From: Bacteroides cellulosilyticus
GTDB taxonomy: Bacteria > Bacteroidota > Bacteroidia > Bacteroidales > Bacteroidaceae
Assembly (NCBI RefSeq): GCF_020091405.1
Contig: NZ_CP081903.1
Span: forward strand, 3,162,501-3,226,500
Reading direction: 5' to 3'
DNA: 64,000 nucleotides
In this document: in pieces, positions 1 to 64,000 of the stretch
Position numbering within the stretch: position 1 is the stretch's first letter
How the letters are laid out: each line of letters starts with the position of its first letter
Program-made: the position numbers and the translations under genes
Notes under the pieces: generated by a model
The model's database searches: none
Told to the model about the DNA's origin: nothing
What the model saw: the letters and a program-made list of their open reading frames with translations, nothing else

Positions 1-73
1 CAATCTGGATGAAAAGACGGCGAAACTGCAACTCTTGTTCAGTTTATTGTTTACTGTTACATTCCTGATATAG
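1..73 (+). CDS. 3' end of an upstream gene (partial)
   Basis: An open frame enters from the left edge (first full codon at base 2) and ends at TAG 71-73. It encodes 23 residues: a charged stretch (NLDEKTAKLQ) followed by a hydrophobic tail rich in L, F, V and I. This looks like the C-terminal helix of a membrane protein. The stop lies one base before the ATG of the next gene, which is typical of a shared transcript. The fragment is too short to name, and it could be chance open frame. Confidence 0.4.
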   Translation, partial: NLDEKTAKLQLLFSLLFTVTFLI

Positions 74-74
74 T

Positions 75-692
75 ATGAAACGAATTATTATTCCTTTATT
101 GATAGCTGCTTTCTTGTGGTTCTTTATGTTTTCTCCCTGGACAAGCGGAATATTCAATTTCTGGACGGCCATGAGCTTTTCGGCTATTGTGTTGATGAAT
201 ATGGCTTTTGCGCTTCGTCCGCAGTGGTGGATAGAAGATGTGAAGTTCGATTGGAAGAATATTGCCGGAGGGGTGGGATTGGCTGTTGTTTTGTGGGGAG
301 TATTCTGGTTGGGAGATAAGGCTTCCGCCTGGCTTTTCGACTTTGCCCGTCCGCAGGTGGAACTGATTTACGGAATGAAAACCGGTGAAAATCCTTGGTT
401 ACTCTCCATATTACTACTCATATTGATAGGTCCTGCCGAAGAAATCTTCTGGCGGGGATATGTGCAGAATGCACTTTCGAAGCGCTGGAGCCCGAATGTC
501 GGTTTTATAGTGACAACATTAGTTTATGCATTGGTACATATCTGGTCGTTCAACTTTATGCTGGTGATGGCGGCGTTGGTGGTTGGTGCTATCTGGGGAT
601 TGGCTTACAGATTGTATCCGCAGAAATTGGGAGCATTGATTGTGTCGCATGCAGTGTGGGATGTGGCGGTATTTGTTGTGTTTCCGATTTAA
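75..692 (+). CDS. CPBP family intramembrane glutamic endopeptidase
   Basis: A 205-residue polytopic membrane protein of the CPBP (CAAX protease and bacteriocin-processing, ABI) family. These proteases cut substrates inside the inner membrane. The signature motifs are visible: EEIFWRG at 122-128 supplies the paired glutamates and arginine of EExxxR, YALVH at 151-155 matches the second motif (H155), and SHAVWD at 191-196 gives the third histidine with D196. About six hydrophobic segments cover the rest. The ATG follows the previous stop by one base, so the two genes are probably co-transcribed. An imperfect hairpin lies just after the stop. The substrate is unknown; family members process prenylated or peptide substrates, but nothing nearby identifies one. 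Confidence 0.88.
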   Translation: MKRIIIPLLIAAFLWFFMFSPWTSGIFNFWTAMSFSAIVLMNMAFALRPQWWIEDVKFDWKNIAGGVGLAVVLWGVFWLGDKASAWLFDFARPQVELIYGMKTGENPWLLSILLLILIGPAEEIFWRGYVQNALSKRWSPNVGFIVTTLVYALVHIWSFNFMLVMAALVVGAIWGLAYRLYPQKLGALIVSHAVWDVAVFVVFPI

Positions 693-714
693 CATAGCTC
701 TTTTGCGGTAATTT

Positions 715-798
715 TTCATCCGCAGATGACACAGAATTACACGGATTTATAAATTGAAGTAAAAGAAATCTGCGTTATCCGCACTATCTGCGGATGAA
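715..798. repeat. Long imperfect inverted repeat between two genes
   Basis: A perfect 13-nt outer stem pairs TTCATCCGCAGAT (715-727) with ATCTGCGGATGAA (786-798), and the inner arms pair imperfectly. The words (CAGATgACACAGAaTTACACgGATT) resemble those of the second element at 3779-3869, so both seem to belong to one intergenic repeat family. It could protect the 3' end of the protease mRNA or terminate it. It has no T-run. Confidence 0.6.
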
Positions 799-845
799 GA
801 ATGAAATCTTGATTTACAGGAATATAGAATATAAAACAAACAGCA

Positions 846-2012
846 ATGAAATACAATTTTGATGAAATCATTGAACGTCGTGGCACTAACTCGGTGAAGT
901 GGGACGGTGTAAAGAATATCTGGGAGCGTGATGACTTGCTCCCTATGTGGGTGGCCGATATGGACTTCCGTACTCCGCCTTTCGTGATGGATGCTTTAAG
1001 AAAGCGCCTGGAACATGAGGTGTTGGGATATACTTTTGCTTGTGAAGAGTGGTATACTTCTATTTGTACATGGCTTCACGACCGTCATCAGTGGGATATA
1101 TCCCGAGAGATGCTGACATTCGTTCCGGGAATCGTTCGCGGGCAGGCTTTTGCCCTGCAATGTTTCACTAATCCGGGGGATAAGGTAATGGTGATGACTC
1201 CTGTTTACCATCCTTTCTTCTTGGTAACTGAACGTATGGGGCGTGAAGTGGTATATTCACCCTTGGAATTACAGGATGGACAATATCATATTAATTTTGA
1301 GCGTTTCCGTAAAGATTTGCAAGGTTGTAAAGTGTTGATTCTCTGTAATCCCCATAACCCCGGCGGACGTGTATGGACAGCAGAAGAGTTGAAAGAAATA
1401 GCGGCTATCTGTTATAGTAATGGAACATTTGTGATTTCTGATGAGATTCATGCCGATCTGACTTTGCCTCCTTATAAGCACCATCCGTTTGCTACGGTTT
1501 CCGAAGCAGCAGCATCGAACTCACTTGTCTTCATGGCTCCCAGTAAAGCATTCAATATGCCCGGATTGGGAAGCTCGTATGCGATTACTGTTGATAAGGA
1601 TATTCGTGAACGTTTTCAGACCTTTATGGAGGCGGGTGAGTTTTCTGAAGGACATTTGCTTGCCTATATCGGTGCGGCAGCTGCTTACATGCATGGTGCA
1701 GAATGGTTGGAGCAAATGCTTGATTATATAAAAGGGAATATAGATTTTACAGAAGAATATCTGAAAGAACATATTCCGGGCATTGGCATGATACGCCCGC
1801 AAGCTTCTTATCTTGTTTTCCTGGATTGTCGGGCTTTGGGGCTGACACAGAAAGAATTAACCCGACTTTTTGCAGAGAAAGCACATCTGGCTCTGAATGA
1901 CGGAACTATGTTTGGTCAACCGGGAGAGGGCTTTATGCGGTTGAATATCGGTTGTCCCCGTTCAGTGCTGAAGCAGGCTTTGCAGCAATTACGTGAGGCT
2001 GTTGTGCAGTAA
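846..2012 (+). CDS. patB: MalY/PatB family PLP-dependent C-S lyase
   Basis: A 388-residue fold-type I aminotransferase-like enzyme of the MalY/PatB class (cystathionine beta-lyase type). Such enzymes release thiol, pyruvate and ammonia from cystathionine or cysteine conjugates in the cytoplasm. Visible features are the N-terminal MWVADMDF (34-41), NPHNPGGR (168-175), DEIHADL (199-205) with the PLP-contacting aspartate, the Schiff-base lysine in APSKAFNMPG (K234), and MRLNIGCPR near residue 365, whose arginine would hold the substrate carboxylate. The length is normal for the family. The gene stands alone between the inverted repeat at 715-798 and the TPR gene 48 nt downstream. The substrate cannot be told from sequence, so the symbol refers to the family. 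Confidence 0.9.
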   Translation: MKYNFDEIIERRGTNSVKWDGVKNIWERDDLLPMWVADMDFRTPPFVMDALRKRLEHEVLGYTFACEEWYTSICTWLHDRHQWDISREMLTFVPGIVRGQAFALQCFTNPGDKVMVMTPVYHPFFLVTERMGREVVYSPLELQDGQYHINFERFRKDLQGCKVLILCNPHNPGGRVWTAEELKEIAAICYSNGTFVISDEIHADLTLPPYKHHPFATVSEAAASNSLVFMAPSKAFNMPGLGSSYAITVDKDIRERFQTFMEAGEFSEGHLLAYIGAAAAYMHGAEWLEQMLDYIKGNIDFTEEYLKEHIPGIGMIRPQASYLVFLDCRALGLTQKELTRLFAEKAHLALNDGTMFGQPGEGFMRLNIGCPRSVLKQALQQLREAVVQ

Positions 2013-2060
2013 TATCAAAAAGAAGAATCTATTTTTGTTGGCCGTACAGGTCTATACTAC

Positions 2061-3719
2061 ATGAAGAAACTCTTATATCTTTTTATTGTAAGTGGTATTC
2101 TGCTGTGTGCTTGCAGGCATACCGATAGTACTGCTTTGCTCCGCCAGGCGGATGCGGTGGTTTATGGTAATGCGGATAGTGCAATGAAACTCCTGTCGTT
2201 AATCAAGAATCCGGAGCGGTTGCCGTTCGAGGAAAAAATGTTGTATGGCTGGTTGCGTACATTTGCACATAATGTACGGGGAGCCTCCATGGCGGAAGAC
2301 TCCCTGATTTTGCCGGCATTTCATTATTTTGTCGCCGGTCCGGACACGGTAAAGATGCTGAATTCATTCGTGTTGAAATCCAAATATTTATATTGGCAGA
2401 AAAAGCATGAAGAGGCTATGGCTGTACTGGATAGCGGTATTGCGGCGGCTACGGCATGTAGAGATACTTATCTGATGGTCAATATGCTTTCTGAGAAAGC
2501 AAACAGGTATGTGTACGTTGAGAAGGATTATAAAAAGGCAATAGAAGCACATCTCAGAGCGATTGCCATTCGTGAAGATGAAGGCCTGTGCTATTCTTTG
2601 GGCATTGCCATGGGATTGCAGGGAAATGATTCTGCTCCTTACTATATGGACCGGAGCATTGAACTGGTGGAGAAAAAGAAAGATACGATGCGCTTGGTGC
2701 ATTATCTGCGAAACTATGCACAGTTATTATCCTATATAAATGATTATAAAAGGTCGGCAGAAGTGTCAAAACGCCTGCGGAATTTAGCGTCTGATGAAGA
2801 ACAGGTTGCCATGACTGACTTGGTGCTGACGGAATGTTTCCTGAAAATGGGAGAGTTGGATTCAGCCCAATACTACCTCGATCAGGGCAGAGCGCTATTT
2901 GACCACCAGGAGAAGTTTTTAACTACAGAAAATATGATGACTTATTATCAGGGACTGATAGATTATACACGCCATCGTACATTTGATTTCCTGAAGGTGA
3001 TGCGTTATAATGATTCTGTCCACAATGCCCTTTATGCCTTGCAAAGTACCATTCGGCGGAAGGATGAAAGTAAGGAATCACTTTCGAATGCCAATTTGCA
3101 GCTGACGGTAGAGCGGCAGGAAGCGCAACTGACGCTGTTAGCTTGTTTGCTGTTACTGGTTGTTACGGGTGGTGGTGCCTTTTTCTATATCCGGGCCCGT
3201 CGTCATCGTCTGATTGAGGCAGAAGAGCGAATCGAAACACTGAACCGCTTGCTGGCAGATGCTACGAAGGGAGACAGTGAACCGGGGACTGCCGGAAATG
3301 TCAATCAGGAAGTGGAAGACGGACAGTTTTTCCGAAAAATACTTTTGCAACAGTTGGGCATTATTCGTTTGGTCGCTACGCAGCCTACATCACAAAATCA
3401 AGAACTACTTCGCCGCATATCCGGCATTACGAACCGGGAGTTACCCGTAGAAAGTCTTTTGGTATGGGAGGATTTGTATCCCGTGATCGATCGTATATAC
3501 GATGGCTTTTATACTCAAATGAACAGATGTTTTGGTTCTGTACTGATAGATAAAGAACAGCAGCTCTGCTGTCTGCTTTGTGCAGAGTTCTCTACAAAAG
3601 AAATTAGTGTAGTGACGCAGCAAAGCATTCCGACTATTTATCAGCGGAAGACGAATATCCGGAAGAAGCTGGGAATGGGGGAGAAGGAGGACATAGTCGG
3701 TTTTATTCTGGAGAAATAA
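2061..3719 (+). CDS. TPR-containing membrane-anchored putative regulator
   Basis: A 552-residue protein with a signal sequence ending in LLCAC (lipobox-like, C18), then about 300 residues of helical TPR-like repeats. A single transmembrane segment follows at about 356-377, then a short coiled coil (385-400). The cytoplasmic C-terminal tail (about 480-552) resembles a winged or LuxR-type helix-turn-helix, with the sequence SIPTIYQRKTNIRKKLGM near the end. Bacteroides encode many such periplasmic TPR sensor plus cytoplasmic HTH proteins, thought to be one-component signalling proteins. No kinase motifs are seen. The protein could sense an envelope signal and bind DNA from the membrane; its targets are unknown. 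It is followed by a 528-nt gap rich in repeats. Confidence 0.65.
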   Translation: MKKLLYLFIVSGILLCACRHTDSTALLRQADAVVYGNADSAMKLLSLIKNPERLPFEEKMLYGWLRTFAHNVRGASMAEDSLILPAFHYFVAGPDTVKMLNSFVLKSKYLYWQKKHEEAMAVLDSGIAAATACRDTYLMVNMLSEKANRYVYVEKDYKKAIEAHLRAIAIREDEGLCYSLGIAMGLQGNDSAPYYMDRSIELVEKKKDTMRLVHYLRNYAQLLSYINDYKRSAEVSKRLRNLASDEEQVAMTDLVLTECFLKMGELDSAQYYLDQGRALFDHQEKFLTTENMMTYYQGLIDYTRHRTFDFLKVMRYNDSVHNALYALQSTIRRKDESKESLSNANLQLTVERQEAQLTLLACLLLLVVTGGGAFFYIRARRHRLIEAEERIETLNRLLADATKGDSEPGTAGNVNQEVEDGQFFRKILLQQLGIIRLVATQPTSQNQELLRRISGITNRELPVESLLVWEDLYPVIDRIYDGFYTQMNRCFGSVLIDKEQQLCCLLCAEFSTKEISVVTQQSIPTIYQRKTNIRKKLGMGEKEDIVGFILEK

Positions 3720-3778
3720 CAAATATTACCTGCTTTTCGCACACTCTTATGTGTATTCGTATTTATCGGGTTATGATG

Positions 3779-3869
3779 CACCACAGATTACACAGATTTA
3801 CACAGATTAGGGAAGATATCTCTGATTATTAATAAATTAAATCTGTGCTAATCTGTGTAATCTGTGGTG
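3779..3869. repeat. 30-nt-arm inverted repeat
   Basis: Left arm 3779-3808 and right arm 3840-3869 are reverse complements with two mismatches. Each arm is built from iterated ACAGATT words (CACCACAGATTACACAGATT starts the left arm). The loop is 31 nt and AT-rich. The RNA hairpin would be very stable. It lies 60 nt after the stop of the TPR gene, so it may serve as a transcript end or processing site. It resembles the element at 715-798. Confidence 0.8.
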
Positions 3870-3962
3870 AAATAATTCCTTTCCGCACGAAATGAAATAA
3901 AAGTTGTTTCCGGTTCACGGTACAGCCTTATTGATATCTGTCAGGGCCTTTTTATTACTCAG

Positions 3963-4031
3963 TCCCGGTAATAGGTATTACGTGATCCCGGTAATAGGTA
4001 TTACGCGATCCCGGTAATAGGTATTACGCGG
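3963..4031. repeat. Three tandem 23-nt units, each with a palindrome
   Basis: Units at 3963-3985, 3986-4008 and 4009-4031 are nearly identical and start TCCCGGTAATAGGTATTACG. Each carries the dyad GTAATA-gg-TATTAC. The array sits about 165 nt upstream of the -7 element of the next gene. Equal spacing of 23 nt and a dyad in every unit suggest protein binding, but a neutral tandem duplication is also possible. Units abut, so this is not a CRISPR. Confidence 0.8.
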
Positions 4032-4142
4032 TAGCGGAAATGGATGCGCCTGTTCATGTATATAAATAGTATATAGACTCTCAAAAGGCAAATATAGAGA
4101 AATGTAAATTTAATGTATTGATAATTAGCTTTGTATGTGTCT

Positions 4143-4204
4143 CCGATATAGAACTTTTATATCCCGATATAGAGTGTTTGAGACATGTTTCACCCCTAAC
4201 TTTG
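4143..4204 (+). promoter_or_regulatory. Promoter and direct-repeat operator of the TonB-dependent barrel gene
   Basis: TAACTTTG (4197-4204) is an exact match to the Bacteroides -7 element TAnnTTTG. TTTG at 4177-4180 could act as a short-spaced -33. Upstream, the 10-mer CCGATATAGA occurs at 4143-4152 and 4164-4173, exactly 21 nt (two helical turns) apart. This repeat differs from the pectin operator described for 6781, 9877 and 21763, so a different regulator is likely. The remaining gap 3720-4248 holds only the repeats listed separately. Confidence 0.6.
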
Positions 4205-4248
4205 CATCAGGTAAAAACGAAAAGTGAAACATTTAAATCAATCGAACG

Positions 4249-6654
4249 ATGAAAGCAAATTCAATGAAGACTATCGGGAAAAGACTAACATTCTTAATCC
4301 TTATCATGTGTGTGGCAGTTTCTATTTCTGCTCAAAGTTATCAACTCTCCGGTTGCGTACAGGACGAAAACAATCAGCCGGTGGAAGTAGCAAACATTCT
4401 GTTGAAACAGGCTAAAGACAGTACTTATCTTACGGGTATGCTGACGGATGCACAAGGGTGTTTTACCTTTACTCAACCTAAAGGGGAATATCTGTTACAT
4501 ATTACTCTGATAGGTTGTGAAGATATCTATTTACCCGTCTCCCTACAGGGAAATAAGAATATAGGTATGCTCACCCTGAAATCCTCTTCTACCTTTTTGA
4601 ATGAAGTAACCGTTACGGCAGCCCGTCCGGTAATCAAGCGCCTGGTGGACAGAGTTGTTTTTGATACACATAATGCCATTGCTACTGCCGGGGGAAATGC
4701 ACTCGACCTTTTGCGTGAAGTGCCCGGTTTGCGCGTTGGGCAGAACAGTATTGATATCATAGGTAAAGGAGGCGTGAAGATATATATCAATGATCGTGAA
4801 ACGAAACTTTCAGGTGACGAGTTGATTGACTATCTCCGTTCTTATGACGCCTCTCAGATACAGAAAGTGGAAGTAATCACTACTCCGCCCTCCAAATATG
4901 ATGCGGCTGGTAATGCAGGTATTATCAATATACGCCTGAAGTCACGCCCTAAAGATTATCTGGGAGGTACGGTATCTGCTTCTTATAATGCAGGCGAAAA
5001 GGAAAATTACGGTTATGGTGGTGTAAACCTGAATATCAGTAAAGGTCGTGTATCTTCCTTTATCAATGCAGGCACTACGCAAGGCAACTATGAGACCCGC
5101 GAGGCGAATCGTCGCTATTTTGCCCTGAATACTTGGGATGGATGTACGGATTATAAGAAATACATGCAGAGTTATTATGGCCAGGCAGGTGTGGACTTTG
5201 CTCTGGAACGCAACTGGACGTTAGGTTTGCAAGCCGTTTACAATCACAACAACCCTAAAGATTCCAAAGCAGTTTCTATTACGGAAGTTTATGATGTGGC
5301 TACTGCCCGTCTGGACTCTCTCTTATTCTCTGACAGTGAAGAAGGAACTAAAGCCGACCGCATCAATTTGAATTTCCATACCGATAAGTCCTGGGATGAT
5401 AAGGGTAAAAAGATGACCTGGGATGTGGATTATCTGTATGATAAGAGGGATGGCCACATGGGATTCCTGTCTGACACTCAGACCCCTGATGGTGTAACCA
5501 TACCCGGAACCAATTTCGATTACAGTTATTTGCAAAATCGCAAAGTAGATGTATTCTCTTCTGCACTCGACTTTACACTTCCGTTTGAGAAGTATAAGGT
5601 GACCGCAGGTGCCAAGGTTTCTTTCACGAATACCCGTAACCGTATCAATTATGATACTTCGGACCCGACACTGGTGCAGGACGACTACTTCCACTATAAA
5701 GAACAAATCTATGCTCTTTACGCTGACTATAACCGCGCGTTTGGCAAGCAGTTCTCCATGCAGCTGGGTTTGCGTATGGAACACACCCGTACTACCGGTA
5801 TCTCTGAGTCGGAGAATACGACGGACAAGCACGATTATACCCGTCTGTTCCCTACACTCTATTTCCTATATTCACCCAATGAGCAGAATGCGTTGAACCT
5901 TAGTTTGTCCAATCGCATTTCCCGCCCTTCACAGAATATGGTGAACCCTTTCCCGTTCTATCAGAACAAGTACACCTATGCTTGCGGAAAGGAAGACCTG
6001 AAGCCGAGTTATACGTACAATGCCGAATTGGGATATACATTCAAGAACAATCTCAATATCTCTGCCTTTTATTCTTATTCGGACGATGTATTCTTTCAGG
6101 TTGTAGGTCTGGATCCGGAAACGAACGTCAGTTCTTTCCTGTGGGATAACTTTATGGAGACACACTCTTTCGGGCTGAATAACTCCTATACATTCCGTAC
6201 AAAATGGATGCAAGCTTATGCTCAGCACGGTGTAAACTATAGCCGTACAACTTCCAGTGCCGCTTCCACATCAGCCGAAGAGAAAGGATGGGCTTATAAT
6301 GCCAGTTTGCGCAATACGTTCTTCCTTAATCCGAAGAAGACATTTATCGGAACGCTTTCAGGTTGGTTTACTTCACGCCAGTATAGTGGAGTATATCTGA
6401 TAAAACCTACTTATGGTGTCAGTGCGGGTTTGCTCTATCGCATGCTGGATAATAAGCTCAGTCTTAGCCTGAATGTCAATAACATTCTGGTTAGCCATTC
6501 GAAGCTTGAAACCGTTTCCAATGGAGTCCGGATGACGACGGACAATCAGTTTGCCTTTACCGGTTTCCGCATCGGTGTTTCCTACACGTTTGGTGGAGAT
6601 ATCCGCAGCAAGGGACAGCGTAATAGTAACTCAGATATTCAGAACAGATTATAA
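4249..6654 (+). CDS. TonB-dependent receptor-like outer-membrane beta-barrel protein
   Basis: An 801-residue outer-membrane protein. A signal peptide ends near SISAQ (residue 29). It is followed by a carboxypeptidase-regulatory-like beta-sandwich (about 32-110, starting YQLSGCVQDENNQPVEVAN), a plug-like region (about 130-230, with VITTPPSKYDAAGNAGIINI), and a beta-barrel with many alternating aromatic strands to the end. It is shorter than SusC proteins and has no SusD partner, which fits the outer-membrane barrel family 3 type. It could take up a small ligand or oligosaccharide. It precedes the pectinase operon but has its own promoter and a structured gap after it. The second ATG at 4264 gives a more typical signal peptide and is an equally good start. 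Confidence 0.82.
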   Translation: MKANSMKTIGKRLTFLILIMCVAVSISAQSYQLSGCVQDENNQPVEVANILLKQAKDSTYLTGMLTDAQGCFTFTQPKGEYLLHITLIGCEDIYLPVSLQGNKNIGMLTLKSSSTFLNEVTVTAARPVIKRLVDRVVFDTHNAIATAGGNALDLLREVPGLRVGQNSIDIIGKGGVKIYINDRETKLSGDELIDYLRSYDASQIQKVEVITTPPSKYDAAGNAGIINIRLKSRPKDYLGGTVSASYNAGEKENYGYGGVNLNISKGRVSSFINAGTTQGNYETREANRRYFALNTWDGCTDYKKYMQSYYGQAGVDFALERNWTLGLQAVYNHNNPKDSKAVSITEVYDVATARLDSLLFSDSEEGTKADRINLNFHTDKSWDDKGKKMTWDVDYLYDKRDGHMGFLSDTQTPDGVTIPGTNFDYSYLQNRKVDVFSSALDFTLPFEKYKVTAGAKVSFTNTRNRINYDTSDPTLVQDDYFHYKEQIYALYADYNRAFGKQFSMQLGLRMEHTRTTGISESENTTDKHDYTRLFPTLYFLYSPNEQNALNLSLSNRISRPSQNMVNPFPFYQNKYTYACGKEDLKPSYTYNAELGYTFKNNLNISAFYSYSDDVFFQVVGLDPETNVSSFLWDNFMETHSFGLNNSYTFRTKWMQAYAQHGVNYSRTTSSAASTSAEEKGWAYNASLRNTFFLNPKKTFIGTLSGWFTSRQYSGVYLIKPTYGVSAGLLYRMLDNKLSLSLNVNNILVSHSKLETVSNGVRMTTDNQFAFTGFRIGVSYTFGGDIRSKGQRNSNSDIQNRL

Positions 6655-6689
6655 ACATTGCTTTCATCGTTTTTACCTAGCTGAAAGCA

Positions 6690-6751
6690 CTCCCGTGGCG
6701 GGAGACGGACGGCTTGTCAGAGTGAAACAGAGGTTTCACCGGACAGGCCGT
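6690..6751 (+). terminator. Paired hairpins after the barrel gene
   Basis: A small hairpin CTCCCG-tgg-CGGGAG (6690-6704) is followed by a larger one. In the larger hairpin ACGGCTTGTC (6709-6718) pairs with GACAGGCCGT (6742-6751), and GTGAAAC/GTTTCAC (6722-6728, 6733-6739) extends the stem around an AGAG loop. No strong T-run follows, so this may be a processing or partial termination site separating the barrel mRNA from the pectinase operon. Confidence 0.5.
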
Positions 6752-6780
6752 TCACTTTATTTCCATAAAGTATATGAATC

Positions 6781-6837
6781 ATTCCTCCTTTTCTACCAGT
6801 TTTTACCCCTTACTTTCTTCATGATTGCTCACTTTTG
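6781..6837 (+). promoter_or_regulatory. Pectinase operon promoter with HTCS-type operator
   Basis: CACTTTTG (6830-6837) matches TAnnTTTG at 5 of the 6 fixed positions. Half-sites ATTCCTCCT (6781-6789) and TTTACCCCT (6802-6810) repeat directly at a 21-nt period. The second half-site starts exactly 28 nt before the -7 element. Spacing is identical, and half-sites are similar, at both SusC promoters (9877-9933 and 21763-21819). The implied transcript start (about 6844) lies downstream of the ATG at 6835 and supports 6871 as the true start. Confidence 0.6.
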
Positions 6838-6870
6838 CATACCAACAAACAAATCTATAAGAGGAAGTAT

Positions 6871-8421
6871 ATGAAAAACAAAATGAAAAACCGAGTAATA
6901 GAGATGAAGGACTTATGCCTTTTATGGCTCTTCTTGTTCTTATTAGGTGGAATACCGGCAGGAGCGACTACTATTTCTGATGATGAATCAGCATCCGGTA
7001 CGGAAGAATTAATCGCTTTCCCCGGCGCTGAAGGTTTTGGCCGGAATACTACCGGTGGTCGCGGTGGTAAAGTTTATCACGTCACTACATTGGAAGATGG
7101 AATGCAGGCAGGAACCTTACGTCATGCACTTGCACAAACAGGTGCACGTACGGTGGTTTTTGATGTAGCCGGGACTATCTTCCTGAACAGACCTTTAAGA
7201 ATCACTAACGGAGATTTGACTATTGCCGGACAAACGGCGCCGGGGCAAGGCATCTGTATTGCCAGACGTCCGGTAACTATTAATGCCAACAATGTTATTG
7301 TTCGTTATGTACGGTTTCGTGTCGGCAATGAAGGCGGTGGAGAACCCGACGGACTTGGAAGTACCGATTGCAAGAATGTTATTGTAGACCATTGTTCTAT
7401 CAGTTGGTCGGTAGACGAGTGTTGTTCGGTGTACGGTGGTGAAAACCTGACTGTTCAGTGGTGTCTTGTTTCCGAAAGCCTTCGGACGGCCGGTCATGCC
7501 AAAGGAAAACACGGATATGGAGCCATCTGGGGAGGAGCGAAAGCGTCTTTTCATCATAATCTGCTGGCACACCATGAAAGTCGTTTTCCCCGACTTGGTC
7601 CCCGTCCTTTCACTCAGGAACGTGAGCATGTGGATATGCGGAACAACGTTTTTTATAATTGGGCGGGAAATGGCTGCTACGGTGGAGAGGGAATGCATGT
7701 GAACATCGTGAACAATTATTATAAACCGGGTCCGGCTACTCCCAAAAAAAGTCCTGTACGCTATCGTATTGCCGCTCTTGGAGTGCGTACTACGAAATAT
7801 TGTACCAAGGCGGATGGTAAACCTAATGTTTGGAAACCTATGGAACATGTATGGGGGAAATTCTATGTGGACGGTAACGTAATCGAAGGTAATAAGGAAG
7901 TCACCAAGGATAACTGGACAAAGGGTATTTACGAACAAATAAACAACTCATCCTGCGATAATACTTTCACCAAGCAAGTGAAGAAAGAGATGCGTCTGGT
8001 CAAACCTTTGGATGCAGGCATTGTCACTACACATACCGCCGAACAGGCGTATGATCTTGTATTGGCCCATGCAGGCTGTTCCAAACAACGTGATATTATA
8101 GATATACGTATTATAGAAGAAACCCAAAACGGTACGGCTACTTACATTGGCAGCGTGACGAAAGGTGCTGAAAATGCTCCCGGATTGATCGACTTACCGG
8201 CAGATGTGAAACCGGAGGGAGCTACTAGCGCCTGGCCGGAATTAACGAATGGCGGTGTTACAGCCGATGAGCTAAGAGATACTGATGGCGATGGTATTCC
8301 GGATGTATGGGAAACGGCTCATGGGCTGAATCCGAAGGATGCTTCCGATGGCATTACTACTACATTGAGTAAGGAAGGTTATACCAATTTGGAAGTCTAT
8401 ATGAACAGTCTGGTACCATAG
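6871..8421 (+). CDS. Pectate lyase, polysaccharide lyase family 1
   Basis: A 516-residue secreted right-handed beta-helix lyase that cleaves polygalacturonan by beta-elimination. A signal peptide ends near GIPAGATT. The catalytic domain starts at AFPGAEGFGR (49-58) and contains the PL1 motifs VDHCSISW (around 172-179, calcium-binding aspartate) and RFPRLGP (238-244, with the catalytic-arginine type motif). The C-terminus carries a DTDGDGIPD calcium-loop motif (from about 470), like thrombospondin type 3 or dockerin-like loops often seen at the end of Bacteroides PL1 enzymes. I start at 6871 because GAGGAAG precedes it and because the promoter at 6830-6837 excludes the upstream ATG (6835). The pectin methylesterase gene follows after 31 nt in the same operon. 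Confidence 0.9.
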   Translation: MKNKMKNRVIEMKDLCLLWLFLFLLGGIPAGATTISDDESASGTEELIAFPGAEGFGRNTTGGRGGKVYHVTTLEDGMQAGTLRHALAQTGARTVVFDVAGTIFLNRPLRITNGDLTIAGQTAPGQGICIARRPVTINANNVIVRYVRFRVGNEGGGEPDGLGSTDCKNVIVDHCSISWSVDECCSVYGGENLTVQWCLVSESLRTAGHAKGKHGYGAIWGGAKASFHHNLLAHHESRFPRLGPRPFTQEREHVDMRNNVFYNWAGNGCYGGEGMHVNIVNNYYKPGPATPKKSPVRYRIAALGVRTTKYCTKADGKPNVWKPMEHVWGKFYVDGNVIEGNKEVTKDNWTKGIYEQINNSSCDNTFTKQVKKEMRLVKPLDAGIVTTHTAEQAYDLVLAHAGCSKQRDIIDIRIIEETQNGTATYIGSVTKGAENAPGLIDLPADVKPEGATSAWPELTNGGVTADELRDTDGDGIPDVWETAHGLNPKDASDGITTTLSKEGYTNLEVYMNSLVP

Positions 8422-8452
8422 AAATTAAGAAACAATTATCAAACATAGAAGT

Positions 8453-9760
8453 ATGAAGAAGATTATTTTTACTGTACTACTTGTCGGAATCTTATCCGGA
8501 GGATGTGCACAGGATAAGGAAGCAGTCTCTCCATTTCAGGCAGTAGTGGCTCAGGATGGCAGCGGCGACTATGCAACTATTCAGTCTGCCGTAGATGCGG
8601 CACCGGAGAACCGGCGGGAACCATGGCTCATTTTCGTAAAGAACGGTTCGTACCGTGAACAGGTAATTATCCCTGAGACCAAGACTTACATTCATCTCAT
8701 TGGGCAGGATAAGGATAAGACGATCATCCGTCACCTTCTCAATGTGGGCGGAAAACCCGAAGAAGGTACTGCACCCGAGAAAACCGCTTACTGGAAACAT
8801 TCTGTTCATAATCCTTTCTCCGAAGTTTACAAATTAGAAGGCAGCGTTGTTTATGTGAAGGGAGCCCATTTTTATACGGAGAATATCTCTTATCTTAATG
8901 ACTGGGGGGTAGATAGCCAAAATGGTCCTCAAGCTTTGGCTATGAGTAGCCAAGCTGATTGTGCTGCATACAATAATTGCATTTTTCGATCTTTTCAGGA
9001 CACCTGGATGACTTCCAGAACTGACTCTCACCGTCTTTATGCGAAAGATTGCTGGATTGAGGGCGCGGTAGATTACTTTTATGGCAGTGGAGATGCTTTG
9101 CTTGAGAACTGTACATTATATAATGTACGCAGTGGTTCTGTAATAGTTGCTCCCTCCCATAAAAATGTGAGGTTCGGATATGTATTTCGCAACTGTATAG
9201 TGGATGGTAATGCCGCTGCTTCCGATGGTAAACAAAAGTTAGGACGTCCGTGGCATAATTCTCCTCGTGCTGTTTATATACATACCACTATGCGCATTCC
9301 TCTTGCTCCCGAGGGGTGGACAAACATGGGTGCTATTCCGGGGTTATTTGCAGAGTATGACAGTCGCGATGCTGAAGGTAATATACTTGACCTGAGCCAA
9401 CGTAAGACTGAATATGACGGACGTGGCCCGGATAATCCGCCGAAAGGTTCCTGTCGTGCAACAATCACCAAGGAAGAAGCGGATGGCTATGTATACGAAC
9501 GTATAATTCCGGGAGATGACGGATGGGATCCCCGTGTGATGATGGAAAAATTGCCGTCTCCCGCAAAGTTGAAGAAAAAGGGGCTGAAAGTTAGTTGGAA
9601 AGCAGTACCTGCTGCTGCCGGATATGTCATTTTTGATAATGACCGTGTTATAGGTTTTACAAAAGAGCCGATCTATAATTTGTCATCTGAAATAAAAGGA
9701 AATTTAAAAGTATGTGCTGTCAATCGTTATGGTTCATTAGGAACAGAGGGTACTCTTTAG
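8453..9760 (+). CDS. Pectin methylesterase, carbohydrate esterase family 8 (lipoprotein)
   Basis: A 435-residue lipoprotein (lipobox LSGGC, C18) that removes methyl esters from homogalacturonan, making it a substrate for pectate lyase. The CE8 beta-helix motifs are present in order: DGSGDYATIQ (35-44), GPQALA (158-163), FQDTW (181-185, catalytic D183), GAVDYFYG (204-211, nucleophile D207) and LGRPWH (263-268, R265/W267). The last 90 residues form a small added domain with beta-sandwich character (LKKKGLKVSWKAVPAAAGYV). It is co-transcribed with the PL1 gene and ends at a strong terminator (9810-9842). De-esterification plus lyase action at the cell surface would feed the SusC/SusD systems downstream. 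Confidence 0.92.
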   Translation: MKKIIFTVLLVGILSGGCAQDKEAVSPFQAVVAQDGSGDYATIQSAVDAAPENRREPWLIFVKNGSYREQVIIPETKTYIHLIGQDKDKTIIRHLLNVGGKPEEGTAPEKTAYWKHSVHNPFSEVYKLEGSVVYVKGAHFYTENISYLNDWGVDSQNGPQALAMSSQADCAAYNNCIFRSFQDTWMTSRTDSHRLYAKDCWIEGAVDYFYGSGDALLENCTLYNVRSGSVIVAPSHKNVRFGYVFRNCIVDGNAAASDGKQKLGRPWHNSPRAVYIHTTMRIPLAPEGWTNMGAIPGLFAEYDSRDAEGNILDLSQRKTEYDGRGPDNPPKGSCRATITKEEADGYVYERIIPGDDGWDPRVMMEKLPSPAKLKKKGLKVSWKAVPAAAGYVIFDNDRVIGFTKEPIYNLSSEIKGNLKVCAVNRYGSLGTEGTL

Positions 9761-9809
9761 TTAATGAATTGTAATGCCACTATAACATATTGACATTTTT
9801 TGCATGTAG

Positions 9810-9842
9810 AATCCCGGGCTTGTGAAAGTCCGGGATTTTTTG
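9810..9842 (+). terminator. Rho-independent terminator of the pectinase operon
   Basis: AATCCCGG (9810-9817) pairs with CCGGGATT (9830-9837), followed by a T-run. It lies 50 nt after the esterase stop. Confidence 0.85.
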
Positions 9843-9876
9843 TTAAAACTGCTCTGTTTTAGGCTATAGCTTAATT

Positions 9877-9933
9877 TTTACTCTCTTTTCGGATGATTTT
9901 ACTCTTTAATCATCCTTCTAATTCTGAATTTTG
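9877..9933 (+). promoter_or_regulatory. First SusC promoter with HTCS-type operator
   Basis: The -7 element GAATTTTG (9926-9933) is followed by an 87-nt leader. Half-sites TTTACTCTC (9877-9885) and TTTACTCTT (9898-9906) repeat at 21 nt, and the second begins 28 nt before the -7 element. This geometry is identical to the sites at 6781 and 21763. AraC-type HTCS output domains are known to bind direct repeats next to the -35 region, which fits activation here. Confidence 0.65.
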
Positions 9934-10020
9934 CAAAAGAATTAATAACACAGGTTAAGTTAAGAAATGAAAAGCTTTACGAAAAACACTGTACTTATTG
10001 TTTAACTAAATAATACTATC

Positions 10021-13000
10021 ATGAAACAAGAAATCGAAAAGATGAAGAGCAGGTTACTTCTGCTGGCATTCATTTTAATGGTGCCTATTGGAGTGTTTGC
10101 TCAAAACATTACGGTAAAAGGTAATGTGACTGATTCGGAAGGAGAGCCGATTATCGGTGCCACTGTTATGGAAAAAGGCAAAAGCCAGAATGGTGTCATC
10201 ACTGACTTAGATGGTAATTTTACTCTGAATGTGTCAGGTAAAGGAAAAAAGATTGTTATTACCTATATAGGTATGAAAACAGAAGAAGTGGATGCGGTAA
10301 CCGGAAAGACCTTGAAGATTGTCTTGAAGGATGATTCGCAAACACTGGACGAAGTAGTAGTAGTTGCCGTAGGTTATGGTAACGCACGCAAGAAGGATTT
10401 GACCGGTGCTATTTCTTCTGTAGGTGAAAGTACTTTGAAAAACATTCCTGTAACTTCTGCTTCAAGTGCCATTACAGGACGTCTGGCTGGTGTAAGCGTT
10501 ATCACATCAGAAGGTTCCCCCGATGCTACGGTTAGCATCCGTGTGCGTGGTGGTGGTTCCATTACACAAAGCAATGAACCTCTTTTCATTGTAGACGGTT
10601 TTCAGGTAAGTGGTATTGATGATATTCCACCTACGGATATTGAGAGCATTGACGTATTGAAAGATGCCTCTTCTACTGCTATCTATGGTGCAAAAGGTGC
10701 TAATGGTGTAATTTTGGTTACTACTAAAAGTGGCCGTGCTGGTAAAACGCAAATAAGCCTGAATGCCTCTCTGGGTTTCAATCGTTTTTATAATGAAACA
10801 GAAGTTCTTTCTCCCTATGAATATGTGTATCTTCAGAGAGAGTTGGATCCGGCGAAGAATGCCGGTTTCTTCGATCGTTATGGGCAGTGGGAAGATATAG
10901 ATATCTATAAATCAAAAGTTGGTAAAAACTGGCAACGTGATTTGTTCGACAGGACAGGTCTGAAACAGAGCTACAATATGAATATCAATGGAGGTAGTGA
11001 AGACCTGGTCTATAGTCTTAGTTATACGCATGACGATGAAACTTATATTATGCAGACTTCGCAGTATCGTCGTGACAATGTCAATTTGAAGGTAAACAAG
11101 AAATTCAACAAGAAGCTGAGAATGGACCTCAATGTTAAGATGTCCAATACTACGATTGACGGTCCGAGTGTATCAAGTGGTTCTAAGTTGCGTGACTGTG
11201 TGAAGTATCCTACAATAGGAACTCTGACAGACCTTACTGATGAAGATTTAAGTGGAGACGATGGTATCATTGAAAATATCAGTAGCCTGAATGACCCTTA
11301 TTTCAATATTGTAAACGAGTATAAGAAGCAGTCTAAATTCAACAATTCTTATAATGCCGCTCTGATATGGGATGTTATAAAAGGATTGCAATGGCGTGCT
11401 GAAGGTACTTACGGATTTAGCTTTGACCGTACGGATAATGTCTACTTGAAGAATACAAGTAAGGCAAACCAAACTGCCGGTCAGCCTGTAGGTGTCCGTG
11501 AATATTGGAACGGACAGAATTGGGCTTTCCGTACCTTGCTGAACTATAAGTTCAAAATGAAAGATCATAGTTTTGATGTTATGGGAGGTATGGAAGCGTT
11601 AAGTTCCAAGAAAGATAAAATGCAAATCACGGCTGATTACTTCCCAAGTGATTACGGAGTGAATGATATTCTTTCTATGTGGAACAATGGTACGTCAGAA
11701 CCTACTTATACAACGATTAACGAGCCGAGCCGAAGTATGTCTTATTTTGGTCGTGCTAATTATATACTTAAAGATCGCTATTATCTGACTTTCACACTGC
11801 GTGCCGACGGTACCAATGTATTTGCTCCGGGCAATAAGTGGGGACTCTTTCCGGCAGCTTCAGCTGCATGGCGTATGTCTGATGAAAAGTTTATGGAAGC
11901 TACCAAAGACTGGTTGTCTAACTTTAAGTGGCGTCTTAGCTATGGTAAATCCGGTAATGCCCGTGTAGGTTCCTATTGGCGTCAGACTTACTCTCCGGTG
12001 ACCAATATTAAGAACTTATATTATCAGAATGAAATAGGACAGAGCAGTTTGCAACCAAGTACGCGTTTGCGCAACGAAAACCTTACTTGGGAATCTAAAT
12101 ATTCTACAAATGTCGGCTTTGATCTGGGGTTGTTTGAGAACCGCCTGAACTTGACTTTTGATTTCTATAATGATGTAACCAAGAACTTGATTATGGAGGT
12201 TCAGTTGCCTTCTAATGCCGGTTATAATACTCAATATCAGAACTTAGGACAGACAACCAACCGTGGTGTGGAATTGACATTAAATGCTAATCTGATTAAT
12301 ACGAAAAACTTTTTCCTGGATTTTAACTTTAACATCTCGTTCAATAAGAACAAAGTGGATGCTCTTTATGGAGCAAACGGAGACGTGATGATCCTTTCTG
12401 GTGGAGGTACAGAAGTGGGAAGTGATAACTACCGCGTATTCGTAGGGAAAGAAACAGGTTTGATGTATGGTTATGTCTGTGATGGCATGTATTCTTTCGA
12501 TGATTTTGATTTTGATCAGGCTACGAAGAAATGGGTACTGAAGAAAGATGAAAATGGTAATAATATTGCTCCGGACAATTTTGGTGTACTTTCTAAAGGA
12601 GGTGGTTATTACGGACCGGGGCATCTGAAGCTGAAAGACCTGAATGGCGATGGTGTAATTGATGCAGACAATGACCGTAAAGTAATTGGAAATGCTTTGC
12701 CTAAACACACCGGTGGCTTTAGTTTCAATGCTGGTTGGAAAGGATTTGACTTGACCGCCATGTTTAACTGGTCGTATGGCAATGATATTTTGAATATGAA
12801 TAAAATTGACTATACGTCTTATGTAGGAGCCAAAAGGTATCAGAATATGAGCACTGAAATGAAGCTGGAAAATCGCTTTACTACTATTGATCCGGTAACC
12901 GGTTTGAATATTTATTATGGTGACTATGCTAATCCCGAACGTCTGAAGGAAATCAATGCAAACGCTACAATCTGGCATCCATTGATGAATAACTCCATTA

Positions 13001-13263
13001 CTACGGATTGGGCAGTAGAAGATGGGTCATTCCTGCGTCTGGGTACATTGACTTTAGGATATACTTTGCCGAAGATGCTTACAACAAAATTCGGAGTAAA
13101 GTCTCTGCGTGTTTATGCTACTGCTAACAATGTGTTCTGTTGGACTGCTTATAGTGGACAAGACCCTGAAGTAAATACCGGTAAAGCTATGACACCGGGT
13201 TATGATAGATCAGCTTATCCGAAGTCCAAATCGTATGTTTTCGGTTTAAATCTAACTTTCTAA
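10021..13263 (+). CDS. susC: SusC-like TonB-dependent glycan transporter (first copy)
   Basis: A 1080-residue outer-membrane importer of the SusC/RagA family. It takes up oligosaccharides released at the surface, using TonB energy. Order: signal peptide to about residue 28 (GVFAQ), carboxypeptidase-regulatory-like domain (NITVKGNVTDSEGEPIIGAT, about 29-110), plug domain with the SusC hallmark DVLKDASSTAIYGAKGANG, and barrel to a C-terminal aromatic (GLNLTF). ATG 10021 is followed by a second possible start (MKSR, 10042). It is followed after 12 nt by its SusD partner. The neighbouring PL1 and CE8 enzymes make a pectic oligosaccharide the likely cargo. Its leader and N-terminus closely resemble those of the second copy at 22121, pointing to duplication. 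Confidence 0.93.
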   Translation: MKQEIEKMKSRLLLLAFILMVPIGVFAQNITVKGNVTDSEGEPIIGATVMEKGKSQNGVITDLDGNFTLNVSGKGKKIVITYIGMKTEEVDAVTGKTLKIVLKDDSQTLDEVVVVAVGYGNARKKDLTGAISSVGESTLKNIPVTSASSAITGRLAGVSVITSEGSPDATVSIRVRGGGSITQSNEPLFIVDGFQVSGIDDIPPTDIESIDVLKDASSTAIYGAKGANGVILVTTKSGRAGKTQISLNASLGFNRFYNETEVLSPYEYVYLQRELDPAKNAGFFDRYGQWEDIDIYKSKVGKNWQRDLFDRTGLKQSYNMNINGGSEDLVYSLSYTHDDETYIMQTSQYRRDNVNLKVNKKFNKKLRMDLNVKMSNTTIDGPSVSSGSKLRDCVKYPTIGTLTDLTDEDLSGDDGIIENISSLNDPYFNIVNEYKKQSKFNNSYNAALIWDVIKGLQWRAEGTYGFSFDRTDNVYLKNTSKANQTAGQPVGVREYWNGQNWAFRTLLNYKFKMKDHSFDVMGGMEALSSKKDKMQITADYFPSDYGVNDILSMWNNGTSEPTYTTINEPSRSMSYFGRANYILKDRYYLTFTLRADGTNVFAPGNKWGLFPAASAAWRMSDEKFMEATKDWLSNFKWRLSYGKSGNARVGSYWRQTYSPVTNIKNLYYQNEIGQSSLQPSTRLRNENLTWESKYSTNVGFDLGLFENRLNLTFDFYNDVTKNLIMEVQLPSNAGYNTQYQNLGQTTNRGVELTLNANLINTKNFFLDFNFNISFNKNKVDALYGANGDVMILSGGGTEVGSDNYRVFVGKETGLMYGYVCDGMYSFDDFDFDQATKKWVLKKDENGNNIAPDNFGVLSKGGGYYGPGHLKLKDLNGDGVIDADNDRKVIGNALPKHTGGFSFNAGWKGFDLTAMFNWSYGNDILNMNKIDYTSYVGAKRYQNMSTEMKLENRFTTIDPVTGLNIYYGDYANPERLKEINANATIWHPLMNNSITTDWAVEDGSFLRLGTLTLGYTLPKMLTTKFGVKSLRVYATANNVFCWTAYSGQDPEVNTGKAMTPGYDRSAYPKSKSYVFGLNLTF

Positions 13264-13275
13264 ATTATTATACTT

Positions 13276-15357
13276 ATGAAAAAATATAATCTATTATATA
13301 TACTGACGGCAGGAATGATGCTATTCACTTCCTGCGAGGATTTCTTGAATACGGATTCTCCTTCCGAACAAAGCAAGGAGAACTTATTTGAGAATGAGGG
13401 AATGACTCGATCTGCCATAATGGGAGTATATTCGGAATTGGCCGGAACCTATGTATATGGTCAGAAAATGTCAGTAAACTGGCAAGGAGTTTCTGATATT
13501 GAGCAGGCAAGCGGTTATCAGGAAGATCCGGCTACAGACAAGACGAGTGATTCAGGTGCGGCCAATTACTGGTGTGACTGGTATAATAAAACATTGCAGT
13601 GGGGATATATCTTTAAAATGGCAGAACTTGCCAGCACGGCAGTAGATGGTATTCGTGCTTCTGAAGCTTTCAATAATGGCACTACGGCTATGAAGCGTTA
13701 TATGGGTGAAGCTTTGGTACTTCGTTCTCTTTCATATTTTGAACTTGTGCGTCGTTGGGGAGATATACCTTTTAAAGAAGGTATGTCAAGCTCGGACCTT
13801 TCCAATGTCTATATGGGTAAAATCAACCGCGACAGTATATATGCTTGTATTGTAAAAGACATGCAAGAAGCCATAGAATACCTTCCTTGGGTTGGCGAAG
13901 TGGCTGATTATAATAGTGAGCGTATAACTAAAGGGTTTGCGAAGGGGATGTTGGCACGTATCGCTCTTTTTGCCGGAGGCTGGTCTGTACGTGATGGTAA
14001 GGAATTCCCGGCTAATACGAGTGTGGAACGTTATTCCAATACTGAGCAGAATCCGGGTATGGAAGAAGTAGGAGAGTATTTTATAGGTCGTCCTGCCAAT
14101 TGGAGGGATTATTACGAGATTGCCGAACAGCAGTGTGCTGAGATTATAGGTGATCCGGAAAATCCTCACAGACTGGATCCGGATTATGGAGATATCTGGA
14201 AATCAGTCTGCGGTCTGAAAGCCAATACATATAATGAGAACTTGTTTGAGGTAGCCAATGGAGTAGGCTATAGTGGTGATATAGGTACTTTGATGGGACG
14301 TGCCATGGATGGTAATTTGGGATATGGCCAGCGTGGTTTTGGCGGTACTTATGTTAGTACTAATGCTTATTATTTCTATTCGTTCGATCAGAATGACACG
14401 CGTCGTGACTATGCCTGCTACTGGCCTGTTTACAAAAAAGATGGTACTATCAAAGAAGTAATGCAGAATGATATTATGTCTGTGAGATTGGGTAAATGGT
14501 CTTTCTTCTGGACTGCCGAATCTTATCGCTCAATCGCATTGACCGCTACGGCTCGTACTCCGACAGGCATCAACTGGATTGTGATGCGTTATCCTGATAT
14601 CCTTTTGATGTTTGCTGAGGCTCGCTATATGTTAGGTAAAGGTGAAAATTCAGTAAGTGATGTGGCTGGTATTAGTGCTGCCAGAGCGCTGGAGATGGTT
14701 CGTGAACGTGCATTTGGTTCAGGAGCGGAAGCTGTTATGGACTATAAGAAAGTAGATTTCTTTGATGCTATTGTCAACGAACGTGCATGGGAGTTTGGTG
14801 GTGAGGGTATCCGTAAACTCGATTTGATTCGTTGGGGATTACTCGATTCTAAGATTGAGGAGATGAAAGTGGCTATGCTCTATATGTTGGATGGTAGCCA
14901 TCCCGTAGAAATCTTTGATAAGACTTATCAACCTGAAGAGTTTCCCAATAAACTGTATTTCAAGTACGATGAGAATGGAGAATTTATAGATTTCTCTTCT
15001 ATTAATTTTTATACTAAGAGAGCAGCCAATCCGGATGAGAAAGTATATACGGAAATAAAATGGTTTCCGGAGACTTACTGGAATGTGAAGGAAACGGATA
15101 TAAACAAAGATCATAGCTTGATCAAGAATGCTACAAAAATATTGGTATGTGCTTCAGGACTGAGAAAATCTTATGATTATAGTCAGTTGTTGAGTACATT
15201 GAAGTATGGTTCTCTGATTCAGGATAGATTGAATGGTTACAAAATAGGTAATGGAGTTTGTAATTATCGTCACTTGTTCTCTATCTATTATGATGATATC
15301 TATAAGTCTAAGGGATATTTGTCCAATTCTTACGGATATGATAATAGTGCTCAATAA
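13276..15357 (+). CDS. susD: SusD/RagB-like surface glycan-binding lipoprotein (first copy)
   Basis: A 693-residue lipoprotein (lipobox LFTSC, C20) of the SusD/RagB family. It caps the SusC channel and captures glycan at the cell surface. The N-terminal SusD signature (LNTDSPSEQSKENLFENEG) and the helical TPR-like scaffold (GEALVLRSLSYFELVRRWG) are clear. Late conserved blocks include VMRYPDILLMFAEARYML and the NERAWEFGGEGIRKLDLIRW region. It follows SusC by 12 nt and precedes a surface lipoprotein by 27 nt. It is longer than canonical SusD (about 550 residues), as is common for pectin-type systems. Confidence 0.93.
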   Translation: MKKYNLLYILTAGMMLFTSCEDFLNTDSPSEQSKENLFENEGMTRSAIMGVYSELAGTYVYGQKMSVNWQGVSDIEQASGYQEDPATDKTSDSGAANYWCDWYNKTLQWGYIFKMAELASTAVDGIRASEAFNNGTTAMKRYMGEALVLRSLSYFELVRRWGDIPFKEGMSSSDLSNVYMGKINRDSIYACIVKDMQEAIEYLPWVGEVADYNSERITKGFAKGMLARIALFAGGWSVRDGKEFPANTSVERYSNTEQNPGMEEVGEYFIGRPANWRDYYEIAEQQCAEIIGDPENPHRLDPDYGDIWKSVCGLKANTYNENLFEVANGVGYSGDIGTLMGRAMDGNLGYGQRGFGGTYVSTNAYYFYSFDQNDTRRDYACYWPVYKKDGTIKEVMQNDIMSVRLGKWSFFWTAESYRSIALTATARTPTGINWIVMRYPDILLMFAEARYMLGKGENSVSDVAGISAARALEMVRERAFGSGAEAVMDYKKVDFFDAIVNERAWEFGGEGIRKLDLIRWGLLDSKIEEMKVAMLYMLDGSHPVEIFDKTYQPEEFPNKLYFKYDENGEFIDFSSINFYTKRAANPDEKVYTEIKWFPETYWNVKETDINKDHSLIKNATKILVCASGLRKSYDYSQLLSTLKYGSLIQDRLNGYKIGNGVCNYRHLFSIYYDDIYKSKGYLSNSYGYDNSAQ

Positions 15358-15384
15358 TATGATAATTATTAAAAGAATAAACTT

Positions 15385-17013
15385 ATGAAAATTAGAAATT
15401 TCTATTATATTTTGCTGGGAATTCTCACATTCTCGGTGATAGCATGCGAGGAAGCTAATGAATGGGAAGTGGATCCCAGTCATGACAGATTATTCCGTTC
15501 TACGAAGTTTGAAGTAAAAGAAACGAATCCAACTTCTGCTCTTTTGAGTTTCAGGGGAGTCACAAATGCTACAAAGTATGTATTTGATTTCAGTGAAGGT
15601 GATAGTTTGCTTTTTAACAATATAGTATTTACCACAGAACTTCTTGTAGATACAATGAATGCCTACAATAAAGAAGCTTCTGAAATAAAAACGGAATATC
15701 GTGCTCTTTTTACGGATCTGAATGGTACGACACGTTATTCGGTGCGTATGAAAGCTGTCAATGGAAATACCGGGATGGAATCGGGATATGTGCAGTTGTG
15801 TTTTGACACTACAGACGAGCAGATATTTACTACCGTTACTCCGGGAACTACCAGTGTCTCTTTGAATTGGCAGGCAGAAAAAACAGCTACGCGTATTGAG
15901 TATGGTGAGTTAGTAAAGACTGAGATCGAGGGTGAAGAGGCAAAAACTGATACGATTTGGGCTACAGCACACGAACTCACTTCAACAGAAAAACAAGCTG
16001 GTGAGTTAACAATAGACGGGCTTAAACCGGGAACTAATTATATTACGTATATCTTCAATGAGAAGGCTCGCAGAGGTTCTTATAAATTTAAGACTTTGGG
16101 ATCCTCCAAAGGAACGACTATTTCAGTAAAAGCAAGTGATGATATTAATGCCTTGTTGGCGGGTGCACCGGCTGGCGATGTGACTTTGTCATTTACGGGT
16201 GGACAAACTTATGAGGTTGGTGAATTTATAATTCCCGAAACTGTTGCGAACTTGTATATAGCCGGTAACGTGGTAGGAGGTAAGATGCCTGTATTAAATA
16301 TGACCAAGTTTACATTCTCTGCTCTTATGGATAACTTCTATGTACAGTATATGGATATTATCAGCGATGGTAAGTCTCAATTTATGATTGAACTTGGCGG
16401 TAGCACCGGCTTTAAGAATGTAAGTTTTGAGGGATGCAACATTAGTGAAATTCCAAGAAGTCTTATCCGTACCAATTCTGGTAATCTTGAAGTTGAAGGA
16501 ATTGCTATTAGTAACTGTTTCATTAAGAATGTGGGTTTAAGTGGATATGGACTTTTGAATATCGGTAAGTTGAAGTCGTTAAGTACTATTTCTATTACCA
16601 ATACTACTCTGTTGAATATTGGTGATCAGATTATGGATTTACGTGTACAGACAGATAAAGTTACATTTACTCAATCTACTTTCTGTAACTATGATATTAA
16701 CATGCCTAAATTATTGCGTTTGGATAAGCAACCGAAAGAAATTACTGTAACAGGGGTAATTTTTACGGGAGATAATAAGGGCGGTAAAATGAATTCTGGT
16801 AATAGCGACTATTCCAAGTATCTGAGTTTTGCCGGATGTTATTTAACTTCTGATTTCCAGGAAAATGATAAGAAGTTTACCGATGCTCAAATCTTAAAAA
16901 TCTCATCAGAAGAGTTATTTGAAGATCCAAAGAATGGTGATTTTCACTTTAAACCGGAAGCTAAGTTTGAAGGGGATGGTAAAGTAGGAGATCCGAGATG
17001 GTGGACAAAATAA
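15385..17013 (+). CDS. DUF4957/DUF5123-type surface lipoprotein (first copy)
   Basis: A 542-residue lipoprotein (VIAC, C21). The N-terminal half has a fibronectin type III-like region (about 40-240, with TSVSLNWQAE and LKPGTNYITYIF). The C-terminal half is a right-handed beta-helix-like fold with many I/N/F turns and ends in GDPRWWTK, the usual end of DUF5123 proteins. Such proteins sit as the third gene of pectin utilization operons and are thought to bind polygalacturonan at the surface. No lyase catalytic residues are recognisable. It ends the operon before a bidirectional terminator. The homologue at 27422 is about 210 residues longer. Confidence 0.75.
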   Translation: MKIRNFYYILLGILTFSVIACEEANEWEVDPSHDRLFRSTKFEVKETNPTSALLSFRGVTNATKYVFDFSEGDSLLFNNIVFTTELLVDTMNAYNKEASEIKTEYRALFTDLNGTTRYSVRMKAVNGNTGMESGYVQLCFDTTDEQIFTTVTPGTTSVSLNWQAEKTATRIEYGELVKTEIEGEEAKTDTIWATAHELTSTEKQAGELTIDGLKPGTNYITYIFNEKARRGSYKFKTLGSSKGTTISVKASDDINALLAGAPAGDVTLSFTGGQTYEVGEFIIPETVANLYIAGNVVGGKMPVLNMTKFTFSALMDNFYVQYMDIISDGKSQFMIELGGSTGFKNVSFEGCNISEIPRSLIRTNSGNLEVEGIAISNCFIKNVGLSGYGLLNIGKLKSLSTISITNTTLLNIGDQIMDLRVQTDKVTFTQSTFCNYDINMPKLLRLDKQPKEITVTGVIFTGDNKGGKMNSGNSDYSKYLSFAGCYLTSDFQENDKKFTDAQILKISSEELFEDPKNGDFHFKPEAKFEGDGKVGDPRWWTK

Positions 17014-17057
17014 TCTGACAGGTATTAGTTTCAGGATAAACTATCCTCTCTGAAAAG

Positions 17058-17088
17058 AAGTCCGGGTTTCATGGTGAAGCCCGGACTT
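17058..17088. terminator. Terminator between convergent genes
   Basis: AAGTCCGGG (17058-17066) pairs with CCCGGACTT (17080-17088), and the inner TTC/GAA extends the stem. A T-rich tail follows on the plus strand and A-rich sequence precedes it, so it could serve both the plus-strand operon and the minus-strand HTCS gene. Confidence 0.8.
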
Positions 17089-17127
17089 TTATTTTCAGAC
17101 AAGGTCTTTTTGTTTCTCTTTCTTTAA

Positions 17128-20100
17128 TTATAAGGGAGTACGTAGTTTATTCTCTTTGTATTCCGAAGGCGTCATTCCCATTTGTCTTTTGAAACACTTT
17201 CCAAAATATTTAGGATCGTTGAAGCCTGTCATGTAAGCCACTTGTGAAAAGTTATATTCTCCGCTGTCTATTAATTGTACGGCACGTTTAATCCTGATTT
17301 CGCGTATGAAGTCCACGGGAGACAGACCGATAATGGATTTTAGCTTCTGATAGAAGACAGAACGTCCTAAATTCAGTAACTGGGCAAATTCGTCGACTGT
17401 AAGTTCCGAGTTTTCCATTTGTTCTTCCATTACTTGCATCACTTGCTGCATGAACTGTTCATCGTATGAAATGATCTGAGGTTGCGAGGGGGTCAGTTTC
17501 TCTTCCAGAGTGGTTTCCTGGGTATTGTTTAATTTTTCCGACCATGCTTTCCAGTAGATTTCCTGCAATTCTTTACGTTGGTGAAGCAAAGACTTGATAC
17601 GGATTTTTAGATACGTTGCACTGAAGGGCTTGGTGATATAATCGTCTATCCCTTGTTCCAGTCCTGATATGCGATCATCCAGTGATGATTTGGCAGAAAG
17701 CAGAATGATAGGTATGTGACATATTTCTCTGTTCTCCTTAATATTCTTTACCATATCAAGGCCATCCATAGCAGGCATCATAATGTCACTGATAATCAGA
17801 TCGGGAATATATTCCCGGGCTTGGTCCAATCCTTCTTGTCCATTGGTGGCGGTGATTACCCGGTAACTTTCTGACAAGATATCTGATAAGAAGTTTCTTA
17901 GCTCTACGTTATCTTCGACAATTAAGATGGATATGGGGTCTTCTTCATTCGATATCTGATTCGGTTCATTGGCTGTCTCTGAAAGAGTAATGTCAGCCAT
18001 TGAAGCTATTTCAACCATGGGTCTTATTTCATTTTTCTTTTCAGCGGGGACTGAATTTCCGTCATTCAATATAAACTCTGTATTTTCTCTTCCCTCATAA
18101 ACTTTTTGATTCATTGGTAATATAACGGTAAACTCGCTGCCTACACCGGGTTGACTTTTTACTTCAATGTTGCCACAATGTAATTCTATCAGTTCTTTAA
18201 CAAGTGATAGTCCTATGCCTGACGAGGGCTGCAATATGTTGAATTTTACCAATGTTTCAAAGCGTTGGAAAAGTGTTTGCTGTTTTTGAAGATCAATGCC
18301 AATGCCTTCGTCTTTTATAGAAACAATTAATCTGCTACTTTCTACATTGGCAATGACGGTGATAGACTTATTGGCCGGAGTGTACTTGAATGCATTGGAT
18401 AGCAAATTAAAAATGATTTTTTCAAACTTATCCTGATCGATCCAGGTTTCTATAGCTTCCTGGTTTGTTTCCAATTGGTAATTGATATTCTTTTCTTCAG
18501 CAATAAGGCGGAAGTTATCCATTACTTTTTGTAATAGGCTGAGGACGTCTGTCTTTTCCAGCAGCACTTTCATTTTTTTATTCTCTATTTTCCGGAAGTC
18601 CAATATCTGGTTTACTAAATGCAACATGCGCTCCGTATTCTTGTGCACCAGGGTTAAATGTTTACGGGCATTGGCTGTGAGAGTTTCGTGTTCCAGAACT
18701 TCAGTAACCGGACTGGCTATGAGCGTTAACGGAGTACGTAATTCATGCGAAATATCGGTGAAAAAACGCAATTTTATATTTGCCAGTTGTTGTTCAATAT
18801 TTATCTGATGACGCAACCGGTATATGTAGAGAATGATATAGACGATAGTTGCTGTGGATAACACGAATAATACGACATACAGAATCCATGCCCAGTATGT
18901 CTCCCAAAAGGTTGGAAGTACGGTTATAGGCAGGATACGTGCTTTTTCCATCCATACTCCGTCGCTGTTGGTGGAACGTATCTGTAATTCATATTCTCCC
19001 GGAGGCAGGTTGATATAGCTGGCTGAACGGCTGTTATCCACTTCATTCCATTTTTCTTCCAATCCTTTCAGACGGTAAGCATAGCTGATTGATTCCGGCG
19101 CTACATAATCCAAAGCTGCAAATTGGAAAGTAACATTACGCTCGGATGGTTTCAGCCGTAGTTCTTTCAGATCATTGATATCTAAATTCTGGGAAGTTCC
19201 CTGTATTTTAAAACCGGTGAATACAATGGGAGGGGCATAACTACTTTTCTGAAGATGTTCGGGACTAATTTTGAGTATTCCGATATCTGTTCCTAATAGC
19301 AATTGATTATTTTCCAGCACAGGAGCTGCCTCTGTAAAGTAAAGCTCTTGTTGCATGTACTTTTTATCATAATATTCAAATGTTTCCTTTTCCGGATTGA
19401 AACGGGTGAGTGCATTTTCTGAAATTACCCATAGGCTTCCTTCTTTATCTTCTATCATAGACTGGACGAGGTCAGATGGTAAACCATCTTTTGTCGTATA
19501 AGGTTTAAATTCGATGTGTTCACTTAATAGATTTTCAGAAAGGACTTTATTGATTCCTCCGGTAAATGTAAGAATGTAAGTTGCTTTCCTGTTATCTGTG
19601 TAGACATAGGTAACATCATTGCTGCTGAGGCTGGATACTTCATCTGGATGGCGTAGATTTCTATAGAAACAGATATCTTCCGGTTGTTTAAATTCACTGG
19701 AGAAAGTCAACAAGCCCTCCGTAGTGCAGACAAGAATGGCATTATTAACTTCAGTGATATAGCGTACTTTGGTAAAATGGCCTTTAGGATATTTCTTCAG
19801 CCGATTATCATTATGTATGAAACGAATTTCTCCTTCAGCTGTTTCCTCTAATAAATTTAGCCCTCCACCATAGCAACCTATCCAGATTCGTTTCTGGTGA
19901 TCCTGATAAATACTGTAAATACTATTATTGCTCAAACTATACGGATTGTTTTCCTGGTGAGTAAATTGACGTATCTGAAAATGATCTTTGCTGTCTCTTG
20001 TTAATCGGAAAAGACCATCCAATTTACTTCCCATCCAGATGATTCCATTTTCATCTTCCATAAAACAATAGATGTTCTTTTGGAAAGATATGGGCTGTGA

Positions 20101-21546
20101 ACTGATGGTACCTTCGGGGGTCAGATATCCTTTCAAACTTCCATCCGGCTGATAAATTCGTACATATCCTTTTTTGCTGGCTGTCCAAAGCTCATTTTTT
20201 TCGTCTATCAGGAAAGCACGTGTCTCAAAACCGGTATCCATAGCTTGCAGAGAGCATGCGTATGTAGAAAATGAGATTTTTGTAACATCCCAGTGATTGC
20301 ATATCCAGAGATTGCCCTGTTGATCTAAAAAAGAGTTCAGAATAACGGGGGTGAATTTTGTATCAGGATTATTATAATCAGTATAATAAGATTTCAGTTG
20401 TTTGTTTTTTCGGTCATAATAAGAGAATCCACCTCTATGTGGGACCATCCACAGTGTTCCTTGCTTATCTTCAAATATCAGGTCGCGGCTTAAGCGTTCG
20501 GCTTTCGGCAGGTCTTCTTTCGGAGTAATATAATGTTGCTTCTCTTCTGTTTCTAAATTGTAACGCACTACTCCGGGCATATCGGAGTATAGCCATAATT
20601 CTCCGAAGCTATCTTTGAATACAGACAAAACTTCGATGGAGGGATTAGTAGGAGTACGGGGATCTATTAACTGGCATCTTTGATCTTTTGCAAAGTAAAT
20701 ATAGAGTCCGTTGTCTGTGCAAAGTCCTATGCTGTCTTTTCCCAGTCTATTGATAGAATTGATAGTATTGGAGGTTGAAAAGGGCATTTCATGAAATTGA
20801 AGTTGCTGTGTCTGGGGGAGATATATTACTAACTGGTTGTTGGCAGATACTAGGTATATATTGCCGTTATCTTCTTTGATATTCTTGAATGGAATATCGG
20901 ATTCTATTTTCTTTTTACCAATGATAGAAACTCCTTTGTTGGTTAATATCCACTCGTCACCATCGCTATCTTGAAAAATGGAGATTATTTGATCTCCTTT
21001 CAGATTCTTCTCTTCGATATTATATAAGGTTATTCCTTCTCCTTCCTGAGCCTTGTATGCTTGTTCGTCGATGCGGAATGCTCCACGATTACATACAATC
21101 CAACTTACTCCTTTAGGTAGTGCATAGACATTCTGCACAGCGTAGGTCTGCTGTTTGGGGGTTTCATAAGGGCGTAAGATGTCTATGAATTTTTCCCGGC
21201 GGCTATCGAACAGATAGACTCGTGAGTCATAAGTCTGACACCAGATGTCACAGGTTTGTGTCTGTATGATTTTGGCTATGCGGTTACTGGTTAAGGTGCA
21301 TCCGTCTCCCGGAAATGCTTTATAGTTTTTGAAAGTGTATCCGTCGAATTTATTTAAGCCATTCCAAGTGGAAAACCAGATAAATCCTTTGGAATCTTGC
21401 AGGATGTTGGTGACAGACCTTTGTGCCAATCCGTTATAAGCGGAGAAACGTTGAATTTGACAAATTGGTTGTGCGATGGCTACACAAGGGATAAAAAGAC
21501 AAATCAATATTAAATAATGGACTTGAAATATAATGCACTTTTTCAT
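17128..21546 (-). CDS. Hybrid two-component system regulator (HTCS), first copy
   Basis: A 1472-residue single-chain sensor-regulator spanning the inner membrane. Order: signal peptide; two seven-bladed Reg_prop beta-propellers (about 30-750, many W-x-G-T and GL-x-x-L repeats such as GFIWFSTWNGLNKFDGYT); Y_Y_Y domain (about 760-830); transmembrane helix (about 840-865); histidine kinase with phospho-acceptor H934 in DISHELRTPLTL; HATPase region with N and G boxes (LLSNAFKYTP, SSGIGLSLVKE); receiver with D1254 in SDIMMP; and a C-terminal AraC-type DNA-binding domain. It would bind pectic oligosaccharide in the periplasm and activate the SusC operons. I choose the MKKC start at 21546, because the -7 element at 21574-21581 lies inside the longer frame (ATG 21576). 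Confidence 0.93.
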   Translation of the reverse strand: MKKCIIFQVHYLILICLFIPCVAIAQPICQIQRFSAYNGLAQRSVTNILQDSKGFIWFSTWNGLNKFDGYTFKNYKAFPGDGCTLTSNRIAKIIQTQTCDIWCQTYDSRVYLFDSRREKFIDILRPYETPKQQTYAVQNVYALPKGVSWIVCNRGAFRIDEQAYKAQEGEGITLYNIEEKNLKGDQIISIFQDSDGDEWILTNKGVSIIGKKKIESDIPFKNIKEDNGNIYLVSANNQLVIYLPQTQQLQFHEMPFSTSNTINSINRLGKDSIGLCTDNGLYIYFAKDQRCQLIDPRTPTNPSIEVLSVFKDSFGELWLYSDMPGVVRYNLETEEKQHYITPKEDLPKAERLSRDLIFEDKQGTLWMVPHRGGFSYYDRKNKQLKSYYTDYNNPDTKFTPVILNSFLDQQGNLWICNHWDVTKISFSTYACSLQAMDTGFETRAFLIDEKNELWTASKKGYVRIYQPDGSLKGYLTPEGTISSQPISFQKNIYCFMEDENGIIWMGSKLDGLFRLTRDSKDHFQIRQFTHQENNPYSLSNNSIYSIYQDHQKRIWIGCYGGGLNLLEETAEGEIRFIHNDNRLKKYPKGHFTKVRYITEVNNAILVCTTEGLLTFSSEFKQPEDICFYRNLRHPDEVSSLSSNDVTYVYTDNRKATYILTFTGGINKVLSENLLSEHIEFKPYTTKDGLPSDLVQSMIEDKEGSLWVISENALTRFNPEKETFEYYDKKYMQQELYFTEAAPVLENNQLLLGTDIGILKISPEHLQKSSYAPPIVFTGFKIQGTSQNLDINDLKELRLKPSERNVTFQFAALDYVAPESISYAYRLKGLEEKWNEVDNSRSASYINLPPGEYELQIRSTNSDGVWMEKARILPITVLPTFWETYWAWILYVVLFVLSTATIVYIILYIYRLRHQINIEQQLANIKLRFFTDISHELRTPLTLIASPVTEVLEHETLTANARKHLTLVHKNTERMLHLVNQILDFRKIENKKMKVLLEKTDVLSLLQKVMDNFRLIAEEKNINYQLETNQEAIETWIDQDKFEKIIFNLLSNAFKYTPANKSITVIANVESSRLIVSIKDEGIGIDLQKQQTLFQRFETLVKFNILQPSSGIGLSLVKELIELHCGNIEVKSQPGVGSEFTVILPMNQKVYEGRENTEFILNDGNSVPAEKKNEIRPMVEIASMADITLSETANEPNQISNEEDPISILIVEDNVELRNFLSDILSESYRVITATNGQEGLDQAREYIPDLIISDIMMPAMDGLDMVKNIKENREICHIPIILLSAKSSLDDRISGLEQGIDDYITKPFSATYLKIRIKSLLHQRKELQEIYWKAWSEKLNNTQETTLEEKLTPSQPQIISYDEQFMQQVMQVMEEQMENSELTVDEFAQLLNLGRSVFYQKLKSIIGLSPVDFIREIRIKRAVQLIDSGEYNFSQVAYMTGFNDPKYFGKCFKRQMGMTPSEYKENKLRTPL

Positions 21547-21573
21547 AGTATTGACTAATTTGTAACTGCTTTG

Positions 21574-21581
21574 CAAAGATA
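21574..21581 (-). promoter_or_regulatory. Promoter of the first HTCS gene
   Basis: On the minus strand TATCTTTG is an exact TAnnTTTG -7 element. A start about 7 nt downstream falls near 21567, which excludes the upstream ATG at 21576 and sets the gene start at 21546. The second HTCS gene has the same arrangement (35753-35760). Confidence 0.65.
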
Positions 21582-21762
21582 TAAATTATCTGTTTTACTA
21601 CTATGTATTCTAATAGTAAATGTGGGTGGATTTTCAGCATTTCGGTAAAGGAAGTATGGATGTGGAATTATTATATAGCATATGTGGAATATTTGTTCCC
21701 TTAGGTATATTATCGGGCTTGTGACTACCCAGAAAACTGTTTTTAAACATTGTGAACATTCG

Positions 21763-21819
21763 TTTCCACCTATTGCGATAAATTTTCCCCCTTTACTGTG
21801 TTGGTATTTCTGAATTTTG
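21763..21819 (+). promoter_or_regulatory. Second SusC promoter with HTCS-type operator
   Basis: The -7 element GAATTTTG (21812-21819) has the same eight bases as at the first SusC promoter. Half-sites TTTCCACCT (21763-21771) and TTTCCCCCT (21784-21792) repeat at 21 nt, with the second 28 nt before the -7 element. The leader to ATG 22121 is long, about 295 nt, AT-rich and without a convincing gene. Together with the divergent HTCS promoter this accounts for the 574-nt gap 21547-22120. Confidence 0.65.
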
Positions 21820-22120
21820 CAACAAAATATTAAAAATACTCTGAATATGAAAAATGCACTAATGATAATTTTTTGTTTTGCGGAATATGAAATAGAAAAA
21901 TCAAAAATATGGTTTTGTCCTCAAACTATGTATTCTCTTTACGTAAGCAATGTTTTTCGTCTCGCTAATAGTAAAAAACTTCTCGTTTTTGGATATTCTT
22001 TAATGTAATAGTAGTAAAAACTATTTAGTTATTTGTCATTAATTATGCCTTGATAAATTGATTTATTTTAAATAAAGGCTTATAAATAATTTAGTTATTG
22101 TTTAACCAAGTAATGCTATC

Positions 22121-25100
22121 ATGAAACAAAAAAATGGAAAGATGAAAAGTAGATTACTCCTATTATCGGCGCTGCTATTAATGGTGCCTATCGGAGTGTT
22201 CGCTCAGAACATTACAGTAAAAGGTACTGTGAAAGACTCGCAGGGAGAGACCGTTATCGGTGCCACTGTAGTGGAAAAAGGTAATACTTCCAATGGTGTT
22301 ACCACCAATTTAGATGGTCAGTTTACGATATCTGTTGGTAAGGGTAAGAAATTGGTGATTTCTTATATCGGTATGGAAACCCAAGAAGTGGATGCTATTA
22401 CCGGAAAGGATTTATCAATTACGCTAAAGGATGATTCGCAGTCACTTGATGAAGTTGTGGTCATCGGTTACGGTGGTAGTAAGGCACGCAGGGACTTGAC
22501 GGGGTCTGTTGGTTCAATCTCAGGTGCTAAATTGGCTGCTGTTCCTGTGGCGTCAGCCGGAGAGGCGCTGCAAGGTAAGATTGCCGGTGTGCAGGTTACT
22601 ACGGTCGACGGTGCTCCCGGTGCAGATATCAATATCCGTATTCGTGGTGGCGGTACCTCTTTGAGCGGTGATAACAGTAATCCACTGTTTGTTGTCGATG
22701 GTTTTATCGCGGATAACATTAATGATATACCTCCGACGGATATTCAGTCTATCGATGTATTGAAAGACGCTTCTCTTACAGCTATCTATGGGGCAAAGGG
22801 AGGTAATGGTGTTGTGTTGGTAACGACCAAATCGGCAAGTGCAGGTAAAATCCAGGTAGAATTTAACACCTATGCACAGTTCAAACAATTAGCAGGGAAA
22901 GTTGATTTGTTGAATACTTACGAATTTGTCCGTTATCAGCAGGATTATACGATAGGCAGTAACTCTAAAGTACATCAGTTCCGCGAGGATTTCGGTAATC
23001 CGAACGATATGGATCTCTATCAGAATGCAGTGACCCACGATTGGCAAGATGAGGTTATGGGTGGATCTGCACTTTCGCAGATGTATAACGTGACAGTGAA
23101 AGGAGGTAGCGAAAAGTTGCGTTTCAGCACTTCACTGACCCATCACGATGAAAGTGGTATCGTGGCAAGTTCCGGTGTTCGTCGTACGAATATGAATACC
23201 AAAATCAATGTGCAGATTAGTCCGAAGTTATCAATACTCATTAATCCGCGCTTCTCTTACCGCCGTGATTTGGGTGCTGGAGCAGATGGTATCGGTACGG
23301 GCGGTTTGATTGGCGTTCTTCGCTATCGTCCTACCAATGGCCTACGTGAGTTTATATATCGGGATGACGAAACCCTTAATTATAATGACGAAAAATTTTG
23401 GATGCTGTCCAGCCCTTTGGATGATATTGATCAGAATTACCGGTTAAGACACCGTTATAGCTTTATCAATCAGGCATCTGTTATTTGGAATGCTTTTAAA
23501 GGATTTACTTTCCGCTCGGATATTGCCCAATCATGGGAATTTGGAGAAGATAATCGTTTCTACGGCTATCTAACAAGTACTGGTATCAATAATAACGATA
23601 AGCCTGTAGCTTCCATCAGCAACTCTCGTAACGATAAGTATATTTGGACCAATACGGCAAATTATGATTTGAGCTTGGATGATGTGCATAACTTCTCTTT
23701 CCTGTTAGGACACGAGGTACAACATCAACAAACAACGAACAAATTCGAATCTGCCCGTTATTTTCCGCAATCCATCATCCCGCGGGAAGCTTTAGCCAAT
23801 ATGGGGTTGGGTACAGCATATCAGGTTACTTCCAGTGTTTCTACAGCGAACCGTATGCTCTCTTTCTTTGGACAGGCAAGTTACAACTATAAGCATAAGT
23901 ATCTGTTGTCCGCTACGTTCCGTGCCGATGGTTCTACGAAGTTTGCTCCCGGTAATCAGTGGGGGTATTTCCCTTCCATCGCCGGTGCTTGGGTTATCTC
24001 AGAAGAAGCGTTTATGGAAAATGTGGATTGGATCAATAATCTGAAACTGCGTGTAGCGTTGGGTATGGCAGGTAATAACAGCATTGATTCCGACCTTTGG
24101 AGATATCAATATTCCATAGCATCCAACGGAGGTCCGAGCTGGGGTGAAAGTACGGAGAATGGTGAAACTTATTATGCGTCGAATAGTACTTTCCCGAATA
24201 CGGAAATTAAATGGGAAACAACTATAACCCGTAACTTGGCTGTCGATTTAGGGTTATTTAATGGTCGCCTCACCATTACGCCGGAGGTTTATTGGAATAC
24301 GACTCGTGATTTGCTTTATCGGACTTTGATTCCCACCACTACCGGTTACACCCGGCAGATGCAAAATGTGGGGCAGGTCACGAATAAAGGATTTGAATTG
24401 ACTATCAACGGAGACATCATCCAGAAAAGAGATTTCATTCTGAGTGCGAATTTAACTATGGGCTTCAATAAGAGTCGTGTAGATAAAATCAATGGAGATG
24501 ATAAAGAACTGTGGACTACTTCCAGTCGTTGGAGTTCAAGTGACAATGACTTTTGCTTGAAAGAAGGTGGTGAAGTCGGTTTGATTTACGGATACGTATA
24601 TGACGGTATTTATGGGTTTGACGGATTTGAACGCTCTGGTTTCAACTATGTACCTAAAGAGGGAACGGTGAATTGTGATGCCATTTACGGGACTTATCCT
24701 GGACGTCCGAAATTCAAAGATATTACTGGTGACGGTATCGTGAATGAAGAAGACCGTACTGTAATTGGTAATACGAACCCGCGCTTGCAGGGAGGTTTCG
24801 GATTGAGTGGTCAGTGGAAGAACTTCGATTTTACAGCCAATTTTACCTATATGCTTGGTTTCGATGTGCTCAACTCTACGGCATACGATTTGTCTTCAGC
24901 TAATGGTTCCAGTCAGACCAATCCGAAGAATGTGCTCGCCAAATTCGGTTATGATAGTCGTTGGGTATATCATGGAGATATTTACAATACCAATGCTGAC
25001 GGCTCTACCTCTCTTTATAATAAGGGAGAACCTCTTATCAGTAATAGCCAGCATATTGAATATCTGGATGTATACGAGCGGATTAATTCTGGTAAGACTC

Positions 25101-25396
25101 TTTGGAATCCGAATGACGTAACAGCAAGATATACACATTCTTACTTTGTTGAGGATGGTTCTTTTCTTCGTTTGCAGGACATTACTATCGGTTACACCCT
25201 ACCAAAAAAACTGACCCGGAAATGGGGTGTTGAACGTCTGCGTGTATATGCCACTGGATCCAATCTTTTCTGTTTAACCGGTTATAGCGGTTACGACCCG
25301 GAAGTAGATATCCAGAGCGGTTTGACACCAAGTGTCGACTACAACCGGTATCCGCGCAGCCACGGTTATCTGTTTGGTCTAAACTTGACTTTTTAA
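22121..25396 (+). CDS. susC: SusC-like TonB-dependent glycan transporter (second copy)
   Basis: A 1091-residue SusC/RagA family outer-membrane importer. The N-terminus is nearly that of the first copy (MKQKNGKMKSRLLLL, then VPIGVFAQNITVKG), with the same carboxypeptidase-like domain and the plug hallmark LKDASLTAIYGAKGGNG. The barrel has diverged and again ends GLNLTF. The last 30 nt before the ATG also match the first copy closely. Plausibly the two transporters arose by duplication and specialised for different pectic chain lengths or substitutions. The SusD partner follows after 12 nt, the same spacing as in the first operon. The gene is divergent from the HTCS at 17128-21546, which is the likely activator. 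Confidence 0.93.
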   Translation: MKQKNGKMKSRLLLLSALLLMVPIGVFAQNITVKGTVKDSQGETVIGATVVEKGNTSNGVTTNLDGQFTISVGKGKKLVISYIGMETQEVDAITGKDLSITLKDDSQSLDEVVVIGYGGSKARRDLTGSVGSISGAKLAAVPVASAGEALQGKIAGVQVTTVDGAPGADINIRIRGGGTSLSGDNSNPLFVVDGFIADNINDIPPTDIQSIDVLKDASLTAIYGAKGGNGVVLVTTKSASAGKIQVEFNTYAQFKQLAGKVDLLNTYEFVRYQQDYTIGSNSKVHQFREDFGNPNDMDLYQNAVTHDWQDEVMGGSALSQMYNVTVKGGSEKLRFSTSLTHHDESGIVASSGVRRTNMNTKINVQISPKLSILINPRFSYRRDLGAGADGIGTGGLIGVLRYRPTNGLREFIYRDDETLNYNDEKFWMLSSPLDDIDQNYRLRHRYSFINQASVIWNAFKGFTFRSDIAQSWEFGEDNRFYGYLTSTGINNNDKPVASISNSRNDKYIWTNTANYDLSLDDVHNFSFLLGHEVQHQQTTNKFESARYFPQSIIPREALANMGLGTAYQVTSSVSTANRMLSFFGQASYNYKHKYLLSATFRADGSTKFAPGNQWGYFPSIAGAWVISEEAFMENVDWINNLKLRVALGMAGNNSIDSDLWRYQYSIASNGGPSWGESTENGETYYASNSTFPNTEIKWETTITRNLAVDLGLFNGRLTITPEVYWNTTRDLLYRTLIPTTTGYTRQMQNVGQVTNKGFELTINGDIIQKRDFILSANLTMGFNKSRVDKINGDDKELWTTSSRWSSSDNDFCLKEGGEVGLIYGYVYDGIYGFDGFERSGFNYVPKEGTVNCDAIYGTYPGRPKFKDITGDGIVNEEDRTVIGNTNPRLQGGFGLSGQWKNFDFTANFTYMLGFDVLNSTAYDLSSANGSSQTNPKNVLAKFGYDSRWVYHGDIYNTNADGSTSLYNKGEPLISNSQHIEYLDVYERINSGKTLWNPNDVTARYTHSYFVEDGSFLRLQDITIGYTLPKKLTRKWGVERLRVYATGSNLFCLTGYSGYDPEVDIQSGLTPSVDYNRYPRSHGYLFGLNLTF

Positions 25397-25408
25397 CTTT
25401 TAAATTGA

Positions 25409-27400
25409 ATGACAATGAAGAAAAATATTTTATACATACTATTCGCTCTGGGAGGGCTGACCTCTTGTTCTGACTTTTTGGAAGTGCAGTCTCCTTCGAG
25501 CTTTACCGACGATTATGTGTTTAGCAGCACGGAAGAAGCTAATCGTTTGCTCAACGGTGTCTATACGGCTCTCTGTTCCAACAGCATCTACGGGAACGCT
25601 TATCTCAATACGTTTTGCCTGAACAGCGATGTGGAGTTTACTACCAGTACGGCCGAAATGCAAAGTACCAGCCATAATGAATATAAGCTGTTTGACTGCG
25701 AAGCGGATGCTAGCAATTTGCTGAGTACTTGGAACGCTGCTTATTCTGCTGTCGAAAAAGCTAATAATTTCGTGAGCGCTGCCGAGCAAAGTGACTTGTA
25801 TGCCGCAGGAAATGCCGAACTTCTTCAGATGGTTGGTGAGGCGAAGTGCATTCGCGCCATGTGCTACCTTGATTTGGTGATCATGTTCGGTGATATTCCT
25901 TTCTCGATGACCCGTGCTTATGATTCTGAAAGTCTGGTGATGCCTATAAGTAACCGGGATGAGATTTTGGCAACGCTTATCGCTGATTTGAAAGAAACAG
26001 CATTGCAGATGAACTTTTCCAGCGAGCTTTCCGAAGGGGTAGAACGCTGTTCCAAAGAATATTGTTGGGCGTTGATTGCCCGTATAGCTCTCTATCGAGG
26101 TGGATATTCATTGCGTCCCGGCGATTCCAGAACAGATGTCGGTACTATGCAACGTCCTACGGATTATACAGAGTATTATAAAATAGCGCGCGACTATTGC
26201 GACTCGGTCATCACATCGGGCACTCATGCGTTGATCAAAGATTACTATAATGTATTTATTGATGAATGTAACTATAAAGTGGCGAGCGGTGATGATCCTA
26301 TCTTTGAAATTCCTTTTACACGGGATGTTAATGGCGCCATCGGGAATATTCATGGTCCCAGGGGTACAGACTCTAGTGCCGGAGGAACGGAAGCTCCTAA
26401 TTTATGGGGTACGACCGGTGCCAACGTGCGTGTGAATGCTTTCTATCGTTTTTCTTTTGACAAAGAAGATGTTCGCCGGAATACGATTGGGTATTGGGGA
26501 TATGACTATGCCGGAACACCGACATTGCTGAACGACTACAACAACTATTGCAACAAATGGTCGAAGTTTTGGGATGAAAACCATATGCAAGGTTATATGA
26601 GTGGAAGTAATACCGGCATCAACTTTCCGTATATGCGCTATGCTGATGTCCTGCTAATGTTTGCCGAAGCGGAAAACGAACTGAACAACGGTCCTACAGA
26701 AGCTGCGAAATCTGCCTTGAAAGCTGTTCGCGAACGTGCATTCCGCGGTGCCGGCAACCAGGCTGAGATGGTAGATGCATATGTGGATGCTGCCGGTTCG
26801 AAGGAAGATTTCTTCCAATTGATTTTCGATGAGCGTGCATGGGAATTTGCAGGAGAAGGATTGCGCTGGAAAGATTTGGTTCGTTGGAATCTCTACAATC
26901 AAGTGATATATAAGACTTTCTGGAAGTATTACGGCTATGGAAGTCAGGATTATTCGTATGACTTTGATAATAAGTACGATACGTATCCTACCAATATTTA
27001 TTATAAAATAGTTGATAACCCGGGGGATGGTAGTTATCCGAATAAGACGCTTCCGGTACTTGAGTTCTTTAAATATGATGACGGAACATTAACCATCGAC
27101 AATCAATGGGAAAGTTTCGGACTGAATGTAGACAAGATGCCTACAGGTACCGAATGGACTACCAATACTTGGTTCCAATGGTTGGATGACAATACTGGTA
27201 TTGCTAAAGCACAGTGTCGTTGTTCTTTACGCGGATATATCTACATCGATCAGGAAGGAACGTTGATGCCGTCTGGTATGCCGGAGTATCAAGAAGGTGT
27301 AAACCTGAATAATCTTCCTCCGGTTCGCTACATCCTGCCTATTCCGAGTGACGCAATCTCTCGTAGCAATGGGGTATATCAGAATTATTATGGTTATTAA
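25409..27400 (+). CDS. susD: SusD/RagB-like surface glycan-binding lipoprotein (second copy)
   Basis: A 663-residue SusD/RagB lipoprotein (GLTSC, lipobox cysteine C20 counted from ATG 25409). The SusD opening (LEVQSPSSFTDDYVFSS), the helical scaffold (GEAKCIRAMCYLDLVIMFGD), PYMRYADVLLMFAEAENEL and the late DERAWEFAGEGLRWKDLVRW block are all present. It partners the SusC encoded 12 nt upstream and presents pectic oligosaccharide to it. The second ATG at 25415 (MKKN) gives a more usual signal peptide and may be the real start. Divergence from the first SusD is greater than that between the HTCS paralogues, judging by eye. Confidence 0.93.
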   Translation: MTMKKNILYILFALGGLTSCSDFLEVQSPSSFTDDYVFSSTEEANRLLNGVYTALCSNSIYGNAYLNTFCLNSDVEFTTSTAEMQSTSHNEYKLFDCEADASNLLSTWNAAYSAVEKANNFVSAAEQSDLYAAGNAELLQMVGEAKCIRAMCYLDLVIMFGDIPFSMTRAYDSESLVMPISNRDEILATLIADLKETALQMNFSSELSEGVERCSKEYCWALIARIALYRGGYSLRPGDSRTDVGTMQRPTDYTEYYKIARDYCDSVITSGTHALIKDYYNVFIDECNYKVASGDDPIFEIPFTRDVNGAIGNIHGPRGTDSSAGGTEAPNLWGTTGANVRVNAFYRFSFDKEDVRRNTIGYWGYDYAGTPTLLNDYNNYCNKWSKFWDENHMQGYMSGSNTGINFPYMRYADVLLMFAEAENELNNGPTEAAKSALKAVRERAFRGAGNQAEMVDAYVDAAGSKEDFFQLIFDERAWEFAGEGLRWKDLVRWNLYNQVIYKTFWKYYGYGSQDYSYDFDNKYDTYPTNIYYKIVDNPGDGSYPNKTLPVLEFFKYDDGTLTIDNQWESFGLNVDKMPTGTEWTTNTWFQWLDDNTGIAKAQCRCSLRGYIYIDQEGTLMPSGMPEYQEGVNLNNLPPVRYILPIPSDAISRSNGVYQNYYGY

Positions 27401-27421
27401 CTCAACTAAAATAGAAACAAT

Positions 27422-29686
27422 ATGAAAAAATATACAGCATATATAATGGCTCTGTTTGCAGGTGCCTTGTTTGTGCTCTCCGGTTGCAAGGATGATGATG
27501 TCGTGGACGGAGGAGAATACAATAGTGAACGTTTGTTCATGCCGATGTTCCGTATGGAAGAAAATACCAATGATAACTCCGATCCCTATGCCTGTGCTAT
27601 CGCTTCGAAAGCTATTCATAGCACAAGCAACCGCATTAATGATGTCCAACTCTATTGGTATGGTGTGAAAGGAGCAAGCGGATACCGTATCCGTTGCAAA
27701 GTGCAAGGTACTGATTGGGATAAAAACAGTGTACTGGATACCATCGTGGGGCCGGAAGTACTTGAGTTTTTACATGAAGACTTGCAGTATAGCGTAGGCT
27801 ATTCATATGCTATTCAGGCACTTTCATCCAAAGGCGATGCCTATAACTCCAAATGGTATGGAATGGGCGACGGCTCTCATCAGAAAGATTACATGACGAT
27901 CACTACCGGTGACCGTTATGCGGTGCCGAGTATTTTCTGGGTGGAAGACGTTACCTTCGAATCCGTTCGCGTTTACTTCAACAACACGGTTGAATCTACT
28001 TCAGAATATGAGGAATTCATCAAAAACGGTGCCGAGATTGTAGACGGCAAGTGGGTATTTCATGACATACAGATAGTGCCGACTGCCGATAACCCTGATT
28101 TGGAGTCTGTCTATCATACCATGACAGAGGAAGACTTTGCTAATGGATATGTAGACTTTGACGGATTCGTTTCCAATGGTTCCTATATTGTTACGGGCAA
28201 TAACAACAATGTTGCGCGCGTATACGATCGGAACTATAACAAGGCGTTTATGCGCATGCTGGGTGAAGTGGGCGACCCGATTGCCATTCCTGCCATCTAT
28301 GATGCAGGTGATACTATTATGGCGGCCTACTATAATACGGATAATCTGCAAGCTTCCCGTCTGGATACTATTTTGTCTAATTATATGGGTGACAATACTA
28401 TCACCGAAGGGCAAGTGTTCTATCTTGAAGGAGGCAAGAATTACTATTTGGCTTCCAGTTTGGCGTTGACAAAAGGGTTGACGTTAGAAACGAATCCGGA
28501 AGATTTGGCTGCCGGAAAGGGAAGAGCTGTTATCTATATGGGTGTAGGTACTAGTGACGAGAGTGGTAACTCTGGAAGAGCTGCCAATTTTAATTTGGGA
28601 CGTAATGCGCAGAGCGGAGCGGAAAATGGTGTTTTGCTTTCTTTCCAGGATATCAAGTTTAATGAAATTAACTTTACCGTACAGAAATTCTACAATTACT
28701 TGGATAAAAATGGCACAGGAGGAAATTCGAACTATGCTATTTCTGCCAACTATTTCATGAATATGAATTCGCAAGGTTTGGGATTCACGATGGGTGAGTT
28801 GAGTATCACTAATTGTACGTTCAGTGGTATGATACGTGGTTTTATTCGCTTCCAAGGTCCTAATCGTCAAATTATTCAGAGGCTGACAGTGGAGGGCTGC
28901 GTATTCCATGATTGCGGTGTATATGATGCTAACGGTCGTGGTTATGCATGGTTTGCCGGTCCTGGAAACCGCAAAGATTCCAACTTCTTCCAGAATCTGA
29001 CTGTCCGTAATAATACCTTCATTGATAGTCCGCGTCATTCGCTTGTAGGAGAGAATGGTAATTTAGCATGGCCTGCCGGAACGACTTGGAACGTTGTTAT
29101 AGAGAACAATACATTTGTCAATTTCTCTACTCGTTCCTCAAATTCAGGGCATGGATTAATATTGGAAACTCGTTATGCTCCTCGCGGAAGTAAGTTTACC
29201 TTTAAGAAGAATCTCTTTGTTATGGTACGCCAGAACGACAGCGATAATCGTCCATTGAATATGAAGGGTATGCGTATCGATACCAAAGCGATTGAATACG
29301 ATTTTGCCGACAATTATGCAACCACTGTTCCCAACTGGACTACTTCGAACTTGATTGATGGCTTGTTCAGTAATCGTGCGTTCAGCAACACGAGCGATGG
29401 TGCAGGGTATAATAGCGGTGCTCTTAATCTTGGCGGCTATGGTGAAACTCGTATTAAGTTCGGTGACAATCGAAATGAAAATGAAGACGATGCGGTTGGC
29501 TATCAATTGACTCCAGCCGAGTTGTTCATGAATTCTGCTCCATTAGCACCTGAAGGTCATAAGGATATGCACCGTTACAATGTGGATGGCTTCTATTATA
29601 ATTTAACACCGAGGGTCATGGCTCATCCGATTTATACAAAAGGCATTGGTGACCCACGTTGGAGGAATGGCGATGCTTGGAAATAG
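27422..29686 (+). CDS. DUF4957/DUF5123-type surface lipoprotein (second copy)
   Basis: A 754-residue lipoprotein (VLSGC, C22). The N-terminal third is beta-sandwich-like (GVKGASGYRIRCKVQGTDW). The C-terminal part is a beta-helix-like region with repeated N-x-T-F and I-E-N-N-T-F turns (VRNNTFIDSPRHS, VVIENNTFVNFS) and closes with IGDPRWRNGDAWK, the usual DUF5123 end. Beta-helix plus asparagine ladders resemble pectin-lyase folds, but no catalytic residues are recognised, so surface binding is the safer reading. It is the third gene of the second SusC operon, 21 nt after SusD, and is followed by a terminator. It is larger than its counterpart at 15385 mainly in the N-terminal and middle regions. 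Confidence 0.75.
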   Translation: MKKYTAYIMALFAGALFVLSGCKDDDVVDGGEYNSERLFMPMFRMEENTNDNSDPYACAIASKAIHSTSNRINDVQLYWYGVKGASGYRIRCKVQGTDWDKNSVLDTIVGPEVLEFLHEDLQYSVGYSYAIQALSSKGDAYNSKWYGMGDGSHQKDYMTITTGDRYAVPSIFWVEDVTFESVRVYFNNTVESTSEYEEFIKNGAEIVDGKWVFHDIQIVPTADNPDLESVYHTMTEEDFANGYVDFDGFVSNGSYIVTGNNNNVARVYDRNYNKAFMRMLGEVGDPIAIPAIYDAGDTIMAAYYNTDNLQASRLDTILSNYMGDNTITEGQVFYLEGGKNYYLASSLALTKGLTLETNPEDLAAGKGRAVIYMGVGTSDESGNSGRAANFNLGRNAQSGAENGVLLSFQDIKFNEINFTVQKFYNYLDKNGTGGNSNYAISANYFMNMNSQGLGFTMGELSITNCTFSGMIRGFIRFQGPNRQIIQRLTVEGCVFHDCGVYDANGRGYAWFAGPGNRKDSNFFQNLTVRNNTFIDSPRHSLVGENGNLAWPAGTTWNVVIENNTFVNFSTRSSNSGHGLILETRYAPRGSKFTFKKNLFVMVRQNDSDNRPLNMKGMRIDTKAIEYDFADNYATTVPNWTTSNLIDGLFSNRAFSNTSDGAGYNSGALNLGGYGETRIKFGDNRNENEDDAVGYQLTPAELFMNSAPLAPEGHKDMHRYNVDGFYYNLTPRVMAHPIYTKGIGDPRWRNGDAWK

Positions 29687-29743
29687 GTATTAAAATCATA
29701 ATTTCCTCTTGAAATTTAAAATTTAGGAGGACATTCTTTGCTG

Positions 29744-29780
29744 GAAAAGGCTGTTCGTGATGAATAGCCTTTTCTTCGTT
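29744..29780 (+). terminator. Terminator of the second SusC operon
   Basis: GAAAAGGCT (29744-29752) pairs with AGCCTTTTC (29766-29774), and TTC/GAA extends the stem. It lies 58 nt after the operon's last stop codon. The tail is short. Confidence 0.6.
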
Positions 29781-30162
29781 ATACGCCTTGGGGTACACTG
29801 TAAGATACAAGTCATGAATGATCTCTGATAGTAAGAACCATTAGCTAATAGCAAGGATAATATGCAGGACGAGCACGCGAAACAAGCAAAGTCCTATAAC
29901 TATCCGAATGTTTATCAGGTAAAGTCGGAAGATAATATGAGATGAAAGCATACTTTTTTATCCGGGGAAGTCTCACGGACATTATGCTGATGTATCTTCA
30001 TGGTTGAAACATTAAATTCAGAACCGAAAAGAAATGAACTATAATAAGAAAAATGAATATGGTTAACGATAATTAGCATAGTTATGCAGTTCTCGTACAT
30101 GAAAAGCTCGTCGGGGTTGATTGCTCACCCCCTTGCCGCATGGTGTTCCCTCCGTAGGAGCT
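29781..30162. other. Non-coding stretch beside the IS110 element
   Basis: No gene is recognisable here. GCATAgtTATGC near 30073-30084 is a small palindrome. The last 100 nt (from about 30080) have a different, GC-richer texture, with runs such as GGGGTTG and CACCCCC, and may be the 3' flank of the insertion sequence. The stretch around 29900-30000 could be a retroelement or group II intron remnant, but I could not build a convincing domain V, so I leave it unassigned. Confidence 0.3.
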
Positions 30163-31128
30163 TTATGGCTTCTCGGACTTGAAGCCATCTACATAGAGTT
30201 TTTCTTGAGTGACAACAGCAAAGGCTTGCCTTATAAGTTTGTTAGCGACTGCAATGAGTGCTACCTTTCCCGGCTTGCCATTAGATCGTAATCGGTCAAA
30301 ACATGCCTTGCATTCAGTATTACATCGTAAAGATGCAAAAGCAGCCACATAAAGTTGGCTCCGCAAGGAAGAATTACCGTTACGATTGATGTGACCTTTG
30401 ACATTGACTGACGTACCGGATTGTTGGTAAGTAGGTGACAATCCCAAGTATCGGGTGAGTTGCTTGGCATTATCAAAGTAGGTGAAGCCTCCCGTAGCCA
30501 TGATTAACGCAGCTGCCAGCGTAACACCAATACCTTTGATTGAAGTAAGCAAATCCATCTGTTTCTTGTATTCGCTTTGCGCCAGAGAAGCCAACTCCTC
30601 TTCCAACCCTTTGATTTGTTTTTCAAGAAAGATAATTGTCTTTTCAATTGTTTTCTTGCATTTAGGGTCAAAGAATGGGAGTACTTCCATGGAGCCTTTC
30701 AAGTTCCCAGTTGCTACGAGCTGTTTCTTGAGTTGGCGTATGACCGTCCGTTTTTGCTTCAAGATAAGGATGGTGTCATTACGCAACTTGTAAGATGTTG
30801 GCTGCATCTTCTCACCGTACATGGCGATCAAACGAGCGTCTATTTCATCTGTCTTTGTGACAGAAAGCATAACACGGGCAAAGTTTTTAATCTTTAGAGG
30901 ATTCTCAAGACTAACAGCAATACCCGCTTCTGAAAGTAGATAAACTAGTAGGGCACTATAATTACCGGTTGCTTCCAACACACAGTGGTGTTCCGCTACG
31001 GAAATGGTTTGAATAAACTCATGAATGCCTTTGGCAGTATTCTTGAAAGAGTTTGTCCTACTACCTTTAGCAGAAGAATAAGCAACTACGAAAGTCGCTT
31101 TGCTGACATCAATTCCAACGTAAGTCAT
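30163..31128 (-). CDS. IS110 family transposase (DEDD recombinase)
   Basis: A 321-residue transposase of normal IS110 length. The N-terminal RuvC-like domain shows GIDVSK with D7, EATG with E52, and TDEID with D94 and D97, the DEDD set. A coiled-coil middle follows (about 110-190). The C-terminal Transposase_20 domain has SIKGIGVTLAAALI (196-209) and SGTSVNVKGHINRNGN (237-252), which carries the conserved serine (S237 or S240) and the R/K-rich block. No frameshift or internal stop is seen, so the enzyme may be active. In this family a structured RNA encoded in the non-coding end guides target choice. A candidate lies just upstream on the same strand (31130-31302). Confidence 0.92.
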   Translation of the reverse strand: MTYVGIDVSKATFVVAYSSAKGSRTNSFKNTAKGIHEFIQTISVAEHHCVLEATGNYSALLVYLLSEAGIAVSLENPLKIKNFARVMLSVTKTDEIDARLIAMYGEKMQPTSYKLRNDTILILKQKRTVIRQLKKQLVATGNLKGSMEVLPFFDPKCKKTIEKTIIFLEKQIKGLEEELASLAQSEYKKQMDLLTSIKGIGVTLAAALIMATGGFTYFDNAKQLTRYLGLSPTYQQSGTSVNVKGHINRNGNSSLRSQLYVAAFASLRCNTECKACFDRLRSNGKPGKVALIAVANKLIRQAFAVVTQEKLYVDGFKSEKP

Positions 31129-31129
31129 G

Positions 31130-31302
31130 GTCTTAATATTTTATATTATAACATCTATACATCTTGAGCCACCATTGCAAATGCGGGGTCAAAGCCCATT
31201 GAACTATCCGGTTTCTGATGTAAAAGTGTGGGGACAAAACATTTCTTACGATCTGCATGATCAATGAATCATCGGCCTTATTCCACACTCTGATGTTGAA
31301 GC
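31130..31302 (-). ncRNA. Putative IS110 bridge RNA
   Basis: This is the non-coding stretch directly upstream of the transposase start. On the minus strand TATTTTTG (31316-31309) fits TAnnTTTG, with ATTG 18 nt further upstream, giving a start near 31302. The RNA would be about 170 nt. A 7-bp stem AGTGTGG/CCACACT encloses an internal hairpin ATGAT-tcattg-ATCAT. A second fold follows, with CATT-tgc-AATG and a GGG/CCC pairing. Two stem-loop domains upstream of the transposase match the layout known for IS110 (IS621-type) bridge RNAs. The loops and core dinucleotide have not been matched to a target. Confidence 0.45.
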
Positions 31303-31358
31303 TTTATGCAAAAATATAACGATTAAATAATATACAATGAATGAATTTTGCCAACGAG

Positions 31359-34300
31359 TTAACTATATTCTGAAGGGCTTACTCCATATCTTTTCTTGAA
31401 ACACTTACTAAAATATTTAGGATCATTGAATCCTGTCATATATGCTATTGTAGAAACATTATATTCTCCGCTTTCGACCAATTGTTTGGCACGTTTAATG
31501 CGCATTTCGCGAACGAAATCAATAGGAGAAAGACCGGTCAGGCTTTTCAGTTTCTGATAGAATGCTGTGCGTCCCATCCCTAAGTTCAGCGCAAATTCAT
31601 CAATTGCAAAATCAGAATTATCCATTTGCTTATCTATTATTTCCATCACACGTTTCATGAATTGTTCATCAAAAGAGGTAATCTGAGGAGGTGTCGGCTC
31701 TATCTCTGCAAAAGGTGTATTGGGATTCTTTAGTGTTTCAGACCACTGCTTCAGATAGAGTTCCTGTAACTGTTTGCGCTGGTGTAGCAGTGATTTGATG
31801 CGTGTTTTCAGATAGGTTGAACTAAAAGGTTTGGTGATATAATCGTCAATACCTTGTTCCAGACCCGAGATCCGGTCATCCAATGAAGACTTGGCTGACA
31901 GTAGAATGATAGGAATATGGCAAATATTCCGTTGCTCTTTGATCGCTTTCACCATGTCCAAGCCATCCATAACAGGCATCATCACGTCACTGATGATAAA
32001 ATCCGGTACATGTTGCAGAGCCTGCTCCAGGCCTTCTTTTCCATTCGTAGCCTCAATGACTTTATAGGTTCCGGAAAGGATATCGTTCAGGAAGTTTCTC
32101 AATTCTGCATTATCTTCTACGATTAACACGGAGATAGGATACTTGTCCGTATTATTATCGGTGTCTTTTTCTTCCATCTTCTCCTGTAGAATAACATTTT
32201 TCTCTGATGTTTTGGAAATGGTTTTATGTTTGTCTTGTTTCTGATTATGAGTGGACGGAGCATCACTCAGGATAAACTCCGTGTTTTCTTTTCCTTCATA
32301 AACCTTCTGGTCAAGTGGCAATGTCACAATAAACTCACTACCCGTTCCTGTTTCAGTATTCACTTGAATATTACCCTGATGTAATTCGATCAGTTCTTTT
32401 ACTAAGGACAGGCCAATACCGGAAGATGGTTGCAGAATATTGTTATTTACCAATGTTTCAAAACGCTGGAATAGTGTCTGTTGCTTCTTAGGGTCAATGC
32501 CAATACCTTCGTCGGCAACGGAAATAACGACTTTATCTTTTGTCGTATGGGCATACACTGTAATTGATTTATTGGCAGGTGTGTATTTGAATGCATTAGA
32601 CAATAAATTAAAGATAATCTTTTCGACTTTATCCTGATCTATCCAGCAATGTATTGACTCTTTATCTGTTTGCAGACGGAAATTGATATTTTTTTCTTCG
32701 GCTATGAGACGGAAATTATTCATCACTTTCTGCAATAGTTCTACAATATCTGTTTTCTCCAGCAATAGTTTCATCTTTTTGTTTTCTATTTTGCGGAAAT
32801 CGAGTATCTGGTTGACTAGTCGCAACATGCGCTCTGTATTATTGTGAACTACTGTCAGAAGTTTACGGGCACTGGGAGTGAGAGGCTCATGTTCAAGAAC
32901 TTCACCTACAGGGCTGGTAATTAGAGTCAAAGGTGTGCGTAGTTCATGAGAGATATCCGTGAAGAACCGTAACTTTATATTTGACAGTTGTTGTTCCATA
33001 TAAATCTGATGACGTAGTTTATAGATATATAATATGATATATACAATAGTAGCTGTAAATAAGATGAATAAGATAATATAGAGTAATACCGCCCAGTATG
33101 TTTCCCAGAATGTGGGAATTACAGTGACAGAAAGCTTTCGCACATTGTCTGTCCATACACCGTCACTATTGGTTGAGCGTATTTGTAATTCATAATTTCC
33201 CGGAGGAAGATTAATATAACTGGCCGTGCGGCTATTCTCCACTTCATTCCATTTTTCTTCCAGCCCTTTTAACCGGTAAGCGTAGTTGATGGAAGTCGGA
33301 TTGACATAGTCTAATGCTGCAAACTGGAAAGATACGTTTCGCTCGTCAGGTTTTAATTTTAATTCCTCCAGATCATCAAGATCCAGTTGTTGCTGAACTC
33401 CCTGTATTTTTAAACTAGTGAATGCAATAGGAGGAGTATAGGTACTTTTACTGAAGGCAGCTGGATTTATCTTTAAGATTCCTGCATCCGTACCTAATAT
33501 TAACTGATTCTGTAATATAGCGGGTGAAGCTTCACTGAAATATATTTCTTTCTGCAGATGCTTTTCGTTATAATGTTCGAAAGTTCCGTTCTCCGAATCA
33601 AATTTGGCTAATGTATTTTCTGATATGACCCATAGATTTTTCTGTTGATCTTCAATCATGGATAAAACTAGATCCGACACTAGACCATTTCGTTTGGTGT
33701 AGGTCTTGAATTGGATCTGATCGGTTAACAAATTATCTGAAATAATCTGATTGATGCCTCCGGTGAATGTAAGTACATACGAATTTTTACGACTGTCTGT
33801 ATAAATATAAATCACGTCGTTACTACTAAGGCTGGATGCCAAATCCGGTATGCGTACATTGGTATAGAACTTAATGTCTTCCGGGCGTTCAAAATTGCAG
33901 GAGAAGGTAATCAATCCTTCGGTTGTACCGACTAAGAGGGTATTATTCACTTCTTTGATAACACGCACTTTGCTAAATTTATCTTTTGAATAGTCTTTCA
34001 GTAAATTACCGTTATGCAGGAAGCGGACTTTTCCATCTGTCGTTTCCTGAAGCAAATTAATGCCTCCGCCATGAGTGGCTATCCACATTCGTTTTTTTGA
34101 ATCTTGGTATATGCAATAAACACTATTATTGCTTAAACTATAGGGGTCTTCTTCCTTATGTACATAGTTTCTTATCTGGAAGCTTCCATTTCTTTCAGGG
34201 CTTAACCGGATGATCCCGTCCCATTTACTACCCATCCATATGTTTCCTTGTTCGTCTTCTGTGAAACAATAAATGTTTTTGGAGAACGAAATGGCTTTTG

Positions 34301-35726
34301 TGCTGATAGTTCCTTCCGGTGTCAGGTAGCCTTTAAGTGTTTTGTCCGGATTGAAAATCCGGATGACTCCTTTTTTGTTTGCAACCCAGAGATTTTGTTG
34401 CTTATCGACCATGATTGCGCGGGTTTCATGCCCGGAGTCAAAAGTGGTTAGTTGGCTGGCATTAGGAAAAAATGAAATTTTATCCATCCAGAAATTATTA
34501 GCATACCAGAAGTTCTTTTGATTATCTACATAAAAATTTAGGATAACCGGAGTGAATTTAGACTCTGGTTTACTATAATCGGTGTAATAGGGCTTTAATT
34601 CTTTATCTTCCCGGTCATAATAGCTTAGGCACCCCAGGTGAGGTACAACCCATAAAGTTCCCTGGCTATCTTCAAATATAACGTCACGACTTCTAAGTTC
34701 AGCTTTGGGCATATTTTGTGTAGGGGTTTCATAGTGCTGCTGCTCGTTAGTCAATGGATCATACCGTACAATTCCACGTTGTTCTTTTGAGAATAGCCAT
34801 AATTCATTATGGCTGTCCTTAAATAATCTCATAACGTTAAAATGCATTTCTACATTCCTGAATTGTTTGCTTTTTGCAAAGAAGAGTATGATACCATTGT
34901 TGGTACCTATTCCGATAGTATCTTTCCCAAAACTTAGTATACAGTTTAGTCGCGAATAGTCCAAAGGTATTTCTTCATATTGAACTTGTCCGTTTTGTTG
35001 ATTATAGATTGCTAAACGTTTGCTTGATATCAGATACATTTTCTCATTGTTTTCACAGAAACTAGTGAAATGGGTTTTATCAGATATTGTTTTTTGCCCA
35101 ACTATACAAACGCTTTTATCTGTAAAAATCCATTCATCGCCGTCAGCATCTTGTTCGATTCTGGAAATTTTTCTACCGGGTAGGTTGCCGATTTCTGGAG
35201 TATAAGGTGTTATGGCCCCCTCATCCTCATTTTCTAATTTTTGTTCATCTATCCGAAAGGCTCCGTGATCGCATACGATCCAACTGACTCCTTTAGATAA
35301 GGCATAGATCTTGCGTACTATATAAGTTTCCCCACTTTTTTGTTCAAAAGGTTGGAGAATATCGATGAATTTTTCCTGATGACTGTCGAATAGATAAACC
35401 CGGGCATCATAAGTCTGACACCAGATATTATTTTGTTGGTCGGGTACAATTCTTAATATACGGTTACTTGTTAGTGTACATCCATCTCCGGGATATGCTT
35501 TATAATTTTTGAAGGTATAACCGTCATATTTGTTCAAACCATTCCAGGTGGAAAACCAGATGAATCCCTTGGAGTCCTGTACAATATCTGAAACGGTTCT
35601 TTGTGTCAATCCGTTATATATAGAGAAGTGTCGGATTTGACAGCTTGGTTGTGCGAGGAGCATGGTTGGGATTAGTAGTACCAGACAGATTAATAAGTGG
35701 GAATTTGTTGTGTTATACTTTCTCAT
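31359..35726 (-). CDS. Hybrid two-component system regulator (HTCS), second copy
   Basis: A 1455-residue paralogue of the regulator at 17128-21546, similar along its whole length. Order: signal peptide (LLAQP), Reg_prop propellers with GFIWFSTWNGLNKYDGYT, Y_Y_Y domain, transmembrane helix (WAVLLYIILFILFTATIVY), kinase with H927 in DISHELRTPL, HATPase (LLSNAFKYTP), receiver with D1247 in SDVMMP, and an AraC-type domain. The two DNA-contacting helices (GRTAFYQKLKS and NDPKYFSKCFKKR) differ from the first copy at only a few positions, so both regulators probably recognise the same operator. The sensor propellers have diverged more, suggesting different ligands. It reads on the minus strand toward the IS110 element; any target genes beyond the second SusC operon are not in view. 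Confidence 0.93.
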   Translation of the reverse strand: MRKYNTTNSHLLICLVLLIPTMLLAQPSCQIRHFSIYNGLTQRTVSDIVQDSKGFIWFSTWNGLNKYDGYTFKNYKAYPGDGCTLTSNRILRIVPDQQNNIWCQTYDARVYLFDSHQEKFIDILQPFEQKSGETYIVRKIYALSKGVSWIVCDHGAFRIDEQKLENEDEGAITPYTPEIGNLPGRKISRIEQDADGDEWIFTDKSVCIVGQKTISDKTHFTSFCENNEKMYLISSKRLAIYNQQNGQVQYEEIPLDYSRLNCILSFGKDTIGIGTNNGIILFFAKSKQFRNVEMHFNVMRLFKDSHNELWLFSKEQRGIVRYDPLTNEQQHYETPTQNMPKAELRSRDVIFEDSQGTLWVVPHLGCLSYYDREDKELKPYYTDYSKPESKFTPVILNFYVDNQKNFWYANNFWMDKISFFPNASQLTTFDSGHETRAIMVDKQQNLWVANKKGVIRIFNPDKTLKGYLTPEGTISTKAISFSKNIYCFTEDEQGNIWMGSKWDGIIRLSPERNGSFQIRNYVHKEEDPYSLSNNSVYCIYQDSKKRMWIATHGGGINLLQETTDGKVRFLHNGNLLKDYSKDKFSKVRVIKEVNNTLLVGTTEGLITFSCNFERPEDIKFYTNVRIPDLASSLSSNDVIYIYTDSRKNSYVLTFTGGINQIISDNLLTDQIQFKTYTKRNGLVSDLVLSMIEDQQKNLWVISENTLAKFDSENGTFEHYNEKHLQKEIYFSEASPAILQNQLILGTDAGILKINPAAFSKSTYTPPIAFTSLKIQGVQQQLDLDDLEELKLKPDERNVSFQFAALDYVNPTSINYAYRLKGLEEKWNEVENSRTASYINLPPGNYELQIRSTNSDGVWTDNVRKLSVTVIPTFWETYWAVLLYIILFILFTATIVYIILYIYKLRHQIYMEQQLSNIKLRFFTDISHELRTPLTLITSPVGEVLEHEPLTPSARKLLTVVHNNTERMLRLVNQILDFRKIENKKMKLLLEKTDIVELLQKVMNNFRLIAEEKNINFRLQTDKESIHCWIDQDKVEKIIFNLLSNAFKYTPANKSITVYAHTTKDKVVISVADEGIGIDPKKQQTLFQRFETLVNNNILQPSSGIGLSLVKELIELHQGNIQVNTETGTGSEFIVTLPLDQKVYEGKENTEFILSDAPSTHNQKQDKHKTISKTSEKNVILQEKMEEKDTDNNTDKYPISVLIVEDNAELRNFLNDILSGTYKVIEATNGKEGLEQALQHVPDFIISDVMMPVMDGLDMVKAIKEQRNICHIPIILLSAKSSLDDRISGLEQGIDDYITKPFSSTYLKTRIKSLLHQRKQLQELYLKQWSETLKNPNTPFAEIEPTPPQITSFDEQFMKRVMEIIDKQMDNSDFAIDEFALNLGMGRTAFYQKLKSLTGLSPIDFVREMRIKRAKQLVESGEYNVSTIAYMTGFNDPKYFSKCFKKRYGVSPSEYS

Positions 35727-35752
35727 GTGCTATTAATTAATATTGTGACATG

Positions 35753-35760
35753 CAAAGATA
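35753..35760 (-). promoter_or_regulatory. Promoter of the second HTCS gene
   Basis: TATCTTTG on the minus strand is an exact TAnnTTTG element about 27 nt upstream of the ATG. It has the same base word and similar placement as the first HTCS promoter (21574-21581). No -33 element is obvious. Confidence 0.55.
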
Positions 35761-35833
35761 TAAAAAAAAAGTGAATTGCTTAATCTTCTTTAAAATAGAT
35801 GTTCTAAAAGTTCTTTTTTACTAAATGAAATAA

Positions 35834-35841
35834 TATATTTG
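35834..35841 (+). promoter_or_regulatory. Possible promoter of the SPFH operon
   Basis: TATATTTG fits TAnnTTTG and lies 36 nt before the SPFH start. GATATC occurs twice just downstream (35843-35848 and 35854-35859) and could be an operator. The -33 element is weak. Confidence 0.4.
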
Positions 35842-35876
35842 TGATATCAAAATGATATCAACTTAATCTATCAGTT

Positions 35877-36833
35877 ATGGAAACAAAAGAATTGAATTTC
35901 AAAGGGTTTAAGATGAATGGCTTTTTAGGATTGTTTGTTCATCTCATTGTGCTGCCTGCACTAATTTTCTTTGGCTTTATTACGTGTGTGCCAACGGCAA
36001 TTGTGGCTGGTATTCTCTGTATTGTCTGGCTGATAATGTTTGCCGGTTATATGCAATTGGAACCGAATGAGGCTCGGGCTATGGTGTTTTTTGGTAAGTA
36101 CAAAGGTACATTCAAGGAAACTGGTTTCTTTTGGGTGAATCCATTTCTGGATAAGAAGAAACTTTCTCTTCGTGCGCGTAACCTGGATGTGGAACCTATC
36201 AAGGTAAATGATAAGATCGGTAATCCTATTCTGATAGGTTTGGTGTTGGTCTGGAAACTTAAAGATACCTACAAAGCTATGTTTGAGATTGATTCGCAGA
36301 CAATGGCTTCATCTGCCCATACGGGGGGAAATGCCAACCAGATTAATATAGGTAATGCGGTTGCCAGCCGTATGAACGCTTTTGAGAATTTTGTGAAAAT
36401 ACAAAGTGATGCCGCTTTACGCCAAGTGGCTGGACAATATGCTTATGATGATAACGAAGCGGATACTGAAGAACTGACACTTCGCTCCGGTGGTGAAGAA
36501 ATCAATGAACAGTTGGAACAGAAGTTGAACGAACGTCTTGCCATGGCAGGTATGGAAGTAGTGGAGGCACGCATCAACTATCTGGCTTATGCTCCTGAAA
36601 TAGCTGCGGTAATGCTCCGCCGTCAACAGGCTTCGGCTATCATTACTGCCCGTGAAAAGATTGTTGAGGGAGCTGTTTCCATGGTAAAAATGGCTTTGCA
36701 TAAACTTTCTGAAGAAGAGATTGTTGAACTGGACGAAGAAAAAAAGGCGGCTATGGTCAGCAATTTGCTGGTAGTACTTTGTGCCGATGAGGCAGCACAG
36801 CCGATTGTTAACGCAGGTACATTAAATCATTAA
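35877..36833 (+). CDS. SPFH/Band 7 domain membrane protein
   Basis: A 318-residue protein with two N-terminal hydrophobic segments (about 15-60). An SPFH (stomatin/prohibitin/flotillin/HflK) domain runs from about 65, with LEPNEARAMVFFGKYKGT, and a helical tail contains LRRQQASAIITAREKIVEGA, the usual SPFH end. Such proteins form membrane-bound oligomers that organise microdomains or control proteases. It starts a tight run with the hydrolase (10-nt gap), a ribbon-helix-helix protein and a small membrane protein. Nothing in the sequence points to a specific partner; co-location with the RHH gene is a recurring Bacteroides arrangement in my recollection. Confidence 0.88.
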   Translation: METKELNFKGFKMNGFLGLFVHLIVLPALIFFGFITCVPTAIVAGILCIVWLIMFAGYMQLEPNEARAMVFFGKYKGTFKETGFFWVNPFLDKKKLSLRARNLDVEPIKVNDKIGNPILIGLVLVWKLKDTYKAMFEIDSQTMASSAHTGGNANQINIGNAVASRMNAFENFVKIQSDAALRQVAGQYAYDDNEADTEELTLRSGGEEINEQLEQKLNERLAMAGMEVVEARINYLAYAPEIAAVMLRRQQASAIITAREKIVEGAVSMVKMALHKLSEEEIVELDEEKKAAMVSNLLVVLCADEAAQPIVNAGTLNH

Positions 36834-36843
36834 TCAAGATAAT

Positions 36844-38184
36844 ATGAGCTTTTCTTTTTTATATAAGTGGGCATTAGTGCTTGGTTTATTGCTGGGACAT
36901 GTAGTAGCGGTTTTTGCTCAGGATACAAATATGAACCGTGCGAAGCATGTGTACGAATTATTTGTGGCAGATCAGGGGGACAGTATTCATGCTCTCTTGA
37001 ATAAAAATCTGCAGGAAAAATTATCACCGGAAATTTTTAAAGACATGTTTAAGCAATCGGAAAAGCAGTTTGGAAAACTTCAAGCCAAAGGAGAGTGGAA
37101 GCAAGAGAGTGCTGAAGGCATAACACTTTATTATCGCGATCTGAAGTTTGAACGTTACAGTCTCCGTTTTTTGCTGTCTTTCGATGCTGACGGAAGCATG
37201 AATACCATTCGTCTGATGCCTGTGCCTGCTGCTTCTACAGCCAAGCCGGTAGCTTATAATAAAGAGAAAATGCAGGAACGAGATATAACGGTGGGAGCGG
37301 ATGGCTTTAAATTGCCCGGAACGCTGACGTTGCCTGTAGGCAAGAAAAAGGCTCCTGTCGTAATCCTTGTGCATGGTTCCGGTCCGCAGGATCGTGATGA
37401 AACTGTCGGTCCCAATAAGCCTTTCCGTGATTTGGCTTGGGGATTGGCAGAACGTGGTATTGCAACGGTTCGTTATGATAAGCGTACAAAAGTATATGGT
37501 GCAGCTTTTATTCCGGAAGGCCAGAATGCAAACTATGACACTGAAAGTGTAGATGATGCTGTAGCCATTATTGCTTGGGTGAAGGGATTACCGGAGGTTG
37601 ATGCAGACAGTGTTTATGTACTGGGACATAGTTTAGGGGCCACACTTGCTCCTCGCATTGCAGAACGAGCAGATGGGGTGACTGGAATTATCCTTGTTGC
37701 CGCTTTAGCCCGTCCATTTGAAGATGCTATTGTTGAACAAATGACTTATATATCTTCTCTGACAGACTCTTCCGCTAATGCCAAAAAGCAGATTACAGAA
37801 ATAAAAAAACAAGCGGATAATATAAAGAAACTGGGCACGCCGGAATATGATGATAAGATTCCTTTATTGTTGGGTGTTCCTCGTTCTTACTGGGAATTTG
37901 CTAATGCCTATAAACCGGTAGAAGTGGCATCTAAACTGACTCTTCCCATACTTATATTGCAGGGCGAGCGTGATTATCAGGTGACTATGCAGGATTTTGG
38001 CTTATGGCGCTTCGGGTTGATGCGCAATAAAAATGCTTTCTTTAAATCTTATTCTAAACTCAATCATATGCTACAGGAAGGTAGTGGTAAGGCTACTCCG
38101 TTTGAGTATAATCAGGCGTCACCTGTAGTCGGATATGTCATGGATGATATTGCATCGTTTATTCATAATGGAAATCTGTTATAA
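36844..38184 (+). CDS. Secreted alpha/beta hydrolase with DUF3887 domain
   Basis: A 446-residue protein with a signal peptide (VVAVFAQ). A DUF3887-type N-terminal domain (about 30-125, starting NMNRAKHVYELF) is followed by an alpha/beta hydrolase of the dienelactone hydrolase/peptidase S9-like group. The likely triad is S263 in GHSLG, D377 in QGERDYQ and H408 in LNHML. The oxyanion-side motif HGSGPQDRDE is typical of this group. The enzyme is expected in the periplasm, where it would cleave an ester or peptide bond. The substrate is unknown. It lies 10 nt after the SPFH gene and 40 nt before the RHH gene. Confidence 0.85.
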   Translation: MSFSFLYKWALVLGLLLGHVVAVFAQDTNMNRAKHVYELFVADQGDSIHALLNKNLQEKLSPEIFKDMFKQSEKQFGKLQAKGEWKQESAEGITLYYRDLKFERYSLRFLLSFDADGSMNTIRLMPVPAASTAKPVAYNKEKMQERDITVGADGFKLPGTLTLPVGKKKAPVVILVHGSGPQDRDETVGPNKPFRDLAWGLAERGIATVRYDKRTKVYGAAFIPEGQNANYDTESVDDAVAIIAWVKGLPEVDADSVYVLGHSLGATLAPRIAERADGVTGIILVAALARPFEDAIVEQMTYISSLTDSSANAKKQITEIKKQADNIKKLGTPEYDDKIPLLLGVPRSYWEFANAYKPVEVASKLTLPILILQGERDYQVTMQDFGLWRFGLMRNKNAFFKSYSKLNHMLQEGSGKATPFEYNQASPVVGYVMDDIASFIHNGNLL

Positions 38185-38224
38185 TGTGAACTCAATTGTA
38201 AATTGTTAAATAGTAAATAAAATC

Positions 38225-38425
38225 GTGGCTAAAAAAGAAACTTCAACCAAAAGCTTTGTCCTTCGTGTAGATGCTGCAACTATGGATGCCCTTGAGAAGT
38301 GGGCAGCCGATGAGTTCCGCAGCACTAACGGGCAGCTTCAGTGGATTATCGCTGAAGCGTTGAGGAAAAGTGGGAGGATGAAGAAAACTAAAAATCCTCC
38401 TTCGTCTCAGGAAACTGAATCGTAA
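38225..38425 (+). CDS. Arc-like ribbon-helix-helix DNA-binding protein
   Basis: A 66-residue protein starting at GTG 38225. KSFVLRVDAATMDALEKWA provides the beta-strand and first helix, and RSTNGQLQWIIAEALRKSG the second helix, as in Arc/MetJ-type regulators. The tail is basic. It sits between the hydrolase and a membrane protein in one run of genes, so it may repress its own operon or act as an accessory to the SPFH protein. No toxin gene is next to it. Confidence 0.75.
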   Translation: MAKKETSTKSFVLRVDAATMDALEKWAADEFRSTNGQLQWIIAEALRKSGRMKKTKNPPSSQETES

Positions 38426-38450
38426 TATATAATTCATAATTTATAGTCTT

Positions 38451-38933
38451 ATGTTAAATCTTGGTCCTTATTCAACGAAAGAGTTCTCTAATATTCGGGT
38501 ATATCCCACCCTGATAGATCGTATGCTGGAAGGTGTTGCCATAGTATTGGCAATTGCTGCCTGGGTGTGTGCAATATGGGTGTATACCCATATAGGGGAC
38601 AAGGTTACTGCTAATTTTTCTCTTATGGCTGCCGGATTAGGAACTTTTTGTCTTCTTTTGGTAGGCATTTCCGCTTATCTTCCTATTCGTTGGATACGTT
38701 TTCCGGTACGTATTACGGAGCGCAATGTTGCAGTGCAGTATCTTATGGCAACCCGCATCGCCCGGATTCTGAATGTCTTTCTGACTTTACTTTTTCTTAC
38801 TCTTGTTTTTAATAAAGTGGAGGTGGAATATGGCATTCCGCAAGGTTTGTGTAATATGGTAACGAGTGCCGTCGGTGGTTTACTGATATTGGCGCTTATT
38901 GTGTACTATATATTGGCGTTTAAATATAAATAG
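38451..38933 (+). CDS. Small polytopic membrane protein (DUF1648-like)
   Basis: A 160-residue protein with four hydrophobic segments (about 27-46, 57-75, 107-125 and 135-157). The pattern TLIDRMLEGVAIVLAIAAW followed by a polar IGDKVTANF turn resembles the DUF1648 family. It is the last gene of the SPFH run, 25 nt after the RHH gene. Its function is unknown. Confidence 0.6.
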   Translation: MLNLGPYSTKEFSNIRVYPTLIDRMLEGVAIVLAIAAWVCAIWVYTHIGDKVTANFSLMAAGLGTFCLLLVGISAYLPIRWIRFPVRITERNVAVQYLMATRIARILNVFLTLLFLTLVFNKVEVEYGIPQGLCNMVTSAVGGLLILALIVYYILAFKYK

Positions 38934-38999
38934 CATTGGAATATAGAGTTCTGTATGATATAGAAATAACTTACAATATTTTGATTATTTGATAAAATG

Positions 39000-39047
39000 A
39001 ACAATCTTCGTATTCGGATATAATAGTATCTGAATACGAAGATTGTT
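39000..39047. promoter_or_regulatory. 21-nt-arm inverted repeat upstream of hipB
   Basis: The left arm (39000-39020) and right arm (39027-39047) are complementary with one G-T mismatch around a 6-nt loop (TAATAG). The arms contain CTTCGTATTC/GAATACGAAG. It ends 21 nt before the hipB ATG and 66 nt after the SPFH operon. The lack of a T-run argues for a regulator-binding site, possibly the HipB operator, but a terminator is possible. Confidence 0.55.
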
Positions 39048-39068
39048 GGATTAATCAAATACAATAAT

Positions 39069-39395
39069 ATGCCATTACTTTATAACTTTGACATTGATAC
39101 AGTTGAAGAATTATTAGTTATTCTCGCTCGGAACATACAAAAGCGTAGACTGGAGAAAGGGCTTTCCCGAGAAGCTCTCACTGAACTTAGCGGTGTTCCT
39201 ACTCCTACTATTGCTAAATTTGAGCAAAAACATACTATTTCACTGGCATCCTATGTAGCCTTAGCAAAGGCTTTGGGTTACACTAAAGCAATTAAAGAGC
39301 TATTATCCGAACCATTGTATAGTACAATGGAAGAGTTGGAGATAATTCATAAGAATAAAAACAGAAAAAAGGGGCGTAATGAAATTAGTAAATAA
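39069..39395 (+). CDS. hipB: HipB-like XRE family antitoxin
   Basis: A 108-residue XRE/Cro-type helix-turn-helix protein. The HTH lies in RLEKGLSREALTELSG and VPTPTIAKFEQ (about 30-55). The sequence up to about residue 80 is typical of HipB antitoxins, and the rest is a basic tail (KNKNRKKGR). Its end overlaps the hipA start (39379) by 17 nt, as in hipBA operons. It appears intact while the kinase gene is broken, so it may survive as a repressor binding the large inverted repeat just upstream. Confidence 0.8.
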   Translation: MPLLYNFDIDTVEELLVILARNIQKRRLEKGLSREALTELSGVPTPTIAKFEQKHTISLASYVALAKALGYTKAIKELLSEPLYSTMEELEIIHKNKNRKKGRNEISK

Positions 39396-40160
39396 ATTGG
39401 CGGTGATTTATCATGCTCGGACTGTCGGAAAAAACCAGATCTATTCGTTGCTAAGCCAGAGCCATTTTGGGGAAACTTCGGAATTTTCGAAGATAGCCTA
39501 CCTGATGGTTATGGTCGCTATCTGCTTAACAGATTGCTAAAAAAACAAGGGGTAAATGACGGAGAATTGACTCCTTTGCAAAGATTGAGTATTGTCGGAA
39601 CTTCTGGAATGGGAGCTTTATGTTATATTCCGGAAACTTACGTAGGGGAAGAAAAAACTCTTCCTGAATTAGATAATCTCCAGCAGATAGCTTTGGATGT
39701 GTTATCCGAAAAATCGGATAAAGATGAAGAGGTGCTTTATTTCAATAGTGGTAATTCTGGTGGTTACCGTCCAAAATGTCTGTTACAGGATGTAGAGGGG
39801 GCTTGGTTAGTTAAGTTTCGTCATACGTATGACCCTAAAAATATGGGAATGATGGAATTTCGCTATAATGAGATTGCCCGCAAATGTGGAATTACTGTAC
39901 CCGATTTTAAATTAATGGAAGGAAAGTACTTTGCAAGTAAGCGTTTTGATGTAGAGAATGGAGTCACCCAGTGCAGTGGCGGGTATAATGGGGAACATGC
40001 CACTTCTGTTAATAATCAGGGAAATCCGAGCCTTGAAGACATGCTTATTGTGGGAGAAAGTATTCGTATTTCTCGAAAGAAAGGTTTGGAAATAATCCGG
40101 GGTATTGCGAACTCTTGCGAAGAACTCTTGGCTAAAGAATATGAATTTATCAGAAAATAA
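39379..40160 (+). pseudogene. hipA: hipA kinase pseudogene with two internal deletions
   Basis: The N-terminal HipA piece starts at ATG 39379 (MKLVNKLAVIYHARTVG), then the frame shifts near 39423. It resumes as LFVAKPEPFWGNFGIFEDSL and runs to the stop at 40160. Compared with the family, roughly 35 residues are missing at the shift. A second, in-frame gap joins KRFDVENG directly to GGYNGEHATSV near 39970. It removes the catalytic loop (RDDHxxN) and the PAYDLTYS magnesium-binding segment. GNSGGYRPK (ATP-loop region) and VKF remain. Without the catalytic loop no kinase activity is expected. In intact systems HipA phosphorylates glutamyl-tRNA synthetase and causes persistence. Confidence 0.8.
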
Positions 40161-40225
40161 GTGGATTCTGCTTAGAAATACCTAGTTATGGCTACTAACC
40201 TCTTTCATTATACCTCATTTTAGGG

Positions 40226-40257
40226 ATTGTGGCATCCGGGCAAATGCCCTACTTTTG
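40226..40257 (+). promoter_or_regulatory. Promoter of the 40.26-kb small RNA with palindrome in the spacer
   Basis: ATTG (40226-40229), a 20-nt spacer and TACTTTTG (40250-40257, exact TAnnTTTG) form one of the best promoters in the window. The palindrome GGGCA-aa-TGCCC (40238-40249) lies exactly between the two elements and could be a repressor site. Confidence 0.6.
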
Positions 40258-40263
40258 CAACAT

Positions 40264-40366
40264 CAGATTTAATGAATTAGTTAGTCATAATTACGTAACC
40301 ACTTTTATTAAGGAAAAAGCTTCCCGTCTTCCCCGATGCGATATCGTGAAAGAACGGGAATTTTTT
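40264..40366 (+). ncRNA. Candidate stand-alone small RNA (about 100 nt)
   Basis: The RNA would start 7 nt after the -7 element and end at a clear terminator. In the terminator TTCCCGT...CTT (40321-40330) pairs with AAGaACGGGAA (40350-40360), followed by TTTTTT (40361-40366). It has no usable reading frame (its first ATG is followed by a stop after one codon), and the next plus-strand gene is almost 3 kb away, so a leader role is unlikely. The 57 nt before the terminator are AT-rich and largely unstructured, as in trans-acting small RNAs. Confidence 0.5.
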
Positions 40367-40547
40367 CATTTAACACCCTACAAAATAAAAATTCGTTGCT
40401 CCATTTCTGTGTGCGGCATGACAAAATGCAAATAATCTTCTAATTGACGAATTTAATAGAAAAATCGTCAATAGACTGACGATTTTATCAAACTGACAAG
40501 CCTATATAGAAGTAGTATAGTCGGTCGTAATATCAAAGTATCAATTC

Positions 40548-40617
40548 CTTGTCGACAAGAAGTTAGGAGTTTGTCAACAAGGAGTTAACTTCTTGTCGAC
40601 AGGAAGTTAACTCCTTG
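40548..40617. repeat. Three tandem 22-nt units forming a long hairpin
   Basis: Units at 40548-40569, 40570-40591 and 40592-40613 follow the pattern yTTGTCrACArGrAGTTAr, and a partial fourth starts at 40614. CAAGGAGTTAACTTC (40578-40592) is a perfect reverse complement of GAAGTTAACTCCTTG (40603-40617). CTTGTCGACAAG (40548-40559) is itself a palindrome. It ends 48 nt before the stop of the DUF4373 gene and could mark that transcript's end. Confidence 0.75.
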
Positions 40618-40665
40618 TAAGAGGCTGATAATCAGTACCCGTATTTTCTCTTGATTTCCGGGCTT

Positions 40666-41553
40666 TTACTCTTGTTTTCGTGTCTTGTTCAGCGCTCCGA
40701 TAACATATTTCCCATTGTTATTTACCATACTCCACTTGGTGTTATGTATTATTTTCCAGACTCCATTTCCCAAACGTCCGTAATCTGACAGTTTCAATAT
40801 TGCTTTTACCTCGTCCGGGTCTTTGATATGCAGATTTTCCAGTGAGAGCAGCAGACATTCCAGATTATGGGTATTTTTGTTGTACGCGTATCCCGGAAAC
40901 TCAATAAAAGAATATCTCCTCCATACATCAACATCCTCCCCCGTCGGGGGAGTTAGAGGGGGAAGTCCTTTATTTTCATCTGCTTTGTTTTGTTCTGTTT
41001 TGCTTTGTTCGGAATTGTCAGCTATTTCGGGTAAACTGTCTGCATCCTGCACGCTATTTTTGGGATTTTGCATACCATCAGTTTCCCTGTCATACTTATC
41101 ATCTTTATTATCTTTATCATCTTTATCATTCTTGCCGTTCTTATCTCCTTTTTTATCTTCTTCGGGTTTTACCAGCATGTAGGGTAGGGACGCTAAGTCC
41201 CTCCTCCTACGTTTGGTGGCATCCAGCCACACTTTCTGTATATTGACTGAAGTCAGTATGCAGTGCTCTTCGTAACTTCCCTTGTCGAAGAATCCTTTTT
41301 CTATCAGGACATCCACGATTCCCTGCATTTCGTCTGCCGTAATCTCCTTTCCCGCCTTATTGCTGAATAGTACGCACTGCTCGTCATTCCAGTACAGATA
41401 ATATCCGTTCTCTTTGTAGATTTTGCATATCAGTTTCATTACTGCGGTTTCCGCTTTCATTCCATATTTTGCTTCAATCAGTTCCATCGATACCTCTTCG
41501 AACAGGTTTACCTGTGTCGGGAAATAAGGTATACTGTTATATATCATTGCCAT
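40666..41553 (-). CDS. DUF4373 domain protein (capsule-flanking)
   Basis: A 295-residue protein. The N-terminal 110 residues match the DUF4373/Lin1244-type domain (IPYFPTQVNLFEEVSMELIE, then KAGKEITADEMQGIV), a winged-helix-like replication-initiation fold. The middle is a low-complexity acidic and lysine-rich linker (DKKGDKNGKNDKDDKDNK), and the C-terminus is a small helical domain. Genes of this type sit next to the first genes of many Bacteroides capsule loci. Their role is unknown; DNA binding is suggested by the fold only. It is the last of three minus-strand genes, 42 nt after the previous one. Confidence 0.75.
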   Translation of the reverse strand: MAMIYNSIPYFPTQVNLFEEVSMELIEAKYGMKAETAVMKLICKIYKENGYYLYWNDEQCVLFSNKAGKEITADEMQGIVDVLIEKGFFDKGSYEEHCILTSVNIQKVWLDATKRRRRDLASLPYMLVKPEEDKKGDKNGKNDKDDKDNKDDKYDRETDGMQNPKNSVQDADSLPEIADNSEQSKTEQNKADENKGLPPLTPPTGEDVDVWRRYSFIEFPGYAYNKNTHNLECLLLSLENLHIKDPDEVKAILKLSDYGRLGNGVWKIIHNTKWSMVNNNGKYVIGALNKTRKQE

Positions 41554-41579
41554 AACTCTAATTTTAAATTTCTAATGTC

Positions 41580-41602
41580 TGTCAATTGTCAACTGTCAAT
41601 TG
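41580..41602. repeat. TGTCAATTG repeat, copy 1
   Basis: The run TGTCAATTGTCAACTGTCAATTG is built from TGTCAA(T/C)TG units. The same run recurs at 41984-42014, so the two copies flank the 115-residue gene. Copy 1 includes that gene's last codons and stop. Similar words occur at 43716-43756. Confidence 0.7.
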
Positions 41603-41943
41603 ATTGGTCTCCATTCCAGAAAATTCTCCAACTGGAAGCTTCTCCATGCCTGCAGGTCTACATCCCAATATATGATGTGCCCTTCTATACGTTTTATGTC
41701 GTATGTGCGATGGAAACTGCCTTCATAGGGTAGAAGAGTTGCCTTGACGAAGCGGAATGTTCCGTCCTGTTTGTAGTATGCTACGAGTGCATATCCGTAC
41801 TGCATGTAGTCGATGAGGCTTTCGATCCTGTCTGTCATCCATTGTGCCGCGTCTTCCGTATAAGCTTTTTCGAGCATAATACGTATTTTCCATCTCTTTT
41901 TGAGTGCTTCATTGAGTGAAGCGGTCTTTTTTCGCTTTTTCAT
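41596..41943 (-). CDS. SH3 beta-barrel-like hypothetical protein
   Basis: A 115-residue protein with a basic N-terminus (MKKRKKTASLNEALKKRW), one helix (AAQWMTDRIESLIDYMQ), then beta-rich sequence (YALVAYYKQDGTFRFVKATL and IIYWDVDLQAWRSF). Databases name similar capsule-flanking proteins SH3 beta-barrel fold proteins; this is from memory. It lies between the DUF4373 gene and the broken gene at 42167 on the same strand. Its function is unknown. The reading frame ends inside a TGTCAATTG repeat. Confidence 0.65.
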   Translation of the reverse strand: MKKRKKTASLNEALKKRWKIRIMLEKAYTEDAAQWMTDRIESLIDYMQYGYALVAYYKQDGTFRFVKATLLPYEGSFHRTYDIKRIEGHIIYWDVDLQAWRSFQLENFLEWRPIN

Positions 41944-41983
41944 TGCGCTTTAATTTTTTAATTTAGAACTCATTACTTTTTAA

Positions 41984-42014
41984 TTGTCAATTGTCAACTG
42001 TCAATTGTCAATTG
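41984..42014. repeat. TGTCAATTG repeat, copy 2
   Basis: This 31-nt run contains the whole of copy 1 (41580-41602) plus an extra TCAATTG unit. It lies 41 nt upstream of the SH3-like gene's start. Confidence 0.7.
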
Positions 42015-42039
42015 TTTAGCGGGTGTTTATGTCGGGCAT

Positions 42040-42083
42040 AAAAAAGAGAAGATGTCACTTTTTTGAAAAAGCGGCATCTTCTC
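42040..42083 (-). terminator. Minus-strand terminator or attenuator
   Basis: On the minus strand GAGAAGATG (42083-42075) pairs with CATCTTCTC (42054-42046), and CTTTTT/AAAAAG extends the stem, followed by a T-run (42045-42041). It ends the transcript of the gene at 42167-42576. Confidence 0.75.
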
Positions 42084-42116
42084 ATTTGCGGGGCTTAATC
42101 TTTGCTAAAGCGTGGG

Positions 42117-42124
42117 CAAAGATA
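42117..42124 (-). promoter_or_regulatory. Possible minus-strand promoter just upstream of the terminator
   Basis: TATCTTTG on the minus strand is an exact TAnnTTTG. Transcription from about 42110 would meet the terminator at 42083-42040 within 70 nt. This gives either a tiny RNA or an attenuated leader for the SH3-like gene. The -33 element is weak. Confidence 0.4.
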
Positions 42125-42166
42125 TAGGTTGTTTCAATAGGGTGTAACTATTTAATTATTGTCTGT

Positions 42167-42576
42167 TTATTTCTTCTTTTTCTTCCCTTTTTTCTCTTCT
42201 TTTCTTTCCTGTTTCATCTTCTTTTCTCTCGCTTCCTGGGAGTATAATTCTCTGTTCAATTCCCCCAGTTTTAATTCTATGGTCTTGGATGACAGGTGAG
42301 TGCGGTCTTTTGTTAGGAAGAATTCTTTTTCCGCTGCCCAGTCTGCCACCGCTTTCATCGTTACGTCTTCTTTTTTACCGAAGCACCCCTTCTTTATGGC
42401 TGCGAGTAGCACCTCCATTCCCTCTTTTCTGCACTCGAAAGGCACCCCTTCCACTGTCGGACTTTGGGGACGTCCGGGTCCTCTGTCAGTCCCTTCTACA
42501 ATACCCTCTGAAGCCGTATTCTCTAGTTTTTCCAACTCTTTTTTTCAAGGCTTTCAGCCTTCTTTTGATTCTTCAT
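42167..42576 (-). CDS. Capsule-flanking hypothetical protein, frameshifted near its start
   Basis: The 122-codon frame has no ATG and would have to start at TTG 42535. An ATG at 42576 opens MKNQKKAESLEKK but runs into a stop after 17 codons. The two frames join perfectly if one A is added to the A7 tract in codons 11-13, giving continuous EKKELEKLEN. So the gene was about 136 codons and is broken, slips at the A-tract, or carries a sequencing error. The protein is charged, with KEDVTMKAVADWAAEKEFF and a very basic C-terminus (KKMKQERKEEKKGKKKKK). This family sits beside Bacteroides capsule loci; its role is unknown. Confidence 0.55.
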
Positions 42577-42640
42577 TTTTCTCTTTAATTTAAGTTATTA
42601 ATTAAATATATTATAATTGTATTAAATTATAAAAATGCGG

Positions 42641-42648
42641 CAAAGGTA
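42641..42648 (-). promoter_or_regulatory. Possible minus-strand promoter
   Basis: TACCTTTG on the minus strand fits TAnnTTTG and lies 65 nt upstream of the ATG at 42576. It would serve the three minus-strand genes independently of the invertible promoter. No good -33 element is seen. Confidence 0.4.
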
Positions 42649-42757
42649 GTGTAATCTTCCTTATGGTGAATGGAATGGGTGAAAAGAAAAAATAGAAAGG
42701 AATTTTTGTGTGTGTAAATTGTTTGTATACAGGTGTTTATATGCTTATTTTGTGGGT

Positions 42758-42980
42758 GTCCAAAAAACGTTCGTTTAATGAGCGCAAAGATAACGGGTAT
42801 TTTTTGAACCTGCAAGATGTTTAATAAAAATATTTTAGAACCAGGTCTTTTATATAGCTATATTATTGATAATCAGTCTAACATTTTTGTCGTTTAATAT
42901 ATTTAATATCTCTTCATTTTTATGTTTTCGAATAATCTGTTTTTTCTCATATTTTGACGTCCAAAAAACGAACGATTAAA
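42758..42980. other. Probable invertible capsule-promoter segment (OFF orientation)
   Basis: Left site AAACGTTCGT (42765-42774) and right site ACGAACGATT (42968-42977) are inverted copies with one mismatch. The shared core CGTTCGTTT/AAACGAACG (42768-42776 and 42966-42974) is perfect. The left site equals the ARACGTWCGT core remembered for Mpi-type capsule inversion in B. fragilis. The 193 bp between the sites match the segment size seen there. Outside the core, GTCCAAAAAACG also repeats directly (42758-42769, 42959-42970). The segment holds a strong promoter that now points left, away from upxY. This accounts for most of the gene-free stretch 42577-43177; the rest is a leader with a GGCAAG/CTTGCC hairpin (43057-43080). 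Confidence 0.6.
42785..42816 (-). promoter_or_regulatory. Promoter inside the invertible segment
   Basis: On the minus strand CTTG (42816-42813), a 20-nt spacer and TATCTTTG (42792-42785) match TTTG-N19-21-TAnnTTTG closely. In the present orientation it transcribes toward the minus-strand genes below 42577. After inversion it would read into upxY. Confidence 0.65.
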
Positions 42981-43177
42981 AGACAGTTTTTGCTTGTAAT
43001 CCTTTCGTTTATGGTCTTTCACCTATAAGGTAATGAACGGCTATCGTAAATCAATTGGCAAGAGGAACACAAGGCTTGCCGTATTCTACATAAAGTGTTC
43101 GCAAGTGATTGAAACTCAGGTGTGTGAAAGGGTTTCAAAGCCCCGGAGGAATACCCTTTTCTGAACAAAATCATAGA

Positions 43178-43714
43178 ATGGAAGCGGAGAAAGAAAGTGA
43201 AATATGGTATGCTATGCGTGCCACCTACCGTAGAGAGCCTGATGCCATGCGTCTTCTTGAAAAAGAGAAAATGGGCTGTTTCGTCCCTATGCAATACAAG
43301 ATAAGTCTGAAGAAAGGTAAGAAAGTCCGTGCCTTGGTTCCTGTTGTCCACAATCTGCTTTTTGTTCATGCCCGTCCTTCGGATGTGAAGCGTGTGAAGT
43401 CACAGGTCACTTACCTGCAATACATCACCGATACCCGTAGTGGTCAGAAGATTATTATCTCCAACAGTGAAATGCAACGCTTCATTGCCGTTGCCGGTAC
43501 CTACAATGACCATCTGCTGTACTTCCAACCTGATGAATTGAACCTGTCTAAAGGAACTAAAGTTCGTGTCACGGGTGGTGACTTTGAGGGCCAGGAAGGT
43601 ATTTTCCTGAAAGTAAAGGGTGCCCGCGACCGCCGTGTGGTTGTCGAGATACAAGGTGTCATCGCTGTTGCCATGGCTACTATCCATCCGGACCTGATTG
43701 AAGTAATTAAATAA
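43178..43714 (+). CDS. upxY: UpxY family capsule transcription antiterminator (NusG-like)
   Basis: A 178-residue NusG paralogue. The NGN-like domain (WYAMRATYRREPDAMRLLE onward) is followed by a KOW-type region (GTKVRVTGGDFEGQEGIFLK) near the C-terminus. UpxY proteins load on RNA polymerase at their own locus's leader and prevent premature termination through the capsule operon. ATG 43178 (MEAEKESE) is chosen over upstream codons because the family starts just before the WYAM block. It is the first gene of the locus, about 200 nt right of the invertible promoter, and upxZ follows after 75 nt. In the current OFF orientation little expression is expected. Confidence 0.92.
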   Translation: MEAEKESEIWYAMRATYRREPDAMRLLEKEKMGCFVPMQYKISLKKGKKVRALVPVVHNLLFVHARPSDVKRVKSQVTYLQYITDTRSGQKIIISNSEMQRFIAVAGTYNDHLLYFQPDELNLSKGTKVRVTGGDFEGQEGIFLKVKGARDRRVVVEIQGVIAVAMATIHPDLIEVIK

Positions 43715-43789
43715 TTGACTGTTGATAATCAATGATTGATCGTTGACAGTTGATAAATCATAAATCTGAAATCGTAAATAAAAATAACT

Positions 43790-44278
43790 ATGTCTCTTTC
43801 TGCAGAAACAGCTGCCCTTCAGCGTGCAGCACATGAGCTGATGTATTTGGGTGTTGACGGGAGTCCCATCTATAGCGATGATTTGTCCCGCCGCAACGGT
43901 GAAGTCTACCGCCTGACTACTGCCTTGTATAACTCCGGTGCCAAAGGTTCCACAGTTGAAGAACAGGCGGATGTTTGTCTTGCTCTCTTGATGGGGTATA
44001 GTGCCTCCTTCGTTGATCATGGTGAAAAACAGCAACATGTTCAGGAAGTGTTGGATCGTTGCTGGAATATCCTCGATACTCTTCCCGCTTCGTTATTAAA
44101 ACTTCGCTTGCTCACTGCTTGCTATGGTGAAGTGTTCGATGAGCCTTTAGCTGACGAGGGGCGTGCAATTATTGCTTCCTGGGATTCATCATCGCTCACT
44201 CACGAGCAGCAGGAAGCTATTACAGAATTTCAGAATGTGGTTGATAATCTTTATCCGTGGGAATACATTGACGAATAG
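43790..44278 (+). CDS. upxZ: UpxZ family transcription antitermination antagonist
   Basis: A 162-residue helical protein of the UpxZ family (MSLSAETAALQRAAHELMYLG, later GEVYRLTTALYNSGAKGS and LYPWEYIDE at the end). UpxZ proteins of one capsule locus inhibit the UpxY proteins of other loci, so that one capsule is made at a time. It follows upxY, the standard order in Bacteroides capsule loci. Confidence 0.92.
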   Translation: MSLSAETAALQRAAHELMYLGVDGSPIYSDDLSRRNGEVYRLTTALYNSGAKGSTVEEQADVCLALLMGYSASFVDHGEKQQHVQEVLDRCWNILDTLPASLLKLRLLTACYGEVFDEPLADEGRAIIASWDSSSLTHEQQEAITEFQNVVDNLYPWEYIDE

Positions 44279-44394
44279 AAATTGTCCGCATACTATTTAC
44301 TTAAATAATAAAGCTGCATTGCTGCTGAGGCCTCGCGACATGCTACTTTCATTATAAATAATTTCTTATTTTTTTATTTAAAGATAAAACTATC

Positions 44395-45141
44395 ATGAAA
44401 AATCAATGGTTTGTATTTACTTCTCTCGAGAATCCTAAAGAAACAAAAACGGCTTCTCCTTTTTTGGATTATCTTACCTGGAATACCAAAGGACGTTGGA
44501 CTGCAGAGTATAAAGATGGCAAGTTCTATCACTATGAAAACGGCGACAAGGGCAAGTGTCATCCCGATTGTATTCTGAATTATATCTCCGACGCAGGTGA
44601 AGACTGGCAGATGAAGATTGAAGGCGATCATTTTGTACATGCCCCTAAAGGTGATTACTCACGTGCTCATACTGACACTGTGATGCATTACATCGGTTGG
44701 GACGGTCGTAAGTGGCGTGCCGAATTATTGACTCTGATCGATGGCCTGCATCCGGAACTTATTTCTAATTGTCCCGAAGGTATGCTCCTCAAAGCCGACA
44801 ATGCAGCTGCCGTTTATCTGGTTCAATTTGGTCAACTTCACCTCATTCCCAATCCGGATGTTTACTTTGCATTGTTCCCGAACTGGGATAAGATACATGT
44901 GAAGGGTGCGGATGAAGTAAATGCTATCCCTATGGGCCTTCCCCTCTCTCTGGATGCTTGCCTGATTAAGGCTGATGACTCTGCTCCTGTGTATTTGAGC
45001 ACGAATGGCGTGAAGAGCCATATCAAATCAAGAGGAGATTTTGAGAAAGTAGGCTTTGACTGGGATAAGATCAAGACAATGACCGCGGAAGAAGTGAATA
45101 AGATCCCTACTGCTCCTGAGTATGAAATTGCTAACTGGTAA
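44395..45141 (+). CDS. Unrecognised two-part repeat protein
   Basis: A 248-residue protein with no signal peptide or membrane segment. The N-terminal half has three similar units around DYLTWNTKGRWTAEY (25-39), NYISDAGEDWQMKI (62-75) and HYIGWDGRKWRAEL (98-111). The C-terminal half has two units about 58 residues apart: LLKADNAAAVYLVQFGQLHL (131-150) with NWDKI and VNAIP, and LIKADDSAPVYLSTNGVKSH (190-209) with DWDKI and VNKIP. The second unit type resembles small beta repeats seen in surface or glycan-binding proteins of other phyla, but I cannot name it. It lies 117 nt after upxZ and ends at its own hairpin (45162-45197), so it may not be a capsule gene. Confidence 0.6.
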   Translation: MKNQWFVFTSLENPKETKTASPFLDYLTWNTKGRWTAEYKDGKFYHYENGDKGKCHPDCILNYISDAGEDWQMKIEGDHFVHAPKGDYSRAHTDTVMHYIGWDGRKWRAELLTLIDGLHPELISNCPEGMLLKADNAAAVYLVQFGQLHLIPNPDVYFALFPNWDKIHVKGADEVNAIPMGLPLSLDACLIKADDSAPVYLSTNGVKSHIKSRGDFEKVGFDWDKIKTMTAEEVNKIPTAPEYEIANW

Positions 45142-45161
45142 TTCATTAGATTGAAATCAGA

Positions 45162-45197
45162 AGACAATGGAGGAGAGAGTTCGCTCCTCCATTGTCT
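45162..45197 (+). terminator. Hairpin after the repeat protein gene
   Basis: AGACAATGGAGGAG (45162-45175) and CTCCTCCATTGTCT (45184-45197) are perfectly complementary around an 8-nt loop. The tail CCTCTTTCTACTTTTG is only moderately T-rich. If it terminates, UpxY-type antitermination would be needed for capsule transcription to pass it. Confidence 0.65.
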
Positions 45198-45342
45198 CCT
45201 CTTTCTACTTTTGTGCTGTCATCCTAAAATAAAAAAACTAATGGCAAGCAGTACAGATTTTAAGAGGCTTCCTTGATTTACTATCTTTTATTTTTGACCT
45301 CATTAGTCTTGCAAGATATAAAATAAATAAAGCTCGTAATGT

Positions 45343-45372
45343 GTTGTCACTTGAAAAAAAATAGTAACTTTG
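45343..45372 (+). promoter_or_regulatory. Promoter of the small-protein/GNAT pair
   Basis: GTTG (45343-45346), an 18-nt spacer and TAACTTTG (45365-45372, exact TAnnTTTG) lie 24 nt before the ATG at 45397. The pair can thus be expressed independently of the capsule promoter. Confidence 0.6.
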
Positions 45373-45396
45373 TATTGAAATTAATAATTTATAATT

Positions 45397-45555
45397 ATGT
45401 CAAAGCCTATAGCACCAACGCCTCCATTGAAAGGTAAAGCTGCATTAGATTTTATTGCAGAATTGGAGAAAGAAAAAAAAGCATCTGCCGAAGAAAAGAA
45501 GCGTGTGAAAGAAGGTGCAAAACGTATTAGAGAAATGTTGACTTTCAGTTTCTAA
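45397..45555 (+). CDS. 52-residue charged protein, partner of GNAT
   Basis: A small gene, ATG 45397 to TAA 45555. The product begins MSKPIAPTPPLKGKAALDF, then is a single highly charged helix (AELEKEKKASAEEKKRVKEG) ending REMLTFSF. It lies 7 nt upstream of the GNAT gene and shares the promoter at 45343-45372. A short charged protein immediately before a GNAT enzyme is the arrangement of GNAT-type toxin-antitoxin pairs, so an antitoxin role is possible. It has no recognisable DNA-binding fold. Confidence 0.65.
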   Translation: MSKPIAPTPPLKGKAALDFIAELEKEKKASAEEKKRVKEGAKRIREMLTFSF

Positions 45556-45562
45556 AAGGAAT

Positions 45563-46096
45563 ATGAAAGAAGGTACTCGTGTCATTAGGCTATCGCAAGA
45601 TTACATTTTTAAAGCCTTTGATTGTGGAAATCAGGATTTAAATGATTTTCTACTTCAAGATGCGAAAGAATATGATAAGCGCTTACTTTCTGTGACGTAT
45701 ATATTGGAAACGGATGAAGATATTGTTGCCTATTTTTCTGTTTCTAATGATAAAATTGCTATTCCTGATAGCGATAAGGCGACTTGGAGAAAAATAAAGG
45801 CTCTATTCCCACATCGAAAACACAGGAGTGATTATCCTGCTGTAAAAATAGGACGCTTAGGTGTCTCTTTGAAATATCAACATACTCAAATTGGAACAGA
45901 TATTTTGGATTTTATAAAGGAAATGTTTATTACTAATAATCGAACAGGATGCTCCTTTGTTACTGTTGATGCATTAAAATCTGCTCTCTCTTTCTATTTG
46001 AAAAATAACTTTTTATTTTTAGACAAAGTAACGGCTGCTGATGATACGCAGGAAACTTATTTGCTGTATTATAATTTAGCTCAGTTGCTGGATTAA
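45563..46096 (+). CDS. GNAT family N-acetyltransferase, possibly toxin-like
   Basis: A 177-residue GNAT protein. The N-terminus FKAFDCGNQDLNDFLLQDA resembles the FDCG-x-x-x-LN-x-FL start of AtaT/TacT-like enzymes that acetylate aminoacyl-tRNA. The acetyl-CoA motif region is VKIGRLGVSLKYQHTQIGTDI (about 94-114), with Q/G-x-G-x-G/A degenerate, and LYYNLAQLL ends the fold. The standard R/Q-x-x-G-x-G/A loop is imperfect here (QHTQIG), so cofactor binding should be confirmed. It could be a toxin paired with the preceding 52-residue protein or an ordinary acetyltransferase carried into the capsule locus. Confidence 0.7.
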   Translation: MKEGTRVIRLSQDYIFKAFDCGNQDLNDFLLQDAKEYDKRLLSVTYILETDEDIVAYFSVSNDKIAIPDSDKATWRKIKALFPHRKHRSDYPAVKIGRLGVSLKYQHTQIGTDILDFIKEMFITNNRTGCSFVTVDALKSALSFYLKNNFLFLDKVTAADDTQETYLLYYNLAQLLD

Positions 46097-46338
46097 TTAG
46101 CTTTTGTTCACTGCTACAGCCTCGGAGAACGCTTCTGTGAAAGGTTAGCGTCCAAAAATGATGTATATGAAAATCCATAAATTTGGTCGTACCGATTATG
46201 GTAATTTATTGCCGATAACCATCGGGATAATCAATAATAAACATTAAAAAATAATCCTTCTTTTGACAAATCTTATAAGGAAACCGCTTAAATGCGGCTT
46301 TCACTATGGGGCACGTCAAAATAGGATGCTACCTTTAT

Positions 46339-47868
46339 ATGTTGCAAAACAGTAAGCGTATAGCGAAAAATACCTTACTTCTTTATATTCGTACTTTTAT
46401 GATTATGGCTATTACTCTTTATACGAGCCGTGTAGTCTTAAATGTACTAGGAGTGGAGAATTATGGTATTTATAATGTGGTGGGTGGTGTTGTCGCTATG
46501 TTTTCTGTTATTTCAGGTTCGCTATCATCGGCTATTAGTAGATTTATAACTTTTGAGTTAGGGTGTGGTAATATTGAAAGGCTGAAAAGTGTATTCTCGA
46601 CAAGTATCAATATTCAAATTGCTATATCTTTGGTCGTTTTTATTGTTGGTGAGAGTGTGGGAACTTGGTTTCTCAATTATGAGATGAATATACCTTCTGA
46701 TCGTCTTGTGGCAGCTAACTGGGTATTGCATTGTTCTCTTCTTACGTTTGTTGTTAATTTGATTAGTATTCCCTACAATGCTTGCATTATAGCACATGAG
46801 CATATGAAAGCTTTTGCTTATGTCAGCATTCTGGAGGCTGTGTTAAAACTTGCAGTTGTGTATGCACTGTTGTCATCACCTTTTGATAAGCTGTCTACCT
46901 ATGCCGTATTACTTGTTATAGTGGCTGTTGTCATTCGAATTACTTACGGTATTTATTGTAAACGCCATTTCTATGAATGCAATTATAGATATGTTTATGA
47001 TAAATTAATCATAAGGGAAATGACAAGCTTCGCAGGTTGGAGCTTTTTTGGAAACTGTGCCTATATATTCAATACACAAGGAGTTAATATTTTAATTAAT
47101 TTATTCTTTGGAGTAACAGTTAATGCCGCACGTGGAATAGCTACACAATTAAATGCAGCTGTCATGCAATTTGTAAACAACTTTACTATAGCCATAAATC
47201 CTCAAATAACAAAATCTTATGCATCTGGTGATCGGAAATATATGTTTATGTTAGTTTGTCGCGGAGCTAAATATTCTTATTTTCTATTGTTTGTGTTCGT
47301 TGTGCCGTTTGTGTTGGAGACAGAGGCAATTCTTACTATGTGGTTAAAGGTTGTTCCTGAGTATACACCGGTCTTCATGAGACTGGCAATGTTTGGTTCA
47401 TTAGCAACATTATTAGGTAATTCCATGATGACTGCAGCGTCTGCTACAGGGAAGATAAAAAAATATCAATTATGGGTAACTATGGTTGGCTGTCTTGTAT
47501 TTCCATTGACATGGATGGCATTTAAATTAGGATATCCAGCTGTTATAACTTATGTAATTTATATTGCTATTTATATGCTACTTATATTTGTTCGTTTACA
47601 CATACTTAAGGGGTTACTTGATTTTCCCGTAATGCCATTTATCAGGCAGGTGATATGTAGGCTTGTATTTACCTCAATAGTAGCTTTTATAATTCCTTGT
47701 GGAATAATATATAGTATGAATTCTTCTATTTTACGTTTGTGTATTGTATTTGCTGTTAGCTTTTTATCTACTTGTGGGTCAATCAGCTTATTGGGTTTAG
47801 AACAAGATGAAAGGGCTTATTTTATTTCTAAATTCAAAAATATAATGTTGAAATTTAATAAAGTATAG
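46339..47868 (+). CDS. wzx: Wzx-type polysaccharide flippase
   Basis: A 509-residue MOP/MATE-superfamily membrane protein with about 12 to 14 hydrophobic helices. It is expected to flip undecaprenyl-linked repeat units across the inner membrane. The N-terminus NSKRIAKNTLLLYIRTF and the block LGVENYGIYNVVGGVVAMF are typical of Bacteroides O-antigen/capsule flippases. I start at ATG 46339 (MLQNSK) rather than 46306. It is the first biosynthetic gene of the capsule locus and stops 2 nt before the SDR gene. The region from here to about 61.6 kb is much richer in A/T and rare codons than the flanks, as usual for transferred glycan cassettes. With the Wzy-like protein at 56354 it points to Wzx/Wzy-dependent assembly. 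Confidence 0.9.
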   Translation: MLQNSKRIAKNTLLLYIRTFMIMAITLYTSRVVLNVLGVENYGIYNVVGGVVAMFSVISGSLSSAISRFITFELGCGNIERLKSVFSTSINIQIAISLVVFIVGESVGTWFLNYEMNIPSDRLVAANWVLHCSLLTFVVNLISIPYNACIIAHEHMKAFAYVSILEAVLKLAVVYALLSSPFDKLSTYAVLLVIVAVVIRITYGIYCKRHFYECNYRYVYDKLIIREMTSFAGWSFFGNCAYIFNTQGVNILINLFFGVTVNAARGIATQLNAAVMQFVNNFTIAINPQITKSYASGDRKYMFMLVCRGAKYSYFLLFVFVVPFVLETEAILTMWLKVVPEYTPVFMRLAMFGSLATLLGNSMMTAASATGKIKKYQLWVTMVGCLVFPLTWMAFKLGYPAVITYVIYIAIYMLLIFVRLHILKGLLDFPVMPFIRQVICRLVFTSIVAFIIPCGIIYSMNSSILRLCIVFAVSFLSTCGSISLLGLEQDERAYFISKFKNIMLKFNKV

Positions 47869-47870
47869 TC

Positions 47871-48743
47871 ATGTCTGTAAAAGAGTGTTTGAAAAGGGCT
47901 GTAATTTATATTGTAAAAGGTGTACCAGTCAAAAAAGTCACAACATCTATCGTTCAAATTGCTCCCAATGAACTATTGAAGGGCCGAGTTGCATTATTAA
48001 CAGGAGGTACGAGTGGAATTGGTTTTGCGATAGCTAATGCTTTTCTAAAAAGTGGTGCAAGCGTTGTGATTACAGGGAGGAATGAAAACCGAATTCAGGA
48101 TAGTTGTAATAAACTATTACAGAATAAGGATTTTCAGAATAGAATATTTGGTGTTGTAATGGATAATACAGATGTAGCTGGTTTTGAAACATGCTTTCAA
48201 AAAATATTGTCTCTTTTGGATGGACGAAATGTTGATATTTTAATTAATAATGCAGGCATACGGGGAGGGCACATTGCTACTGTTACTGAGGCTGACTATG
48301 ATATGATACTTGATACAAACTTGAAAGCAGTATTCTTTCTTTCACGACTTGTCGGAAAATATATGAAAGAAAATAAAATTACTGGTAATATTTTGAATAT
48401 AATTTCTTCATCGGGTCTTCGCCCTGCGGCCTCTGCCTATACGTTGTCTAAATGGGGTGTGAGAGGATTAACTCTTGGATTGGCAAAATCTCTTATTCCT
48501 TATGATATAGTAGTAAATGGATTGGCTCCGGGGCCTACGGCAACTCCAATGCTCATGAAAGATGGTAGTGAAGAAATCGGACACACAAGTAATCCTTTAG
48601 GAAGATATGCAATGCCGGAGGAAATAGCAAATATGGCCGTTGTACTGACTAGTGGCATGGGAAGAACTGTAGTTGGTGACATTGTTTATATGACAGGAGG
48701 AGCTGGAATAATAACGTTTGATGATATGGATTATAAATTTTAA
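47871..48743 (+). CDS. SDR family oxidoreductase (capsule)
   Basis: A 290-residue short-chain dehydrogenase. An extra N-terminal 37 residues (MSVKECLKRAVIYIVKGVPV) precede the Rossmann motif TGGTSGIG (44-51). The NNAG motif and the catalytic Y190-x-x-x-K194 (AYTLSKW) are present. The final part, GLAPGPTATPM and YMTGGAG, is classical SDR. It begins 2 nt after wzx and ends 14 nt before the MenD-like gene. The pairing suggests that the SDR reduces a ketone or aldehyde made by the ThDP enzyme. The product is not known. Confidence 0.88.
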   Translation: MSVKECLKRAVIYIVKGVPVKKVTTSIVQIAPNELLKGRVALLTGGTSGIGFAIANAFLKSGASVVITGRNENRIQDSCNKLLQNKDFQNRIFGVVMDNTDVAGFETCFQKILSLLDGRNVDILINNAGIRGGHIATVTEADYDMILDTNLKAVFFLSRLVGKYMKENKITGNILNIISSSGLRPAASAYTLSKWGVRGLTLGLAKSLIPYDIVVNGLAPGPTATPMLMKDGSEEIGHTSNPLGRYAMPEEIANMAVVLTSGMGRTVVGDIVYMTGGAGIITFDDMDYKF

Positions 48744-48757
48744 TTTGCAATATAAAT

Positions 48758-50515
48758 ATGGGTAACTTTTATACGGATGAACGCAATGTTCAAATAGTAT
48801 TATTTTTATTGAAAGCTAATGGTATTAAAAAGGTAGTTGCCTCTCCCGGTGCAACCAATATTACAGTTGTTGCTAGTATGCAGAATGATTCTTTTTTTGA
48901 GATGTATTCTGCGGCTGATGAACGTTCAGCAGCTTATATTGCTTGTGGACTGGCGGCAGAATCTGGGGAACCGGTTGTTTTATCATGTACTGGTGCTACT
49001 GCCTCTCGAAATTATATGCCTGGATTGACGGAGGCATTCTACAGAAAATTGCCTTTAATAGCAATAACTTCCTCTAAAAGTTCATCCATGATAGCTCAAT
49101 TGGTAGCACAGGTAACGGATAGAACATCTCCCCCTAGTGATGTTGTAAAGCGTAGTGTCTTGGCTGGTATTGTAAAAGACGAAGATGATGAATGGGATTG
49201 TATGATTAAGATAAATCAAGCTTTGAGCACTCTGAAGCAGAATGGAGGAGGCCCTATTCATATAAATTTGGAAACGACTCATAGTGATGACTTTTCTGTC
49301 AAGGAGCTTCCGAAGGCTCGCATTATTAAATGCATTACAGTATATGATCAATTTCCTGAGATACCTAGTGGCAGAATAGGACTGTTTATAGGTTCTCACA
49401 ATCGCTGGACGGATGAGGAAAGCGAGCGGCTTGATAGATTCTGTGCTTCCAATAATGCTGTGGCTTTATGTGATCATACGAGTAATTATAAGGGTAAATA
49501 TAGAGTACTTTTTTCTTTACCACTATCTCAAGATAATTATATCCCTAAATTATCTCAGTTTGATTTGCTTATTCATATAGGTGAAATTTCTGGCGAATAT
49601 TCTGGCTTAAATTGCTTATATGTGAAAGAGGTTTGGCGCGTGAACGAAGATGGAGAAATTCGTGATACTTTTCATCAATTAACCCATGTCTTTGATATGT
49701 CGGAATCTAGCTTTTTTGAACATTATATAAAGTGGGATACGCCTATGTCAGATAGTTTTCTGACAAGTTATAAGGAAGAATATGGGCGGATGCTAAATAA
49801 AATGCCTGAAATACCTTTTTCGAATATTTGGGTAGCCAAGCAGCTGGCTCCTCGATTGCCTGAGAATTCAGTGTTACATTTGGGAATTTTGAATACATTA
49901 CGATCATGGAATTTTTTTGAAATACCAGATTCTGTACTTTCATACTCCAATGTCGGTGGCTTTGGCATTGATGGTTGCCTTTCTACTTTGGTAGGTGCAT
50001 CTTTGGTCCATAAAGATAAACTCTATTTTGGATTATTTGGTGATTTGGCTTTTTTCTATGACATGAATGTAGTAGGTAACCGTCATGTGGGGGCTAATTT
50101 ACGAATACTTCTTATCAATAATGGAAAGGGAGTTGAATTTAGAAATTACAATCATCAAGCTGCGCAGTTTGAGGAAGCGGCAGATGCATTTATTGCTGCA
50201 GCTGGTCATTATGGTAATCAGTCTCCAGAGCTTATAAAACATTATGCTCAAGATTTAGGATATGAATACTTGTGTGCATCAACAAAGGAGGAATTTGAAC
50301 AAGTTGTTTCTCGTTACTTAACTTCGGAAATTACTGATAAACCTATCTTGTTTGAGGTCTTTACGAATACAGAAGAGGAAAAAAAAGCTTTGAAAATAGT
50401 CAGGAGCATTGAAAGTGATGGCTCTATGGTCATAAAGAAAGCGTTAAAAAATGCGGTTAAGCAAACATTGGGAGAGAAAGCCATTGAGCAGGTGAGAAAA
50501 ACTTTTAAAAATTGA
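48758..50515 (+). CDS. MenD-like thiamine diphosphate enzyme (capsule)
   Basis: A 585-residue ThDP-dependent decarboxylase/carboligase. The N-terminal PYR domain has SPGATNI and the cofactor-activating glutamate E55 in DERSAAY. The central domain is degenerate. The C-terminal PP domain has the ThDP/Mg motif with D429 in GDLAFFYDMN and the N454/N455 pair in LLINNGKG. Similarity is strongest to MenD (SEPHCHC synthase), but no other menaquinone gene is near, and the position within the capsule operon argues for a new role. It could make an acyloin or branched sugar precursor. A C-terminal extension of about 35 basic residues (KKALKNAVKQTLGEKAIEQ) is unusual. Confidence 0.75.
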   Translation: MGNFYTDERNVQIVLFLLKANGIKKVVASPGATNITVVASMQNDSFFEMYSAADERSAAYIACGLAAESGEPVVLSCTGATASRNYMPGLTEAFYRKLPLIAITSSKSSSMIAQLVAQVTDRTSPPSDVVKRSVLAGIVKDEDDEWDCMIKINQALSTLKQNGGGPIHINLETTHSDDFSVKELPKARIIKCITVYDQFPEIPSGRIGLFIGSHNRWTDEESERLDRFCASNNAVALCDHTSNYKGKYRVLFSLPLSQDNYIPKLSQFDLLIHIGEISGEYSGLNCLYVKEVWRVNEDGEIRDTFHQLTHVFDMSESSFFEHYIKWDTPMSDSFLTSYKEEYGRMLNKMPEIPFSNIWVAKQLAPRLPENSVLHLGILNTLRSWNFFEIPDSVLSYSNVGGFGIDGCLSTLVGASLVHKDKLYFGLFGDLAFFYDMNVVGNRHVGANLRILLINNGKGVEFRNYNHQAAQFEEAADAFIAAAGHYGNQSPELIKHYAQDLGYEYLCASTKEEFEQVVSRYLTSEITDKPILFEVFTNTEEEKKALKIVRSIESDGSMVIKKALKNAVKQTLGEKAIEQVRKTFKN

Positions 50516-50548
50516 CAATAATTTGAAGTTTTACTGATATTTTTTTTG

Positions 50549-51538
50549 ATGATGGAGAAAAGAATTTATAACCTTGATAATGTTAAAGTTATTTTGATGT
50601 TGTTGGTGATTATAGGACATACATTATTGAATTCTTATGGTGATGATAGTATAGAATATATTCGTTTTATTTGTAGATGTTTCACTATGCCTCTTTTTAC
50701 TTTTATATCAGGTTATTTGACGAAAAAAGAACAAGCGTTTTGGAAGAATGTAAAATATCTACTGTATCCGTGTCTTTTGTTTACTGTGGTGAATGATATA
50801 CTTCAGATACTGGTTACTCCAAATTATGTATTTTCTTGGAAACAACCAGGTTTTGCAATGTGGTATTTATTGGCATTGTTTATATATCGTGTACTTTTAC
50901 CTTATTTATTGAGAATTAAGTATGTGCTATTACTTAGCTTCTTACTGTCTTGGCTGGTTGGCTTTATTCCATTTATTGGTAATGACTACTCTCTTTCTAG
51001 AATATTCTGTTTTTTGCCATATTTTCTTTTAGGGTATTTTGTCGCCCATGAAAATAGATTTAGTATTATTAAAGATGCAATATTTACAAAGTTAAATTGG
51101 AGAGGGTATTTGGTATTTATAGTACTTTTTCTGTTTTGGGCCTTTGTTATAGAAAGATATCCTGGTGTTACTTATGCTACAGGATTTACAAATGGATTTG
51201 GTTTGAGTATAAAAGGTTTATTTGTGCGTATTGCTTTACAGGTAACGATTGTGATAACAGGTTTCTGTGTAATGAAAATATGCCCTAATAAGGAGACTTT
51301 TTATACAAAATATGGGAGTAATACTATGAATGTTTATCTTCTGCATGCACTTGTCGTTCTTCCTTTCATTTATTTAGTATTTCCCTCATTTGGAGAAGCA
51401 ACATGGTTTGAAAAAATTGCACTAATAATAGTTCCTACAATTTGTTGTTTGCCTTTATTCAGCAATATAATCAATCAGTTGATGAAAATTATCTTATGTC
51501 AAGGTAAAGTTCATAGAGAGAAGATAGCGGATTTATGA
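50549..51538 (+). CDS. Acyltransferase 3 family membrane O-acyltransferase
   Basis: A 329-residue polytopic membrane protein of the acyltransferase 3 (OafA/fucose 4-O-acetylase-like) family. The hallmark N-terminal region YNLDNVKVILMLLVIIGHT provides the conserved histidine, and RCFTMPLFTFISGYL is the second motif. About ten helices follow. It should transfer an acetyl or other acyl group to the capsule repeat unit. The true start is ATG 50549; the codon at 50546 is TTG. It lies between the MenD-like gene and the pyruvyltransferase. Confidence 0.85.
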   Translation: MMEKRIYNLDNVKVILMLLVIIGHTLLNSYGDDSIEYIRFICRCFTMPLFTFISGYLTKKEQAFWKNVKYLLYPCLLFTVVNDILQILVTPNYVFSWKQPGFAMWYLLALFIYRVLLPYLLRIKYVLLLSFLLSWLVGFIPFIGNDYSLSRIFCFLPYFLLGYFVAHENRFSIIKDAIFTKLNWRGYLVFIVLFLFWAFVIERYPGVTYATGFTNGFGLSIKGLFVRIALQVTIVITGFCVMKICPNKETFYTKYGSNTMNVYLLHALVVLPFIYLVFPSFGEATWFEKIALIIVPTICCLPLFSNIINQLMKIILCQGKVHREKIADL

Positions 51539-51616
51539 AAAGTGATATAAAGGTAAGATAAAAATAAACAAAGAGGATGTAAGATTTAAGTTTTAATAAA
51601 AAAAGATTAGGGTTAT

Positions 51617-52765
51617 ATGAAAATAGTGTTGTCTGGAATAGAAACAAACAATAAAGGAGCTGAATTAATGCTATATGCTATTCTGCAAGAGATAGAACGT
51701 AAGTATCCTGACGCATGGGTATATGTACCTATATATGCGATCGGACAGGGATTAAGTTATATTCATACAAATCTGAAGCTACGGAACAAACCTTTTGCGA
51801 AAATAAAGAAAGCTGCGAGGAAACTTCATATTCCGGGAATTTTGCGAAGACTTCATTTGCCTTATTATTTTATTGATGATTCCAGTGCGGTTAATGATGC
51901 TGACTATTTTATTGATGCAAGTGGTTTTGCCTTTTCTGATCAGTGGAAACCGACAGATTATATTGTGAAAGTTTGGGAGAAGCAACTTATGGGATACCAC
52001 AAACAAGGAACTAAAATTATCTTTTTACCTCAAGCTTTTGGTCCGGCCAATTTACCTAACACAAAAAAGGAATTAGCTCTTTTAAATCAGTATGCTGATA
52101 TAATTATGCCTCGTGAGGAAGTGTCTTTGGGATATTTACAACAATGTAATGTGAATATGAAAAAAGTTCGTTTATTTTTAGACTTTACTTCTATAGTGTA
52201 TGGGCAATGCCCGAAGAGGTATGATCATCTAAAAAATGGTGTTTGCATAATTCCTAATCTTCGTATGATTGATAAAGGAGTAATATCTCTGGAAAATTAT
52301 CTTGAGATATTAAATAAGGTGATTGATAAAGCTATTTCTGACGGACATAAAGTTTATTTGCTGAATCATGAAGGTAGGGAAGATGAAGAATTGGCTTATA
52401 TGTGTAGGGATAAACTGTGTAACCGTATAGAAGTTGTGACTGGTTTGAATGCATTAGAGGTAAAGGGACTTATTGCTACGTCTATATTATGCATAACTTC
52501 CCGATTCCATGGAGCTGCATCTGCTTTGAATTCCTGTGTGCCATGTTTAGCGACAAGCTGGAGTCATAAGTATGCAGAACTTTTTAAAGGTTATGGAATG
52601 ACTGATTGTATTCTTGATGTAACAAATTTAGTTTCATGTATTGATAAAGTTAGTGAATTTCTATCTACTAACAAAAGTCAGGAAATACGTGAACATCTGC
52701 GACTGCAACTTCCCGAAATTCAGTCACAAACACAAGATATGTGGAAATGTGTTTGGAGCATATAA
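51617..52765 (+). CDS. Polysaccharide pyruvyltransferase family protein
   Basis: A 382-residue protein. The N-terminal MKIVLSGIETNNKGAELML and the later block ITSRFHGAASALNSCVPCL with SWSHKYAEL are typical of the CsaB/WcaK family. These enzymes transfer pyruvate from phosphoenolpyruvate to a sugar as a ketal. LPQAFGP (about 137-143) is another conserved element. It suggests a pyruvylated, acidic capsule. It sits alone with small gaps (78 nt before, 26 nt after). Confidence 0.87.
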   Translation: MKIVLSGIETNNKGAELMLYAILQEIERKYPDAWVYVPIYAIGQGLSYIHTNLKLRNKPFAKIKKAARKLHIPGILRRLHLPYYFIDDSSAVNDADYFIDASGFAFSDQWKPTDYIVKVWEKQLMGYHKQGTKIIFLPQAFGPANLPNTKKELALLNQYADIIMPREEVSLGYLQQCNVNMKKVRLFLDFTSIVYGQCPKRYDHLKNGVCIIPNLRMIDKGVISLENYLEILNKVIDKAISDGHKVYLLNHEGREDEELAYMCRDKLCNRIEVVTGLNALEVKGLIATSILCITSRFHGAASALNSCVPCLATSWSHKYAELFKGYGMTDCILDVTNLVSCIDKVSEFLSTNKSQEIREHLRLQLPEIQSQTQDMWKCVWSI

Positions 52766-52791
52766 ATTAATCCAATAATAAAAATGTTTTT

Positions 52792-54123
52792 ATGAATATT
52801 GCAATTGTAGGTACAGGCTATGTAGGATTAGTATCGGGTACATGTTTCGCAGAAATGGGAGCGGATGTCACTTGTATAGATATTGATGAAGGAAAGATAT
52901 TGAAACTTCAGTCAAGCGAGATTCCTATATATGAACCAGGGCTAGATAGTATGGTGAAGCGTAATGTAGAAGCGGGGCGTTTAAAATTTGCTACTGATTT
53001 AACTTCATGTATAGATAATGTAGAAATAGTTTTTAGTGCTGTAGGTACTCCACCTGACGAAGATGGTAGTGCTGATTTGAAGTATGTGCTTGATGTAGCC
53101 CGTACCTTTGGACAGAATATAAAAAAGTATACGGTATTAGTTACTAAAAGCACTGTGCCGGTAGGTACAGCAATGAAAATAAAAGCTGTAATCAAAGAGG
53201 AATTGCGGAGAAGAAATTTATATATTGAATTTGATGTAGCTTCTAATCCTGAATTTTTGAAAGAGGGTGCTGCTCTGAAAGATTTTATGAGTCCAGATCG
53301 TGTAGTCATCGGAGTGGAGACTGAGCGTGCTAAAGAGATAATGAATAAACTTTATAAGCCTTTCGTCCTTAATAATTACCGTATTCTTTTTATGGATATT
53401 CCTTCTGCGGAGATGACTAAATATGCTGCTAACTCTATGCTTGCTACTCGAATTAGTTTTATGAATGATATCGCTAATCTTTGTGAACTTGTCGGAGCCG
53501 ATGTGGATATGGTTCGTCGGGGAATTGGCGCGGATGCACGTATTGGGACAAAATTTCTTTATCCGGGTTGTGGATATGGAGGAAGTTGTTTTCCGAAAGA
53601 TGTGAAAGCGTTGATTCATACAGGGAAAGAGTATGGTTATGACATGAAAGTGATTGAAGCGGTGGAAGAAGTGAATGAGTATCAGAAGAATGTTGTGTTT
53701 GAGAAACTCTTCAAGATTTTTGATGGTAATTTGAAAGGTAAAACAATTGCCTTATGGGGGTTGTCTTTCAAACCGGAAACGGATGATATGCGTGAAGCAC
53801 CGGCTTTGGTTATCATAGATAAGTTGATAAAAGCAGGTGCAAAGGTGAATGTTTATGATCCGGCGGCAATGGATGAATGTAAGCGGAGAATTGGTGATGT
53901 TGTCGTATACTGTGAGGATATGTATGAGGCGGTGATTGATGCGGATGCTCTTGCAATGATTACGGAGTGGAAGCTGTTTAGAATCCCTAGCTGGAAAGTT
54001 GTGAAAAAGGCCATGAGAGGAAATGTAGTAGTTGATGGACGTAATATTTATGAAAAAACTGATTTAATGATGGAAGGTTTGAGATATACTCGGATTGGAT
54101 ACAATGAATGGGAATATGAATGA
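52792..54123 (+). CDS. ugd: UDP-glucose 6-dehydrogenase
   Basis: A 443-residue enzyme that oxidises UDP-glucose to UDP-glucuronate using NAD. The N-terminal Rossmann motif IAIVGTGYVGL and the catalytic cysteine C266 in YGGSCFPKDVKAL are clear, as are GTPPDEDGSADL, SNPEFLKEG and KPETDDMREAP. The length is normal. It supplies a uronic acid donor, consistent with an acidic capsule. The following glycosyltransferase overlaps its end by 8 nt. Base composition is less AT-rich in its last third than in the neighbours. Confidence 0.95.
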   Translation: MNIAIVGTGYVGLVSGTCFAEMGADVTCIDIDEGKILKLQSSEIPIYEPGLDSMVKRNVEAGRLKFATDLTSCIDNVEIVFSAVGTPPDEDGSADLKYVLDVARTFGQNIKKYTVLVTKSTVPVGTAMKIKAVIKEELRRRNLYIEFDVASNPEFLKEGAALKDFMSPDRVVIGVETERAKEIMNKLYKPFVLNNYRILFMDIPSAEMTKYAANSMLATRISFMNDIANLCELVGADVDMVRRGIGADARIGTKFLYPGCGYGGSCFPKDVKALIHTGKEYGYDMKVIEAVEEVNEYQKNVVFEKLFKIFDGNLKGKTIALWGLSFKPETDDMREAPALVIIDKLIKAGAKVNVYDPAAMDECKRRIGDVVVYCEDMYEAVIDADALAMITEWKLFRIPSWKVVKKAMRGNVVVDGRNIYEKTDLMMEGLRYTRIGYNEWEYE

Positions 54124-55141
54124 AAATATTGTTTTGCCTCTTGTTACAGTAATTATACCGACATATAATTCTGAGAAATATGTTATAAAAACGCTAGAAT
54201 CTGTAAGAAATCAGCATTATTTGAATTGGGAAGCTGTGATAGTTGATGATGGTTCAGAGGATTTGACTGTTCAGATTATAGAAGAATATATTCAAAATGA
54301 CTCCCGCTTTCATTTTTATCGAAGAAATGTAGAAAAAAAAGGAGGAAATGTATGTCGAAATTTAGGTATTGAATATGCAAAAGGCACTTTTTTACTCTTT
54401 TTGGATGCAGATGATTTACTTGCTCCCTATTGTTTGGAGCAAAGAGTAAAAAAGATAAGTAATACCTCCTTAGATTTGGGGGTGTTTAATATGTATTCTT
54501 TTTTGGGGGATAAAAAAAAAGCAAAACTATATTCTAATTTAAATGTAGATAATGTTTTGTTTCATTACTTTGCTTTAGATTGGGTTTGGCAAACCAGTGC
54601 TCCTTTATGGAGAAAAGATTTTATTGTGAAAATAGGAGGCTTTAATGTGAATTATTCGCGTCTTCAAGATCCAGAATTGCATTTAAGAGCTTTCCTAAAT
54701 GTCCCCAATTATAAACTATTTCCAGATTCTATTCCAGATGCATATTATAGGCAGGATTTTTATTTGGATAAAGATATTATTCGTAAAAAACAAATAAATT
54801 GTTATTGGAGCATAAAGCAATTCTTACATGATTATATTTTTTCACTACAAGAATATAAAACGTTAAATCCATATATTTATCACAAAACAATGAATGCTTT
54901 GATGACAAAGAGCATGATTCATTATTGGAATACTAATGTTGAAGATTATGATGCTTTTGTAAAATATTTCAAAGACGTAAGAGAGAATTGTGATTTTTTT
55001 TTAAAGCTTTTATCTAGTGATTTTTTTTCTAGGATATTTAAATTAATTATAAGGGTTGAGTTAGGAAGAGAAGTTATCCTGTGGTTACTTTCTAAAATTA
55101 ATATCTATTATAATAACAAAATTAGTGATAAACCACTTTGA
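54116..55141 (+). CDS. Glycosyltransferase family 2 (first)
   Basis: A 341-residue GT2 enzyme. VTVIIPTYNS and VDDGSEDLT form the nucleotide-sugar binding part, and LFLDADDLL is the DxD metal-binding motif. The C-terminal region is rich in aromatics and basic residues, and no membrane segment is clear. It adds one sugar to the lipid-linked repeat unit on the cytoplasmic side. The start is ATG 54116 (MNENIV), 8 nt inside ugd; ATG 54104 is also in frame. It is followed by a 172-nt gap with no recognisable gene. Confidence 0.9.
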   Translation: MNENIVLPLVTVIIPTYNSEKYVIKTLESVRNQHYLNWEAVIVDDGSEDLTVQIIEEYIQNDSRFHFYRRNVEKKGGNVCRNLGIEYAKGTFLLFLDADDLLAPYCLEQRVKKISNTSLDLGVFNMYSFLGDKKKAKLYSNLNVDNVLFHYFALDWVWQTSAPLWRKDFIVKIGGFNVNYSRLQDPELHLRAFLNVPNYKLFPDSIPDAYYRQDFYLDKDIIRKKQINCYWSIKQFLHDYIFSLQEYKTLNPYIYHKTMNALMTKSMIHYWNTNVEDYDAFVKYFKDVRENCDFFLKLLSSDFFSRIFKLIIRVELGREVILWLLSKINIYYNNKISDKPL

Positions 55142-55313
55142 TATCTTCCCCTTTGAATCTTAATGAAAAGAATATTTTTTTAGATGATAGATATGGACTA
55201 CAACTATAAAAATGAGTAGCTATACAATGATTGCTTACAGTTTCAAGGAATTGGCGGATGCTTAAAAAAAATCACCTAAAGAGGTTAATGTAGTTTTTTA
55301 TTTATAGACTAAT

Positions 55314-56339
55314 ATGTATAAGGTCTCTATTTCTTTCCCGGTATATAATGTGTGTGACAGAGTGGAAAAGTCTTTGTTGTCAGCTCTAAATCAAACTTAC
55401 TCTAATCTTGAGTTTTTGATCATTGATGATAAAGGAACTGACGATAGTATGTCTATTATTTATGAAGTTGTTTCTAAACATGAAAGAAAGAATCAAATTC
55501 GCTTTATATCTCATAAACAAAATTTAGGATTAGGAAGTGTGAGAAATACTAGTATTGATTATGCAACAGGAGAATTCCTTTATTTCATGGATAGTGATGA
55601 TGAAATCTCTTTTGATTGTATTTCTCTACTTATGAGATATATGGAGTCGTATAGAGTTGATTTTATTGCATCTTCGGCATCTGTTATATTAAGCGATGGA
55701 AAAAGGGAGAAAATTGGATATAGTAGCATAATGCATTGGAAGAGTAATGATTCAATTCTGGAGAACGTCTTTATTATGCATAATTCGGTTCCAGTTTATA
55801 TGTGGAATAAACTTTTTTCATTAGAATTTTTGCGTGGTAATAATTTACGTTGTATTCATTCTTATGTTGAAGATGATTTTTTTACATTTAGGTGTCTATG
55901 TTCAGCTAGCTCTTGTTTATGTGTGCCAGATCAGACGTATAATTATATGATAAATGGAAACTCTATTACTAATAACTTAATGAAGAAAAATATTCCTCTA
56001 AAAACAGCTCTTATATATGAAGATATTTTCTTGAGAAAATTAGAACTTATTCAGAAAATAGCTAATCGTAAAATAAGAAACTTCATGCTGTATGAAACTG
56101 TTAATATAGCCTTGATAAGGATTGGTATGATTGATATTTCAGATAAGATAGATTATATGCAAAAGAAAAATGTGATTGAGAATATGATGCGTTGGCCGAC
56201 TTTGAATTTATCTTATTTCTTACGACAAAATAAAAGAGTTGTTTTTAAGGTTTGTTTTATGGATCTCATGTGTTTATTTCCTCTTAGTGTCAGAAAGGCT
56301 TTAATTATAAAAACAAATAATTATCGAATAAGTAAATAA
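55314..56339 (+). CDS. Glycosyltransferase family 2 (second)
   Basis: A 341-residue GT2 enzyme with VSISFPVYNV, IIDDKGTDDS and the metal motif YFMDSDDEI. The C-terminal half (YMWNKLFSLEFLRGNN, VEDDFFTF) contains the ED catalytic-base region common in this subfamily. No membrane anchor is seen. It ends 14 nt before the polymerase gene. Donor and acceptor are not predictable. Confidence 0.9.
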   Translation: MYKVSISFPVYNVCDRVEKSLLSALNQTYSNLEFLIIDDKGTDDSMSIIYEVVSKHERKNQIRFISHKQNLGLGSVRNTSIDYATGEFLYFMDSDDEISFDCISLLMRYMESYRVDFIASSASVILSDGKREKIGYSSIMHWKSNDSILENVFIMHNSVPVYMWNKLFSLEFLRGNNLRCIHSYVEDDFFTFRCLCSASSCLCVPDQTYNYMINGNSITNNLMKKNIPLKTALIYEDIFLRKLELIQKIANRKIRNFMLYETVNIALIRIGMIDISDKIDYMQKKNVIENMMRWPTLNLSYFLRQNKRVVFKVCFMDLMCLFPLSVRKALIIKTNNYRISK

Positions 56340-56353
56340 TAACCATTGATATT

Positions 56354-57565
56354 TTGAAAACATTCTTTTTGGTATGCCTCTTATATATATTCTTTTTTAA
56401 TCCTAATGTTGCTTCTCTTGGAAGCCTGTTGGTGAGATTGGTTTATCCAATTTTGATAGTTAATGCATTTTGTAGACATTCTGCTTATTTGAAATTGTTG
56501 AAGAATACCATAGTGGAAAATTCATTGGTTGTTCTGCTTTTGGCTTATTCTATTCTGTTGTCTCTTTTTGCAAAAGGGAATATCGATATGCTAAAGGGGT
56601 GTATCAACCTGTCTTTAGGGGTGTTTTTAACTCCATCACTAATTTTAATATTAGGGTATAGTGGTCGCAATAGTAATAAAATCTTTCGGTTAGTTATCAT
56701 TAGTGGATTTGTGGCTGTTGCTATAAGTTGTATCTGCTTTATTTTTCCAGAAATCAATGATATTATAAGAAATATACAATTTAAAGAAGATAACAAAATT
56801 AGTGAAATATCATATAGAGGCTTTGGCTTTTCTAATGGATTGTTTTTTTATTTTCCAATTATATTATCAGTTATTACTATTTTTTCAATTTCAAGAATTG
56901 AGAACAAGGCTATTGTTTTTCTCTTTTTCTTCTTGTTTAACTTTGTCGTCTTGATAAATGCGAGAATAGGATTTCTTCCTTTAATGATATGGGTAATATA
57001 TAAAATGCTCCATAAAGTGAAGCTTTTCTTTTATATAGTAATAATTTTAATTCTCTTTATATGGGGAGTTTCGTGGTTGGCTTCATATTATGATGATAGT
57101 TTATTAGGGTTTGTCTTTAAATGGTTATTGGCTGGAATAGGTCAAATAACTAATCCATTATTGGGGACAAATTTTGATACATTAGGTGAAAATCATTTTG
57201 AAACATTGGGGGGTACAATGGTGGTTTATCCTGCTGATTACATTCACTGGCTTATGGGGTCAGGAATAAATTTGTTTGGGCGAGTTGTAGGTAATAATTC
57301 AGATGTAGGTTATGTGATACAATTATATTATGGTGGGATTATATTTCTTATGTTATTAATAGGACTTATAGTATTTATGTTCGTGAGGCTATTGAAAAGA
57401 GGAACACTGACTAAAAATTATCGCTGTTTTCCATATTTATTCATGGGGATAGTTTTGATAGCAAATGTGAAAGGCGATTTTCTAGTTCAGATAAATAATG
57501 GTTTCCTTTTTCTTTTCTTTTGCTATTGTGTGATTTTATATGAAAAAAAATATGTACTTGTTTGA
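56354..57565 (+). CDS. wzy: Wzy-like O-antigen/capsule polymerase
   Basis: A 403-residue membrane protein with about ten hydrophobic helices and a large external loop (about 255-325, NPLLGTNFDTLGENHFETL, then YPADYIHWLMGSG). This is the layout of Wzy polymerases, which join repeat units in the periplasm. Sequence identity is not usable for naming; topology and context give the call. The start is TTG 56354, since no earlier ATG is in frame. Its end overlaps the next glycosyltransferase start by 26 nt. Confidence 0.8.
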   Translation: MKTFFLVCLLYIFFFNPNVASLGSLLVRLVYPILIVNAFCRHSAYLKLLKNTIVENSLVVLLLAYSILLSLFAKGNIDMLKGCINLSLGVFLTPSLILILGYSGRNSNKIFRLVIISGFVAVAISCICFIFPEINDIIRNIQFKEDNKISEISYRGFGFSNGLFFYFPIILSVITIFSISRIENKAIVFLFFFLFNFVVLINARIGFLPLMIWVIYKMLHKVKLFFYIVIILILFIWGVSWLASYYDDSLLGFVFKWLLAGIGQITNPLLGTNFDTLGENHFETLGGTMVVYPADYIHWLMGSGINLFGRVVGNNSDVGYVIQLYYGGIIFLMLLIGLIVFMFVRLLKRGTLTKNYRCFPYLFMGIVLIANVKGDFLVQINNGFLFLFFCYCVILYEKKYVLV

Positions 57566-58265
57566 TAATCGGAAAATTGTAACAATAATAACCGTAGTAT
57601 ATAATGACATACGGATAGAGGAGACAATCAAGTCTGTAATTCCTTTCTTGACAAATGCAGTGGAATATATCATAATAGATGGTGGCAGTAAGGATGGTAC
57701 AGAATTACTTTTAAAAAAATATGAATCTTATTTAGCTTATAGTGTTAGTGAAAAAGATTTTGGTATCTATGATGCGATGAATAAAGGCGTTAGTAAGGCT
57801 AATGGGCATTATATATTGCATTTGAATAGTGGAGATATTCTATTAGCATTGCCTTTGGAACGATTGATAAATGCTGCATATAATCAAGTCGATATATTAT
57901 CTTTTCCCGTTTCCATAAATGCCGGTGAGATGATATACAAGCCTCTTTTTGATTGGCGAGTGAAGTTTAGGACATCATTACATCATCAAGGTACATTTTA
58001 TAGGAAAGAACTTGTTTCATATAATACTTCATATAAAATATTTTCGGATTTTAACTTGAATCAGAATCTGTATATAGAGCATAGGAAAGTCATTTGTTGT
58101 GTAAATCCTATTGTTGCTATTCATATGGAAGATGGAATTTCTGCTAAATCGAAAGGGCGAAGGAAAGAATGCTTAAGGGTAATTAAAAATAATTTTGGGA
58201 TTACTTATTGTGTGGCTTTTTATATTTATATGATAATGAAGGTAATATTGAAACGTAGATATTAA
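57540..58265 (+). CDS. Glycosyltransferase family 2 (third, WcaE-like)
   Basis: A 241-residue GT2 enzyme of the shorter type. VTIITVVYNDI, IIIDGGSKDGT, SEKDFGIYDAMNKGV and LNSGDI are the family marks (the DxD is replaced by NSGD). This group includes WcaE-like colanic acid transferases. A hydrophobic C-terminus (TYCVAFYIYMIMKVIL) may anchor it to the membrane. It overlaps wzy by 26 nt and abuts the HAD gene with no gap. Confidence 0.88.
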   Translation: MKKNMYLFDNRKIVTIITVVYNDIRIEETIKSVIPFLTNAVEYIIIDGGSKDGTELLLKKYESYLAYSVSEKDFGIYDAMNKGVSKANGHYILHLNSGDILLALPLERLINAAYNQVDILSFPVSINAGEMIYKPLFDWRVKFRTSLHHQGTFYRKELVSYNTSYKIFSDFNLNQNLYIEHRKVICCVNPIVAIHMEDGISAKSKGRRKECLRVIKNNFGITYCVAFYIYMIMKVILKRRY

Positions 58266-58925
58266 ATGGAGCGAGTTATTGTTGATATTTGCGGTACACT
58301 ATATAAATCCAATACGACATTTGACTTTTTAGATAGGATATTTTATGAAAATAAAAAATATAAATTTTGGCGTAAAGTATCTAGGTGTTTCTTTTTAAGA
58401 AAGCTAAATTCTTTGTTGTTCGTTTTATTGCAAAAAGATTTCAAAAGAATATATTTCTTAACCTATTTGAAAGGGTATTCAAAAGATTTATTATTACTCT
58501 ATGCGCAGGATTTTTTCTGTAATTATTTGAAGCAAAGAGAGAATAAAGAAGTAATCGATTATTTATTGAGTACTCCAAATTGGAGTTTGGTATTAGCGTC
58601 AGCAACAATTGATCCAATTGCAAGTATAATAGCTAAATCTCTCAATATATCAAATTATATTTCTTCTGATATGGAATATGATAATTATGGCGTTTGCACA
58701 GGTAAACTCAAGAAAGATTTACTAGGTAAGAAGAAAGATGCATTATTAGAAAAAGGCTTTGGGGAAACTTATGAAGCTACAATATCTGATGATTATTGGG
58801 ATTTACCCTTATTTAAATCGTCTAAATTTACAATAGTTGTGTCAAGCAAGAAACGAATCTCTTTTTGGCAGCAAGTTGCTGCGGAAAATGAATTAACAAA
58901 TGTGCGTTTTATATGTGTGGATTGA
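58266..58925 (+). CDS. HAD superfamily protein (HAD-IB-like), altered catalytic motif
   Basis: A 219-residue haloacid-dehalogenase fold protein. Motif I is VDICGTLY with D7 as nucleophile, but the usual second aspartate is replaced by C9. Motif II is LASATID, the lysine region is LGKKKDALLEK and motif IV is ISDDYWDL. The nucleophile and metal ligands are kept while the general acid is lost, so phosphatase action may be weak or use another residue. The membrane-protein gene overlaps its end by 13 nt. HAD plus UbiA-like pairs make lipid-phosphate sugar donors elsewhere, which is a possible role here. Confidence 0.75.
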   Translation: MERVIVDICGTLYKSNTTFDFLDRIFYENKKYKFWRKVSRCFFLRKLNSLLFVLLQKDFKRIYFLTYLKGYSKDLLLLYAQDFFCNYLKQRENKEVIDYLLSTPNWSLVLASATIDPIASIIAKSLNISNYISSDMEYDNYGVCTGKLKKDLLGKKKDALLEKGFGETYEATISDDYWDLPLFKSSKFTIVVSSKKRISFWQQVAAENELTNVRFICVD

Positions 58926-59707
58926 AATTTTACATTCCATTTTTTTATACTTATAGTACGAGAATGGATTCTAATCTTATAGGTGTGTTGAACTGGATAT
59001 CGCAATATTTGTTCCCAATATTGTTGATTATTTTGTTTGAAAAAGGTTTCTTCCCATTTGTGCCGTTTTTCGTGTTAATATTGTTGTTGTATACCTTATA
59101 TGAGATAGGATATATTCAAAATGATACAGAAACTATAAAAGAAGAGATAAGTCCAACTTTACGTCTTTCTCAAAACGAACTGCAATATTATGAGAATAAC
59201 AAATATTTCATTTATTGTTTTCGCTTAACTTTTTCATTATTGCTATCTTTTGTGCTTTACTATGAAATGCCGAAAGCTTTTTACTCAATTTTAATGTGTT
59301 GGGGAATGTTGGGGATATATGTTCTGTATAATCAAGTTCGAGGTTATATTACTCTATTTCTGCATTTCTTATTGATGTTAATGCGATATGTTTCTCCTGT
59401 TTTATTATTTATTCCTTCAGTTAGCATCAATTTGATATTTTTCTTATCTGTAATATACCCCCTCCCTGCTGTTTTAGTAAGGCTAGCAAAAGGCAAAATT
59501 GTAAACGTGTCATCTATATCAATATTTTATCTGAAAGATTATAAGGATAGATATCTTTTTGTACAGAGATATTATACTTTCTTTTTGCTGGTCTATGTTC
59601 TGCTTTCTTTGATTGTAACAAGTTTTGCTAATTGGGGATATGTTATGATATTAGCTTATTTCCTTGCAAGAGCTATATTTTTTAATTTATATATAAAACA
59701 TGGTTAA
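58913..59707 (+). CDS. Polytopic membrane protein, possibly UbiA-like prenyltransferase
   Basis: A 264-residue protein with seven to nine hydrophobic helices. The only polar conserved-looking element is IQNDTETIKEEISPTLRLS (N70, D71), reminiscent of the NDxxDxxxD prenyl-diphosphate motif of UbiA enzymes but with T and E in place of aspartates. A second aspartate-rich motif (LKDYKDR) occurs near 205. It overlaps the HAD gene by 13 nt and the epimerase gene by 8 nt, so the three are translationally coupled. The start could be ATG 58964 (MDSNLI). If it is UbiA-like it would move a prenyl group or phospho-sugar to a lipid. If not, it is an unknown capsule membrane protein. Confidence 0.5.
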   Translation: MCGLKFYIPFFYTYSTRMDSNLIGVLNWISQYLFPILLIILFEKGFFPFVPFFVLILLLYTLYEIGYIQNDTETIKEEISPTLRLSQNELQYYENNKYFIYCFRLTFSLLLSFVLYYEMPKAFYSILMCWGMLGIYVLYNQVRGYITLFLHFLLMLMRYVSPVLLFIPSVSINLIFFLSVIYPLPAVLVRLAKGKIVNVSSISIFYLKDYKDRYLFVQRYYTFFLLVYVLLSLIVTSFANWGYVMILAYFLARAIFFNLYIKHG

Positions 59708-60707
59708 TGGTATGATTTTGATCACTGGTGGATCTGGGTTTATTGGAACCAATCTGCAAGAACTTTTTATAGCTTTAGGGTATTCGTTCGTAAATTTTGA
59801 TAAAAATGAGCCAACGAAAAAGGATCATTTGCAGTACTGGTTTAAGGGAGATATAATGAATCTTAGTGATTTATCTATCGTATTCTCTAAGTATTCTCCT
59901 TCAGTTGTTATTCATTTGGCAGCAGTTACAGATACGGCTAGTGATAATCTGGATGATTATAAAGAAAATACGATTGGTACAAAGAATGTTATAGATGAGA
60001 TACTTAAGCATCCTAATTTGGAAAGATGTATTATTACTTCTACTCAATATGTTTATAAAAGTTTGAAAAAACCTTTTCCTAGTTCTGATGAGGAGTATGT
60101 TCCTCATACTACTTATGGCATAAGTAAAAAAGAAACAGAAGAAATTGTTCGTAATTCACCATTAGAATGTTGTTGGACTATTGTCCGTCCAACTAACGTT
60201 TGGGGACCATGGCATATGAGATACCCTGAACAATTATGGAAATTTATGGATAAGGGATGGTATATACATCCAACTAAACGCTCTGTAATTAGAACGTATG
60301 CTTATGTGAAGAATCTTACTCATCAATTGAATGGAATATTGAATGCTAAGCCAGATATTGTGAATAAGCAAACCTTTTATCTAGGTGATTTGCCTGTTGA
60401 TTCAAATATATGGTTATCAGAGTGGATGCTGCAATTAAAAGGACAAAAATTACGATATATATTTCCTTTTGTTATGCGTTCAGCAGCAATAATAGGAGAT
60501 ATTCTAAGAAAAATGGGCATTAAATTTCCAATGTACTCTGTGCGTTATAAGAATATGCTTGAGGATTATTACGCCCCAACTAATGTAACGATACGTCTTT
60601 TCGGCTTGTATAATAATGATTTGACATCGAATGTAAAAGAAACAATAGGTTGGTTACACAGAGATGCAAAATTATATTTTGATTATTGGAAATTCAGGTC
60701 TAAGTGA
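59700..60707 (+). CDS. NAD-dependent epimerase/dehydratase
   Basis: A 335-residue extended SDR with the cofactor motif TGGSGFIGTN (about 8-17), D34 in NFDKNEP, HLAAVTDTAS, the active-site YGISKKE (Y-x-x-x-K) and TIVRPTNVWGPW. It probably epimerises or dehydrates a nucleotide sugar for the capsule. It overlaps the upstream membrane protein by 8 nt and the WecG gene by 4 nt. ATG 59712 (MILITGG) is an alternative start. Confidence 0.88.
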   Translation: MVNGMILITGGSGFIGTNLQELFIALGYSFVNFDKNEPTKKDHLQYWFKGDIMNLSDLSIVFSKYSPSVVIHLAAVTDTASDNLDDYKENTIGTKNVIDEILKHPNLERCIITSTQYVYKSLKKPFPSSDEEYVPHTTYGISKKETEEIVRNSPLECCWTIVRPTNVWGPWHMRYPEQLWKFMDKGWYIHPTKRSVIRTYAYVKNLTHQLNGILNAKPDIVNKQTFYLGDLPVDSNIWLSEWMLQLKGQKLRYIFPFVMRSAAIIGDILRKMGIKFPMYSVRYKNMLEDYYAPTNVTIRLFGLYNNDLTSNVKETIGWLHRDAKLYFDYWKFRSK

Positions 60708-61444
60708 GTATGCATATATTTTCGATCGCCATAGAATTTGATAAAGAGTTGGTAGAACAAAAAATCAGAAGCCATATCAAACGGAAAGAAAAGGGATATA
60801 TTTGTGCTGTAGACACAAATATCGTCTCTATAGCTAATAGAAATCCTTCTTATTTATCTGTTATAAATGATTCTATTTTGAATATCTGTGATGGTGGGAC
60901 TATTGCTTCTTTCGGTAGTAAAATATATAATCTTAAATTGGAACGTTATACTGGCCCAGACTTATTGCTTGATTTTATATCACGAGGATATCGACAAGCT
61001 TTTCTTGGCAATACCTCAGAGAACCTTACTCTATTGAAGGATAAAATGCAAGGAGCTGGAATTAATTTAGATTCTTGTTTATATTATTCTCTTCCATTTA
61101 AAGCTGTTGATGAGTTTGATTATAAAGGAATAGCTGATAAGATAAATCTGAATAATATTGATATCGTTTGGATTTCTTTGGGAGCTCCAAAGCAAGAGAT
61201 ATTTGCATCAAGATTATTGCCTTATATAAATGGGGCAATATTGATTGCTGTTGGTGCTGCTTTTAATTTTTATATAGGACAAGGTGCTTATCATCGTGCT
61301 CCGAAATGGATGCAACAAATGAATATTGAATGGTTGTATCGTTTGGGAGTAGAACCTCGTAAACAACTTAAGCGCATTGTATCAACGATGAAAATATATC
61401 CACAATTATTATGGAAAGAATATAAATGCGTACGTAAAGTATAA
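60704..61444 (+). CDS. WecG/TagA/CpsF family glycosyltransferase (GT26)
   Basis: A 246-residue GT26 enzyme. VDTNIVSIANRNP, ICDGGTIASFGSK, ERYTGPDLLLDFI and later VGAAFNFYIGQGAYHRAPKW match the family, as do DIVWISLGAPKQE and the C-terminal LEWLYRL-type motif (IEWLYRLGVEPRKQ). The basic tail anchors the protein to the membrane. These enzymes add ManNAc-type sugars to a lipid-linked acceptor. The GTG start at 60704 overlaps the epimerase stop (GTGA); ATG 60710 is also possible. It ends the AT-rich glycan part of the locus. Confidence 0.9.
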   Translation: MSMHIFSIAIEFDKELVEQKIRSHIKRKEKGYICAVDTNIVSIANRNPSYLSVINDSILNICDGGTIASFGSKIYNLKLERYTGPDLLLDFISRGYRQAFLGNTSENLTLLKDKMQGAGINLDSCLYYSLPFKAVDEFDYKGIADKINLNNIDIVWISLGAPKQEIFASRLLPYINGAILIAVGAAFNFYIGQGAYHRAPKWMQQMNIEWLYRLGVEPRKQLKRIVSTMKIYPQLLWKEYKCVRKV

Positions 61445-61457
61445 AATTGAAAAAGAT

Positions 61458-61685
61458 ATGAATGTATTAGAGACGATAGAAAACATTATTAATATTGTTT
61501 TGATGAATCGTGGTAAGGCGAAAGTTAATAGTATTACAGCCGGTTCCAGCTTGCGTGATGATTTAGGTTTAGATTCTTTAGATCTTGCAGAATTAACTGT
61601 ACGTATAGAAGCCGAGTATGATGTAGATATCTTTGAAGACGGGGTTGTAACTACAATAGGAGAGATTCTGGCAAAGATACAATGA
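61458..61685 (+). CDS. Acyl carrier protein
   Basis: A 75-residue acyl carrier protein. The phosphopantetheine serine is S40 in DDLGLDSLDLAEL, and the acidic helix RIEAEYDVDIF is typical. It overlaps the following ligase by 4 nt (ATGA). It does not sit in a fatty-acid synthesis operon, so it is probably dedicated to the cassette that follows. Confidence 0.92.
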   Translation: MNVLETIENIINIVLMNRGKAKVNSITAGSSLRDDLGLDSLDLAELTVRIEAEYDVDIFEDGVVTTIGEILAKIQ

Positions 61686-62923
61686 TGCGTGGTAAATTAT
61701 TCTATAAGGATTCTACAGAGCTTTTATCTGTATCTTATTCCCAACTATTACAAGATATAAAAGAAACAGATTTTTTTAAGCCTTTCTGTAAAAGTCATTC
61801 ATTCTATGATATATTTAGGAGTATCATAGTATCCCTGTTGGTGGATAAAGAGATTGTCCTTTTGGATTCGGACTTTTCAGATGTAGAAATTGAGAAATTG
61901 ATAGGAACTCTGTCTTTATTGGATCAAGAGGTATCGGTTGATATTCCGCACGGGATATCCGAAGAGAATCTGGCCGGTTTCATAAGGCAAAATGTTTCTT
62001 CGTGGAGAATAACTTTGTTCACTTCCGGCACTACAGGTTTGCCAAAGCGAGTTTCGCATACCTTCGAATCTATTACCCGTTTTGTACGCAGCGGTGACAA
62101 ACATCAGAATGATGTCTGGGGCTTTGCTTATAATCCTACTCACATGGCGGGTTTGCAAGTCTTTTTTCAAGCCCTACTGAATCTGAATCCGATGATTCGC
62201 TTGTTCGGATTGGAGAAGAAAACTATCGTTCATGAAATACGGGAAAACAGTATAACGAATATTTCTGCCACTCCCACTTTTTATCGTTTATTATTGCCTG
62301 CAGAAGATGTCTGCCCTTCGGTAACCAGAATAACTTCCGGTGGTGAAAAGTTTGATGAGCATGCTTTGTCTTTATTGCGGGAAATGTTTCCCAACGCCAG
62401 GATAACTAATGTTTATGCTTCTACTGAGGCCGGTACTCTTTTTGCTTCCAAGGGAAATGAATTCACTATCAAGGAAGCAATGGAACATTTGATAAAGGTG
62501 GAGGAACATGAACTCTTTTTACATAAATCTTTGATGGGGGAATCATCCGGTCTGCAAATCGAAGGTGACTGGTATGCTACAGGTGATTTGATTGAGGTTA
62601 CCGGTCACTCTCCATTCACTTTCCATTTTATCTCACGTAAAAATGAGATGATAAATGTAGGAGGGTATAAAGTCAATCCTACCGAGGTGGAAGATGTTAT
62701 CCGGCTTTGCCCCGGTGTCTTGGACGTATCGGTCTATGCGAAAAAAAATGCTATTTTGGGGAATATTGTTTGTTGTGAGGTCGTGAGGAATTCTGAAGAT
62801 ATGACCGAGCTTTTTCTCAGGGAGTTTCTTCGGGATAAACTACAGGAATTTAAAATACCGCGTTTCGTGAAGTTCGTTGCTAATCTGCAAACCACAAGGA
62901 CTGGTAAAATTTCAAGAAAATAA
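61682..62923 (+). CDS. Short AMP-forming acyl ligase (ANL superfamily)
   Basis: A 413-residue adenylate-forming enzyme, shorter than the usual 500-550. Motifs: TLFTSGTTGLPKRVSHT (A3, about 115-131), VYASTEAGTLF (A5), YATGDLIEV (A7), INVGGYKVNPTEVED (A8) and the terminal lysine in TRTGKISRK (A10). The N-terminal subdomain is reduced. It most likely loads an acyl or aryl acid onto the adjacent ACP. It starts within the ACP gene's last codons and ends 5 nt before the SDR gene. The less AT-rich codon use differs from the glycan genes upstream. Confidence 0.88.
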   Translation: MMRGKLFYKDSTELLSVSYSQLLQDIKETDFFKPFCKSHSFYDIFRSIIVSLLVDKEIVLLDSDFSDVEIEKLIGTLSLLDQEVSVDIPHGISEENLAGFIRQNVSSWRITLFTSGTTGLPKRVSHTFESITRFVRSGDKHQNDVWGFAYNPTHMAGLQVFFQALLNLNPMIRLFGLEKKTIVHEIRENSITNISATPTFYRLLLPAEDVCPSVTRITSGGEKFDEHALSLLREMFPNARITNVYASTEAGTLFASKGNEFTIKEAMEHLIKVEEHELFLHKSLMGESSGLQIEGDWYATGDLIEVTGHSPFTFHFISRKNEMINVGGYKVNPTEVEDVIRLCPGVLDVSVYAKKNAILGNIVCCEVVRNSEDMTELFLREFLRDKLQEFKIPRFVKFVANLQTTRTGKISRK

Positions 62924-62928
62924 GAAAT

Positions 62929-63663
62929 ATGGAGATAAAGAATATATTGGTTACAGGCGTTTCACGAGGGCTTGGCATCCAAATCGTGAAGTCTTTGCTG
63001 GCGGATGGTCATTATTGCGTGTATGGTGTCAGCCGGAGTAAGACTCCTGAATTGGAGATACTGCTCTCCACTTATCCCGATCGCCTGAAGTGGATTGGAT
63101 ATGATTTAGGCAATGTGGAAGATATCCGTAAGGTTATCTTTAAAGAGTTCATTGGTTTTGACACTCCTTTGCATGGCTTTGTCAATAATGCGGCTGTCGC
63201 TTATGACGACATTGTGACCAACTTGAATTATGAGCCGTTGTTGAATATGTATAATGTGAATGTGTTTGCTCCCATGATGATAACGAAATACGCTATCCGT
63301 CATTTTTTGTTGCATAACACCAAGGGGAGTATTGTGCATTTATCTTCGATCAGTGTCCATACCGGCTATAAAGGCCTTGCCATGTATGCTTCTTCCAAAG
63401 GTGCTTTAGAGGCTTTCTCCAAGAATACTGCCCGGGAATGGGGCGAGAAAGGCATCCGTTCCAATGCACTTGTGGCAGGTTTTATGGAGACGGATATGAG
63501 TGCTACGCTGACGGATGATCAGAAGAACCGTATTTATAAACGTACTTCCTTGAAAATTCCTACTACCACCCGTTCTGTGGCAGAGACTATAAAATTCCTA
63601 TTGTCCGACATGGCAGAATCCGTTACAGCTCAGAACATTCATGTCGATTCAGGTACTATTTGA
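62929..63663 (+). CDS. SDR family oxidoreductase (FabG-like)
   Basis: A 244-residue short-chain dehydrogenase. TGVSRGLGIQ near the start is the NAD(P) motif, VNNAAV the structural NNA motif, and YASSKGALEAFSKN the active-site Y-x-x-x-K. VDSGTI ends the protein, as in FabG. It may reduce a beta-keto or aldehyde group on the ACP-bound intermediate made by the ligase. It lies 5 nt after the ligase and 2 nt before the last partial gene. Confidence 0.9.
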   Translation: MEIKNILVTGVSRGLGIQIVKSLLADGHYCVYGVSRSKTPELEILLSTYPDRLKWIGYDLGNVEDIRKVIFKEFIGFDTPLHGFVNNAAVAYDDIVTNLNYEPLLNMYNVNVFAPMMITKYAIRHFLLHNTKGSIVHLSSISVHTGYKGLAMYASSKGALEAFSKNTAREWGEKGIRSNALVAGFMETDMSATLTDDQKNRIYKRTSLKIPTTTRSVAETIKFLLSDMAESVTAQNIHVDSGTI

Positions 63664-63665
63664 TT

Positions 63666-64000
63666 ATGGAAATAAAGGTTTGCACGACGAAAGAGTGGAC
63701 GGAACAGGAATGGGACAGTTATGTCACCAGTTTTAATGAAGTTTTTGAAAGAGGGTATCCAAAAGAGTATTTCAGGCATAAGTATCTGTCTACATTGGAT
63801 GGCTGTTCTTATCATGCTTTGTTATTGAATGATGCAGGGGAGGCAGTAGGTGCTTGTTCTGTTATCCCATACCATTATAGGAATTCTTCCGTTGAGTTTA
63901 AGAACGGCTTGGCTGTGGACGTTTTCATTATTGAGTCTTATCGTACCGATCCGTTGATGCTTCGTCGTATGTACAAGAAATTGACAAAACTTTTAGTGGA
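63666..64000 (+). CDS. GNAT-like acyltransferase (partial, runs off the edge)
   Basis: ATG 63666 lies 2 nt after the SDR stop, and the frame is open to the window end (111 codons). The product starts MEIKVCTTKEWTEQEWDSY. It contains ALLLNDAGEAVGACSVIPYH (a GNAT-type beta-strand pair) and VDVFIIESYRTDPLMLRRM, which resembles the acetyl-CoA region of GNAT enzymes. It is probably the transferase that uses the acyl-ACP made by the cassette. Confidence 0.6.
   Translation, partial: MEIKVCTTKEWTEQEWDSYVTSFNEVFERGYPKEYFRHKYLSTLDGCSYHALLLNDAGEAVGACSVIPYHYRNSSVEFKNGLAVDVFIIESYRTDPLMLRRMYKKLTKLLV

What the first reader, a model, noticed from the sequence alone, without database searches (positions are those of the whole stretch)
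42758..42980. Invertible capsule promoter captured in the OFF orientation
A strong promoter (CTTG-N20-TATCTTTG) points away from upxY and lies between inverted sites AAACGTTCGT and ACGAACGATT, 193 bp apart. The site core and segment size fit the Mpi-controlled capsule promoters of B. fragilis as I remember them. In the present state the promoter would instead drive the three minus-strand genes below 42577, so the switch may alternate two gene sets rather than just on and off.
Basis: partly seen in the sequence, partly recalled or inferred. Interest (0 to 1): 0.75.

Follow-up and report, generated by a model that had tools for sequence, protein, structure and literature searches.

The report
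Invertible capsule promoter, caught OFF
A short stretch of DNA in this gut Bacteroides carries a promoter that an enzyme can probably flip to turn one sugar capsule on or off, a switch already known from related gut bacteria, and it sits beside a little-studied set of neighbouring genes that deserves its own look.

Summary
At 42758-42980 a Bacteroides promoter (minus strand) lies between two inverted CGTTCG cores and faces away from upxY/upxZ and a capsule operon. It belongs to a set: 9 of 11 UpxY loci over the cut-off in this genome have the paired sites, 8 OFF and 1 ON. Of 69 site-pair loci in 18 genomes, 61 could be scored: 49 OFF, 12 ON. One locus is oppositely oriented in two genomes with about 96% identical flanks, so the class inverts. 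The likely enzyme is a 196-aa serine recombinase at 4.68 Mb; its orthologues sit where B. fragilis Mpi/FinA is described and track the sites across 158 genomes. The same switch is published for B. intestinalis and B. fragilis: a new member of a known kind. The 'two gene sets' idea is only weakly supported: the minus-strand genes are a recurrent cassette (28 of 69 loci), but 17 of those 28 have an exact promoter box of their own about 120 bp outside the segment. The cassette's first gene is split at a conserved poly-A tract in the 28 loci examined, which may be new.

The parts
42765..42780 (+). left inversion site, AAACG-TT-CGTTTAATG (core CGTTCG 42768-42773)
   Evidence: read; paired sites at 9 of 11 UpxY loci over the cut-off in this genome
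42963..42977 (-). right inversion site, AAAAAACG-AA-CGATT (core CGAACG 42969-42974); inner arm departs by two bases from the commoner ATTAAACG
42774..42968 (.). invertible segment, 195 bp between the two 6-bp cores
   Evidence: gap 195, the commonest value there; homologous segments occur inverted relative to their flanks in other genomes
42785..42816 (-). Bacteroides-type promoter CTTG-N20-TATCTTTG, facing away from upxY (OFF)
43178..43714 (+). upxY, antiterminator; first gene of the capsule operon (ATG at 43178; the mechanical ORF begins at TTG 43109)
   Evidence: NF033644 E 4.9e-49
43790..44278 (+). upxZ, antagonist of UpxY-type antiterminators
   Evidence: PF06603 E 4.8e-46
46306..63663 (+). 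capsule biosynthesis genes: weak MatE flippase match (below cut-off), acyltransferase, pyruvyl transferase, UDP-sugar dehydrogenase, glycosyltransferases, epimerase, WecG-type transferase
   Evidence: Pfam
42641..42648 (-). TACCTTTG, candidate own promoter box of the divergent cassette, outside the invertible segment
   Evidence: box 112-128 bp from the left site in 17 of 28 cassette loci and 0 of 32 testable loci without cassette genes
42167..42576 (-). gene A: ATG at 42576 opens a 17-codon ORF that stops at 42525-42523; the long ORF to 42167 is in another frame; an A7 run at 42545-42539 (minus strand) lies in the overlap
41596..41943 (-). WYL_2 (Sm-like SH3 beta-barrel) protein, second cassette gene
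   Evidence: PF10902 E 3.6e-23
40666..41553 (-). Lin1244_N protein, phage-replication-initiator-like, third cassette gene
   Evidence: PF14297 E 4.2e-25; phrog_2562

Best explanation
A phase-variable capsule promoter of the Mpi type. A serine invertase encoded elsewhere in the genome (probably the 196-aa protein at 4.68 Mb) recombines the two inverted CGTTCG sites and flips the 195-bp segment. In one orientation its TTG-N20-TAnnTTTG promoter reads into upxY, upxZ and the capsule operon; in the other, as here, it faces away and the capsule is off. The neighbouring minus-strand genes are a recurrent companion cassette that probably has a fixed promoter of its own, so the main output of the flip is capsule ON/OFF. 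Shown here: sites, promoter, orientation, genome-wide set, opposite orientations of one homologous locus, and the recombinase-site association. Inferred: that this recombinase acts on this site, that the window's own segment flips, and the transcriptional outcome.
For: Paired sites and promoter in place; 9 of 11 UpxY loci over the cut-off in this genome carry them, 8 OFF and 1 ON. Site pairs in 28 of 158 genus genomes. Of 69 loci, 61 scorable: 49 OFF, 12 ON, 8 unscored. L196 (OFF) and the own 5.75-Mb locus (ON) share 96.7% over 598 bp to the left and 96.2% over 900 bp to the right, while the 182-bp segment matches at 95.6% only as reverse complement. An orthologue of P0008 at 63% identity or more occurs in 27 genomes and site pairs in 28: 26 both, 2 sites only (G089, G102), 1 recombinase only (G051), 129 neither; Fisher 2.4e-26. 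In L220 the orthologue lies next to a tyrosine recombinase followed by Bac_transf, Poly_export and Wzz/GNVR genes, the order PMC3090145 gives for finA BF2779, Tsr19 BF2780, BF2782-2784 (passages).
Against: Species are not independent, and the 63% threshold was chosen after seeing the list, so the Fisher value overstates the case. No close orthologue of the window's own locus in the ON state was found. The right inner arm of this locus departs from the commoner sequence (AAAAAACG for ATTAAACG), which could slow inversion. The exact pair ACGTTCGT...ACGAACGT found in B. fragilis-like genomes is absent here (0 hits in G000). No read data were available.
Confidence: 0.9

Rival explanations
1. Two-output switch: in the OFF orientation the promoter transcribes the divergent cassette (gene A, WYL_2, Lin1244_N), so the flip swaps capsule genes for a second, perhaps regulatory, set.
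For: A WYL_2 gene pointing away from the left site stands at 28 of 69 loci, 633-825 bp from it. In this genome 5 of 6 WYL_2 genes sit beside such switches. No terminator-like site on the minus strand in 40500-44500. [quoted passage not shown] that this is PF10902 is my inference from the Pfam description.
Against: 17 of 28 cassette loci have an exact TAnnTTTG box of their own 112-128 bp outside the segment, and six more a near-match there; 0 of 32 testable loci without cassette genes have it, though 7 of those 32 have such a box elsewhere within 260 bp. 41 of 69 loci showed no such cassette; some of these have short flanks or could not be oriented.
Confidence: 0.25
2. Another invertase (one of the five other PF00239 proteins, or a tyrosine recombinase) flips the segment.
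For: Six PF00239 proteins in the genome. PMC8375218 names at least two Mpi homologues in B. intestinalis (passage).
Against: Two of the others (L119, L120) lie among phage-like genes by my reading of the ORFs, not by a domain search; matches at about 55% identity or less also occur in genomes without site pairs, for example G002, G037, G136. No tyrosine recombinase was seen among the window proteins searched.
Confidence: 0.08
3. A relic: the segment is fixed in this orientation because the right site has decayed.
For: The right inner arm differs by two bases from the commoner form; no ON orthologue of this locus was seen.
Against: The CG-nn-CG core of both sites is intact, the 195-bp length is kept, and other loci carry a similar AAAAAACGAACG right arm (L067, L085, L086).
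Confidence: 0.05

Closest known systems
B. intestinalis APC919/174 phase-variable CPS loci PVR7-9, 11, 12 (PMC8375218 and PMC12118408, passages seen)
   Same: Promoter segment of similar length upstream of CPS operons, inverted repeat GTTCGTTTAA, most loci OFF in the wild-type culture, transcription start inside the proximal repeat, at least two Mpi homologues named
   Different: The right repeat here reads GTTCGTTTTT instead of GTTCGTTTAA; inversion was measured there and not here
B. fragilis Mpi/FinA-controlled PS promoters (Coyne 2003 not held; seen through passages of PMC3090145, PMC8375218, PMC12632263)
   Same: ARACGTTCGTN repeats, one global invertase, UpxY/UpxZ, 7 of 8 loci invertible; ACGTTCGT pairs in G017 (5 pairs against 1 control), which by size (5,205,140 bp, recalled) is B. 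fragilis NCTC 9343
   Different: Invertase 77% identical; site arms differ outside the core. PMC12118408 (passage) says instead that B. fragilis repeats share a GTTAC motif and that the B. intestinalis type differs more
B. xylanisolvens and Parabacteroides distasonis CPS promoters with GTTAC/GCTAC-type repeats (PMC12118408, passages)
   Same: Invertible promoter before UpxY- or NusG-type capsule operons
   Different: Other repeat sequences, longer segments (280-345 bp), an invertase or integrase next to the locus

Membership tests
Mpi-controlled invertible capsule promoter | inverted sites with ARACGTWCGT-type core flanking a promoter | tested here: met
   left site exact, right site one mismatch; the consensus was recalled, then seen as ARACGTTCGTN
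Mpi-controlled invertible capsule promoter | Bacteroides promoter inside the segment that would read into upxY when flipped | tested here: met
Mpi-controlled invertible capsule promoter | capsule operon headed by upxY and upxZ downstream | tested here: met
Mpi-controlled invertible capsule promoter | several loci in the same genome share the site | tested here: met
   9 of 11 UpxY loci over the cut-off
Mpi-controlled invertible capsule promoter | Mpi orthologue in the genome | tested here: met
   P0008, Resolvase domain plus weak HTH matches; the neighbourhood of its orthologue matches finA/BF2779 in L220-L222 by ORF order, domains tested in L220 only
Mpi-controlled invertible capsule promoter | both orientations occur | tested here: inconclusive
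   met for the class and for one homologous locus; not seen for the window's own locus
Mpi-controlled invertible capsule promoter | inversion depends on Mpi | not testable with these tools
   needs a deletion mutant
tyrosine-recombinase promoter switch | GTTAC-type repeats and an adjacent tyrosine recombinase | tested here: not met
   sites are CGTTCG type; no integrase domain among the window proteins searched
two-output (alternating) invertible promoter | opposite-side genes depend on the invertible promoter | tested here: inconclusive
   own promoter-like box at 17 of 28 cassette loci; no RNA data

The most novel reading that the evidence does not exclude
The switch has two faces. When the capsule is OFF, its promoter boosts a conserved divergent cassette found beside many Mpi-type capsule switches in Bacteroides. 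The first cassette protein is made only after slippage at a conserved poly-A tract, so a recoded small protein, perhaps nucleic-acid-binding, would be tied to the OFF state and might feed back on capsule expression or inversion.
Probability: 0.2. Interest if true: 0.75.

Novelty: new member of a known kind. Interest (0 to 1): 0.42.

Why it matters
The switch extends a published capsule phase-variation system, relevant to phage resistance and colonisation, to a further genome with nine such loci, and gives a computable link between one serine invertase and its sites across the genus. The less expected result is next door: a gene cassette recurring beside these switches whose first gene is frame-broken at a poly-A tract in all 28 loci examined, with purifying selection on the part that has no in-frame ATG. 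I found no paper describing it in the searches I ran; if confirmed it would be a recoded gene family tied to capsule switching, testable with RNA-seq.

Tried and rejected
The bare 10-mer ARACGTWCGT as evidence: rejected, not enriched. The loose pair ACGTTCG-N(180-210)-CGAACG: 12 hits against 8 for the control; 7 lie beside UpxY genes, the other five (L053, L055-L058) do not and I treated them as chance. A first orientation scan read '-' loci in the wrong direction and was redone. In one search the query named upxY_44 was in fact an UpxZ; one search corrected this and orientation was scored there. The promoter scan uses an E. coli-type consensus and was not relied on for promoters. Named records (15 loci): 12 show a site pair with a promoter, two facing the upx-side arm (L063, L077) and ten away, judged from the outer arms, not from upxY; L064, L066 and L075 gave no pair. 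A mobile-element origin of the cassette was considered: the sixth WYL_2 gene of this genome, in L226, lies among what look like phage genes (not domain-tested) with no cassette match beside it; origin left open. Slipped-strand phase variation as the reason for the gene A frame break: less likely, since 0 of 28 loci are in frame (about one third expected), but relatedness reduces these to 14 groups at 60% identity. Alternative starts: ATG, GTG or TTG in the long frame lie mostly past the conserved stretch; the window's TTG at 42535 and the ATG of L195 are earlier. Structure prediction was not used. Literature: one search listed two papers that name DUF4373 (which I recall as an older name of Lin1244_N) with Bacteroides; I saw only the listing. 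Searches gave no paper holding the cassette terms; one search listed one Blochmannia paper (not opened); I saw passages of PMC3711429 only; one search gave the single inverton paper whose passage is. PMC8748976 passages were seen and not used.

Full report
What is there. The 6-bp cores CGTTCG (42768-42773) and CGAACG (42969-42974) are 195 bp apart. The two sites also match as direct repeats, 18 of 21 bases, because each is a near-palindrome around CG-nn-CG whose central two bases are TT on the left and AA on the right. That is the form expected of a serine-invertase crossover site (general knowledge of the Hin/Gin family). To the right lie upxY (NF033644) and upxZ (PF06603) and then capsule genes. 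The promoter faces away from them.

Is it more than chance? The core motif alone is not (52 against 67 for the reversed control). The spaced pair is: the symmetrical pattern CGTTCGTTT-N(174-204)-AAACGAACG gives 7 pairs in this 6.94-Mb genome against 0 for the control, and occurs in 28 of 158 genus genomes (105 pairs by my sum) against 12 control hits in 12 genomes.

A family of switches. UpxY searching gives 14 matches in this genome, 11 over the cut-off. Nine of the 11 have the site pair about 200 bp apart directly upstream; in eight the promoter points away from upxY, in one (5.75 Mb) towards it. Of the other two, the 3.58-Mb locus has a promoter facing upxY but only one site in the 1.5 kb examined, and the 6.66-Mb locus has no site near its promoter.

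Relatives and orientation. I fetched 60 of the 98 non-own pairs (17 genomes) and scored them with the nine own loci. Of 69 loci, 61 could be scored: 49 OFF and 12 ON. Among scored loci, wherever two segments matched by blastn, strand agreed with the promoter call in 904 of 904 pairs (651 same call and same strand, 253 different call and opposite strand); this is partly circular, because the promoter is part of the match. The strongest case is not circular: L196 (another genome, OFF) and the own 5.75-Mb locus (ON) are 96.7% identical over 598 bp on the left and 96.2% over 900 bp on the right, while the segment between matches at 95.6% over 182 bp only in reverse complement. L161 (ON) against L196 is similar but weaker on the left (98.5% over 590 bp right, 83.9% over 211 bp left, segment 92.9% over 183 bp inverted). 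L198 and L200, two loci of one draft genome, are also opposite, but both contigs end 46 bp past the site. For the window's own locus the best segment match (L163, 80% over 183 bp) is also OFF; no close ON orthologue was found.

The enzyme. The genome holds six PF00239 proteins. One, at 4.68 Mb (P0008, 196 aa), has a Resolvase domain and weak C-terminal HTH matches, and lies between genes that include DUF308 and redoxin proteins. Its orthologue in G017, G018 and G023 lies next to a tyrosine recombinase followed by Bac_transf, Poly_export and Wzz/GNVR proteins (ORF order for all three; domains tested in G017 only). PMC3090145 (passages) gives that order for finA BF2779, Tsr19 BF2780 and BF2782-2784. 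G017 has a contig of 5,205,140 bp, which I recall as the size of B. fragilis NCTC 9343. Orthologues at 63% identity or more occur in 27 genomes and site pairs in 28; 26 genomes have both, 2 sites only (G102 has a 56% match; G089 is not among the listed matches), 1 recombinase only, 129 neither (Fisher 2.4e-26). Species are related and the threshold was set after looking, so I read this as strong but not independent evidence.

What is already known. PMC8375218 (passages) describes CPS loci of B. intestinalis with 183-186-bp invertible promoters flanked by GTTCGTTTAA, partly overlapping the Mpi repeat of B. fragilis, with measured inversion, RNA-seq starts inside the proximal repeat and at least two Mpi homologues. 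PMC12118408 (passages) repeats this and contrasts it with GTTAC-type systems, placing B. fragilis with the latter. Against that, one search finds 5 to 7 ACGTTCGT pairs in each of G017, G018 and G023 (controls 1, 1, 0), and none of that exact form in the window's genome. PMC12632263 (passages) summarises B. fragilis: seven of eight loci invert by one global invertase. The window's switch is a further member.

The two-gene-set idea. The minus-strand genes are not random neighbours. A WYL_2 (PF10902) gene points away from the left site at 28 of 69 loci, 633-825 bp from it, and in 27 of the 28 a further gene matches the third gene of one of the own cassettes; in four of the five own cassettes that third gene is Lin1244_N. 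In this genome five of six WYL_2 genes sit there. But on the outward strand an exact TAnnTTTG box stands 112-128 bp from the left site at 17 of 28 cassette loci, 1 of 2 loci with only gene A or third-gene matches, and 0 of 32 loci without cassette genes; 7 of those 32 have such a box elsewhere within 260 bp, 2 loci were too short to test and 5 of the 69 could not be oriented. In the window it is TACCTTTG at 42648-42641. Only some have a convincing -33 element, and the window's does not. So the cassette probably has a fixed promoter, and the OFF-facing promoter could at most add to it. No terminator-like site lies on that strand in between. Cassettes occur with ON (2), OFF (23) and unscored (3) promoters. 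[quoted passage not shown] if that is PF10902, the two-output view has been touched on in print.

Gene A. At the 28 cassette loci the first ATG whose ORF overlaps the long ORF is out of frame with it (17 by -1, 11 by +1; for L180 the choice is poor, because its long frame is interrupted), and the overlap holds an A tract of 6-8 (23 of 28 have 7 or more, 3.1 expected in shuffles). In most, no in-frame ATG precedes the conserved RGRPKG-like stretch. In 9 sequence pairs of 75-99% identity the part upstream of the first in-frame ATG shows 89 synonymous and 45 non-synonymous single-change codons against 28 and 106 expected, with changes at codon positions 1/2/3 of 57/49/127 (L180 left out). The 27 long-frame pieces form 14 groups at 60% identity. 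I read this as programmed slippage or frameshifting, a known kind of event at poly-A tracts (PMC3711429, passages), in a family for which I found no report. Mechanism and function are untested.

Verdict. An ordinary but clear Mpi-type invertible capsule promoter in the OFF orientation, with an unusual neighbour.

Noticed in passing
window 42576-42167 (minus strand) and the other 27 cassette loci (among L162-L219 and own loci): Gene A of the divergent cassette is split by a reading-frame change at a conserved A6-A8 tract in 28 of 28 loci, with purifying selection on the part before any in-frame ATG: a candidate programmed-slippage gene family beside capsule switches.
   Followed up: partly
window 42641-42648 and loci: Where exact, the cassette's own -7 box stands at a nearly constant distance (118-122 bp in 17 loci; L176 at 131) from the inversion site although the sequence between varies; why the spacing is kept is unexplained.
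   Followed up: partly
L037/L108 (own genome, 3.58 Mb): A UpxY capsule locus with a promoter facing upxY and only one inversion site in the 1.5 kb examined: possibly a locked-ON locus.
   Followed up: no
L051/L052 (own genome, 0.30 and 0.63 Mb): Two capsule loci whose switch segments begin identically and whose upstream cassettes are nearly identical, suggesting a recent duplication or transfer of the switch.
   Followed up: no
L120 3091-3624 (+) and 4057-4788 (-): Beside a Gin-like serine recombinase in a phage-like region, two ORFs in opposite directions share the same first 60 residues: looks like an invertible phage gene pair.
   Followed up: no
window 39069-39395 and 39534-40160: An HTH_3 gene followed by a HipA_C gene, resembling a HipBA-type pair, upstream of the cassette.
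   Followed up: no
L198 and L200 (one draft genome, G036): Two similar capsule loci with the same segment in opposite orientation, both on contigs that end 46 bp beyond the site: assemblies seem to break at these repeats, so counts from drafts may be biased.
   Followed up: no
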